A DNA stretch of 64,000 bases from Antedon bifida (Eukaryota; Echinodermata; Crinoidea; Comatulida; Antedonidae): assembly GCA_963402885.1 (NCBI GenBank), contig OY727098.1, positions 12,138,717-12,202,716 of the forward strand, given 5' to 3'. Positions 1-64,000 of this stretch are shown one piece after another. Position 1 is the first letter of the stretch. Every line of letters begins with the position of its first letter. The notes beneath the pieces were generated by a model. The model was not told the origin of the DNA. It saw only the letters and a program-made list of their open reading frames with translations, and did no database searches. The position numbers and the translations under genes are program-made.

Positions 1-3000
1 AAGTTTTTTCGAAAATCACAAAATGGTCTAAAACGTCTCCAAATGCGATTTGAAGCTATTCTGCACACTTTGATGTTTTGTGTGAAAAATTTTTGTCGAA
101 ATGCTCAAAATGGTCTAAAACGTTTTTAAATACGATATTAAGCTATTTTGTGCTCTTTGATGTTTTTATGTGAAAAGTTTTATCGAATTGCTCAAAATGG
201 TCTAAAATGGTTTATAATGAGATTTTAAGCAATTTGATGTTTTTGTGTAACCAAGTTTTTTCGAAAATCACAAAATGGTCTAAAACGTCTCCAAATGCGA
301 TTTGAAGCTATTCTAAGCACTTTGGTGTTTTTATGTTAACAAGTTTTTTCGAAAATCACAAAATGGTCTAAAACGTCTCCAAATGCGATTTGAAGCTATT
401 CTGTACACTTTGATGTTTTTTTGAAAATTTTTTGTCGAAATGCTCAAAATGGTCTAAAACGTTTTTAAATACGATATTAAGCTATTTTGTGCTCTTTGAT
501 GTTTTTGTGTGAAAAGTTTTATCGAATTGCTCAAAATGGTCTAAAACGGTTTCTAATGAGATTTAAAGCACTTTGATGTTTTTCTGTAACCAAGTTTTTT
601 CGAAAATCACAAAATGGTCTAAAACGTCTCCAAATGCGATTTGAAGCTATTCTGCACACTTTGATGTTTTGTGTGAAAAATTTTTGTCGAAATGCTCAAA
701 ATGGTCAAAAACGTTTTTAAATACGATATTAAGCTATTTTGTGCTCTTTGATGTTTTTGTGTGAAAAGTTTTATCGAATTGCTCAAACTGGTCTAAAACG
801 GTTTCTAATGAGATTTTAAGCACTTTGATGTTTTTCTGTAACCAAGTTTTTTCGAAAATCACAAAATAGTCTAAAACGTCTCCAAATGCGATTTGAAGCT
901 ATTCTAAGCACTTTGGTGTTTTTATGTTAACAAGTTTTTTCGAAAATAACAAAATGGTCTAAAATGTCTCCAAATGCGATTTGAAGCTATTCTTAGCACT
1001 TTGGTGTTTTTATGTTAACAAGTTTTTTCGAAAATCACAAAATGGTCTAAAACGTCTCCAAATGCGATTTGAAGCTATTCTGCACACTTTGATGTTTTGT
1101 GTGAAAAATTTTTGTCGAAATGCTCAAAATGGTCTAAAACGTTTTTAAATACGATATTAAGCTATTTTGTGCTCTTTGATGTTTTTGTGTGAAAAGTTTT
1201 ATCGAATTGCTCAAAATGGTCTAAAACGGTTTATAATGAGATTTTAAGCACTTTGATGTTTTTGTGTAACCAAGTTTTTTCGAAAATCACAAAATGGTCT
1301 AAAACGTCTCCAAATGCGATTTGAAGCTATTCTAAGCACTTTGGTGTTTTTATGTTAACAAGTTCTTTCGAAAATCACAAAATGGTCTAAAACGTTTTTA
1401 AATACGATATTAAGCTATTTTGTGCTCTTTGATGTTTTTGTGTGAAAAGTTTTATCGAATTGCTCAAAATGGTCTAAAACGGTTTATAATGAGATTTTAA
1501 GCACTTTGATGTTTTTGTGTAACCAAGTTTTTTCGAAAATCACAAAATGGTCTAAAACGTCTCCAAATGCGATTTGAAGCTATTCTAAGCACTTTGGTGT
1601 TTTTATGATAACAAGTTTTTTCGAAAATCACAAAATGGTCTAAAACGTCTCCAAATGCGATTTGAAGCTATTCTAAGCACTTTGGTGTTTTTATGTTAAC
1701 AAGTTTTTTCGAAAATCACAAAATGGTCTAAAACGTTTTTAAATACGATATTAAGCTATTTTGTGCTCTTTGATGTTTTTGTGTGAAAAGTTTTATCGAA
1801 TTGCTCAAAATGGTCTAAAACGGTTTCTAATGAGATTTTAAGCACTTTGATGTTTTTCTGTAACCAAGTTTGTTCGAAAATCACAAAATGGTCTAAAACG
1901 TCTCCAAATGCGATTTGAAGCTATTCTAAGCACTTTGGTGTTTTTATGATAACAAGTTTTTTCGAAAATCACAAAATGGTCTAAAACGTCTCCAAATGCG
2001 ATTTGAAGCTATTCTAAGCACTTTGGTGTTTTTATGTTAACAAGTTTTTTCGAAAATCACAAAATGGTCTAAAACGTCTCCAAATGCGATTTGAAGCTAT
2101 TCTAAGCACTTTGGTGTTTTTATGTTAACAAGTTTTTTCGAAAATCACAAAATGGTATAAAACGTCTCCAAATGCGATTTGAAGCTATTCTGTACACTTT
2201 GATGGTTTTTGTGAAAAATTTTTGTCGAAATGCTCAAAATGGTCTAAAACGTTTTTAAATACGATATTAAGCTATTTTGTGCTCTTTGATGTTTTGTGTG
2301 AACATTTTTTGTCGAAATGCTCAAAATGGTCTAAAACGTTTTTAAATACGATATTAAGCTATTTTGTGCTCTTTGATGTTTTTGTGTGAAAAGTTTTATC
2401 GAATTGCTCAAAATGGTCTAAAACGGTTTCTAATGAGATTTTAAGCACTTTGATGTTTTTCTATAACCAAGTTTTTTCGAAAATCACAAAATGGTCTAAA
2501 ACGTCTCCAAATGCGATTTGAAGCTATTCTAAGCACTTTGGTGTTTTTATGTTAACAAGTTTTTTCGAAAATAACAAAATGGTCTAAAATGTCTCCAAAT
2601 GCGATTTGAAGCTATTCTTAGCACTTTGGTGTTTTTATGTTAACAAGTTTTTTCGAAAATCACAAAATGGTCTAAAACGTCTCCAAATGCGATTTGAAGC
2701 TATTCTGCACACTTTGATGTTTTGTGTGAAAAATTTTTGTCGAAATGCTCAAAATGGTCTAAAACGTTTTTAAATACGATATTAAGTTATTTTGTGCTCT
2801 TTGATGTTTTTATGTGAAAGGTTTTATCGAATTGCTCAAAATGGTCTAAAATGGTTTATAATGAGATTTTAAGCAATTTGATGTTTTTGTGTAACCAAGT
2901 TTTTTCGAGAATCACAAAATGGTCTAAAACGTCTCCAAATGCGATTTGAAGCTATTCTAAGCACTTTGGTGTTTTTATGTTAACAAGTTTTTTCGAAAAT

Positions 3001-6000
3001 CACAAAATGGTCTAAAACGTCTCCAAATGCGATTTGAAGCTATTCTGTAGACTTTGATGTTTTTTGTGAAAAATTTTTGTCGAAATGCTCAAAATGGTCT
3101 AAAACGTTTTTAAATACGATATTAAGCTATTTTGTGCTCTTTGATGTTTTTGTGTGAAAAGTTTTATCGAATTGCTCAAAATGGTCTAAAACGGTTTCTA
3201 ATGAGATTTAAAGCACTTTGATGTTTTTCTGTAACCAAGTTTTTTCGAAAATCACAAATTGGTCTAAAACGTCTCCAAATGCGATTTGAAGCTATTCTGC
3301 ACACTTTGATGTTTTGTGTGAAACATTTTTGTCGAAATGCTCAAAATGGTCTAAAACGTTTTTAAATACGATATTAAGCTATTTTGGGCTCTTTGATGTT
3401 TTTGTGTGAAAAGTTTTATCGAATTGCTCAAAATGGTCTAAAACGGTTTCTAATGAGATTTTAAGCACTTTGATGTTTTTCTATAACCAAGTTTTTTCGA
3501 AAATCACAAAATGGTCTAAAACGTCTCCAAATGCGATTTGAAGCTATTCTAAGCACTTTGGTGTTTTTATGTTAACAAGTTTTTTCGAAAATAACAAAAT
3601 GGTCTAAAATGTCTCCAAATGCGATTTGAAGCTATTCTTAGCACTTTGGTGTTTTTATGTTAACAAGTTTTTTCGAAAATCACAAAATGGTCTAAAACGT
3701 CTCCAAATGCGATTTGAAGCTATTCTGCACACTTTGATGTTTGGTGTGAAAAATTTTTGTCGAAATGCTCAAAATGGTCTAAAACGTTTTTAAATACGAT
3801 ATTAAGCTATTTTGTGCTCTTTGATGTTTTTGTGTGAAAAGTTTTATCGAATTGCTCAAAATGGTCTAAAACGGTTTATAATGAGATTTTAAGCACTTTG
3901 ATGTTTTTGTGTAACCAAGTTTTTTCGAAAATCACAAAATGGTCTAAAACGTCTCCAAATGCGATTTGAAGCTATTCTAAGCACTTTGGTGTTTTTATGT
4001 TAACAAGTTCTTTCGAAAATCACAAAATGGTCTAAAACGTTTTTAAATACGATATTAAGCTATGTTGTGCTCTTTGATGTTTTTGTGTGAAAAGTTTTAT
4101 CGAATTGCTCAAAATGGTCTAAAACGGTTTATAATGAGATTTTAAGCACTTTGATGTTTTTGTGTAACCAAGTTTTTTCGAAAATCACAAAATGGTCTAA
4201 AACGTCTCCAAATGCGATTTGAAGCTATTCTAAGCACTTTGGTGTTTTTATGATAACAAGTTTTTTCGAAAATCACAAAATGGTCTAAAACGTCTCCAAA
4301 TGCGATTTGAAGCTATTCTAAGCACTTTGGTGTTTTTATGTTAACAAGTTTTTTCGAAAATCACAAAATGGTCTAAAACGTCTCCAAATGCGATTTGAAG
4401 CTATTCTAAGCACTTTGGTGTTTTTATGTTAACAAGTTTTTTCGAAAATCACAAAATGGTCTAAAACGTCTCCAAATGCGATTTGAAACTATTCTGTACA
4501 CTTTGATGGTTTTTGTGAAAATTTTTTGTCGAAATGCTCAAAATGGTCTAAAACGTTTTTAAATACGATATTAAGCTATTTTGTGCTCTTTGATGTTTTT
4601 GTGTGAAAAGTTTTATCGAATTGCTCAAAATGGTCTAAAACGGTTTCTAATGAGATTTTAAGCACTTTTATGTTTTTCTGAAACCAAGTTTTTTCGTTTC
4701 ACAAAATGGTCTAAAACGTCTCCAAATGCGATTTGAAGCTATTCTAAGCACTTTGGTGTTTTTATGTTAACAAGTTTTTTCGAAAATAACAAAATGGTCT
4801 AAAATGTCTCCAAATGCGATTTGAAGCTATTCTTAGCACTTTGGTGTTTTTATGTTAACAAGTTTTTTCGAAAATCACAAAATGGTCTAAAACGTCTCCA
4901 AATGCGATTTGAAGCTATTCTAAGCACTTTGGTGTTTTTATGTTAACAAGTTTTTTCGAAAATAACAAAATGGTCTAAAATGTCTCCAAATGCGATTTGA
5001 AGCTATTCTTAGCACTTTGGTGTTTTTATGTTAACAAGTTTTTTCGAAAATCACAAAATGGTCTAAAACGTCTCCAAATGCGATTTGAAGCTATTCTGCA
5101 CACTTTGATGTTTTGTGTGAAAAATTTTTGTCGAAATGCTCAAAATGGTCTAAAACGTTTTTAAATACGATATTAAGTTATTTTGTGCTCTTTGATGTTT
5201 TTATGTGAAAAGTTTTATCGAATTGCTCAAAATGGTCTAAAATGGTTTATAATGAGATTTTAAGCAATTTGATGTTTTTGTGTAACCAAGTTTTTTCGAA
5301 AATCACAAAATGGTCTAAAACGTCTCCAAATGCGATTTGAAGCTATTCTAAGCACTTTGGTGTTTTTATGTTAACAAGTTTTTTCGAAAATCACAAAATG
5401 GTCTAAAACGTCTCCAAATGCGATTTGAAGCTATTCTGCACACTTTGATGTTTTGTGTGAAAAATTTTTGTCGAAATGCTCAAAATGGTCTAAAACGTTT
5501 TTAAATACGATATTAAGCTATTTTGTGCTCTTTGATGTTTTTATGTGAAAAGTTTTATCGAATTGCTCAAAATGGTCTAAAATGGTTTATAATGAGATTT
5601 TAAGCAATTTGATGTTTTTGTGTAACCAAGTTTTTTCGAAAATCACAAAATGGTCTAAAACGTCTCCAAATGCGATTTGAAGCTATTCTAAGCACTTTGG
5701 TGTTTTTATGTTAACAAGTTCTTTCGAAAATCACAAAATGGTCTAAAACGTTTTTAAATACGATATTAAGCTATTTTGTGCTCTTTGATGTTTTTGTGTG
5801 AAAAGTTTTATCGAATTGCTCAAAATGGTCTAAAACGGTTTCTAATGAGATTTTAAGCACTTTGATGTTTTTCTATAACCAAGTTTTTTCGAAAATCACA
5901 AAATGGTCTAAAACGTCTCCAAATGCGATTTGAAGCTATTCTAAGCACTTTGGTGTTTTTATGTTAACAAGTTTTTTCGAAAATAACAAAATGGTCTAAA

Positions 6001-9000
6001 ATGTCTCCAAATGCGATTTGAAGCTATTCTTAGCACTTTGGTGTTTTTATGTTAACAAGTTTTTTCGAAAATCACAAAATGGTCTAAAACGTCTCCAAAT
6101 GCGATTTGAAGCTATTCTGCACACTTTGATGTTTTGTGTGAAAAATTTTTGTCGAAATGCTCAAAATGGTCTAAAACGTTTTTAAATACGATATTAAGCT
6201 ATTTTGTGCTCTTTGATGTTTTTATGTGAAAAGTTTTATCGAATTGCTCAAAATGGTCTAAAATGGTTTATAATGAGATTTTAAGCAATTTGATGTTTTT
6301 GTGTAACCAAGTTTTTTCGAAAATCACAAAATGGTCTAAAACGTCTCCAAATGCGATTTGAAGCTATTCTAAGCACTTTGGTGTTTTTATGTTAACAAGT
6401 TTTTTCGAAAATCACAAAATGGTCTAAAACGTCTCCAAATGCGATTTGAAGCTATTCTGTACACTTTGATGTTTTTTTGAAAATTTTTTGTCGAAATGCT
6501 CAAAATGGTCTAAAACGTTTTTAAATACGATATTAAGCTATTTTGTGCTCTTTGATGTTTTTGTGTGAAAAGTTTTATCGAATTGCTCAAAATGGTCTAA
6601 AACGGTTTCTAATGAGATTTAAAGCACTTTGATGTTTTTCTGTAACCAAGTTTTTTCGAAAATCACAAAATGGTCTAAAACGTCTCCAAATGCGATTTGA
6701 AGCTATTCTGCACACTTTGATGTTTTGTGTGAAAAATTTTTGTCGAAATGCTCAAAATGGTCTAAAACGTTTTTAAATACGATATTAAGCTATTTTGTGC
6801 TCTTTGATGTTTTTGTGTGAAAAGTTTTATCGAATTGCTCAAAATGGTCTAAAACGGTTTATAATGAGATTTTAAGCACTTTGATGTTTTTGTGTAACCA
6901 AGTTTTTTCGAAAATCACAAAATGGTCTAAAACGTCTCCAAATGCGATTTGAAGCTATTCTAAGCACTTTGGTGTTTTTATGTTAACAAGTTCTTTCGAA
7001 AATCACAAAATGGTCTAAAACGTTTTTAAATACGATATTAAGCTATTTTGTGCTCTTTGATGTTTTTGTGTGAAAAGTTTTATCGAATTGCTCAAAATGG
7101 TCTAAAACGGTTTCTAATGAGATTTTAAGCACTTTGATGTTTTTCTATAACCAAGTTTTTTCGAAAATCACAAAATGGTCTAAAACGTCTCCAAATGCGA
7201 TTTGAAGCTATTCTAAGCACTTTGGTGTTTTTATGTTAACAAGTTTTTTCGAAAATAACAAAATGGTCTAAAATGTCTCCAAATGCGATTTGAAGCTATT
7301 CTTAGCACTTTGGTGTTTTTATGTTAACAAGTTTTTTCGAAAATCACAAAATGGTCTAAAACGTCTCCAAATGCGATTTGAAGCTATTCTGCACACTTTG
7401 ATGTTTTGTGTGAAAAATTTTTGTCGAAATGCTCAAAATGGTCTAAAACGTTTTTAAATACGATATTAAGCTATTTTGTGCTCTTTGATGTTTTTGTGTG
7501 AAAAGTTTTATCGAATTGCTCAAACTGGTCTAAAACGGTTTCTAATGAGATTTTAAGCACTTTGATGTTTTTCTGTAACCAAGTTTTTTCGAAAATCACA
7601 AAATAGTCTAAAACGTCTCCAAATGCGATTTGAAGCTATTCTAAGCACTTTGGTGTTTTTATGTTAACAAGTTTTTTCGAAAATAACAAAATGGTCTAAA
7701 ATGTCTCCAAATGCGATTTGAAGCTATTCTTAGCACTTTGGTGTTTTTATGTTAACAAGTTTTTTCGAAAATCACAAAATGGTCTAAAACGTCTCCAAAT
7801 GCGATTTGAAGCTATTCTGCACACTTTGATGTTTTGTGTGAAAAATTTTTGTCGAAATGCTCAAAATGGTCTAAAACGTTTTTAAATACGATATTAAGCT
7901 ATTTTGTGCTCTTTGATGTTTTTGTGTGAAAAGTTTTATCGAATTGCTCAAAATGGTCTAAAACGGTTTATAATGAGATTTTAAGCACTTTGATGTTTTT
8001 GTGTAACCAAGTTTTTTCGAAAATCACAAAATGGTCTAAAACGTCTCCAAATGCGATTTGAAGCTATTCTAAGCACTTTGGTGTTTTTATGTTAACAAGT
8101 TCTTTCGAAAATCACAAAATGGTCTAAAACGTTTTTAAATACGATATTAAGCTATTTTGTGCTCTTTGATGTTTTTGTGTGAAAAGTTTTATCGAATTGC
8201 TCAAAATGGTCTAAAACGGTTTATAATGAGATTTTAAGCACTTTGATGTTTTTGTGTAACCAAGTTTTTTCGAAAATCACAAAATGGTCTAAAACGTCTC
8301 CAAATGCGATTTGAAGCTATTCTAAGCACTTTGGTGTTTTTATGATAACAAGTTTTTTCGAAAATCACAAAATGGTCTAAAACGTCTCCAAATGCGATTT
8401 GAAGCTATTCTAAGCACTTTGGTGTTTTTATGTTAACAAGTTTTTTCGAAAATCACAAAATGGTCTAAAACGTTTTTAAATACGATATTAAGCTATTTTG
8501 TGCTCTTTGATGTTTTTGTGTGAAAAGTTTTATCGAATTGCTCAAAATGGTCTAAAACGGTTTCTAATGAGATTTTAAGCACTTTGATGTTTTTCTGTAA
8601 CCAAGTTTGTTCGAAAATCACAAAATGGTCTAAAACGTCTCCAAATGCGATTTGAAGCTATTCTAAGCACTTTGGTGTTTTTATGATAACAAGTTTTTTC
8701 GAAAATCACAAAATGGTCTAAAACGTCTCCAAATGCGATTTGAAGCTATTCTAAGCACTTTGGTGTTTTTATGTTAACAAGTTTTTTCGAAAATCACAAA
8801 ATGGTCTAAAACGTCTCCAAATGCGATTTGAAGCTATTCTAAGCACTTTGGTGTTTTTATGTTAACAAGTTTTTTCGAAAATCACAAAATGGTATAAAAC
8901 GTCTCCAAATGCGATTTGAAGCTATTCTGTACACTTTGATGGTTTTTGTGAAAAATTTTTGTCGAAATGCTCAAAATGGTCTAAAACGTTTTTAAATACG

Positions 9001-12000
9001 ATATTAAGCTATTTTGTGCTCTTTGATGTTTTGTGTGAACATTTTTTGTCGAAATGCTCAAAATGGTCTAAAACGTTTTTAAATACGATATTAAGCTATT
9101 TTGTGCTCTTTGATGTTTTTGTGTGAAAAGATTTATCGAATTGCTCAAAATGGTCTAAAACGGTTTCTAATGAGATTTAAAGCACTTTGATGTTTTTCTG
9201 TAACCAAGTTTTTTCGAAAATCACAAAATGGTCTAAAACGTCTCCAAATGCGATTTGAAGCTATTCTGCACACTTTGATGTTTTGTGTGAAACATTTTTG
9301 TCGAAATGCTCAAAATGGTCTAAAACGTTTTTAAATACGATATTAAGCTATTTTGTGCTCTTTGATGTTTTTGTGTGAAAAGTTTTATCGAATTGCTCAA
9401 AATGGTCTAAAACGGTTTCTAATGAGATTTTAAGCACTTTGATGTTTTTCTGTAACCAAGTTTTTTCGAAAATCACAAAATGGTCTAAAACGTCTCCAAA
9501 TGCGATTTGAAGCTATTCTAAGCACTTTGGTGTTTTTATGTTAACAAGTTTTTTCGAAAATAACAAAATGGTCTAAAATGTCTCCAAATGCGATTTGAAG
9601 CTATTCTTAGCACTTTGGTGTTTTTATGTTAACAAGTTTTTTCGAAAATCACAAAATGGTCTAAAACGTCTCCAAATGCGATTTGAAGCTATTCTGCACA
9701 CTTTGATGTTTTGTGTGAAAAATTTTTGTCGAAATGCTCAAAATGGTCTAAAACGTTTTTAAATACGATATTAAGCTATTTTGTGCTCTTTGATGTTTTT
9801 GTGTGAAAAGTTTTATCGAATTGCTCAAAATGGTCTAAAACGGTTTATAATGAGATTTTAAGCACTTTGATGTTTTTGTGTAACCAAGTTTTTTCGAAAA
9901 TCACAAAATGGTCTAAAACGTCTCCAAATGCGATTTGAAGCTATTCTAAGCACTTTGGTGTTTTTATGTTAACAAGTTCTTTCGAAAATCACAAAATGGT
10001 CTAAAACGTTTTTAAATACGATATTAAGCTATTTTGTGCTCTTTGATGTTTTTGTGTGAAAAGTTTTATCGAATTGCTCAAAATGGTCTAAAACGGTTTC
10101 TAATGAGATTTTAAGCACTTTGATGTTTTTCTATAACCAAGTTTTTTCGAAAATCACAAAATGGTCTAAAACGTCTCCAAATGCGATTTGAAGCTATTCT
10201 AAGCACTTTGGTGTTTTTATGTTAACAAGTTTTTTCGAAAATAACAAAATGGTCTAAAATGTCTCCAAATGCGATTTGAAGCTATTCTTAGCACTTTGGT
10301 GTTTTTATGTTAACAAGTTTTTTCGAAAATCACAAAATGGTCTAAAACGTCTCCAAATGCGATTTGAAGCTATTCTGCACACTTTGATGTTTTGTGTGAA
10401 AAATTTTTGTCGAAATGCTCAAAATGGTCTAAAACGTTTTTAAATACGATATTAAGCTATTTTGTGCTCTTTGATGTTTTTGTGTGAAAAGTTTTATCGA
10501 ATTGCTCAAACTGGTCTAAAACGGTTTCTAATGAGATTTTAAGCACTTTGATGTTTTTCTGTAACCAAGTTTTTTCGAAAATCACAAAATAGTCTAAAAC
10601 GTCTCCAAATGCGATTTGAAGCTATTCTAAGCACTTTGGTGTTTTTATGTTAACAAGTTTTTTCGAAAATAACAAAATGGTCTAAAATGTCTCCAAATGC
10701 GATTTGAAGCTATTCTTAGCACTTTGGTGTTTTTATGTTAACAAGTTTTTTCGAAAATCACAAAATGGTCTAAAACGTCTCCAAATGCGATTTGAAGCTA
10801 TTCTGCACACTTTGATGTTTTGTGTGAAAAATTTTTGTCGAAATGCTCAAAATGGTCTAAAACGTTTTTAAATACGATATTAAGCTATTTTGTGCTCTTT
10901 GATGTTTTTGTGTGAAAAGTTTTATCGAATTGCTCAAAATGGTCTAAAACGGTTTATAATGAGATTTTAAGCACTTTGATGTTTTTGTGTAACCAAGTTT
11001 TTTCGAAAATCACAAAATGGTCTAAAACGTCTCCAAATGCGATTTGAAGCTATTCTAAGCACTTTGGTGTTTTTATGTTAACAAGTTCTTTCGAAAATCA
11101 CAAAATGGTCTAAAACGTTTTTAAATACGATATTAAGCTATTTTGTGCTCTTTGATGTTTTTGTGTGAAAAGTTTTATCGAATTGCTCAAAATGGTCTAA
11201 AACGGTTTATAATGAGATTTTAAGCACTTTGATGTTTTTGTGTAACCAAGTTTTTTCGAAAATCACAAAATGGTCTAAAACGTCTCCAAATGCGATTTGA
11301 AGCTATTCTAAGCACTTTGGTGTTTTTATGATAACAAGTTTTTTCGAAAATCACAAAATGGTCTAAAACGTCTCCAAATGCGATTTGAAGCTATTCTAAG
11401 CACTTTGGTGTTTTTATGTTAACAAGTTTTTTCGAAAATCACAAAATGGTCTAAAACGTTTTTAAATACGATATTAAGCTATTTTGTGCTCTTTGATGTT
11501 TTTGTGTGAAAAGTTTTATCGAATTGCTCAAAATGGTCTAAAACGGTTTCTAATGAGATTTTAAGCACTTTGATGTTTTTCTGTAACCAAGTTTGTTCGA
11601 AAATCACAAAATGGTCTAAAACGTCTCCAAATGCGATTTGAAGCTATTCTAAGCACTTTGGTGTTTTTATGATAACAAGTTTTTTCGAAAATCACAAAAT
11701 GGTCTAAAACGTCTCCAAATGCGATTTGAAGCTATTCTAAGCACTTTGGTGTTTTTATGTTAACAAGTTTTTTCGAAAATCACAAAATGGTCTAAAACGT
11801 CTCCAAATGCGATTTGAAGCTATTCTAAGCACTTTGGTGTTTTTATGTTAACAAGTTTTTTCGAAAATCACAAAATGGTATAAAACGTCTCCAAATGCGA
11901 TTTGAAGCTATTCTGTACACTTTGATGGTTTTTGTGAAAAATTTTTGTCGAAATGCTCAAAATGGTCTAAAACGTTTTTAAATACGATATTAAGCTATTT

Positions 12001-15000
12001 TGTGCTCTTTGATGTTTTGTGTGAACATTTTTTGTCGAAATGCTCAAAATGGTCTAAAACGTTTTTAAATACGATATTAAGCTATTTTGTGCTCTTTGAT
12101 GTTTTTGTGTGAAAAGTTTTATCGAATTGCTCAAAATGGTCTAAAACGGTTTCTAATGAGATTTTAAGCACTTTGATGTTTTTCTATAACCAAGTTTTTT
12201 CGAAAATCACAAAATGGTCTAAAACGTCTCCAAATGCGATTTGAAGCTATTCTAAGCACTTTGGTGTTTTTATGTTAACAAGTTTTTTCGAAAATAACAA
12301 AATGGTCTAAAATGTCTCCAAATGCGATTTGAAGCTATTCTTAGCACTTTGGTGTTTTTATGTTAACAAGTTTTTTCGAAAATCACAAAATGGTCTAAAA
12401 CGTCTCCAAATGCGATTTGAAGCTATTCTGCACACTTTGATGTTTTGTGTGAAAAATTTTTGTCGAAATGCTCAAAATGGTCTAAAACGTTTTTAAATAC
12501 GATATTAAGTTATTTTGTGCTCTTTGATGTTTTTATGTGAAAGGTTTTATCGAATTGCTCAAAATGGTCTAAAATGGTTTATAATGAGATTTTAAGCAAT
12601 TTGATGTTTTTGTGTAACCAAGTTTTTTCGAAAATCACAAAATGGTCTAAAACGTCTCCAAATGCGATTTGAAGCTATTCTAAGCACTTTGGTGTTTTTA
12701 TGTTAACAAGTTTTTTCGAAAATCACAAAATGGTCTAAAACGTCTCCAAATGCGATTTGAAGCTATTCTGCACACTTTGATGTTTTGTGTGAAAAATTTT
12801 TGTCGAAATGCTCAAAATGGTCTAAAACGTTTTTAAATACGATATTAAGCTATTTTGTGCTCTTTGATGTTTTTGTGTGAAAAGATTTATCGAATTGCTC
12901 AAAATGGTCTAAAACGGTTTCTAATGAGATTTAAAGCACTTTGATGTTTTTCTGTAACCAAGTTTTTTCGAAAATCACAAAATGGTCTAAAACGTCTCCA
13001 AATGCGATTTGAAGCTATTCTGCACACTTTGATGTTTTGTGTGAAACATTTTTGTCGAAATGCTCAAAATGGTCTAAAACGTTTTTAAATACGATATTAA
13101 GCTATTTTGTGCTCTTTGATGTTTTTGTGTGAAAAGTTTTATCGAATTGCTCAAAATGGTCTAAAACGGTTTCTAATGAGATTTTAAGCACTTTGATGTT
13201 TTTCTGTAACCAAGTTTTTTCGAAAATCACAAAATGGTCTAAAACGTCTCCAAATGCGATTTGAAGCTATTCTAAGCACTTTGGTGTTTTTATGTTAACA
13301 AGTTTTTTCGAAAATAACAAAATGGTCTAAAATGTCTCCAAATGCGATTTGAAGCTATTCTTAGCACTTTGGTGTTTTTATGTTAACAAGTTTTTTCGAA
13401 AATCACAAAATGGTCTAAAACGTCTCCAAATGCGATTTGAAGCTATTCTGCACACTTTGATGTTTTGTGTGAAAAATTTTTGTCGAAATGCTCAAAATGG
13501 TCTAAAACGTTTTTAAATACGATATTAAGCTATTTTGTGCTCTTTGATGTTTTTGTGTGAAAAGTTTTATCGAATTGCTCAAAATGGTCTAAAACGGTTT
13601 ATAATGAGATTTTAAGCACTTTGATGTTTTTGTGTAACCAAGTTTTTTCGAAAATCACAAAATGGTCTAAAACGTCTCCAAATGCGATTTGAAGCTATTC
13701 TAAGCACTTTGGTGTTTTTATGTTAACAAGTTCTTTCGAAAATCACAAAATGGTCTAAAACGTTTTTAAATACGATATTAAGCTATTTTGTGCTCTTTGA
13801 TGTTTTTGTGTGAAAAGTTTTATCGAATTGCTCAAAATGGTCTAAAACGGTTTCTAATGAGATTTTAAGCACTTTGATGTTTTTCTATAACCAAGTTTTT
13901 TCGAAAATCACAAAATGGTCTAAAACGTCTCCAAATGCGATTTGAAGCTATTCTAAGCACTTTGGTGTTTTTATGTTAACAAGTTTTTTCGAAAATAACA
14001 AAATGGTCTAAAATGTCTCCAAATGCGATTTGAAGCTATTCTTAGCACTTTGGTGTTTTTATGTTAACAAGTTTTTTCGAAAATCACAAAATGGTCTAAA
14101 ACGTCTCCAAATGCGATTTGAAGCTATTCTGCACACTTTGATGTTTTGTGTGAAAAATTTTTGTCGAAATGCTCAAAATGGTCTAAAACGTTTTTAAATA
14201 CGATATTAAGCTATTTTGTGCTCTTTGATGTTTTTATGTGAAAAGTTTTATCGAATTGCTCAAAATGGTCTAAAATGGTTTATAATGAGATTTTAAGCAA
14301 TTTGATGTTTTTGTGTAACCAAGTTTTTTCGAAAATCACAAAATGGTCTAAAACGTCTCCAAATGCGATTTGAAGCTATTCTAAGCACTTTGGTGTTTTT
14401 ATGTTAACAAGTTTTTTCGAAAATCACAAAATGGTCTAAAACGTCTCCAAATGCGATTTGAAGCTATTCTGTACACTTTGATGTTTTTTTGAAAATTTTT
14501 TGTCGAAATGCTCAAAATGGTCTAAAACGTTTTTAAATACGATATTAAGCTATTTTGTGCTCTTTGATGTTTTTGTGTGAAAAGTTTTATCGAATTGCTC
14601 AAAATGGTCTAAAACGGTTTCTAATGAGATTTAAAGCACTTTGATGTTTTTCTGTAACCAAGTTTTTTCGAAAATCACAAAATGGTCTAAAACGTCTCCA
14701 AATGCGATTTGAAGCTATTCTGCACACTTTGATGTTTTGTGTGAAAAATTTTTGTCGAAATGCTCAAAATGGTCAAAAACGTTTTTAAATACGATATTAA
14801 GCTATTTTGTGCTCTTTGATGTTTTTGTGTGAAAAGTTTTATCGAATTGCTCAAACTGGTCTAAAACGGTTTCTAATGAGATTTTAAGCACTTTGATGTT
14901 TTTCTGTAACCAAGTTTTTTCGAAAATCACAAAATAGTCTAAAACGTCTCCAAATGCGATTTGAAGCTATTCTAAGCACTTTGGTGTTTTTATGTTAACA

Positions 15001-18000
15001 AGTTTTTTCGAAAATAACAAAATGGTCTAAAATGTCTCCAAATGCGATTTGAAGCTATTCTTAGCACTTTGGTGTTTTTATGTTAACAAGTTTTTTCGAA
15101 AATCACAAAATGGTCTAAAACGTCTCCAAATGCGATTTGAAGCTATTCTGTAGACTTTGATGTTTTTTGTGAAAAATTTTTGTCGAAATGCTCAAAATGG
15201 TCTAAAACGTTTTTAAATACGATATTAAGCTATTTTGTGCTCTTTGATGTTTTTGTGTGAAAAGTTTTATCGAATTGCTCAAAATGGTCTAAAACGGTTT
15301 CTAATGAGATTTAAAGCACTTTGATGTTTTTCTGTAACCAAGTTTTTTCGAAAATCACAAATTGGTCTAAAACGTCTCCAAATGCGATTTGAAGCTATTC
15401 TGCACACTTTGATGTTTTGTGTGAAACATTTTTGTCGAAATGCTCAAAATGGTCTAAAACGTTTTTAAATACGATATTAAGCTATTTTGGGCTCTTTGAT
15501 GTTTTTGTGTGAAAAGTTTTATCGAATTGCTCAAAATGGTCTAAAACGGTTTCTAATGAGATTTTAAGCACTTTGATGTTTTTCTATAACCAAGTTTTTT
15601 CGAAAATCACAAAATGGTCTAAAACGTCTCCAAATGCGATTTGAAGCTATTCTAAGCACTTTGGTGTTTTTATGTTAACAAGTTTTTTCGAAAATAACAA
15701 AATGGTCTAAAATGTCTCCAAATGCGATTTGAAGCTATTCTTAGCACTTTGGTGTTTTTATGTTAACAAGTTTTTTCGAAAATCACAAAATGGTCTAAAA
15801 CGTCTCCAAATGCGATTTGAAGCTATTCTGCACACTTTGATGTTTGGTGTGAAAAATTTTTGTCGAAATGCTCAAAATGGTCTAAAACGTTTTTAAATAC
15901 GATATTAAGCTATTTTGTGCTCTTTGATGTTTTTGTGTGAAAAGTTTTATCGAATTGCTCAAAATGGTCTAAAACGGTTTATAATGAGATTTTAAGCACT
16001 TTGATGTTTTTGTGTAACCAAGTTTTTTCGAAAATCACAAAATGGTCTAAAACGTCTCCAAATGCGATTTGAAGCTATTCTAAGCACTTTGGTGTTTTTA
16101 TGTTAACAAGTTCTTTCGAAAATCACAAAATGGTCTAAAACGTTTTTAAATACGATATTAAGCTATTTTGTGCTCTTTGATGTTTTTGTGTGAAAAGTTT
16201 TATCGAATTGCTCAAAATGGTCTAAAACGGTTTATAATGAGATTTTAAGCACTTTGATGTTTTTGTGTAACCAAGTTTTTTCGAAAATCACAAAATGGTC
16301 TAAAACGTCTCCAAATGCGATTTGAAGCTATTCTAAGCACTTTGGTGTTTTTATGATAACAAGTTTTTTCGAAAATCACAAAATGGTCTAAAACGTCTCC
16401 AAATGCGATTTGAAGCTATTCTAAGCACTTTGGTGTTTTTATGTTAACAAGTTTTTTCGAAAATCACAAAATGGTCTAAAACGTTTTTAAATACGATATT
16501 AAGCTATTTTGTGCTCTTTGATGTTTTTGTGTGAAAAGTTTTATCGAATTGCTCAAAATGGTCTAAAACGGTTTCTAATGAGATTTTAAGCACTTTGATG
16601 TTTTTCTGTAACCAAGTTTGTTCGAAAATGACAAAATGGTCTAAAACGTCTCCAAATGCGATTTGAAGCTATTCTAAGCACTTTGGTGTTTTTATGTTAA
16701 CAAGTTTTTTCGAAAAAAACAAAATGGTCTAAAATGTCTCAAAATGCGATTTGAAGCTATTCTTAGCACTTTGGTGTTTTTATGTTAACAAGTTTTTTCG
16801 AAAATCACAAAATGGTCTAAAACGTCTCCAAATGCGATTTGAAGCTATTCTGCACGCTTTGATGTTTTGTGTGAACAATTTTTGTCGAAATGCTCAAAAT
16901 GTTCTAAAACGTTTTTAAATACGATATTAAGCTATTTTGTGCTCTTTGATGTTTTTGTGTGAAAAGTTTTATCGAATTGCTCAAAATGGTCTAAAACGGT
17001 TTATAATGAGATTTTAAGCACTTTGATGTTTTTGTGTAACCAAGTTTTTTCGAAAATCACAAAATGGTCTAAAACGTCTCCAAATGCGATTTGAAGCTAT
17101 TCTAAGCACTTTGGTGTTTTTATGTTAACAAGTTCTTTCGAAAATCACAAAATGGTCTAAAACGTTTTTAAATACGATATTAAGCTATTTTGTGCTCTTT
17201 GATGTTTTTGTGTGAAAAGTTTTATCGAATTGCTCAAAATGGTCTAAAACGGTTTCTAATGAGATTTTAAGCACTTTGATGTTTTTATGTTAACAAGTTT
17301 TTTCGAAAATCACCCAAATGGTCTAAAGCGTCTCCAAATTCGATTTGATGCTATTCTAATCACTTTGGTGTTTTTATGTTAACAAGTTTTTTCGAAAATC
17401 GCAAAATGGTTTAAAACGTCTCCAAATGCGATTTGGAGCTATTCTAACACCTTGGTGTTTTTATGTTAACAAGTTTTTTCGAAAATCACAAATAGGTCTA
17501 TAACGTCTCTAAATGAGATTTGAAGTTATTCTTAGCACTTTGGTGTTTTGTGTGAACAATTTTTGTCGAAATGCTCAAAATGGTCTAAAACGTTTTTAAA
17601 TACGATATTAAGCTATTTTGTGCTCTTTGATGATTTTGTGTGAAAAGTTTTATCGAAATCCTCAAAATGGTCTAAAACGGTTTCTAATGTGATTTTAAGG
17701 ACTTTGATGTTTTTGTGTAACCAAGTTTTTTCGAAAATCACAAAATGGTCTAAAACGTCTCCAAATGCGATTTGAAGCTATTCTAAGTACTTTGGTGTTT
17801 TTATGTTAACAAGTTTTTTCGAAAATCACAAAATGGTCTAAAACGTCTCTAAATGCGATTTGAAGCTATTCTGTACACTTTGATGTTTTGTGTGAAAAAT
17901 TTTTGTCGAAATGCTCAAAATGGTCTAAAACGTTTTTAAATACGATATTAAGTTATTTTGTGCTCTTTGATGTTTTTGTGTGAAAAGTTTTATCGAATTG

Positions 18001-21000
18001 CTCAAAATGGTCTAAAACGGTTTCTAATGAGATTTTAAGCACTTTGATGATTTTATGTTAACAAGTTTTTTCGAAAATCACCCAAATGGTCTAAAGCGTC
18101 TCCAAATTCGATTTGATGCTATTCTAATCACTTTGGTGTTTTTATGTTAACAAGTTTTTTCGAAAATCGCAAAATGGTTTAAAACGTCTCCAAATGCGAT
18201 TTGAAGCTATTCTAACACTTTGGTGTTTTTATGTTAACAAGTTTTTTCGAAAATCACAAATAGGTCTATAACGTCTCTAAATGAGATTTGAAGTTATTCT
18301 TAGCACTTTGGTGTTTTGTGTGAACAATTTTTGTCGAAATGCTCAAAATGGTCTAAAACGTTTTTAAATACGATATTAAGCTATTTTGTGCTCTTTGATG
18401 TTTTTGTGTGATAAGTTTTATCGAAATCCTCAAAATGGTCTAAAACGGTTTCTAATGTGATTTTAAGGACTTTGATGTTTTTGGGTAACCAAGTTTTTTC
18501 GAAAATCACAAAATGGTCTAAAACGTCTCCAAATGCGATTTGAAGCTATTCTAAGTACTTTCGTGTTTTTATGTTAACAAGTTTTTTCGAAAATCACAAA
18601 ATGGTCTAAAACGTCTCTAAATGCGATTTGAAGCTATTCTGTACACTTTGATGTTTTGTGTGAAAAATTTTTGTCGAAATGCTCAAAATGGTCTAAAACG
18701 TTTTTAAATACGATATTAAGCTCTTTTGTGCTCTTTGATGTTTTTGTGTGAAAAGTTTTATCGAAATCCTCAAAAAGGTCTAAAACGGTTTCTAATGAGA
18801 TTTTAAGCAATTTGATGTTTTTGTGTAACCAAGTTTTTTCGAAAATCACAAAATGGTCTAAAACGTCTCCAAATGCGATTTGAAGCTATTCTAAGCACTT
18901 TGGTGTTTTTATGTTAACAAGTTTTTTCGAAAATCACAAAATGGTCTAAAACGTCTCCAAATGCGATTTGAAGCTATTCTGTACACTTTGATGGTTTTTG
19001 TGAAAAATTTTTGTCGAAATGCTCAAAATGGTCTAAAACGTTTTTAAATACGATATTAAGCTATTTTGTGCTCTTTGATGTTTTGTGTGAACATTTTTTG
19101 TCGAAATGCTCAAAATGGTCTAAAACGTTTTTAAATACGATATTAAGCTATTTTGTGCTCTTTGATGTTTTTGTGTGAAAAGTTTTATCGAATTGCTCAA
19201 AATGGTCTAAAACGGTTTCTAATGAGATTTTAAGCACTTTGATGTTTTTCTATAACCAAGTTTTTTCGAAAATCACAAAATGGTCTAAAACGTCTCCAAA
19301 TGCGATTTGAAGCTATTCTAAGCACTTTGGTGTTTTTATGTTAACAAGTTTTTTCGAAAATAACAAAATGGTCTAAAATGTCTCCAAATGCGATTTGAAG
19401 CTATTCTTAGCACTTTGGTGTTTTTATGTTAACAAGTTTTTTCGAAAATCACAAAATGGTCTAAAACGTCTCCAAATGCGATTTGAAGCTATTCTGCACA
19501 CTTTGATGTTTTGTGTGAAAAATTTTTGTCGAAATGCTCAAAATGGTCTAAAACGTTTTTAAATACGATATTAAGTTATTTTGTGCTCTTTGATGTTTTT
19601 ATGTGAAAGGTTTTATCGAATTGCTCAAAATGGTCTAAAATGGTTTATAATGAGATTTTAAGCAATTTGATGTTTTTGTGTAACCAAGTTTTTTCGAAAA
19701 TCACAAAATGGTCTAAAACGTCTCCAAATGCGATTTGAAGCTATTCTAAGCACTTTGGTGTTTTTATGTTAACAAGTTTTTTCGAAAATCACAAAATGGT
19801 CTAAAACGTCTCCAAATGCGATTTGAAGCTATTCTGTAGACTTTGATGTTTTTTGTGAAAAATTTTTGTCGAAATGCTCAAAATGGTCTAAAACGTTTTT
19901 AAATACGATATTAAGCTATTTTGTGCTCTTTGATGTTTTTGTGTGAAAAGTTTTATCGAATTGCTCAAAATGGTCTAAAACGGTTTCTAATGAGATTTAA
20001 AGCACTTTGATGTTTTTCTGTAACCAAGTTTTTTCGAAAATCACAAATTGGTCTAAAACGTCTCCAAATGCGATTTGAAGCTATTCTGCACAGTTTGATG
20101 TTTTGTGTGAAACATTTTTGTCGAAATGCTCAAAATGGTCTAAAACGTTTTTAAATACGATATTAAGCTATTTTGGGCTCTTTGATGTTTTTGTGTGAAA
20201 AGTTTTATCGAATTGCTCAAAATGGTCTAAAACGGTTTCTAATGAGATTTTAAGCACTTTGATGTTTTTCTGTAACCAAGTTTGTTCGAAAATCACAAAA
20301 TGGTCTAAAACGTCTCCAAATGCGATTTGAAGCTATTCTAAGCACTTTGGTGTTTTTATGATAACAAGTTTTTTCGAAAATCACAAAATGGTCTAAAACG
20401 TCTCCAAATGCGATTTGAAGCTATTCTAAGCACTTTGGTGTTTTTATGTTAACAAGTTTTTTCGAAAATCACAAAATGGTCTAAAACGTCTCCAAATGCG
20501 ATTTGAAGCTATTCTAAGCACTTTGGTGTTTTTATGTTAACAAGTTTTTTCGAAAATCACAAAATGGTATAAAACGTCTCCAAATGCGATTTGAAGCTAT
20601 TCTGTACACTTTGATGGTTTTTGTGAAAAATTTTTGTCGAAATGCTCAAAATGGTCTAAAACGTTTTTAAATACGATATTAAGCTATTTTGTGCTCTTTG
20701 ATGTTTTGTGTGAACATTTTTTGTCGAAATGCTCAAAATGATCTAAAACGTTTTTAAATACGATATTAAGCTATTTTGTGCTCTTTGATGTTTTTGTGTG
20801 AAAAGTTTTATCGAATTGCTCAAAATGGTCTAAAACGGTTTCTAATGAGATTTTAAGCACTTTGATGTTTTTCTATAACCAAGTTTTTTCGAAAATCACA
20901 AAATGGTCTAAAACGTCTCCAAATGCGATTTGAAGCTATTCTAAGCACTTTGGTGTTTTTATGTTAACAAGTTTTTTCGAAAATAACAAAATGGTCTAAA

Positions 21001-24000
21001 ATGTCTCCAAATGCGATTTGAAGCTATTCTTAGCACTTTGGTGTTTTTATGTTAACAAGTTTTTTCGAAAATCACAAAATGGTCTAAAACGTCTCCAAAT
21101 GCGATTTGAAGCTATTCTGCACACTTTGATGTTTTGTGTGAAAAATTTTTGTCGAAATGCTCAAAATGGTCTAAAACGTTTTTAAATACGATATTAAGTT
21201 ATTTTGTGCTCTTTGATGTTTTTATGTGAAAGGTTTTATCGAATTGCTCAAAATGGTCTAAAATGGTTTATAATGAGATTTTAAGCAATTTGATGTTTTT
21301 GTGTAACCAAGTTTTTTCGAAAATCACAAAATGGTCTAAAACGTCTCCAAATGCGATTTGAAGCTATTCTAAGCACTTTGGTGTTTTTATGTTAACAAGT
21401 TTTTTCGAAAATCACAAAATGGTCTAAAACGTCTCCAAATGCGATTTGAAGCTATTCTGTAGACTTTGATGTTTTTTGTGAAAAATTTTTGTCGAAATGC
21501 TCAAAATGGTCTAAAACGTTTTTAAATACGATATTAAGCTATTTTGTGCTCTTTGATGTTTTTGTGTGAAAAGTTTTATCGAATTGCTCAAAATGGTCTA
21601 AAACGGTTTCTAATGAGATTTAAAGCACTTTGATGTTTTTCTGTAACCAAGTTTTTTCGAAAATCACAAATTGGTCTAAAACGTCTCCAAATGCGATTTG
21701 AAGCTATTCTGCACACTTTGATGTTTTGTGTGAAACATTTTTGTCGAAATGCTCAAAATGGTCTAAAACGTTTTTAAATACGATATTAAGCTATTTTGGG
21801 CTCTTTGATGTTTTTGTGTGAAAAGTTTTATCGAATTGCTCAAAATGGTCTAAAACGGTTTCTAATGAGATTTTAAGCACTTTGATGTTTTTCTATAACC
21901 AAGTTTTTTCGAAAATCACAAAATGGTCTAAAACGTCTCCAAATGCGATTTGAAGCTATTCTAAGCACTTCGGTGTTTTTATGTTAACAAGTTTTTTCGA
22001 AAATAACAAAATGGTCTAAAATGTCTCCAAATGCGATTTGAAGCTATTCTTAGCACTTTGGTGTTTTTATGTTAACAAGTTTTTTCGAAAATCACAAAAT
22101 GGTCTAAAACGTCTCCAAATGCGATTTGAAGCTATTCTGCACACTTTGATGTTTGGTGTGAAAAATTTTTGTCGAAATGCTCAAAATGGTCTAAAACGTT
22201 TTTAAATACGATATTAAGCTATTTTGTGCTCTTTGATGTTTTTGTGTGAAAAGTTTTATCGAATTGCTCAAAATGGTCTAAAACGGTTTATAATGAGATT
22301 TTAAGCACTTTGATGTTTTTGTGTAACCAAGTTTTTTCGAAAATCACAAAATGGTCTAAAACGTCTCCAAATGCGATTTGAAGCTATTCTAAGCACTTTG
22401 GTGTTTTTATGTTAACAAGTTCTTTCGAAAATCACAAAATGGTCTAAAACGTTTTTAAATACGATATTAAGCTATTTTGTGCTCTTTGATGTTTTTGTGT
22501 GAAAAGTTTTATCGAATTGCTCAAAATGGTCTAAAACGGTTTATAATGAGATTTTAAGCACTTTGATGTTTTTGTGTAACCAAGTTTTTTCGAAAATCAC
22601 AAAATGGTCTAAAACGTCTCCAAATGCGATTTGAAGCTATTCTAAGCACTTTGGTGTTTTTATGATAACAAGTTTTTTCGAAAATCACAAAATGGTCTAA
22701 AACGTCTCCAAATGCGATTTGAAGCTATTCTAAGCACTTTGGTGTTTTTATGTTAACAAGTTTTTTCGAAAATCACAAAATGGTCTAAAACGTTTTTAAA
22801 TACGATATTAAGCTATTTTGTGCTCTTTGATGTTTTTGTGTGAAAAGTTTTATCGAATTGCTCAAAATGGTCTAAAACGGTTTCTAATGAGATTTTAAGC
22901 ACTTTGATGTTTTTCTGTAACCAAGTTTGTTCGAAAATCACAAAATGGTCTAAAACGTCTCCAAATGCGATTTGAAGCTATTCTAAGCACTTTGGTGTTT
23001 TTATGATAACAAGTTTTTTCGAAAATCACAAAATGGTCTAAAACGTCTCCAAATGCGATTTGAAGCTATTCTAAGCACTTTGGTGTTTTTATGTTAACAA
23101 GTTTTTTCGAAAATCACAAAATGGTCTAAAACGTCTCCAAATGCGATTTGAAGCTATTCTAAGCACTTTGGTGTTTTTATGTTAACAAGTTTTTTCGAAA
23201 ATCACAAAATGGTCTAAAACGTCTCCAAATGCGATTTGAAACTATTCTGTACACTTTGATGGTTTTTGTGAAAATTTTTTGTCGAAATGCTCAAAATGGT
23301 CTAAAACGTTTTTAAATACGATATTAAGCTATTTTGTGCTCTTTGATGTTTTTGTGTGAAAAGTTTTATCGAATTGCTCAAAATGGTCTAGAACGGTTTC
23401 TAATGAGATTTTAAGCACTTTTATGTTTTTCTGTAACCAAGTTTTTTCGAAAATCACAAAATGGTCTAAAACGTCTCCAAATGCGATTTGAAGCTATTCT
23501 AAGCACTTTGGTGTTTTTATGTTAACATGTTTTTTCGAAAATAACAAAATGGTCTAAAATGTCTCCAACTGCGATTTGAAGCTATTCTTAGCACTTTGGT
23601 GTTTTTCTATAACCAAGTTTTTTCGAAAATCACAAAATGGTCTAAAACGTCTCCAAATGCGATTTGAAGCTATTCTAAGCACTTTGGTGTTTTTATGTTA
23701 ACAAGTTTTTTCGAAAATAACAAAATGGTCTAAAATGTCTCCAAATGCGATTTGAAGCTATTCTTAGCACTTTGGTGTTTTTATGTTAACAAGTTTTTTC
23801 GAAAATCACAAAATGGTCTAAAACGTCTCCAAATGCGATTTGAAGCTATTCTGCACACTTTGATGTTTTGTGTGAAAATTTTTTGTCGAAATGCTCAAAA
23901 TGGTCTAAAACGTTTTTAAATACGATATTAAGTTATTTTGTGCTCTTTGATGTTTTTATGTGAAAAGTTTTATCGAATTGCTCAAAATGGTCTAAAATGG

Positions 24001-27000
24001 TTTATAATGAGATTTTAAGCAATTTGATGTTTTTGTGTAACCAAGTTTTTTCGAAAATCACAAAATGGTCTAAAACGTCTCCAAATGCGATTTGAAGCTA
24101 TTCTAAGCACTTTGGTGTTTTTATGTTAACAAGTTTTTTCGAAAATCACAAAATGGTCTAAAACGTCTCCAAATGCGATTTGAAGCTATTCTGTAGACTT
24201 TAATTTTTTTTGTGAAAAATTTTTGTCGAAATGCTCAAAATGGTCTAAAACGTTTTTAAATTCGATATTAAGCTATTTTGTGCTCTTTGATGTTTTTGTG
24301 TGAAAAGTTTTATCGAATTGCTCAAAATGGTCTAAAACGGTTTCTAATGAGATTTAAAGCACTTTGATGTTTTTCTGTAACCAAGTTTTTTCGAAAATCA
24401 CAAAATGGTCTAAAACGTCTCCAAATGCGATTTGAAGCTATTCTGCACACTTTGATGTTTTGTGTGAAACATTTTTGTCGAAATGCTCAAAATGGTCTAA
24501 AACGTTTTTAAATACGATATTAAGCTATTTTGTGCTCTTTGATGTTTTTGTGTGAAAAGTTTTATCGAATTGCTCAAAATGGTCTAAAACGGTTTCTAAT
24601 GAGATTTTAAGCACTTTGATGTTTTTCTGTAACCAAGTTTTTTCGAAAATCACAAAATGGTCTAAAACGTCTCCAAATGCGATTTGAAGCTATTCTAAGC
24701 ACTTTGGTGTTTTTATGTTAACATGTTTTTTCGAAAATAACAAAATGGTCTAAAATGTCTCCAAATGCGATTTGAAGCTATTCTTAGCACTTTGGTGTTT
24801 TTCTATAACCAAGTTTTTTCGAAAATCACAAAATGGTCTAAAACGTCTCCAAATGCGATTTGAAGCTATTCTAAGCACTTTGGTGTTTTTATGTTAACAA
24901 GTTTTTTCGAAAATAACAAAATGGTCTAAAATGTCTCCAAATGCGATTTGAAGCTATTCTTAGCACTTTGGTGTTTTTATGTTAACAAGTTTTTTCGAAA
25001 ATCACAAAATGGTCTAAAACGTCTCCAAATGCGATTTGAAGCTATTCTGCACACTTTGATGTTTTGTGTGAAAAATTTTTGTCGAAATGCTCAAAATGGT
25101 CTAAAACGTTTTTAAATACGATATTAAGTTATTTTGTGCTCTTTGATGTTTTTATGTGAAAAGTTTTATCGAATTGCTCAAAATGGTCTAAAATGGTTTA
25201 TAATGAGATTTTAAGCAATTTGATGTTTTTGTGTAACCAAGTTTTTTCGAAAATCACAAAATGGTCTAAAACGTCTCCAAATGCGATTTGAAGCTATTCT
25301 AAGCACTTTGGTGTTTTTATGTTAACAAGTTTTTTCGAAAATCACAAAATGGTCTAAAACGTCTCCAAATGCGATTTGAAGCTATTCTGTAGACTTTGAT
25401 GTTTTTTGTGAAAAATTTTTGTCGAAATGCTCAAAATGGTCTAAAACGTTTTTAAATACGATATTAAGCTATTTTGTGCTCTTTGATGTTTTTGTGTGAA
25501 AAGTTTTATCGAATTGCTCAAAATGGTCTAAAACGGTTTCTAATGAGATTTAAAGCACTTTGATGTTTTTCTGTAACCAAGTTTTTTCGAAAATCACAAA
25601 ATGGTCTAAAACGTCTCCAAATGCGATTTGAAGCTATTCTGCACACTTTGATGTTTTGTGTGAAACATTTTTGTCGAAATGCTCAAAATGGTCTAAAACG
25701 TTTTTAAATACGATATTAAGCTATTTTGTGCTCTTTGATGTTTTTGTGTGAAAAGTTTTATCGAATTGCTCAAAATGGTCTAAAGCGGTTTCTAATGAGA
25801 TTTTAAGCACTTTGATGTTTTTCTGTAACCAAGTTTTTTCGAAAATCACAAAATGGTCTAAAACGTCTCCAAATGCGATTTGAAGCTATTCTAAGCACTT
25901 TGGTGTTTTTATGTTAACAAGTTTTTTCGAAAATAACAAAATGGTCTAAAATGTCTCCAAATCCGATTTGAAGCTATTCTTAGCACTTTGGTGTTTTTAT
26001 GTTAACAAGTTTTTTCGAAAATCACAAAATGGTCTAAAACGTCTCCAAATGCGATTTGAAGCTATTCTGCACACTTTGATGTTTTGTGTGAAAAATTTTT
26101 GTCGAAATGCTCAAAATGGTCTAAAACGTTTTTAAATACAATATTAAGCTATTTTGTGCTCTTTGATGTTTTTGTGTGAAAAGTTTTATCGAATTGCTCA
26201 AAATGGTCTAAAACGGTTTATAATGAGATTTTAAGCACTTTGATGTTTTTGTGTAACCAAGTTTTTTCGAAAATCACAAAATGATCTAAAACGTCTCCAA
26301 ATGCGATTTGAAGCTATTCTAAGCACTTTGGTGTTTTTATGTTAACAAGTTCTTTCGAAAATCACAAAATGGTCTAAAACGTTTTTAAATACGATATTAA
26401 GCTATTTTGTGCTCTTTGATGTTTTTGTGTGAAAAATTTTATCGAATTGCTCAAAATGGTCTAAAACGGTTTATAATGAGATTTTAAGCACTTTGATGTT
26501 TTTGTGTAACCAAGTTTTTTCGAAAATCACAAAATGGTCTAAAACGTCTCCAAATGCGATTTGAAGCTATTCTAAGCACTTTGGTGTTTTTATGATTAAC
26601 AAGTTTTTTCGAAAATCACAAAATGGTCTAAAACGTCTCCAAATGCGATTTGAAGCTATTCTAAGCACTTTGGTGTTTTTATGTTAACAAGTTTTTTCGA
26701 AAATCACAAAATGGTCTAAAACGTCTCCAAATGCGATTTGAAGCTATTCTAAGCACTTTGGTGTTTTTATGATAACAAGTTTTTTCGAAAATCACAAAAT
26801 GGTCTAAAACGTCTCCAAATGCGATTTGAAGCTATTCTAAGCACTTTGGTGTTTTTATGTTAACAAGTTTTTTCGAAAATCACAAAATGGTCTAAAACGT
26901 CTCCAAATGCGATTTGAAGCTATTCTAAGCACTTTGGTGTTTTTATGTTAACAAGTTTTTTCGAAAATCACAAAATGGTCTAAAACGTCTCCAAATGCGA

Positions 27001-30000
27001 TTTGAAACTATTCTGTACACTTTGATGGTTTTTGTGAAAATTTTTTGTCGAAATGCTCAAAATGGTCTAAAACGTTTTTAAATACGATATTAAGCTATTT
27101 TGTGCTCTTTGATGTTTTTGTGTGAAAAGTTTTATCGAATTGCTCAAAATGGTCTAAAACGGTTTCTAATGAGATTTTAAGCACTTTTATGTTTTTCTGT
27201 AACCAAGTTTTTTCGAAAATCACAAAATGGTCTAAAACGTCTCCAAATGCGATTTGAAGCTATTCTAAGCACTTTGGTGTTTTTATGTTAACATGTTTTT
27301 TCGAAAATAACAAAATGGTCTAAAATGTCTCCAACTGCGATTTGAAGCTATTCTTAGCACTTTGGTGTTTTTCTATAACCAAGTTTTTTCGAAAATCACA
27401 AAATGGTCTAAAACGTCTCCAAATGCGATTTGAAGCTATTCTAAGCACTTTGGTGTTTTTATGTTAACAAGTTTTTTCGAAAATAACAAAATGGTCTAAA
27501 ATGTCTCCAAATGCGATTTGAAGCTATTCTTAGCACTTTGGTGTTTTTATGTTAACAAGTTTTTTCGAAAATCACAAAATGGTCTAAAACGTCTCCAAAT
27601 GCGATTTGAAGCTATTCTGCACACTTTGATGTTTTGTGTGAAAAATTTTTGTCGAAATGCTCAAAATGGTCTAAAACGTTTTTAAATACGATATTAAGCT
27701 ATTTTGTGCTCTTTGATGTTTTTGTGTGAAAAGTTTTATCGAATTGCTCAAAATGGTCTAAAACGGTTTATAATGAGATTTTAAGCACTTTGATGTTTTT
27801 GTGTAACCAAGTTTTTTCGAAAATCACAAAATGGTCTAAAACGTCTCCAAATGCGATTTGAAGCTATTCTAAGCACTTTGGTGTTTTTATGTTAACAAGT
27901 TCTTTCGAAAATCACAAAATGGTCTAAAACGTTTTTAAATACGATATTAAGCTATTTTGTGCTCTTTGATGTTTTTGTGTGAAAAGTTTTATCGAATTGC
28001 TCAAAATGGTCTAAAACGGTTTCTAATGAGATTTTAAGCACTTTGATGTTTTTCTATAACCAAGTTTTTTCGAAAATCACAAAATGGTCTAAAACGTCTC
28101 CAAATGCGATTTGAAGCTATTCTAAGCACTTTGGTGTTTTTATGTTAACAAGTTTTTTCGAAAATAACAAAATGGTCTAAAATGTCTCCAAATGCGATTT
28201 GAAGCTATTCTTAGCACTTTGGTGTTTTTATGTTAACAAGTTTTTTCGAAAATCACAAAATGGTCTAAAACGTCTCCAAATGCGATTTGAAGCTATTCTG
28301 CACACTTTGATGTTTTGTGTGAAAAATTTTTGTCGAAATGCTCAAAATGGTCTAAAACGTTTTTAAATACGATATTAAGCTATTTTGTGCTCTTTGATGT
28401 TTTTATGTGAAAAGTTTTATCGAATTGCTCAAAATGGTCTAAAATGGTTTATAATGAGATTTTAAGCAATTTGATGTTTTTGTGTAACCAAGTTTTTTCG
28501 AAAATCACAAAATGGTCTAAAACGTCTCCAAATGCGATTTGAAGCTATTCTAAGCACTTTGGTGTTTTTATGTTAACAAGTTTTTTCGAAAATCACAAAA
28601 TGGTCTAAAACGTCTCCAAATGCGATTTGAAGCTATTCTGTACACTTTGATGTTTTTTTGAAAATTTTTTGTCGAAATGCTCAAAATGGTCTAAAACGTT
28701 TTTAAATACGATATTAAGCTATTTTGTGCTCTTTGATGTTTTTGTGTGAAAAGTTTTATCGAATTGCTCAAAATGGTCTAAAACGGTTTCTAATGAGATT
28801 TAAAGCACTTTGATGTTTTTCTGTAACCAAGTTTTTTCGAAAATCACAAAATGGTCTAAAACGTCTCCAAATGCGATTTGAAGCTATTCTGCACACTTTG
28901 ATGTTTTGTGTGAAAAATTTTTGTCGAAATGCTCAAAATGGTCAAAAACGTTTTTAAATACGATATTAAGCTATTTTGTGCTCTTTGATGTTTTTGTGTG
29001 AAAAGTTTTATCGAATTGCTCAAACTGGTCTAAAACGGTTTCTAATGAGATTTTAAGCACTTTGATGTTTTTCTGTAACCAAGTTTTTTCGAAAATCACA
29101 AAATAGTCTAAAACGTCTCCAAATGCGATTTGAAGCTATTCTAAGCACTTTGGTGTTTTTATGTTAACAAGTTTTTTCGAAAATAACAAAATGGTCTAAA
29201 ATGTCTCCAAATGCGATTTGAAGCTATTCTTAGCACTTTGGTGTTTTTATGTTAACAAGTTTTTTCGAAAATCACAAAATGGTCTAAAACGTCTCCAAAT
29301 GCGATTTGAAGCTATTCTGCACACTTTGATGTTTTGTGTGAAAAATTTTTGTCGAAATGCTCAAAATGGTCTAAAACGTTTTTAAATACGATATTAAGCT
29401 ATTTTGTGCTCTTTGATGTTTTTGTGTGAAAAGTTTTATCGAATTGCTCAAAATGGTCTAAAACGGTTTATAATGAGATTTTAAGCACTTTGATGTTTTT
29501 GTGTAACCAAGTTTTTTCGAAAATCACAAAATGGTCTAAAACGTCTCCAAATGCGATTTGAAGCTATTCTAAGCACTTTGGTGTTTTTATGTTAACAAGT
29601 TCTTTCGAAAATCACAAAATGGTCTAAAACGTTTTTAAATACGATATTAAGCTATTTTGTGCTCTTTGATGTTTTTGTGTGAAAAGTTTTATCGAATTGC
29701 TCAAAATGGTCTAAAACGGTTTCTAATGAGATTTTAAGCACTTTGATGTTTTTCTATAACCAAGTTTTTTCGAAAATCACAAAATGGTCTAAAACGTCTC
29801 CAAATGCGATTTGAAGCTATTCTAAGCACTTTGGTGTTTTTATGTTAACAAGTTTTTTCGAAAATAACAAAATGGTCTAAAACGTCTCCAAATGCGATTT
29901 GAAGCTATTCTAAGCACTTTGGTGTTTTTATGTTAACAAGTTTTTTCGAAAATCACAAAATGGTATAAAACGTCTCCAAATGCGATTTGAAGCTATTCTG

Positions 30001-33000
30001 TACACTTTGATGGTTTTTGTGAAAAATTTTTGTCGAAATGCTCAAAATGGTCTAAAACGTTTTTAAATACGATATTAAGCTATTTTGTGCTCTTTGATGT
30101 TTTGTGTGAACATTTTTTGTCGAAATGCTCAAAATGGTCTAAAACGTTTTTAAATACGATATTAAGCTATTTTGTGCTCTTTGATGTTTTTGTGTGAAAA
30201 GTTTTATCGAATTGCTCAAAATGGTCTAAAACGGTTTATAATGAGATTTTAAGCACTTTGATGTTTTTGTGTAACCAAGTTTTTTCGAAAATCACAAAAT
30301 GGTCTAAAACGTCTCCAAATGCGATTTGAAGCTATTCTAAGCACTTTGGTGTTTTTATGTTAACAAGTTCTTTCGAAAATCACAAAATGGTCTAAAACGT
30401 TTTTAAATACGATATTAAGCTATTTTGTGCTCTTTGATGTTTTTGTGTGAAAAGTTTTATCGAATTGCTCAAAATGGTCTAAAACGGTTTATAATGAGAT
30501 TTTAAGCACTTTGATGTTTTTGTGTAACCAAGTTTTTTCGAAAATCACAAAATGGTCTAAAACGTCTCCAAATGCGATTTGAAGCTATTCTAAGCACTTT
30601 GGTGTTTTTATGATAACAAGTTTTTTCGAAAATCACAAAATGGTCTAAAACGTCTCCAAATGCGATTTGAAGCTATTCTAAGCACTTTGGTGTTTTTATG
30701 TTAACAAGTTTTTTCGAAAATCACAAAATGGTCTAAAACGTTTTTAAATACGATATTAAGCTATTTTGTGCTCTTTGATGTTTTTGTGTGAAAAGTTTTA
30801 TCGAATTGCTCAAAATGGTCTAAAACGGTTTCTAATGAGATTTTAAGCACTTTGATGTTTTTCTGTAACCAAGTTTGTTCGAAAATCACAAAATGGTCTA
30901 AAACGTCTCCAAATGCGATTTGAAGCTATTCTAAGCACTTTGGTGTTTTTATGATAACAAGTTTTTTCGAAAATCACAAAATGGTCTAAAACGTCTCCAA
31001 ATGCGATTTGAAGCTATTCTAAGCACTTTGGTGTTTTTATGTTAACAAGTTTTTTCGAAAATCACAAAATGGTCTAAAACGTCTCCAAATGCGATTTGAA
31101 GCTATTCTAAGCACTTTGGTGTTTTTATGTTAACAAGTTTTTTCGAAAATCACAAAATGGTATAAAACGTCTCCAAATGCGATTTGAAGCTATTCTGTAC
31201 ACTTTGATGGTTTTTGTGAAAAATTTTTGTCGAAATGCTCAAAATGGTCTAAAACGTTTTTAAATACGATATTAAGCTATTTTGTGCTCTTTGATGTTTT
31301 GTGTGAACATTTTTTGTCGAAATGCTCAAAATGGTCTAAAACGTTTTTAAATACGATATTAAGCTATTTTGTGCTCTTTGATGTTTTTGTGTGAAAAGTT
31401 TTATCGAATTGCTCAAAATGGTCTAAAACGGTTTCTAATGAGATTTTAAGCACTTTGATGTTTTTCTATAACCAAGTTTTTTCGAAAATCACAAAATGGT
31501 CTAAAACGTCTCCAAATGCGATTTGAAGCTATTCTAAGCACTTTGGTGTTTTTATGTTAACAAGTTTTTTCGAAAATAACAAAATGGTCTAAAATGTCTC
31601 CAAATGCGATTTGAAGCTATTCTTAGCACTTTGGTGTTTTTATGTTAACAAGTTTTTTCGAAAATCACAAAATGGTCTAAAACGTCTCCAAATGCGATTT
31701 GAAGCTATTCTGCACACTTTGATGTTTTGTGTGAAAAATTTTTGTCGAAATGCTCAAAATGGTCTAAAACGTTTTTAAATACGATATTAAGTTATTTTGT
31801 GCTCTTTGATGTTTTTATGTGAAAGGTTTTATCGAATTGCTCAAAATGGTCTAAAATGGTTTATAATGAGATTTTAAGCAATTTGATGTTTTTGTGTAAC
31901 CAAGTTTTTTCGAAAATCACAAAATGGTCTAAAACGTCTCCAAATGCGATTTGAAGCTATTCTAAGCACTTTGGTGTTTTTATGTTAACAAGTTTTTTCG
32001 AAAATCACAAAATGGTCTAAAACGTCTCCAAATGCGATTTGAAGCTATTCTGTAGACTTTGATGTTTTTTGTGAAAAATTTTTGTCGAAATGCTCAAAAT
32101 GGTCTAAAACGTTTTTAAATACGATATTAAGCTATTTTGTGCTCTTTGATGTTTTTGTGTGAAAAGTTTTATCGAATTGCTCAAAATGGTCTAAAACGGT
32201 TTCTAATGAGATTTAAAGCACTTTGATGTTTTTCTGTAACCAAGTTTTTTCGAAAATCACAAATTGGTCTAAAACGTCTCCAAATGCGATTTGAAGCTAT
32301 TCTGCACACTTTGATGTTTTGTGTGAAACATTTTTGTCGAAATGCTCAAAATGGTCTAAAACGTTTTTAAATACGATATTAAGCTATTTTGGGCTCTTTG
32401 ATGTTTTTGTGTGAAAAGTTTTATCGAATTGCTCAAAATGGTCTAAAACGGTTTCTAATGAGATTTTAAGCACTTTGATGTTTTTCTATAACCAAGTTTT
32501 TTCGAAAATCACAAAATGGTCTAAAACGTCTCCAAATGCGATTTGAAGCTATTCTAAGCACTTTGGTGTTTTTATGTTAACAAGTTTTTTCGAAAATAAC
32601 AAAATGGTCTAAAATGTCTCCAAATGCGATTTGAAGCTATTCTTAGCACTTTGGTGTTTTTATGTTAACAAGTTTTTTCGAAAATCACAAAATGGTCTAA
32701 AACGTCTCCAAATGCGATTTGAAGCTATTCTGCACACTTTGATGTTTGGTGTGAAAATTTTTTGTCGAAATGCTCAAAATGGTCTAAAACGTTTTTAAAT
32801 ACGATATTAAGCTATTTTGTGCTCTTTGATGTTTTTGTGTGAAAAGTTTTATCGAATTGCTCAAAATGGTCTAAAACGGTTTATAATGAGATTTTAAGCA
32901 CTTTGATGTTTTTGTGTAACCAAGTTTTTTCGAAAATCACAAAATGGTCTAAAACGTCTCCAAATGCGATTTGAAGCTATTCTAAGCACTTTGGTGTTTT

Positions 33001-36000
33001 TATGTTAACAAGTTCTTTCGAAAATCACAAAATGGTCTAAAACGTTTTTAAATACGATATTAAGCTATTTTGTGCTCTTTGATGTTTTTGTGTGAAAAGT
33101 TTTATCGAATTGCTCAAAATGGTCTAAAACGGTTTCTAATGAGATTTAAAGCACTTTGATGTTTTTCTGTAACCAAGTTTTTTCGAAAATCACAAATTGG
33201 TCTAAAACGTCTCCAAATGCGATTTGAAGCTATTCTGCACACTTTGATGTTTTGTGTGAAACATTTTTGTCGAAATGCTCAAAATGGTCTAAAACGTTTT
33301 TAAATACGATATTAAGCTATTTTGGGCTCTTTGATGTTTTTGTGTGAAAAGTTTTATCGAATTGCTCAAAATGGTCTAAAACGGTTTCTAATGAGATTTT
33401 AAGCACTTTGATGTTTTTGTGTAACCAAGTTTTTTCGAAAATCACAAAATGGTCTAAAACGTCTCCAAATGCGATTTGAAGCTATTCTAAGCACTTTGGT
33501 GTTTTTATGATAACAAGTTTTTTCGAAAATCACAAAATGGTCTAAAACGTCTCCAAATGCGATTTGAAGCTATTCTAAGCACTTTGGTGTTTTTATGTTA
33601 ACAAGTTTTTTCGAAAATCACAAAATGGTCTAAAACGTTTTTAAATACGATATTAAGCTATTTTGTGCTCTTTGATGTTTTTGTGTGAAAAGTTTTATCG
33701 AATTGCTCAAAATGGTCTAAAACGGTTTCTAATGAGATTTTAAGCACTTTGATGTTTTTCTGTAACCAAGTTTGTTCGAAAATCACAAAATGGTCTAAAA
33801 CGTCTCCAAATGCGATTTGAAGCTATTCTAAGCACTTTGGTGTTTTTATGATAACAAGTTTTTTCGAAAATCACAAAATGGTCTAAAACGTCTCCAAATG
33901 CGATTTGAAGCTATTCTAAGCACTTTGGTGTTTTTATGTTAACAAGTTTTTTCGAAAATCACAAAATGGTCTAAAACGTCTCCAAATGCGATTTGAAGCT
34001 ATTCTAAGCACTTTGGTGTTTTTATGTTAACAAGTTTTTTCGAAAATCACAAAATGGTCTAAAACGTCTCCAAATGCGATTTGAAACTATTCTGTACACT
34101 TTGATGGTTTTTGTGAAAATTTTTTGTCGAAATGCTCAAAATGGTCTAAAACGTTTTTAAATACGATATTAAGCTATTTTGTGCTCTTTGATGTTTTTGT
34201 GTGAAAAGTTTTATCGAATTGCTCAAAATGGTCTAAAACGGTTTCTAATGAGATTTTAAGCACTTTTATGTTTTTCTGTAACCAAGTTTTTTCGAAAATC
34301 ACAAAATGGTCTAAAACGTCTCCAAATGCGATTTGAAGCTATTCTAAGCACTTTGGTGTTTTTATGTTAACATGTTTTTTCGAAAATAACAAAATGGTCT
34401 AAAATGTCTCCAAATGCGATTTGAAGCTATTCTAAGCACTTTGGTGTTTTTATGTTAACAAGTTTTTTCGAAAATCACAAAATGGTCTAAAACGTCTCCA
34501 AATGCGATTTGAAGCTATTCTTAGCACTTTGGTGTTTTTCTATAACCAAGTTTTTTCGAAAATCACAAAATGGTCTAAAACGTCTCCAAATGCGATTTGA
34601 AGCTATTCTAAGCACTTTGGTGTTTTTATGTTAACAAGTTTTTTCGAAAATAACAAAATGGTCTAAAATGTCTCCAAATGCGATTTGAAGCTATTCTTAG
34701 CACTTTGGTGTTTTTATGTTAACAAGTTTTTTCGAAAATCACAAAATGGTCTAAAACGTCTCCAAATGCGATTTGAAGCTATTCTGCACACTTTGATGTT
34801 TTGTGTGAAAAATTTTTGTCGAAATGCTCAAAATGGTCTAAAACGTTTTTAAATACGATATTAAGCTATTTTGTGCTCTTTGATGTTTTTGTGTGAAAAG
34901 TTTTATCGAATTGCTCAAAATGGTCTAAAACGGTTTATAATGAGATTTTAAGCACTTTGATGTTTTTGTGTAACCAAGTTTTTTCGAAAATCACAAAATG
35001 GTCTAAAACGTCTCCAAATGCGATTTGAAGCTATTCTAAGCACTTTGGTGTTTTTATGTTAACAAGTTCTTTCGAAAATCACAAAATGGTCTAAAACGTT
35101 TTTAAATACGATATTAAGCTATTTTGTGCTCTTTGATGTTTTTGTGTGAAAAGTTTTATCGAATTGCTCAAAATGGTCTAAAACGGTTTCTAATGAGATT
35201 TTAAGCACTTTGATGTTTTTCTATAACCAAGTTTTTTCGAAAATCACAAAATGGTCTAAAACGTCTCCAAATGCGATTTGAAGCTATTCTAAGCACTTTG
35301 GTGTTTTTATGTTAACAAGTTTTTTCGAAAATAACAAAATGGTCTAAAATGTCTCCAAATGCGATTTGAAGCTATTCTTAGCACTTTGGTGTTTTTATGT
35401 TAACAAGTTTTTTCGAAAATCACAAAATGGTCTAAAACGTCTCCAAATGCGATTTGAAGCTATTCTGCACACTTTGATGTTTTGTGTGAAAAATTTTTGT
35501 CGAAATGCTCAAAATGGTCTAAAACGTTTTTAAATACGATATTAAGCTATTTTGTGCTCTTTGATGTTTTTATGTGAAAAGTTTTATCGAATTGCTCAAA
35601 ATGGTCTAAAATGGTTTATAATGAGATTTTAAGCAATTTGATGTTTTTGTGTAACCAAGTTTTTTCGAAAATCACAAAATGGTCTAAAACGTCTCCAAAT
35701 GCGATTTGAAGCTATTCTAAGCACTTTGGTGTTTTTATGTTAACAAGTTTTTTCGAAAATCACAAAATGGTCTAAAACGTCTCCAAATGCGATTTGAAGC
35801 TATTCTGTACACTTTGATGTTTTTTTGAAAATTTTTTGTCGAAATGCTCAAAATGGTCTAAAACGTTTTTAAATACGATATTAAGCTATTTTGTGCTCTT
35901 TGATGTTTTTGTGTGAAAAGTTTTATCGAATTGCTCAAAATGGTCTAAAACGGTTTCTAATGAGATTTAAAGCACTTTGATGTTTTTCTGTAACCAAGTT

Positions 36001-39000
36001 TTTTCGAAAATCACAAAATGGTCTAAAACGTCTCCAAATGCGATTTGAAGCTATTCTGCACACTTTGATGTTTTGTGTGAAAAATTTTTGTCGAAATGCT
36101 CAAAATGGTCAAAAACGTTTTTAAATACGATATTAAGCTATTTTGTGCTCTTTGATGTTTTTGTGTGAAAAGTTTTATCGAATTGCTCAAACTGGTCTAA
36201 AACGGTTTCTAATGAGATTTTAAGCACTTTGATGTTTTTCTGTAACCAAGTTTTTTCGAAAATCACAAAATAGTCTAAAACGTCTCCAAATGCGATTTGA
36301 AGCTATTCTAAGCACTTTGGTGTTTTTATGTTAACAAGTTTTTTCGAAAATAACAAAATGGTCTAAAATGTCTCCAAATGCGATTTGAAGCTATTCTTAG
36401 CACTTTGGTGTTTTTATGTTAACAAGTTTTTTCGAAAATCACAAAATGGTCTAAAACGTCTCCAAATGCGATTTGAAGCTATTCTGCACACTTTGATGTT
36501 TTGTGTGAAAAATTTTTGTCGAAATGCTCAAAATGGTCTAAAACGTTTTTAAATACGATATTAAGCTATTTTGTGCTCTTTGATGTTTTTGTGTGAAAAG
36601 TTTTATCGAATTGCTCAAAATGGTCTAAAACGGTTTATAATGAGATTTTAAGCACTTTGATGTTTTTGTGTAACCAAGTTTTTTCGAAAATCACAAAATG
36701 GTCTAAAACGTCTCCAAATGCGATTTGAAGCTATTCTAAGCACTTTGGTGTTTTTATGTTAACAAGTTCTTTCGAAAATCACAAAATGGTCTAAAACGTT
36801 TTTAAATACGATATTAAGCTATTTTGTGCTCTTTGATGTTTTTGTGTGAAAAGTTTTATCGAATTGCTCAAAATGGTCTAAAACGGTTTATAATGAGATT
36901 TTAAGCACTTTGATGTTTTTGTGTAACCAAGTTTTTTCGAAAATCACAAAATGGTCTAAAACGTCTCCAAATGCGATTTGAAGCTATTCTAAGCACTTTG
37001 GTGTTTTTATGATAACAAGTTTTTTCGAAAATCACAAAATGGTCTAAAACGTCTCCAAATGCGATTTGAAGCTATTCTAAGCACTTTGGTGTTTTTATGT
37101 TAACAAGTTTTTTCGAAAATCACAAAATGGTCTAAAACGTTTTTAAATACGATATTAAGCTATTTTGTGCTCTTTGATGTTTTTGTGTGAAAAGTTTTAT
37201 CGAATTGCTCAAAATGGTCTAAAACGGTTTCTAATGAGATTTTAAGCACTTTGATGTTTTTCTGTAACCAAGTTTGTTCGAAAATCACAAAATGGTCTAA
37301 AACGTCTCCAAATGCGATTTGAAGCTATTCTAAGCACTTTGGTGTTTTTATGATAACAAGTTTTTTCGAAAATCACAAAATGGTCTAAAACGTCTCCAAA
37401 TGCGATTTGAAGCTATTCTAAGCACTTTGGTGTTTTTATGTTAACAAGTTTTTTCGAAAATCACAAAATGGTCTAAAACGTCTCCAAATGCGATTTGAAG
37501 CTATTCTAAGCACTTTGGTGTTTTTATGTTAACAAGTTTTTTCGAAAATCACAAAATGGTATAAAACGTCTCCAAATGCGATTTGAAGCTATTCTGTACA
37601 CTTTGATGGTTTTTGTGAAAAATTTTTGTCGAAATGCTCAAAATGGTCTAAAACGTTTTTAAATACGATATTAAGCTATTTTGTGCTCTTTGATGTTTTG
37701 TGTGAACATTTTTTGTCGAAATGCTCAAAATGGTCTAAAACGTTTTTAAATACGATATTAAGCTATTTTGTGCTCTTTGATGTTTTTGTGTGAAAAGTTT
37801 TATCGAATTGCTCAAAATGGTCTAAAACGGTTTCTAATGAGATTTTAAGCACTTTGATGTTTTTCTATAACCAAGTTTTTTCGAAAATCACAAAATGGTC
37901 TAAAACGTCTCCAAATGCGATTTGAAGCTATTCTAAGCACTTTGGTGTTTTTATGTTAACAAGTTTTTTCGAAAATAACAAAATGGTCTAAAATGTCTCC
38001 AAATGCGATTTGAAGCTATTCTTAGCACTTTGGTGTTTTTATGTTAACAAGTTTTTTCGAAAATCACAAAATGGTCTAAAACGTCTCCAAATGCGATTTG
38101 AAGCTATTCTGCACACTTTGATGTTTTGTGTGAAAAATTTTTGTCGAAATGCTCAAAATGGTCTAAAACGTTTTTAAATACGATATTAAGTTATTTTGTG
38201 CTCTTTGATGTTTTTATGTGAAAGGTTTTATCGAATTGCTCAAAATGGTCTAAAATGGTTTATAATGAGATTTTAAGCAATTTGATGTTTTTGTGTAACC
38301 AAGTTTTTTCGAAAATCACAAAATGGTCTAAAACGTCTCCAAATGCGATTTGAAGCTATTCTAAGCACTTTGGTGTTTTTATGTTAACAAGTTTTTTCGA
38401 AAATCACAAAATGGTCTAAAACGTCTCCAAATGCGATTTGAAGCTATTCTGTAGACTTTGATGTTTTTTGTGAAAAATTTTTGTCGAAATGCTCAAAATG
38501 GTCTAAAACGTTTTTAAATACGATATTAAGCTATTTTGTGCTCTTTGATGTTTTTGTGTGAAAAGTTTTATCGAATTGCTCAAAATGGTCTAAAACGGTT
38601 TCTAATGAGATTTAAAGCACTTTGATGTTTTTCTGTAACCAAGTTTTTTCGAAAATCACAAATTGGTCTAAAACGTCTCCAAATGCGATTTGAAGCTATT
38701 CTGCACACTTTGATGTTTTGTGTGAAACATTTTTGTCGAAATGCTCAAAATGGTCTAAAACGTTTTTAAATACGATATTAAGCTATTTTGGGCTCTTTGA
38801 TGTTTTTGTGTGAAAAGTTTTATCGAATTGCTCAAAATGGTCTAAAACGGTTTCTAATGAGATTTTAAGCACTTTGATGTTTTTCTATAACCAAGTTTTT
38901 TCGAAAATCACAAAATGGTCTAAAACGTCTCCAAATGCGATTTGAAGCTATTCTAAGCACTTTGGTGTTTTTATGTTAACAAGTTTTTTCGAAAATAACA

Positions 39001-42000
39001 AAATGGTCTAAAATGTCTCCAAATGCGATTTGAAGCTATTCTTAGCACTTTGGTGTTTTTATGTTAACAAGTTTTTTCGAAAATCACAAAATGGTCTAAA
39101 ACGTCTCCAAATGCGATTTGAAGCTATTCTGCACACTTTGATGTTTGGTGTGAAAAATTTTTGTCGAAATGCTCAAAATGGTCTAAAACGTTTTTAAATA
39201 CGATATTAAGCTATTTTGTGCTCTTTGATGTTTTTGTGTGAAAAGTTTTATCGAATTGCTCAAAATGGTCTAAAACGGTTTATAATGAGATTTTAAGCAC
39301 TTTGATGTTTTTGTGTAACCAAGTTTTTTCGAAAATCACAAAATGGTCTAAAACGTCTCCAAATGCGATTTGAAGCTATTCTAAGCACTTTGGTGTTTTT
39401 ATGATAACAAGTTTTTTCGAAAATCACAAAATAGTCTAAAACGTCTCCAAATGCGATTTGAAGCTATTCTAAGCACTTTGGTGTTTTTATGTTAACAAGT
39501 TTTTTCGAAAATCACAAAATGGTCTAAAACGTTTTTAAATACGATATTAAGCTATTTTGTGCTCTTTGATGTTTTTGTGTGAAAAGTTTTATCGAATTGC
39601 TCAAAATGGTCTAAAACGGTTTCTAATGAGATTTTAAGCACTTTGATGTTTTTCTGTAACCAAGTTTGTTCGAAAATCACAAAATGGTCTAAAACGTCTC
39701 CAAATGCGATTTGAAGCTATTCTAAGCACTTTGGTGTTTTTATGATAACAAGTTTTTTCGAAAATCACAAAATGGTCTAAAACGTCTCCAAATGCGATTT
39801 GAAGCTATTCTAAGCACTTTGGTGTTTTTATGTTAACAAGTTTTTTCGAAAATCACAAAATGGTCTAAAACGTCTCCAAATGCGATTTGAAGCTATTCTA
39901 AGCACTTTGGTGTTTTTATGTTAACAAGTTTTTTCGAAAATCACAAAATGGTCTAAAACGTCTCCAAATGCGATTTGAAACTATTCTGTACACTTTGATG
40001 GTTTTTGTGAAAATTTTTTGTCGAAATGCTCAAAATGGTCTAAAACGTTTTTAAATACGATATTAAGCTATTTTGTGCTCTTTGATGTTTTTGTGTGAAA
40101 AGTTTTATCGAATTGCTCAAAATGGTCTAAAACGGTTTCTAATGAGATTTTAAGCAATTTGATGTTTTTCTGTAACCAAGTTTTTTCGAAAATCACAAAA
40201 TGGTCTAAAACGTCTCCAAATGCGATTTGAAGCTATTCTAAGCACTTTGGTGTTTTTATGTTAACATGTTTTTTCGAAAATAACAAAATGGTCTAAAATG
40301 TCTCCAACTGCGATTTGAAGCTATTCTTAGCACTTTGGTGTTTTTCTATAACCAAGTTTTTTCGAAAATCACAAAATGGTCTAAAACGTCTCCAAATGCG
40401 ATTTGAAGCTATTCTAAGCACTTTGGTGTTTTTATGTTAACAAGTTTTTTCGAAAATAACAAAATGGTCTAAAATGTCTCCAAATGCGATTTGAAGCTAT
40501 TCTTAGCACTTTGGTGTTTTTATGTTAACAAGTTTTTTCGAAAATCACAAAATGGTCTAAAACGTCTCCAAATGCGATTTGAAGCTATTCTGCACACTTT
40601 GATGTTTTGTGTGAAAAATTTTTGTCGAAATGCTCAAAATGGTCTAAAACGTTTTTAAATACGATATTAAGTTATTTTGTGCTCTTTGATGTTTTTATGT
40701 GAAAAGTTTTATCGAATTGCTCAAAATGGTCTAAAATGGTTTATAATGAGATTTTAAGCAATTTGATGTTTTTGTGTAACCAAGTTTTTTCGAAAATCAC
40801 AAAATGGTCTAAAACGTCTCCAAATGCGATTTGAAGCTATTCTAAGCACTTTGGTGTTTTTATGTTAACAAGTTTTTTCGAAAATCACAAAATGGTCTAA
40901 AACGTCTCCAAATGCGATTTGAAGCTATTCTGTAGACTTTAATTTTTTTTGTGAAAAATTTTTGTCGAAATGCTCAAAATGGTCTAAAACGTTTTTAAAT
41001 TCGATATTAAGCTATTTTGTGCTCTTTGATGTTTTTGTGTGAAAAGTTTTATCGAATTGCTCAAAATGGTCTAAAACGGTTTCTAATGAGATTTAAAGCA
41101 CTTTGATGTTTTTCTGTAACCAAGTTTTTTCGAAAATCACAAAATGGTCTAAAACGTCTCCAAATGCGATTTGAAGCTATTCTGCACACTTTGATGTTTT
41201 GTGTGAAACATTTTTGTCGAAATGCTCAAAATGGTCTAAAACGTTTTTAAATACGATATTAAGCTATTTTGTGCTCTTTGATGTTTTTGTGTGAAAAGTT
41301 TTATCGAATTGCTCAAAATGGTCTAAAACGGTTTCTAATGAGATTTTAAGCACTTTGATGTTTTTCTGTAACCAAGTTTTTTCGAAAATCACAAAATGGT
41401 CTAAAACGTCTCCAAATGCGATTTGAAGCTATTCTAAGCACTTTGGTGTTTTTATGTTAACATGTTTTTTCGAAAATAACAAAATGGTCTAAAATGTCTC
41501 CAAATGCGATTTGAAGCTATTCTTAGAACTTTGGTGTTTTTCTATAACCAAGTTTTTTCGAAAATCACAAAATGGTCTAAAACGTCTCCAAATGCGATTT
41601 GAAGCTATTCTAAGCACTTTGGTGTTTTTATGTTAACAAGTTTTTTCGAAAATAACAAAATGGTCTAAAATGTCTCCAAATGCGATTTGAAGCTATTCTT
41701 AGCACTTTGGTGTTTTTATGTTAACAAGTTTTTTCGAAAATCACAAAATGGTCTAAAACGTCTCCAAATGCGATTTGAAGCTATTCTGCACACTTTGATG
41801 TTTTGTGTGAAAAATTTTTGTCGAAATGCTCAAAATGGTCTAAAACGTTTTTAAATACGATATTAAGTTATTTTGTGCTCTTTGATGTTTTTATGTGAAA
41901 AGTTTTATCGAATTGCTCAAAATGGTCTAAAATGGTTTATAATGAGATTTTAAGCAATTTGATGTTTTTGTGTAACCAAGTTTTTTCGAAAATCACAAAA

Positions 42001-42998
42001 TGGTCTAAAACGTCTCCAAATGCGATTTGAAGCTATTCTAAGCACTTTGGTGTTTTTATGTTAACAAGTTTTTTCGAAAATCACAAAATGGTCTAAAACG
42101 TCTCCAAATGCGATTTGAAGCTATTCTGTAGACTTTGATGTTTTTTGTGAAAAATTTTTGTCGAAATGCTCAAAATGGTCTAAAACGTTTTTAAATACGA
42201 TATTAAGCTATTTTGTGCTCTTTGATGTTTTTGTGTGAAAAGTTTTATCGAATTGCTCAAAATGGTCTAAAACGGTTTCTAATGAGATTTAAAGCACTTT
42301 GATGTTTTTCTGTAACCAAGTTTTTTCGAAAATCACAAAATGGTCTAAAACGTCTCCAAATGCGATTTGAAGCTATTCTGCACACTTTGATGTTTTGTGT
42401 GAAACATTTTTGTCGAAATGCTCAAAATGGTCTAAAACGTTTTTAAATACGATATTAAGCTATTTTGTGCTCTTTGATGTTTTTGTGTGAAAAGTTTTAT
42501 CGAATTGCTCAAAATGGTCTAAAACGGTTTATAATGAGATTTTAAGCACTTTGATGTTTTTGTGTAACCAAGTTTTTTCGAAAATCACAAAATGGTCTAA
42601 AACGTCTCCAAATGCGATTTGAAGCTATTCTAAGCACTTTGGTGTTTTTATGTTAACAAGTTCTTTCGAAAATCACAAAATGGTCTAAAACGTTTTTAAA
42701 TACGATATTAAGCTATTTTGTGCTCTTTGATGTTTTTGTGTGAAAAGTTTTATCGAATTGCTCAAAATGGTCTAAAACGGTTTATAATGAGATTTTAAGC
42801 ACTTTGATGTTTTTGTGTAACCAAGTTTTTTCGAAAATCACCAAATGGTCTAAAACGTCTCCAAATGCGATTTGAAGCTATTCTAAGAACTTTGGTGTTT
42901 TTATGTTAGCAAGTTTTTTCGAAAATCACAAAATGGTCTAAAACGTTTTTAAATACGATATTAAGCTATTTTGTGCTCTTTGATGTTTTTGTGTGAAA
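1..42998 (+). repeat. Satellite array, 79-88 bp monomers in higher-order repeats
   Basis: A continuous AT-rich tandem array. Nearly every monomer carries the core AATGGTCTAAAACG. Four main monomer types can be read. A (88 bp, for example 253-340) begins AAGTTTTTTCGAAAATCAC and ends TTTTTATGTTAAC. B has the same start but ends CACTTTGATGTTTTGTGTGA. C carries TTTTTGTCGAAATGCTC and AAATACGATATTAAGC. D (about 79 bp) carries TTTTATCGAATTGCTC and TAATGAGATTT. B-C-D together form a block of about 251 bp (341-591), interspersed with one or several A monomers. No gene is present: the few open frames are short and follow the repeat period. Strand is given as the orientation in which the core reads as above. 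Function is unknown; centromeric, pericentromeric or other heterochromatic satellite are all possible. Confidence 0.95.
17285..18830 (+). repeat. Divergent satellite island, about 768-bp higher-order unit in two copies
   Basis: Monomers here differ from the homogeneous array on both sides. Diagnostic variants are CACCCAAATGG with GGTCTAAAGCGTC (from 17311 and again from 18079, 768 bp apart), GGTCTATAACGTCTCT (near 17495 and 18263), and TCGAAATCCTC in the D monomer (near 17655, 18421 and 18760). The two about 768-bp units are nearly identical to each other. The same variants, reverse-complemented, recur in the inverted array at 43-46.7 kb, so this island and that array share an older satellite subfamily. 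Confidence 0.8.
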
Positions 42999-43009
42999 TG
43001 TTTAACATG
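42999..43009. other. Satellite orientation switch point
   Basis: The forward array breaks off inside a C/D monomer boundary after GTTTTTGTGTGAAA. A short TGTTTAACATG follows, and the array then continues as its reverse complement from GTGATTTTCGAAAAAACTTG. The stretch between the two orientations is only about 11 bp and matches neither side well. Confidence 0.85.
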
Positions 43010-46000
43010 GTGATTTTCGAAAAAACTTGTCAACATAAAAACACCAAAGTGCTTAGAATAGCTTCAAATCGCATTTGGAGACGTTTTAGACCATTTTGTG
43101 ATTTTCGAAAAAACTTGTTAACATAAAAACATCAAAGTGAACAGAATAGCTTTAAATCACATTTGGAGACGTTTTAGACCATTTTGTGATTTTCGAAAAA
43201 ACTTGTTAACATAAAAACACCAAAGTGATGAGAATAGCATCAAATCGAATTTGGAGACGCTTTAGACCATTTTGTGATTTTCGAAAAAACTTGTTAACAT
43301 AAAAACATCAAAGTGTGCAGAATAGCTTCAAATCGCATTTGGAGACGTTTTAGACCATTGTGTGATTTTCGAAAAAACTTGTCAACATAAAAACACCAAA
43401 GTGCTTAGAATAGCTTCAAATCGCATTTGGAGACGTTTTAGACCATTTTGTGATTTTCGAAAAAACTTGTCAACATAAAAACACCAAAGTGCTTAGAATA
43501 GCTTTAAATCGCATTTGGAGACGTTTTAGACCATTTTGTGATTTTCGAAAAAACTTGGTTACAGAAAAACATCAAAGTGCTTAAAATCTCATTAGAAACC
43601 GTTTTAGACCATTTTGAGCAATTTGATAAAACTTTTCACACAAAAACATCAAAGAGCACAAAATAGCTTAATATCGTATTTAAAAACGTTTTAGACCATT
43701 TTGAGCATTTCGACAAACAATTTTCACACAAAACATCAAAGTGTGCAGAATAGCTTCAAATCGCATTTGGAGACGTTTTAGACCATTTTGTGATTTTCGA
43801 AAAAACTTGTTAACATAAAAACACAAAAGTGCTTAGAATAGCTTCAAATCGCATTTGGAGACGTTTTAGACCATTTTGTGATTTTCGAAAAAACTTGGTT
43901 ACAGAAAAACATCAAAGTGCTTAAAATCTCATTAGAAACCGTTTTAGACCATTTTGAGCAATTCGATAAAACTTTTCACACAAAAACATCAAAGAGCACA
44001 AAATAGCTTAATATCGTATTTAAAATCGTTTTAGACCATTTTGAGCATTTCGATAAAAAATTTTCACAAAAAACATCAAAGTGTACAGAATAGCTTCAAA
44101 TCGCATTTGGAGACGTTTTAGACCATTTTGTGATTTTCGAAAAAAACTTGTTAACATAAAAACACCAAAGTGCTTAGAATAGCTTCAAATCGCATTTGGA
44201 GACGTTTTAAACCATTTTGTGATTTTCGAAAAAACTTGGTTACACAAAAACATCAAAGTGCTTAAAATCTCATTATAAACCGTTTTAGACCATTTTGAGC
44301 AATTCGATAAAACTTTTCACACAAAAACATCAAAGAGCACAAAATAGCTTAATGTCGTATTTAAAAACGTTTTAGACCATTTTGAGCATTTCGACAAAAA
44401 TTTTTCACACAAAACATCAAAGTGTACAGAATAGCTTCAAATCGCATTTGGAAACGTTTTAGACCATTTTGTGATTTTCGAAAAAACTTGTTAACATAAA
44501 AACACCAAAGTGCTTAGAATAGCTTCAAATCGCATTTGGAGACGTTTTAGACCATTTTGTGATTTTCGAAAAAACTTGGTTACACAAAAACATCAAAGTG
44601 CTTAAAATCTCATTATAAACCGTTTTAGACCATTTTGAGCAATTCGATAAAACTTTTCACACAAAAACATCAAAGAGCACAAAATAGCTTATTATCGTAT
44701 TTAAAAACGTTTTAGACCATTTTGTGATTTTCGAAAAAACTTGTTAACATAAAAACACCAAAGTGCTTAGAATAGCTTCAAATCTTATTTGGAGACGTTT
44801 TAGACTATTTTGTGATTTTCGAAAAAATTTGGTTACACAAAAACATCAAAGTGCTTAAAATCACATTATAAACCGTTTTAGACCATTTTGAGGATTTCGA
44901 TAAAACTTTTCTCACAAAAACATCAAAGTGCACAAAATAGCTTAATATCGTATTTAAAAACGTTTTAGACCATTTTTAGCATTTCGACAAAAATTTTTCA
45001 CACAAAACATCAAAGTGTACAGAATAGCTTCAAATCGCATTTGGAGACGTTTTAGACCATTGTGTGATTTTCGAAAAAACTTGTTAACATAAAAACACCA
45101 AAGTGCTAAGAATAATTGAAATCTCATTTAGAGACGTTATAGACCATTTTGTGATTTTCGAAAAAACTTGTCAACATAAAAACACCAAAGTGCTTAGAAT
45201 AGCTTTAAATCGCATTTGGAGACGTTTTAGACCATTTTGTGATTTTCGAAAAAACTTGGGTTACACAAAAACATCAAAGTGCTTAAAATCTCTTTAGAAA
45301 CCGTTTTAGACCATTTTGAAAATTGCGATAAAACTTTACACACAAAAACATGAAAGAGCACAAAATAGCTTAATATCGTATTTAAAAACGTTTTAGACCA
45401 TTTTGAGCATTTCGACAAAAATTTTTCACACAAAACATTTAAGTGTACAGAATAGTTTCAAATCGCATTTGGAGACGTTATAGACCATTGTGTGATTTTC
45501 TAAAAAACTTGTTAACATAAAAACACCAAAGTGCTAAGAATAACTTCAAATCTCATTTAGAGACGTTATAGACCATTTTGTAATTTTCGAAAAAACTTGT
45601 TAACATAAAAACACCAAAGTGCTTAGAATGGCTTCAAATCGCATTTGGAGACGTTTTAGACAATTTTGTGATTTTCCAAAAAACTTGTTAACATAAAAAC
45701 ATCAAAGTGTACAGAATAGCTTCAAATCGCATTTGGAGACGTTTTAGACCATTTTATGATTTTCGAAAAAACTTGTTAACATAAAAACACCAAAGTGCTT
45801 AGAATAGCTTCAAATCGCATTTGGAGACGTTTTAGACCATTTTGTGATTTTCGAAAAAATTTGGTTACACAAAAACATCAAAGTGCTTAAAATCACATTA
45901 GAAACCGTTTTAGACCATTTTGAGGATTTTGATAAAACTTTTCTCACAAAAACATCAAAGAGCACAAAATAGCTTAATATCGTATTTAAAAACGTTTTAG

Positions 46001-46668
46001 ACCATTTTGAGCATTTCGACAAAAAATTTTCACACAAAACATCAAAGTATACAGAATAGCTTCAAATCGCATTTGGAGACGTTTTAGACCATTGTGTGAT
46101 TTTCGAAAAAACTTGTTAACATAAAAACACCAAAGTGCTAAGAATAACTTCAAATCTCATTTAGAGACGTTATAGACCATTTTGTGATTTTCGAAAAAAC
46201 TTGTCAACATAAAAACACCAAAGTGCTTAGAATAGCTTCTAATCGCATTTGGAGACGTTTTAGACCATTTTGTGATTTTCGAAAAAACTTGGTTACACAA
46301 AAACATCAAAGTGCTTAAAATCTTATTAGAAACCGTTTTAGACCATTTTGAAAAAATGTTTCACACAAAACATCAAAGTGTGCAGAATAGCTTCAAATCG
46401 CATTTGGAGACGTTTTAGACCATTTTGTGATTTTCGAAAAAACTTGGTTACACAAAAACATCAAAGTGCTTAAAATCTTATTAGAAACCGTTTTAGACCA
46501 TTTTGAAAAAATTTTTCACACAAAACATCAAAGTGTGCAGAATAGCTTCAAATCGCATTTGGAGACGTTTTAGACCATTTTGTGATTTTCGAAAAAACTT
46601 GTTAACATAAAAACACCAAAGTGCTTAGAATAGCTTCAAATCGCATTTGGAGACGTTTTAGACCATTT
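43010..46668 (-). repeat. Inverted arm of the same satellite
   Basis: This is the same monomer family read on the opposite strand: the core appears as CGTTTTAGACCATT, and A monomers as GATTTTCGAAAAAACTTG. It is more heterogeneous than the left array, with variants such as GAGACGTTATAGACC (near 45133, 45476 and 46166), GAGACGCTTTAGACC (near 43254) and GAGGATTTCGATAAAAC (near 44890). It is interrupted at 46665-46668 by the 1.6-kb TIR element and resumes at 48276. Confidence 0.95.
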
Positions 46669-46702
46669 GTGACCCGATCTGGCAAAACCCTACTTTTGTC
46701 GG
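46669..46702 (+). repeat. Left terminal inverted repeat of the 1.6-kb element
   Basis: Begins GTGACCCGATCT and pairs with 48242-48275 with a few mismatches. It is preceded by the target-site copy ATTT at 46665-46668. Confidence 0.8.
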
Positions 46703-47134
46703 AAATATTCATTTTGTATTTTTTTATATATTTGGATTATTTGAATCATAAGCTTTGTAGTGGTGTTTATTTCATAAAAATTTAGTAAATATTTAAAAAG
46801 TTATTACATTTTAAAAACTTACAAATCATTCAATTAGTTTACGAAAAAATCGCGTTTGAAGTTTGCAATGAAATTCTTTTTGATACGCGCTGAAAACTCA
46901 CTCCGTAGCAACGCGGTATTTTGGTCTAAGGCACAATGACTTCATACCAGGAAGTGTGTGCGATATAATAGCAGCGTGCACATCATAGTCAATTTGACTG
47001 ATTTCAGACGCCGTTTTAACCTATTTAGTCACTCGAATTAACTATTTTGCACTATTGAAAAGCAGCATTATAACGTCAAGCTTATTTTAACTGGTTTCGG
47101 AGGTGTTTACGATATCAAAAGCGAAAAACCAAGC

Positions 47135-47570
47135 AGGCCTAGGCCTAGCTAGGCCTATTCAGATTTTCGCCGTCATCGCCCACCTACTGTCACTGATGCC
47201 ATGGGTGTTCATCAGGCCGTGTATGGCAGCGGTGCATCGACATTGGGGCTGGCGTTAGTAGTAAACTAGCCTAGACAAGTTTGGCGCCTTGCAGAGTCAC
47301 AGCTTGCTAGCTACTAACATTGTATTGACGATTTAATACATTTGTTTTTTTTATAACGTGGAAGATTCGCTGTAATGTTTGGACTCGAATCCAATGAGTT
47401 TAAAAAACATTTAAGATGAAAGGACTGGACAATAAATTAAATAAATAATTAAGAGCCGATTGGATATATAAAATGTATAAAGAAAACTATTTATTGACAA
47501 TAAAGCTAGGCCCAGTAGTAGTAGGCCTACAACCATAATAAAATTAAGGCCTAGGCCTAGGCCTAGCCCA
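47135..47570. repeat. GGCCTA-rich tracts inside the 1.6-kb element
   Basis: Two short low-complexity tracts of overlapping TAGGCC/GGCCTA units lie at 47135-47156 and 47546-47570, with an isolated palindromic GTAGGCCTAC at 47521-47530. Similar tracts occur in the RAG1-like transposon (near 57530, 57567 and 57725), so this is probably a genome-wide simple repeat rather than part of one element's identity. Confidence 0.6.
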
Positions 47571-48241
47571 AAAAAATATAGAAAATACAATTGAATTGAT
47601 GACGTGAATTGTTTTTGACTTGTCTATTTTACTATGGAATAAACAAATACAGGCTACAGCTATTGCAGAACACGCCGAACACTTTGAATATTAAAATCGT
47701 TTTTATTCCAATTAATACGACATGCTGTGTGTAAAATGAAAATAACCTCACAAAAATGTAAACAACTTTTTATTTCCGCGCGTAGAGCGTATAACATCTA
47801 GCGCGTTGACCAATAACGTTTGTTATTACGATGATGCGCCATAGCAACACACGCAGTTCGCTGTTCCAGAAACTTCGAAGAACCGAATTTTCTGAAATTA
47901 TGTCATAGTAAATCAACGTTTTCATTGGTTCCTTCTTTAAACTCCGCCCTAAAACTTCCATATTTGGAATGTCAAATGGATGAGCTTTATTTTGATGTGT
48001 GACCTTTCAACATTGTGCAGCGAACTGGCGATAAAAATGTCGTCAAACTCGGCAACATTCAACTGAATTTGAATACATGTTTTTAAAACTCTCTTTTTTC
48101 ATAATTTTAATTAAATTTCGGGAGTTTAAATCAGGTAGACGTATTCTTAAATAGTGAAATATTTCGAAAATGCAAAAACATGTAATCTGCCAGGGTAGTC
48201 GATTTGGACGTATTTTGACTGATTACGTGAATTTTGAATTG

Positions 48242-48275
48242 CCGACAAAGAGAGGGTTTTGCGAGATCGGGTCAC
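48242..48275 (-). repeat. Right terminal inverted repeat of the 1.6-kb element
   Basis: Ends AGATCGGGTCAC on the plus strand, the reverse complement of the left end. It is followed by the second ATTT at 48276-48279, after which the satellite monomer resumes in frame with the left side. Confidence 0.8.
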
Positions 48276-48761
48276 ATTTTGTGATTTTCGAAAAAACTTG
48301 GTTACACAAAAACATCAAAGTGCTTAAAATCTCATTAGAAACCGTTTTAGACCATTTTGAGCAATTCGATAAAACTTTTCACACAAAAACATCAAAGAGC
48401 ACAAAATAGCTTAATATCGTATTTAAAATCGTTTTAGACCATTTTGAGCATTTCGATAAAAAATTTTCACAAAAAACATCAAAGTGTACAGAATAGCTTC
48501 AAATCGCATTTGGAGACGTTTTAGACCATTTTGTGATTTTCGAAAAAAACTTGTTAACATAAAAACACCAAAGTGCTTAGAATAGCTTCAAATCGCATTT
48601 GGAGACGTTTTAAACCATTTTGTGGTTTTCGAAAAAACTTGGTTACACAAAAACATCAAAGTGCTTAAAATCTCATTATAAACCGTTTTAGACCATTTTG
48701 AGCAATTCGATAAAACTTTTCACACAAAAACATCAAAGAGCACAAAATAGCTTAATGTCGT
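48276..48761 (-). repeat. Inverted satellite, continuation
   Basis: The satellite resumes immediately after the TIR element with ATTTTGTGATTTTCG and continues for about six monomers in the inverted orientation. It stops at TTAATGTCGT, where the retrotransposon LTR begins. The matching uninterrupted monomer at about 44350 reads TTAATGTCGTATTTAAAAAC, which shows exactly where the insertion occurred. Confidence 0.92.
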
Positions 48762-50077
48762 TGTCACACAGCCGCAATTACGGCTCTTTCGGACATGTAA
48801 TTGCTGGTAACCAACGGTGAACAACGGTAAATAGCCACAACTGTACACATATAAATGTAAAAAGTAAAATTTAATAATAATCTTCGACAACCAATTCTTT
48901 CTTTTATAATTCAAACCCCCAAAAAAAAACCCACAAAAAAAACCCAACCAATTCTCAAACAATGATACAGTATTCTATTCCCCACACACTTTATGCAATT
49001 CCCCAAATTTCCCAATCCTTCCAAACAAAATATCAACAATCTTCTTATTTTTAAATAAATGCCCGAAACCCCCCCTTTCAAATACAATAATATCACAAGA
49101 TGGATAATTAAACAATAATAAATGTCCACAATATCGTTCCTTCTTGCCTTCTCTCCTACGCTGACACAAAACAAATTAGAAAGATAAAAGTTAAAACGAT
49201 TCTGCAAATAAACAACTCCCACGCCTCTGCTCCCGTTCTGCTTGTATTATCAATTATAATTCTTCCTATTTTCTGACATATAAATAAATCAAATATAAAG
49301 TTAAAATGTTTCTTGATGTCGTTCTGCCCTGCAATCCGCTCCCCGACCAATTATTTCTTTCTCCTTTTCCACGTAAAATAATATCAGTATCAATCCAGTT
49401 ACTCTTCAATATTTCCAAACAATTCTTTCCATGCAACAACTTCTGCTGTTTCCAACAGTTATTTCTTCCGTCAATTTACATACACAATTTCAATTAATCC
49501 TCAGTAATCTCAACAATTAACAGTTCTACATTTAAGTACAGCCTTATAGTATTACTTCCAACTCACAATTTATTAACTTCATGTATATCACTTTATTTCC
49601 TTTCTGCTTCAGCTCTATATCACCATAATTATCTCCAACTCACAATTTATTAACTTCATGTATATCTCTTTATTTCCTTTCTGCTTCAGCTCTATTTCAC
49701 CATAATTCAATTACTTCTTCTCCTGCACGTCTTAGTTTCTCATATCAATATTCACCTATCCCTTTCTGGCTTAACATAACATAGCCCTCCTTCTCTGTCT
49801 CCTCTCAATTTCCATCTACCTCAAAATTCCCTCAATTTTCCACATATCACCACCTTATCCTTCTCCACCAATCAGCAACTCACACACTAACTTAACTCTT
49901 ATACCTCTCCTCCAATCAGCAAACACCACACAATCCTTCTCTGCAACACAAAAACTCTGCTCCACTGGCTTCACACAATAGCTTCCTAAAACAAAAGAAA
50001 GGTTCAAATAGTGAAAACAAAAGGAAAAGTAAGAATGACTTGCAAAATATATACACAACTTTATGTCACTTGTGACA
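48762..50077 (-). repeat. 3' LTR (1316 bp)
   Basis: On the minus strand it starts TGTCACAAG at 50077 and ends GTGTGACA at 48762, giving the TG...CA ends and a 7-bp terminal inverted repeat expected of an LTR. Bases 48762-49181 match 63581-64000 at a constant offset of 14819 bp, with two substitutions noticed (near 49069 and 49100). A perfect TGTCAC-TT-GTGACA inverted repeat sits at 50064-50077. The remainder (about 49180-50060) is AT- and pyrimidine-rich; part of it, around 49556-49700, is an imperfect tandem repeat containing CTCACAATTTATTAACTTC. Short open frames here are not coding. Confidence 0.9.
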
Positions 50078-50090
50078 TTTACTCCCCTCT
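50078..50090 (-). other. Polypurine tract
   Basis: Immediately before the 3' LTR the minus strand reads AGAGGGGAGTAAA, then TGTCAC. This is the expected plus-strand primer for reverse transcription. Confidence 0.8.
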
Positions 50091-50137
50091 AAAAGAATAA
50101 TGTATCAACATTTTCTCCATACCGTGACGGGTCCTAT

Positions 50138-52534
50138 TTACACTCGACTTAAATAATCAGCTCCTACATTTTCACTGCCTTTAATCGCCTCTATTCGGAA
50201 CTTGTACGGTTGTAGAGCCAGGGCCCATCTCATAATTCGCCCATTGGACAATTTCGCTCTGTGCATAAACACAAGCGGCTGGTGATCAGTTTCCAACGTG
50301 AAGTTTCGTCCATATAAATAAGACTCAAATTTTCGTACACTCCATACAATGGCTAAGCATTCTTTTTCCATCACTGAATATGCTTTTTCTCGAGGAAGCA
50401 GTTTCTTGCTAGCGTACGCCACGGGAAACTTCACGTCACCATACTGCTGCATTAGAACCGCTCCCACTCCATATTCGGACGCATCTGTTCTCAAGATAAA
50501 ATCTTTGTTTAAATTAGGAAGGCATAAAATTGGAGTACTGTTTAATTTTTCCTTAAGTTTAACAAACGCACTTTCCTGGGCCTTCTCCCAACATATTCGG
50601 TTAGGTTCCCGATTCTTCGTTTTGTCGGTTAATGGACAAGCAATCACAGAGTAATTAGGAATGAACTTTCTATAGTAGTTGGTCATCCCAAGGAATGACC
50701 GGAGTTGTTTCTTTGTTTCTGGTTGTTTGGCTGACAAGATGCTTTGTATCTTCTCCACTCGAGGTTGAACATTTCCTTTCCCTACCACATGGCCAAGAAA
50801 CTCGATTGTTTCATAACCAATGAAACATTTGCTTGGTCGAGCAGTTAGATTGGCCCTGCGGAGACGTCCAAACAATTCAGACAAACATTTCATATGTTGA
50901 TCCCAAGAAGCTGTGTGAATTAGAATGTCATCAATATAATTAAGTGTATTATCCATTCCTTTGAGTAATTTTCTCATGATACGACTGAAAGTAGCTGGTG
51001 CATTGACTAAGCCGAACGGCATGACATTAAATTGAAACAAACCATCTGGTGTTAGAAAGGCTGTTAAAGGTTTTGACGCTTCATCCATGGGAACTTGCCA
51101 ATACCCTTTACTTAAATCTATCTTAGTAAAATAATGATCATGGGCCAACTTTGTGAACAGTTCCTCTTGGTCCGGAATCGGTTCGGCGTCAAAAACTGTA
51201 ACCTGATTAAGTTTTCGAAAGTCCACGCAGAATCGATTTGACCCATCCGGTTTCTTTACCAATACTATTGGAGAGGCAAACGGTGTCCCTGAAGGCTCCA
51301 CTACACCCAGATTTAACATCATATTTACCTCATCCTTAATGGTACCTCGCAACGCATGTGGAAGTGGATAGGGCTTGGAACGGATTGTATCATCAGTTTC
51401 CAGCTTGATTTCATGCTGCCCAAGTGTAGTCTTACCCGGTAAATCCGTCAGTACATCTTTGTAGTTTCCGATAAGTCGGTGCACCTCATGCTTTAGTGTA
51501 TCATCCAGGCTTTCGTTGATGTGGATGTCGGCTGTTGTTTCTTTTGCTAGTAGAGGGTGGAGCTGTAAAAGATTCTCATTCGATAGATGATAATTTTGGT
51601 TATTTGTAAATGTTTCATTAGGTTCGCATTCAATAACAGCGGTGCTAGCTAATTCAAGGATACCAGAAGGCTCGGATACCCCTAAGGCAGCACTAATGTC
51701 TGCGGTTCGCTCATAATACTTTTTCAAGAGATTGGCGTGAAATATTTTGAATTTCCCGTTAATGTCAATTTGGTAGTCTAGATACCCAAATTTCTTTACA
51801 ACCTTAAAAGGACCTTTCCATTGAAGCAATAGTTTGTTTTTGTCTGTGGGTAATAAAAGTAGTACCTTATCCCCAACCTCAAATTCCCGGGACTTACTCT
51901 TTTTGTCATAATATTGTTTGTACCTGACCTTAGATTTTTGTAGATTCTTCTGAGCCATCTGACAGGTTTCATGTAGTCGTTCCCGTAAATCCATAACGTA
52001 CTGGTAGGTGGTTTTTGTTTCTGGTGTTTCGATTTCTTCGGTCCACAATTCCCTTAGGATGGACATGGGTCCTCGTACGGTACGGCCATATAACAGTTCA
52101 AAAGGAGAAAACCCTAAACTTTCCTGTGAAGATTCCCTAACCGCAAAAAGTAGTGGGTCAATGTAACGATCCCAATCAGTAGGCCTTTCTGCACACATAC
52201 GTTTCAGCATTTGTTTGAGTGTTCCATTGAACCGTTCGACCAAACCATTACAAGCTGGGTGATATGGAGATGTCATTACCTGACGTATAGACAACAACTT
52301 ACTAACTTGCCTCATGACTTCAGATGTAAATTGTGATCCCCTATCGGTAAGCATTTCTTTCGGGATACCAAGTCTAGAGAAAACACCAACCAAGGCCTCA
52401 GCAACCCGTTCAGCTTCAATATTTGGTAGAGGCACTGCCTCTGGATAACGAGTAGCAAAATCTATTATTGTGAGTATATAACGATTACGACCTTTAGACA
52501 TGGGGAAAATGGGACCAACTATATCAACGGCAAT
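50138..52534 (-). CDS. pol: Integrase core-reverse transcriptase-RNase H (3' half of interrupted Gag-Pol)
   Basis: This is the continuation of the gag-pol frame beyond the DNA-transposon insertion; it has no start codon of its own. Numbering residues with 1 as the codon just right of the element (52537-52535): the integrase catalytic triad is D5 (VDIVGP), D65 (TDRGSQF) and E101 (NGLVERFNG). A GPY/F-like module with WKGPF lies near 240-257. Reverse transcriptase spans about 385-560, with D474 in KIDLSKGYWQ and the YIDD box at 534-537. RNase H spans about 680-799, with D685, E726, D751 and D794. The frame ends at TAA (50138-50140). No internal stop or frameshift is seen. The order integrase then reverse transcriptase marks the Gmr1-like group. 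The gene is inactivated in this copy only by the insertion at its 5' side. Confidence 0.92.
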   Translation of the reverse strand: MAVDIVGPIFPMSKGRNRYILTIIDFATRYPEAVPLPNIEAERVAEALVGVFSRLGIPKEMLTDRGSQFTSEVMRQVSKLLSIRQVMTSPYHPACNGLVERFNGTLKQMLKRMCAERPTDWDRYIDPLLFAVRESSQESLGFSPFELLYGRTVRGPMSILRELWTEEIETPETKTTYQYVMDLRERLHETCQMAQKNLQKSKVRYKQYYDKKSKSREFEVGDKVLLLLPTDKNKLLLQWKGPFKVVKKFGYLDYQIDINGKFKIFHANLLKKYYERTADISAALGVSEPSGILELASTAVIECEPNETFTNNQNYHLSNENLLQLHPLLAKETTADIHINESLDDTLKHEVHRLIGNYKDVLTDLPGKTTLGQHEIKLETDDTIRSKPYPLPHALRGTIKDEVNMMLNLGVVEPSGTPFASPIVLVKKPDGSNRFCVDFRKLNQVTVFDAEPIPDQEELFTKLAHDHYFTKIDLSKGYWQVPMDEASKPLTAFLTPDGLFQFNVMPFGLVNAPATFSRIMRKLLKGMDNTLNYIDDILIHTASWDQHMKCLSELFGRLRRANLTARPSKCFIGYETIEFLGHVVGKGNVQPRVEKIQSILSAKQPETKKQLRSFLGMTNYYRKFIPNYSVIACPLTDKTKNREPNRICWEKAQESAFVKLKEKLNSTPILCLPNLNKDFILRTDASEYGVGAVLMQQYGDVKFPVAYASKKLLPREKAYSVMEKECLAIVWSVRKFESYLYGRNFTLETDHQPLVFMHRAKLSNGRIMRWALALQPYKFRIEAIKGSENVGADYLSRV
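52532..52534. other. Target-site duplication AAT, left copy
   Basis: AAT immediately precedes CACGGCA. The same trinucleotide follows the right end at 61016-61018. In the retrotransposon it is a single isoleucine codon of integrase on the minus strand. Confidence 0.88.
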
Positions 52535-52571
52535 CACGGCAGTTTCAAACGCGATATCCGAGACACAAAGT
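52535..52571 (+). repeat. Left end: TIR with RSS-like heptamer and nonamer-like block, 21-bp spacing
   Basis: CACGGCA (52535-52541) is followed by 21 bp and then ACACAAAGT (52563-52571). The first 12 bp match the right end perfectly. The block CGAGACACAAAGTG matches CGAGACAAAAAGTG of the right end at 13 of 14 positions, but lies 9 bp further from the terminus. Confidence 0.85.
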
Positions 52572-53196
52572 GTTTACAACGCGCTTTTGATTGATACGCC
52601 TGGCGCGAGCCTTGAGCAGCTATTTATAGCCCACCAACATCGAGCGAAATGTTTACATTAGCTAGCTATAAACAGAAAGTGTATTATACGAAGTAAATAC
52701 AGTCTTACAATGACCAATTAATAAAGTTTTCCTCGAATCTTACAGTGTTTGCTTTATTATTGTATTTTGTATTAGGGAAAATGGTCTAGGATTAAAAAAT
52801 ATTATTAAAAAAGCGAAATTTTAACGATGTTTGCGATAGTTTCAAAAGCCGAAAATATACATAAATAGCGCCCTCACGGCGAAAGTTTATCGTCGCGGTA
52901 AGTTCAAGCTTTTGATCGTCTGATAGCAAATCTCTGCAATTTTTTCGAGCAACACCGTTAATTCCAAGTGAAAGCGGAGACTTTATTCTTTATTTAGCTC
53001 AAAATTCAGGCTGACGTCTACTTTCAAATTGATTTGAGCTAAATTTGAAATTGACTTATTTCTGTTCAAAATTCCAGTGATTTTATAGGTAAAAATAGGC
53101 CTAGAGCAAAGTTAATTATATATTATTTTAAAGAATTGTGTATTGGTTTTGCATTGACTGTATGTGGTATGTTACTGTTATTTATTGTCTTGTGAA
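52572..53196 (+). other. 5' flank of the transposase gene inside the transposon
   Basis: About 625 bp between the left end and the first ATG. It is AT-rich and has no open frame of note. It must contain the promoter and 5' untranslated region, but I cannot point to a specific TATA box. The frame of exon 1 is open for 11 codons above the ATG, starting at a GTG (53164), without another ATG. Confidence 0.6.
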
Positions 53197-56100
53197 ATGG
53201 AGTACCATACATATGCATTGAGTAATTTATGTCGTGTATGTGGTGTCAAGTTAACACGAAATCAGCGAAAATTTGAAGTAACTAAACTAAAAGATAGCGT
53301 CCTGACATTTTTAAATATCGATTTAACTCATGAAAACAAAGATGTACATCCACCATTCATTTGCAAGAACTGTCAATTTTCAAGCTATAACAAGAAGGTT
53401 AGCACAACTCAAAGGTACATCTGGAGACAACACACACAACAATCATGTTTCACATGTTATTTATTATCAGAACAGTCAAAACCAGGTAAAAGACTAAAAC
53501 AAATAAAACTCAACACATTATTTTCTGAAACAGAATGCGACATTATTCCATCAAAATTTACAATCAATGACAAAATCAATTCTGAACCTTTCATTTGCCA
53601 AATATGCAACTCGATTTTGTCTTTCAACAGTCTTGAGTCAAACTGTTCACATCACTATTGTTCTAGTTGTCTGTATAATTTGTTTAGTACCCTCCATGTT
53701 AACGTATGTTCATGTCTTGTGTGCGCAAAGCCAATGCACATGCTGGAATTTAAACCCGCCTCCCAAATTGTAATAGAGTCTCTAAAATCGCTAGAATTAC
53801 AATGCTCGTGCAATAAGTTCATAAAATACTCTGAACATCAGAGACATATTTGTGAACACCAGACAACTAAAGAAGTGGTGTATCATAATGTTTCAAAAGC
53901 TGTATCGGTGTTAGAGAAATCACTAGAAGATAGTCATGTCTCCCAAACAATACAAACGTTTGCAGAAAAAGTTGTTTACAATCAACTTAAGAAAAGTAAG
54001 GAAATGCTGATTGCAACAAATGGTCGGGTGAGTACTTTAAAACAAATTCTGTAATTATCATATTGCATGTTATAAAAAGTAGATTAATATTATTATGACA
54101 GAATTGTTAGCATAAAACATATAAATACAATTCTTATCTACAGCCAGCAAAGATTGCTATCATACCAAACACCAAAGTCCCAAGTGATAAGGCCAGTTCT
54201 CGAACTGTTTCAAGACGAGCAAATAGCATAAGCAGCATCATAAAATCAGTTGGCAATAGTGAGGCTGGTGATTTCCATCAGAAAGTGTACTCAGCCAAAC
54301 ATATGAGTCAAGCGGTCTTAAAAGCAGCCAACATAGCATCAACTTCGTCTATAGATATAGATAAGGCTCTGGCAATGGTGTCAGACTGCCACCTGGCATG
54401 GAACCAGCTACGAAAGCTAAGAAGGTAAACAAACAATTATGTGATTAAATAAAACCATGCATGAATACAAGCATTTTAGACACAGTCAAGTATGTCTAGT
54501 AATAAAGTGAGACTACATTATTAATCCTTTTTATGTACTAGATATGTGGAGAAAGGGAAAATACCATCAGAGAAAAGGATGCGGCAGCGGCAAAATGATC
54601 TCATTGGGGATTATTTTGAATCCACAATGGAAATGCTATGTTTTAGGTCTGAGACGTCCTCAGACGGGATAGAATTAAGATCAACGCCTACTGTCAGAAT
54701 GAAGAACATTAAAAAAGTTGTATTTTCATATCTTGATGAACACTCAAGGTACGCTGAAGTTAAATTTAAATATGTGCTTACAAAGTGTAGAACTTACTTT
54801 TTAGGACTTTACTTTTGTTCATATGGATTTTGCTATGGAAATAAAAGTTAAAAGAAATTAATTATAAACTGAATTAATATTTACTATTTTTTTATTTTTT
54901 TACAGACTGAACAACCTATCTCCCAATAATAACGAGATTTGGATAAAGTTTGGCGGGGATAAGGGAGGTGGAAGTACCAAATTTGAGGTACAGATTTGTA
55001 GCCTCGCCAAACCAAATTCAATTAACAACATCATCGTCATACTAATATTTGATGCCCCTGACATGATGTTTAATATTAACCGGACTCTTCCGGAAGTGGC
55101 CCACCAAGTTGTTGCTTTGAACGGGGAAAAATGGCGGTAAGAATACAACTAGTATATCAACTTAACAATTATGTGGATGCGTATATAAGTAATAAAATAA
55201 AAATATATGTATAATTTCTTTCAGCAATTACACACTGAGAGTTTTCTGTTTTGGGGACTATGAGTATTTAACAAAACTCTATGGATTAAATGGACCAAAT
55301 GGTAAACTATTAAATTATTTTATCATCATTTAATTTATACAAAATCTTTCTAAGCCAATTTTATTTATACTGTATTACTGCATATTTTAGCATTTTTAAA
55401 CATTGTGAAAAAATTTGAATACTTTTAGCTCGATACTGCTGTCTCTTTTGTGAAAAACCAAAAGCAGAAATGCAATTAAAGGCACCACCCGCCAAACAGC
55501 GCTCATTGGCTTCAATCAGAGCCAACTACAGAATGTTTATGGAAGATGGCGGAATTGAAAGCCGATCTAAGGATGTTTCCATGAGCGTTGTTAATAATCC
55601 CTTAGTATCAATTGAGGTAGATCATGTAAGTACATCAGTTTTGTTTTTAATTATCTTTATATTAGAGAAACAAATGTACTTACTTCATTATATGGCACTG
55701 TTGGTATTAAAATTTATATCTTTTAGGTGTCTGTTCCTAGCCTGCACTTGTCATTGGGCATATTCAAGAAGCTCTTTGATATGCTAGAGACGGAGGCGCA
55801 CAGCATAGATTGCCTCATATATTCCCTAAGGAAAAATGGAGAACTTGATGACACTTCTGAATCAAAGTTTGATAAAATAATTCAACATCAGATCCAAACA
55901 CAAATTGATATCAAAGAAAAGATTGAAGAAAAGAAATTAAAGTTGACTGAGATGGAGGATGCAATGCCATTAATCTATCTTAAAGGAAGTGTTGATGGTA
56001 GCATAATTACCAATGTGGGAAAGATAGTCAAATTGAGAGAAGAGATTGAGTCACTGGTAAGTTACTCAAACAATAAATGACATAGATGCGTCTTGCCAGA

Positions 56101-57091
56101 CACATACTGTAAAGACAAAACTTGTATTATATTTTATTTTACAGACAAAATGCATGGAAAATGGGCTTCCATTTGGAACGGGTCCAATTGTCACATCACT
56201 GGAACGTGTGCTACAAAAAAATCGCATCCAACGGCAAGCCTATCATGGTAAATCATTTATTGGTAACCATGTTCATAAATGTTGTCAGGTAAATTAACTA
56301 TTCTTTTAATTGATATTGTTTCAACTGTTAATTATTAAAATTGTAGTTTTTAAAATGTATATTTGTTTTTAATAGGACCATGTTAGGAATGAACTAGTGA
56401 ATGCTCCACTACATGAAATGAAAATTCAAGAAGCTGAGATTCCTATCGGAAAAATTCAGCTAATTGACAAAAGAGTAAAAGAATTGGTCACCAAGTACGA
56501 TGCACTCCTTTCAAAATTTTCTAGGGTTCACAACAACTTGAATCATTCAAAACCTGTCACAGATGTTGATATTCAAGAAAATGGTAATGTAATTATGCTT
56601 ACCTTTCAAGGTATTCCGTAGACATGCCATTGTTTCTTTTCCTACAACACACTGTAACTGTTTCTTTTCTCTTCTACAAAAAAAAATTCAGATGAAGCCA
56701 TAAAAGACTTTATGGAGGAATATCGAAAAACCAACAAAAGTATATCTCCAAAATTACATATGCTCGAGGAACATGTCATTCCCCAATTAAAGGCTTGGAG
56801 ATTTGGTCTGGGACTGGTTAGCGAGCAAGGTGGGGAGTCTATTCACGCCGCGCTTAATAAAAGGAAAAGAACAGTTGCTGGGATGCATGACAGACTTGGA
56901 CAGTTAACATCCATGATGCGGTCACATGCAATTACCACTCAGCCATGCATAATAGAAGAAATAGTTGAACCCAAAAGAAGAAAAATTGGTAACAATTTAC
57001 ACTTTATTGATTACACTATTTGTGCATTTTAGCTCCCTGCTCACCAAAAATTAAATAAACCTGTTTATATTTTTCAGAAAAAGAAGAATAA
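53197..57091 (+). CDS. RAG1-like transposase, 11 exons, 938 residues
   Basis: Exons: 53197-54027, 54144-54424, 54542-54748, 54906-55136, 55225-55301, 55429-55625, 55727-56056, 56145-56288, 56376-56583, 56692-56988, 57078-57091. All introns are GT-AG, phases agree and no stop interrupts the frame. N-terminus: cysteine pairs C12/C15, C56/C59 and C84/C87, with HPPFIC before the second pair, then a C3HC4 RING (C134, C137, C150, H152, C155, C158, C173, C176) and a C2H2-like finger (about 203-221), in the same order as in RAG1. Core: D458 (GGDKGGGS), KPNS near 480, D528 (FGDYEYL), C547/C550, H858/H863 and E884 (SEQGGES). D528 to C547 is 19 residues, as between RAG1 D708 and C727; the HxxxxH spacing also equals RAG1 H937/H942. 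Residues about 645-700 look like a coiled-coil insertion. Expected role: cutting at the element ends and transposition in the nucleus. The exon model is inferred from sequence only. Confidence 0.85.
57054..57059 (+). promoter_or_regulatory. AATAAA in intron 10 (possible early poly(A) signal)
   Basis: AATAAA lies in the last intron, about 18 bp before exon 11. Reading through the exon 10 donor gives a stop at 57030-57032 just upstream, so use of this signal would yield a protein with a slightly different C-terminus after residue 934. Confidence 0.4.
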
Positions 57092-58240
57092 AGTACACGA
57101 CAAAGAATACGAAATAAAAGAAAATATAGGCTTACTGATAAATCTGACGGAGTGCCATCTTCTTCTTTATTATGTATTCTCTTATGAACCACACTTGCAT
57201 CAATAAAGTAGTCGTACTTGTTTGTGTTGGTGGTATTTTTGGAACCTGTAATACAATTTTTGAATTATAAATATTTATCATCAATATTTAAAAAAATGGT
57301 GGACTAGCGATTGAAATACATGATGAAATATTATATTATTATTAGGACTATACTGTCAAAATTAAAATCAAAATTTTATTTTTTATTCTACAAATGCAAT
57401 GCTGTTGCTGCCATAGTTTAGTAATATTCAAGCCATAGGAAGATAGACTATGATATTTTCACATTTTCTACTGTAGAATAACTTAGGCCCTCATGAAAGC
57501 TAGTTAGTAAGTATACCTATTCTCCTAGGCCTACCTATGTCTTGATGGTACCATATTAAAAAATTAGGCCTAGCCTAGTCTAGATAGAGCTGTTACTAAG
57601 CCTGGCCCTGCTGATTTCCCCTCTTAACGACATATACTTGGGCTAGGCCTACTAAGAGTATATTATTCTAGGCCAATATTTATTTTTCGTGGCTTAAACC
57701 TAGTACGTAGTGACAAACCTTTGTTAGGCCTAGGCCTTTAGCAGCACACCCACGTGTGCAAAACAGGCAAATGGGCCCCGACTTTCTGTGCATATAATTA
57801 TTAAACTGGATTAGACGTCAGCGAGATTTTTTAAATATTGTTTATCAAGTTTTTGAATTTTCACATCGACTAGGCGCCGATGTTTATGTAAATTGCAAAC
57901 AAAAAATATAACCTCACCATTACCCTGTAATTAAACTGCTATTTTTTACTGTTTTTTGTCGCAAAATAGACGTAAGATTTCAATACTCATATCTCGGGAA
58001 GTCTTGAGAAACGGAGTGACCGCTGGCTTCGAATATCAATTACATGCCTTCTTCTTCGAATATAACATGAATATTCATTAAATTTTCAATTATAACACTG
58101 TCTATTGGTCAGTTTATTCCCTCTCTTTTACCAGGGTATTAAAAATAGTCTTCCGGGTATTTAAACTAGCGCCCTCTATAACATAAAATAAGAAAAAGCG
58201 AGCATCGAAACTATAGAGGGCTCACCACTTTTTGTCTCGC
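57092..58240 (+). other. 3' flank of transposase gene, non-coding
   Basis: About 1.15 kb without a meaningful open frame on either strand. It holds the candidate poly(A) signal, several GGCCTA-type tracts (near 57530, 57567 and 57725) and AT-rich sequence. There is no second gene and, in particular, no kelch-repeat (RAG2-like) frame. Confidence 0.75.
57202..57207 (+). promoter_or_regulatory. AATAAA downstream of the stop codon (candidate poly(A) signal)
   Basis: A canonical AATAAA 111 bp after the TAA stop of exon 11, followed within 40 bp by a GT-rich stretch (TTGTTTGTGTTGGTGG). This is the best candidate 3' end of the transposase mRNA. It is duplicated at 59963-59968. Confidence 0.6.
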
Positions 58241-59852
58241 AGGCACCACCCGCCAAACAGCGCTCATTGGCTTCAATCAGAGCCAACTACAGAATGTTTA
58301 TGGAAGATGGCGGAATTGAAAGCCGATCTAAGGATGTTTCCATGAGCGTTGTTAATAATCCCTTAGTATCAATTGAGGTAGATCATGTAAGTACATCAGT
58401 TTTGTTTTTAATTATCTTTATATTAGAGAAACAAATGTACTTACTTCATTATATGGCACGGTTGGTATTAAAATTTATATCTTTTAGGTGTCTGTTCCTA
58501 GCCTGCACTTGTCATTGGGCATATTCAAGAAGCTCTTTGATATGCTAGAGACGGAGGCGCACAGCATAGATTGCCTCATATATTCACTAAGGAAAAATGG
58601 AGAACTTGATGACACTTCTGAATCAAAGTTTGATAAAATAATTCAACATCAGATCCAAACACAAATTGATATCAAAGAAAAGATTGAAGAAAAGAAATTA
58701 AAGTTGACTGAGATGGAGGATGCAATGCCATTAATCTATCTTAAAGGAAGTGTTGATGGTAGCATAATTACCAATGTGGGAAAGATAGTCAAATTGAGAG
58801 AAGAGATTGAGTCACTGGTAAGTTACTCAAACAATAAATGACATAGATGCGTCTTGCCAGACACATACTGTAAAGACAAAACTTGTATTATATTTTATTT
58901 TACAGACAAAATGCATGGAAAATGGGCTTCCATTTGGAACGGGTCCAATTGTCACATCACTGGAACGTGTGCTACAAAAAAATCGCATCCAACGGCAAGC
59001 CTATCATGGTAAATCATTTATTGGTAACCATGTTCATAAATGTTGTCAGGTAAATTAACTATTCTTTTAATTGATATTGTTTCAACTGTTAATTATTAAA
59101 ATTGTAGTTTTTAAAATGTATATTTGTTTTTAATAGGACCATGTTAGGAATGAACTAGTGAATGCTCCACTACATGAAATGAAAATTCAAGAAGCTGAGA
59201 TTCCTATCGGAAAAATTCAGCTAATTGACAAAAGAGTAAAAGAATTGGTCACCAAGTACGATGCACTCCTTTCAAAATTTTCTAGGGTTCACAACAACTT
59301 GAATCATTCAAAACCTGTCACAGATGTTGATATTCAAGAAAATGGTAATGTAATTATGCTTACCTTACAAGGTATTCCGTAGACATGCCATTGTTTCTTT
59401 TCCTACAACACACTGTAACTGTTTCTTTTCTCTTCTACAAAAAAAAATTCAGATGAAGCCATAAAAGACTTTATGGAGGAATATCGAAAAACCAACAAAA
59501 GTATATCTCCAAAATTACATATGCTCGAGGAACATGTCATTCCCCAATTAAAGGCTTGGAGATTTGGTCTGGGACTGGTTAGCGAGCAAGGTGGGGAGTC
59601 TATTCACGCCGCGCTTAATAAAAGGAAAAGAACAGTTGCTGGGATGCATGACAGACTTGGACAGTTAACATCCATGATGCGGTCACATGCAATTACCACT
59701 CAGCCATGCATAATAGAAGAAATAGTTGAACCCAAAAGAAGAAAAATTGGTAACAATTTACACTTTATTGATTACACTATTTGTGCATTTTAGCTCCCTG
59801 CTCACCAAAAATTAAATAAACCTGTTTATATTTTTCAGAAAAAGAAGAATAA
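58241..59852 (+). pseudogene. Duplicated 3' exons of the RAG1-like transposase (truncated copy)
   Basis: Contains the 3' part of exon 6 (58241-58386) and complete copies of exons 7 (58488-58817), 8 (58906-59049), 9 (59137-59344), 10 (59453-59749) and 11 (59839-59852), with the same splice sites and no stop. It carries the HxxxxH and final glutamate of the DDE core. It lacks exons 1-5 and the CxxC part of exon 6, so it cannot encode a complete enzyme. It lies downstream of the normal stop and poly(A) signal and would be used only by read-through transcription with alternative splicing. Confidence 0.8.
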
Positions 59853-60987
59853 AGTACACGACAAAGAATACGAAATAAAAGAAAATATAGGCTTACTGAT
59901 AAATCTGACGGAGTGCCATCTTCTTCTTTATTATGTATTCTCTTATGAACCACACTTGCATCAATAAAGTAGTCGTACTTGTTTGTGTTGGTGGTATTTT
60001 TGGAACCTGTAATACAATTTTTGAATTATAAATATTTATCATCAATATTTAAAAAAATGGTGGACTAGCGATTGAAATACATGATGAAATATTATATTAT
60101 TATTAGGACTATACTGTCAAAATTAAAATCAAAATTTTATTTTTTATTCTACAAATGCAATGCTGTTGCTGCCATAGTTTAGTAATATTCAAGCCATAGG
60201 AAGATAGACTATGATATTTTCACATTTTCTACTGTAGAATAACTTAGGCCCTCATGAAAGCTAGTTAGTAAGTATACCTATTCTCCTAGGCCTACCTATG
60301 TCTTGATGGTACCATATTAAAAAATTAGGCCTAGCCTAGTCTAGATAGAGCTGTTACTAAGCCTGGCCCTGCTGATTTCCCCTCTTAACGACATATACTT
60401 GGGCTAGGCCTACTAAGAGTATATTATTCTAGGCCAATATTTATTTTTCGTGGCTTAAACCTAGTACGTAGTGACAAACCTTTGTTAGGCCTAGGCCTTT
60501 AGCAGCACACCCACGTGTGCAAAACAGGCAAATGGGCCCCGACTTTCTGTGTATATAATTATTAAACTGGATTAGACGTCAGCGAGATTTTTTAAATATT
60601 GTTTATCAAGTTTTTGAATTTTCACATCGACTAGGCGCCGATGTTTATGTAAATTGCAAAAAAAAAATATAACCTTACCATTACCCTGTAATTAAACTGC
60701 TATTTTTTACTGTTTTTTGTCGCAAAATAGACGTAAGATTTCAATACTCATATCTCGGGAAGTCTTGAGAAACGGAGTGACCGCTGGCTTCGAATATCAA
60801 TTACATGCCTTCTTCTTCGAATATAACATGAATATTCATTAAATTTTCAATTATAACACTGTCTATTGGTCAGTTTATTCCCTCTCTTTTACCAGGGTAT
60901 TAAAAATAGTCTTCCGGGTATTTAAACTAGCGCCCTCTATAACATAAAATAAGAAAAAGCGAGCATCGAAACTATAGAGGGCTCACC
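59853..60987 (+). other. Duplicated 3' flank, non-coding
   Basis: Second copy of 57092-58226. It differs at a few bases (for example GTGCATAT versus GTGTATAT, and AACCTCACC versus AACCTTACC). No coding potential was seen. Confidence 0.75.
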
Positions 60988-63421
60988 ACTTTTTGTCTCG
61001 CTGGAAACTGCCGTGAATCCGTTCAAACGGCACCTCGATCAAAGGCATGCTTCCTAGAGGCACTTTCGTAACTCTACCTTTTTGTACAGTTCTCTGACAA
61101 ATGTCACAGGATCGACAATATCGAGTAATATCTGCAGTTACCCCAGGCCACCAAAATGTTGTCAACACTTTATCTGTCGTCTTTTTTACCCCTTGGTGTC
61201 CTCCTAATAAGGTTTCATGGGCTTGGCGCATTACCTGGCGTCGATAGTCAGCTGGCACTACTAGTTGGGTAAACTTATCCCCGTGTTCAATATTAGGAGA
61301 GGAAAATTGCCTATATAATAGGTCTTTATGATAAATAAACCTAGCCTCGGCTTGTTTGTTACTCACAGTTGTAGTTTGTTTCTCTGCAAGATCCTTGAAT
61401 TTTGCAAGGCTGATATCTTGTTGCTGGGCGGTTTTCATAATTCCCGCTGTGATGATTTGCTTGTGTATTTCTGTAGTTTTAAGTGTTCTGAATGGTTTAT
61501 CCATAGTGTTAGCTTGAGACCGGGTAACAACAGAACATCCTTGAAGATTTCGCTCTGTCCATGTGGGATCTGGATTTCCTGGTGCTCGTACTCCTGCAAT
61601 ATTACCTAATATCAAGTCATAAATAGGGTTATTCATACATAGTGCATACGTCTTTCCTGAAAAAAATGGAGTATTAACATGTATTAATGCAACCGGTAAG
61701 TTGCGGACCGTGCCATCAATCAGCACACAGGTTTTCTCCTTACCAGTAAGTTGTTCGGCTGATACAAGATCTTTCTTCACAACCACCCCACTACAGCCAC
61801 TGTCACGAAGAACAGAGACGCAGCGTGACCCAACACAACCTGTATAAACGGGCATTTTACTAATTGAATTATTTAGAGCCGCTGTCATAATTGGAAGACA
61901 GTGCCCACATTGAAGAGTGACCTTATCACCATCATTATTGATACAACATTGATTTAAAGACTCTGACATTTTCGTAACCATACTGGCCCCCACATCGGGA
62001 ATTTCTTCTTTGGCTTTACATTCGTGTTGGTTTGTACATTTCTGGCAATCAGACTCTGTTTGTGGTGAAGTAGACAACCCAGCGCAACTGTTGGCGTCCT
62101 GTCTACAATTTCTGGCAATATGTCCTGTTTTTAAGCATCGGTAACATTTTGGAGGAGAGTTTGGCTTATGCATAGTTGAGGCTCTGCAATTTCTAGCTAG
62201 GTGACCTACACGATGACATATAAAACAAGTTGGACTACGGAAACTAGAAGGGCTTTGTGATGAGGATGTACTGGGAACATTATTAGAGGAGAGTTGAGGA
62301 GAATTTGGCTCTTTTTGTTTAAACTCTATTGGTTTACCAAATAATCCCCCACGAGCTTCCAAATATTGCTCCGCAATTTCAGCCATCGCTTGTATCGTTT
62401 TCGGTTGACGTTCCCTTAGGAACAGAGCTAGGTCCTTCCCACACCCATCGGTAAACTGCTCTCGCAGCAATAAATCTTTTAACCCCTGAAAGGTTTTTTC
62501 CCCCTCTGCTAGGTCAATCCACCTATCAAGATAATTGCTTATCCTCGCAGCAACTTGCGGGCCGCTTTCTCCGTATTCGGGCTTAGCTGTTCGTAACTTA
62601 TGTCGAAATCCATCGGCGGTTAACTGAAACCGTTTTAGAAGAGCCAATTTCAACAGTTTGTAATCGTTAGCTTCAGCTGACGACAACCTGGAATAAACCT
62701 CGAGAGCCTTCCCAGTTAGTAGGGCACTTAAGTTAACCGGCCACTCAATTTCTTTCCACTCCTGACTAGTCGCATACCGTTCAAACCTTTTCAGATAGGC
62801 ATCTAGGTCATCTGTTCGATCATGGAAAGGGGGTAATTTAGGTTTACTGGCCTTAACCCGTGACTCAGGATTGGGTAATACTCTACCACCCGGCCGTGCC
62901 CGATTCTTTTCTTGTTCTAATTGGATTTCTAACCTTCGCATTTCTATAAGATAGGCCTGATTCTCAGCTTCTTTCGCCCTTTCGTTTTCTCTCTCTTTTT
63001 CTTCACTCGCTCTTTTTCTCTCTGCTTCGTCCCTCTCTAGTACCTCTCTTCTCTCTCTCTCTTCCTTCTCTAGTGCCTCTCTTCTCTCTCTCTCTTCCTT
63101 CTCTAGTGCCTCTCTTCTCTCTCTCTCTTCCTTCTCTAGTGCCTCTCTTCTCTCTCTCTCTTCCTTCTCTAGTGCCTCTCTTCTCTCTCTCTCTTCCCTG
63201 TCTCTGTTTCGCTCCATTTCTTCTCTCTCCCTGTCCCTGTTTCGCTGTTTTTCTTCTCTCTCCCTGTTTCTCTCTTCTCTCTCTAGTGCTCTCTCTTCTC
63301 TCTCTCGTGCTCTCTCTTCTCTCTCTCTGGCAGCTTCCTCTCTCTTTTCCACAAACTCGCTTAATTCCACTCCATCTAACCCCAACGCTTTTCCTGCGTC
63401 AACAATTTTAGTGAGATCCAT
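60983..63421 (-). CDS. gag-pol: Gag-protease-integrase N-terminus (5' half of interrupted Gag-Pol)
   Basis: Open from ATG at 63421. Residues 25-175 are an extremely Glu/Arg-rich predicted coiled coil that includes four 12-residue tandem repeats (about 78-127). Residues 195-357 are a capsid whose second half (about 253-357, with LLLREQF and FLRERQP) resembles the SCAN domain. Two CX2CX4HX4C zinc knuckles lie at 399-412 and 426-439. A retropepsin-like protease has its DSG at 540-542 and an LILGN strand near 603. The integrase zinc domain has H735, H742, C772 and C775. Element-derived sequence ends at residue 802, whose codon is the AAT/ATT target site (61016-61018). The last ten residues before the stop are read from the inserted transposon's end. 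The rest of the polyprotein resumes in the same frame at 52534. Confidence 0.88.
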   Translation of the reverse strand: MDLTKIVDAGKALGLDGVELSEFVEKREEAAREREERAREREERALEREERNREREEKQRNRDREREEMERNRDREERERREALEKEERERREALEKEERERREALEKEERERREALEKEERERREVLERDEAERKRASEEKERENERAKEAENQAYLIEMRRLEIQLEQEKNRARPGGRVLPNPESRVKASKPKLPPFHDRTDDLDAYLKRFERYATSQEWKEIEWPVNLSALLTGKALEVYSRLSSAEANDYKLLKLALLKRFQLTADGFRHKLRTAKPEYGESGPQVAARISNYLDRWIDLAEGEKTFQGLKDLLLREQFTDGCGKDLALFLRERQPKTIQAMAEIAEQYLEARGGLFGKPIEFKQKEPNSPQLSSNNVPSTSSSQSPSSFRSPTCFICHRVGHLARNCRASTMHKPNSPPKCYRCLKTGHIARNCRQDANSCAGLSTSPQTESDCQKCTNQHECKAKEEIPDVGASMVTKMSESLNQCCINNDGDKVTLQCGHCLPIMTAALNNSISKMPVYTGCVGSRCVSVLRDSGCSGVVVKKDLVSAEQLTGKEKTCVLIDGTVRNLPVALIHVNTPFFSGKTYALCMNNPIYDLILGNIAGVRAPGNPDPTWTERNLQGCSVVTRSQANTMDKPFRTLKTTEIHKQIITAGIMKTAQQQDISLAKFKDLAEKQTTTVSNKQAEARFIYHKDLLYRQFSSPNIEHGDKFTQLVVPADYRRQVMRQAHETLLGGHQGVKKTTDKVLTTFWWPGVTADITRYCRSCDICQRTVQKGRVTKVPLGSMPLIEVPFERIHGSFQRDKKW
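60988..61015 (-). repeat. Right end: TIR with RSS-like heptamer and nonamer-like block, 12-bp spacing
   Basis: On the minus strand CACGGCA (61015-61009) is followed by 12 bp and then ACAAAAAGT (60996-60988). The nonamer-like block agrees with the vertebrate RSS nonamer ACAAAAACC at seven of nine positions. The heptamer shares the critical CAC with CACAGTG. Confidence 0.85.
61016..61018. other. Target-site duplication AAT, right copy
   Basis: AAT directly after the terminal GTG of the transposon, matching 52532-52534. Confidence 0.88.
63038..63190 (-). repeat. 36-bp tandem repeats in gag
   Basis: Four nearly identical 36-bp units, visible on the plus strand as repeated CTCTAGTGCCTCTCTTC, encode 12-residue repeats of the type ERREALEKEERE. 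They lengthen the coiled coil and are a likely site of length variation between element copies. Confidence 0.85.
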
Positions 63422-63428
63422 TTCTTAA

Positions 63429-63453
63429 GAAAAAAAAAATATATATATATATA
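63429..63453. repeat. A-run and AT microsatellite in the leader
   Basis: A run of As followed by alternating TA lies a few bases upstream of the gag start (63421, minus strand), in the untranslated leader between the primer-binding site and gag. Confidence 0.8.
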
Positions 63454-63559
63454 AGTATCCAATATAAGTATACAGTATGCCAATAATATGGCAAATAGAC
63501 AATCCAAGAATCACGTACAATTGTTTCATCTACCAATGTTCACGCTAGGTTACAAAGTT

Positions 63560-63576
63560 TCCCGGACGAGCCCCCA
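63560..63576 (-). promoter_or_regulatory. Primer-binding site, tRNA-Pro type
   Basis: Four bases inside the 5' LTR end, the minus strand reads TGGGGGCTCGTCCGGGA. This is complementary to the CCA-terminated 3' end of tRNA-Pro and is the same primer class used by several vertebrate retroviruses. Position and TGG start are as expected for minus-strand DNA priming. Confidence 0.85.
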
Positions 63577-63580
63577 TAAA

Positions 63581-64000
63581 TGTCACACAGCCGCAATTAC
63601 GGCTCTTTCGGACATGTAATTGCTGGTAACCAACGGTGAACAACGGTAAATAGCCACAACTGTACACATATAAATGTAAAAAGTAAAATTTAATAATAAT
63701 CTTCGACAACCAATTCTTTCTTTTATAATTCAAACCCCCAAAAAAAAACCCACAAAAAAAACCCAACCAATTCTCAAACAATGATACAGTATTCTATTCC
63801 CCACACACTTTATGCAATTCCCCAAATTTCCCAATCCTTCCAAACAAAATATCAACAATCTTCTTATTTTTAAATAAATCCCCGAAACCCCCCCTTTCAA
63901 ATACAATAATATCACAAAATGGATAATTAAACAATAATAAATGTCCACAATATCGTTCCTTCTTGCCTTCTCTCCTACGCTGACACAAAACAAATTAGAA
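63581..64000 (-). repeat. 5' LTR, partial (truncated by window end)
   Basis: The sequence from TGTCACACAG to the window end repeats the left part of the 3' LTR at about 99.5 percent identity. On the minus strand this is the end of the 5' LTR. If it is as long as the 3' LTR it would extend to about position 64896, outside the window. Confidence 0.9.

Follow-up and report, generated by a model that had tools for sequence, protein, structure and literature searches.

Within the window (the whole stretch of DNA that was analysed, 64,000 nucleotides from the crinoid Antedon bifida), positions 52535-61015 on the plus strand hold a complete Chapaev-type transposon, both borders of which could be placed to the base. 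The element interrupts a Ty3/gypsy-type integrase, with the zinc-binding domain (PF17921) left on one side and the catalytic core (PF00665) on the other, and, read by eye, the minus-strand frame of the host is kept with a single ATT between the flanks. The first-pass annotation had proposed these borders, the perfect 12-bp TIR, the 3-bp target site duplication (TSD), the integrase host gene and a full, open 11-exon gene, and each was confirmed. The features of the locus are as follows.

50138..52534, minus strand: host Ty3/gypsy-type ORF, 3' part, with integrase core, RT and RNase H in that order
52532..52534, unstranded: left TSD, AAT
52535..61015, plus strand: Chapaev-type transposon, whole copy with internal tandem duplication
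52535..52546, plus strand: 12-bp perfect TIR, CACGGCAGTTTC, 5' end
52563..52571, plus strand: nonamer-like block ACACAAAGT of the 5' end, 21 bp past the first 7 bases
53197..54027, plus strand: exon 1, RAG1-type zinc (Chapa) domain and RING finger; GRP motif starts with G276 R277 at the exon end
54144..54424, plus strand: exon 2, opens with P278, so that the GRP motif, which occupies the position of the RAG1 nonamer-binding domain (NBD), spans the exon 1/2 junction
54542..54748, plus strand: exon 3
54906..55136, plus strand: exon 4, D458 (GGDKGG), putative first catalytic Asp
55225..55301, plus strand: exon 5, D528 (FGDYE), invariant, putative second catalytic Asp
55429..55625, plus strand: exon 6, C(2)C motif C547/C550
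55480..58240, plus strand: tandem duplication, first unit, starting within exon 6 and stopping 14 bp before the element end
55727..56056, plus strand: exon 7, LH motif L614 H615
56145..56288, plus strand: exon 8
56376..56583, plus strand: exon 9
56692..56988, plus strand: exon 10, H(4)H motif H858/H863 and putative catalytic Glu, E880 or E884 (SEQGGES)
57078..57091, plus strand: exon 11 with stop codon
58241..61001, plus strand: tandem duplication, second unit, 6 differences
60988..60996, minus strand: nonamer-like block ACAAAAAGT of the 3' end, 12 bp past the first 7 bases
61004..61015, minus strand: the same 12-bp TIR, 3' end
61016..61018, unstranded: right TSD, AAT
61016..63424, minus strand: host Ty3/gypsy-type ORF, 5' part, with zinc knuckle and integrase zinc-binding domain

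The single gene (53197-57091; 10 of 10 introns GT-AG) encodes a 938-aa product with, by sequence and structural model, the architecture of RAG1: an N-terminus with zinc and RING domains, a GRP motif where RAG1 has its NBD, and a RAG1-like DDE core. Profile similarity extends over most of the length of RAG1, and the best structural matches were RAG1 and Transib. The transposase domain PF06918 (DUF1280) was matched above cut-off (E 6.9e-18), and in 15 of 17 alignment members, while no RAG1 core family was among the Pfam matches listed. D458, D528 and either E880 or E884 would be the catalytic acidic residues, and one profile alignment suggests that the NBD-like region, roughly residues 240-340, is homologous to the RAG1 NBD. 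A profile search with A1 gained two new proteins. Among ORFs of at least 150 aa, one lies wholly inside the element, in exon 1, and none is RAG2-like.

The copy had initially been described as apparently intact. Its reading frame is indeed open, but a large internal tandem duplication had been overlooked: a 2,761-bp head-to-tail repeat, the units of which differ at 6 positions, doubles part of exon 6 through exon 11 and the 3' region, leaving the first unit without the final 14 bp of the end. The two full C12 copies do not carry this duplication. The C11 copy L030, 101,679 bp away, represents the same insertion, carried along in a segmental duplication that shows 1 difference over 10,000 bp, and is not an independent copy. 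The genome also carries a 5,718-bp copy with an open frame (L028) and related families. The search for other copies and empty sites that had been proposed yielded near-identical copies, with the same element and borders in independent C12 copies. L028 and L045 are inserted in a satellite of 88-bp monomers, and those within the window provide near-matching empty sites (for L028, 91 with no more than 3 mismatches over 36 bp and none at up to 1; for L045, 278 at up to 4 mismatches and one at up to 2). The TSD is 4 bp long in seven of the eight independent insertions for which both flanks were read (ATGG, GATG, AATA, CACG, AAAT, ATAA and TAAT), the window copy being the one with 3 bp; this count leaves out L030 and L037, which repeat counted insertions, and L031 and L033, in which one end was available. 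Scans of viral and genome contig collections returned 15 and 20 pattern matches, respectively, none of which was confirmed as a relative.

What the first-pass annotation missed, and what by sequence is the new and most interesting part, is the structure of the ends, which are RSS-like, two-block and unequal. The 5' end reads CACGGCA-21-ACACAAAGT and the 3' end CACGGCA-12-ACAAAAAGT. In families B and D the spacers are 22 and 12, with ACAAAAAG at four of four ends. A CAC block followed at unequal distance by an A-rich nonamer-like block is thus present in three (A, B and D) of the four families for which both ends are known, always with spacers of 12 and 21-22 rather than exactly 12 and 23. Proteins of B and D are 39-44% identical to that of A. 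B and D are themselves fairly close, at 61% identity, so that the three families are not fully independent. Three ends (F3, D5 and D3) were located by means of the motif, of which F3 depends on the motif alone; the 5' end of D subsequently proved to coincide exactly with where two other copies begin, and its 3' end has the 12-bp spacer and a matching TAAT. L048 and L049 had been fetched as a presumed other family and proved to be D, a test not designed for that family. The final C14 scan gave two extra motif hits, with spacers of 23 (overlapping the same block) and 8 (elsewhere), and TIR and TSD coincided at the spacer-12 site only; a first-guess C14 3' end, from L053, was rejected, that copy being internally deleted.

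Other ends are less regular. Family C, both ends of which are fixed by the TSD ATAA, fits weakly, with a best 5' match of 6/8 at spacer 12, a best 3' match of 4/8 at spacer 23 and no clear nonamer, and in L034, a short derivative, the spacer at the 3' end is 16 and the 5' block is degenerate. No such end was found in the stretch upstream of the gene in family E (L050), and searches for the E ends, the F 5' end and the A2 5' end found none, leaving one known end each for F and A2. In family A, the longest exact word common to both ends beyond the TIR is 7 bp, a length reached by 12% of random pairs. A third block, CTATAGAGGGC in either orientation with up to 2 mismatches allowed, is regularly placed in some ends only, starting at 34-35 in A3, B3 and F3 and at 45 in B5 and D5, but at 51 in D3 and 26 in A2_3, and it is absent from A5.

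Chapaev elements with Chapa and RING domains (Kapitonov & Jurka 2007, cited in PMC4411706; PMC4079192) share with this element the PF06918 core, the CAC..GTG ends, the 3-4 bp TSD and the Chapa and RING N-terminus. Such N-termini are less rare than the earlier remark had it, as RAG1-type zinc and RING N-termini in Chapaev are already stated in the available text of PMC4411706. What differs from these published accounts, as far as their text is available, is the crinoid host and the bipartite 21-22/12 ends with an A-rich block, and a limited search of open-access text found no description of RSS-like ends of this kind in Chapaev. Vertebrate RAG1, which cuts at 12/23 RSSs in the assembly of antibody genes, has the domain order, over most of its length, and the fold of the Antedon transposase, and the ends resemble vertebrate 12/23 RSSs in their CAC first block, A-rich second block and short spacer of exactly 12; however, the long spacer is 21-22 rather than 23, the block ends in AG(T/C) rather than ACC, the duplication is 3-4 bp rather than 5 bp, and no RAG2 partner was seen in the element. 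ProtoRAG and RAGL elements likewise combine a RAG1-like transposase with asymmetric bipartite TIRs (27/31 in ProtoRAG, PMC8289069; 4/13 in AanRAGL, PMC9435367; also in oyster RAGL, PMC8355894), but RAGL have RAG2L and 5-bp TSDs, the second block of ProtoRAG, GCCATCTTG, is not A-rich, and its ends are described as unlike RSSs (PMC8289069). Transib shares the CAC termini, the GRP at the NBD place (PMC9435367) and, in some families, RSS-like unequal ends (12/23 asymmetry in some, PMC8355894; subgroup I asymmetric, PMC9435367), but has a 5-bp TSD and a transposase of a different branch and, according to the available text of PMC8355894, lacks the RAG1 N-terminal region; the same source gives some Transibs as the only known case of 12/23 asymmetry outside V(D)J recombination. 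N-RAG-TP of Aplysia also carries RAG1 N-terminal-like sequence in a transposon but, by its description in PMC8355894, only that part.

Judged by its sequence, the element belongs to the Chapaev superfamily, given the PF06918 match, the CAC..GTG termini with 3-4 bp TSDs and the DDE core with C(2)C, LH and H(4)H motifs. The initial RAG1-like label thus holds for the kinship of this DNA transposon with RAG1 and for its RAG1-type N-terminus, but not for the superfamily. That the element is instead of RAGL/ProtoRAG type or a Transib, as this label would imply, is very improbable: RAG1-like N-terminal and core domains are present, and profile similarity over most of RAG1 and the top structural matches would suit such a placement, but the protein matches PF06918 and no listed RAG1 family, not one of the eight TSDs is 5 bp, and no RAG2-like ORF was seen among those of at least 150 aa. 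Placement in Mirage/CACTA was rejected, since PF06918 indicates Chapaev, as was the Chapaev3 subgroup, which has a 3-bp TWA TSD between A and T (PMC4079192), given AAT in the window and 4-bp TSDs in the seven other insertions. It is also unlikely that the window copy is a mis-assembly, with a false tandem duplication and a false nearby copy; among the copies fetched the duplication is present only in two C11 copies, which are near-identical duplicates, but the 6 differences between its units and the independent C12 copies, which reproduce the element and its borders, argue against an artefact.

The best explanation, and probably the correct one, is a Chapaev-group cut-and-paste DNA transposon with a RAG1-architecture transposase and 12/23-like pairing of its unequal ends. 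The transposase core would bind CAC and its NBD-like region the A-rich block, one long-spacer (21-22) 5' end would be paired with one short-spacer (12) 3' end, and the enzyme would cut both ends and then join the excised element to a staggered target. Its unequal spacers would act like the 12/23 rule to favour correct pairing of 5' with 3'. Subterminal repeats are common in DNA transposons, and the second block might be simply such a transposase-binding repeat in an ordinary Chapaev, with the 9-10 bp spacer difference an accident inherited in one clade and without a role in pairing. We consider this rather unlikely. The kinship of B and D, the deviation of family C and L034 and the irregular third block all speak for it and, together with family E and the 7-bp word of family A, weaken the case for 12/23-like pairing. 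However, A, B and D all have the long spacer at the 5' end and the short one at the 3' end, despite the divergence of A and differing spacer sequences, and the third block is shifted from 34-35 to 45 as if about 10 bp had been added before the second block.

It is possible, although we advance this only tentatively, that the RSS design (a CAC block, an A-rich nonamer, a short 12-bp spacer and a long spacer one helical turn longer) and the RAG1 zinc and RING N-terminus predate the RAG1-RAG2 partnership, being ancestral to Chapaev, Transib and RAG and kept more faithfully in echinoderm Chapaev than in ProtoRAG. The finding bears on the origin of the 12/23 rule: a Chapaev that combines a RAG1-wide transposase with 12/22 ends whose second block is A-rich, and in which no RAG2 partner was seen, would allow a direct test of a 12/23-like rule for a RAG1-like enzyme, and open-frame copies such as L028 make such an assay practical.

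Re-reading of the sequence placed the borders of the window element, its terminal inverted repeat (TIR) and its 3-bp target site duplication (TSD) where the first-pass annotation had put them, and the 11-exon gene (938 aa) is likewise present. The element also contains a 2,761-bp head-to-tail duplication whose units have six differences. Because this duplication begins within exon 6 and ends 14 bp before the element's end, the preceding gene is left complete, with the second half-gene carried along as a passenger. The insertion site is the integrase of a Ty3/gypsy-type retrotransposon, in which integrase precedes RT and RNase H, an order like that of the Gmr1-like elements of deuterostomes.

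Features of the window
1-46672: 88-bp satellite (also 340- and 428-bp periods), filling the greater part of the window; near 43,003 the listed unit changes strand
50138-63424, minus strand: host Ty3/gypsy-type element
52535-61015: transposon, family A
55480-58240 and 58241-61001: units of the duplication

The genome (315.6 Mb, 27 contigs) was searched with the transposase, giving at least 105 exon-level matches (49 of 500 first-look candidates scored), and 20 stretches around matches (L numbers) were fetched for reading. Many matches, not all, were mid-contig, and these are perhaps pericentromeric. An Antedon mediterranea protein record (P0001, 555 aa) was 99% identical where aligned, covering 59% of the query, which suggests a host in or close to Antedon. 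The further copies for which the first-pass annotation had proposed a search do exist, for example L028 and L029 (both contig C12). All 11 exons are also open in L028 (5,718 bp), whose coding part differs by 4 bases and 3 residues; in L029 (5,731 bp), exon 1 is 8 bases longer, which disrupts the frame. L030 repeats the window insertion: a segmental duplication on C11, its two copies 101,679 bp apart, spans the element with 1 difference in 10,000 bp (window 51035-61034); further left, window 41096-51034 is 97% identical to L039.

Related copies in the genome
Family B: L044 1945-7778 and L045 1911-7744 (C8 and C12), 5,834 bp each, 100% identical
Family A non-autonomous derivative: L034 1501-2961 and L037 3053-4513, 1,461 bp; one insertion, duplicated by a C8/C1 segmental duplication
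Family C: L042 930-7168, 6,239 bp, TSD ATAA, TIR CACCACTGTTTCA
Family D, internally deleted, identical: L048 from 488 onward and L049 (C14 and C16)

Both flanks were read for eight independent insertions. The TSD was 4 bp in seven of them (L028, ATGG; L029, GATG; L034, AATA; L044, CACG; L045, AAAT; L042; and a C14 copy, TAAT) and 3 bp (AAT) in the window copy. L030 and L037, being duplicates of insertions already in this count, as well as L031 and L033, with one end each, were left out. As the family B copies are identical at separate sites with different TSDs, their sequences indicate very recent movement. The L028 and L045 insertions lie inside the same kind of 88-bp satellite as that of the window, with 48 and 26 satellite core matches in their flanks, compared to none for L029 and L044. 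Satellite monomers provide near-matching empty sites for L028 and L045.

Beyond the first seven bases, the ends share a second, nine-base block. The TIR seems to end after 12 bp because the spacers before this block differ between the two ends.

Transposon ends (first seven bases, spacer length, nine-base block)
A 5': CACGGCA-21-ACACAAAGT
A 3': CACGGCA-12-ACAAAAAGT
B 5': CACGGTA-22-ACAAAAAGC
B 3': CACGGTA-12-ACAAAAAGC
D 5': CACGCTG-22-ACAAAAAGT
D 3': CACGGTG-12-ACAAAAAGT
F 3' (candidate): CACGGTG-12-ACAAAAAGT
A2 3': CACAGCA-11-ACAAAAAGT
C 5': CACCACT-12-AAAATAAGC
C 3': CACCACT-23-TAACTAAGT

Protein identity over aligned positions is 39% for A-B, 44% for A-D, 43% for A-F, 41% for A-C and 61% for B-D. 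The A and B ends were set by TIR and TSD, and the A2 end by TIR alone, before the second block was noticed. All 20 loci plus the window (21 sequences) were then scanned for CAC-N4-N(9-26)-ACAAAAAG, which yielded a proposed D 5' end (L043) and a candidate, unconfirmed F 3' end (L034). Two other D copies, fetched as a presumed other family, are identical over 2,697 bp from exactly the proposed D CAC, and the DNA before it differs between them; the D 3' end of the C14 copy has spacer 12, with TAAT flanking both sides. Among 3,275 other distinct CAC sites, an exact ACAAAAAG followed at spacer 6-30 in 11; on inspection, 7 of these proved to be additional copies of the ends or to overlap them, so that 4 remain as background. 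A third block (CTATAGAGGGC, in either orientation) begins at 34-35 in the A, B and F 3' ends and at 45 in the B and D 5' ends, as though about 10 bp had been added to a short end to give the long one; elsewhere it is irregular (none in A 5'; 26 in A2 3', 85 in C 3', 51 in D 3').

Several observations weigh against this pattern. Both family C ends are fixed by TSD, yet lack a good nonamer; read generously they are 12/23, with polarity reversed relative to the other families, and we do not count them as support. The L034 derivative has a 3' spacer of 16, and no such end was found in the stretch searched upstream of the family E gene. Beyond the TIR, the longest exact word common to A's two ends is 7 bases, alone not significant. 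Families B and D, moreover, are related.

Chapaev elements with Chapa and RING domains are already known (PMC4411706). Unequal bipartite ends are described for ProtoRAG (27/31; PMC8289069), AanRAGL (4/13; PMC9435367) and some Transibs (PMC8355894, PMC9435367). For family A, spacers counted in the AanRAGL style, from the first block's end, come to 12/3, near AanRAGL's 13/4. Invertebrate RAGL has been argued (PMC7204232) to be insensitive to asymmetry, and a role for asymmetry in these Chapaev elements is therefore not to be assumed. A limited open-access literature search found no report of such ends in Chapaev. Bipartite unequal ends as such are known elsewhere, and what may be new is unequal two-block ends of this kind in Chapaev.

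The transposase probably works as a cut-and-paste enzyme of the RAG1/Chapaev/Transib group, whose core, judging from family knowledge, would recognize CAC and cut. By analogy to RAG, the A-rich block may be contacted by the GRP region resembling RAG1's nonamer-binding domain, and pairing of a 5' with a 3' end may be favored because their spacers differ by one turn.
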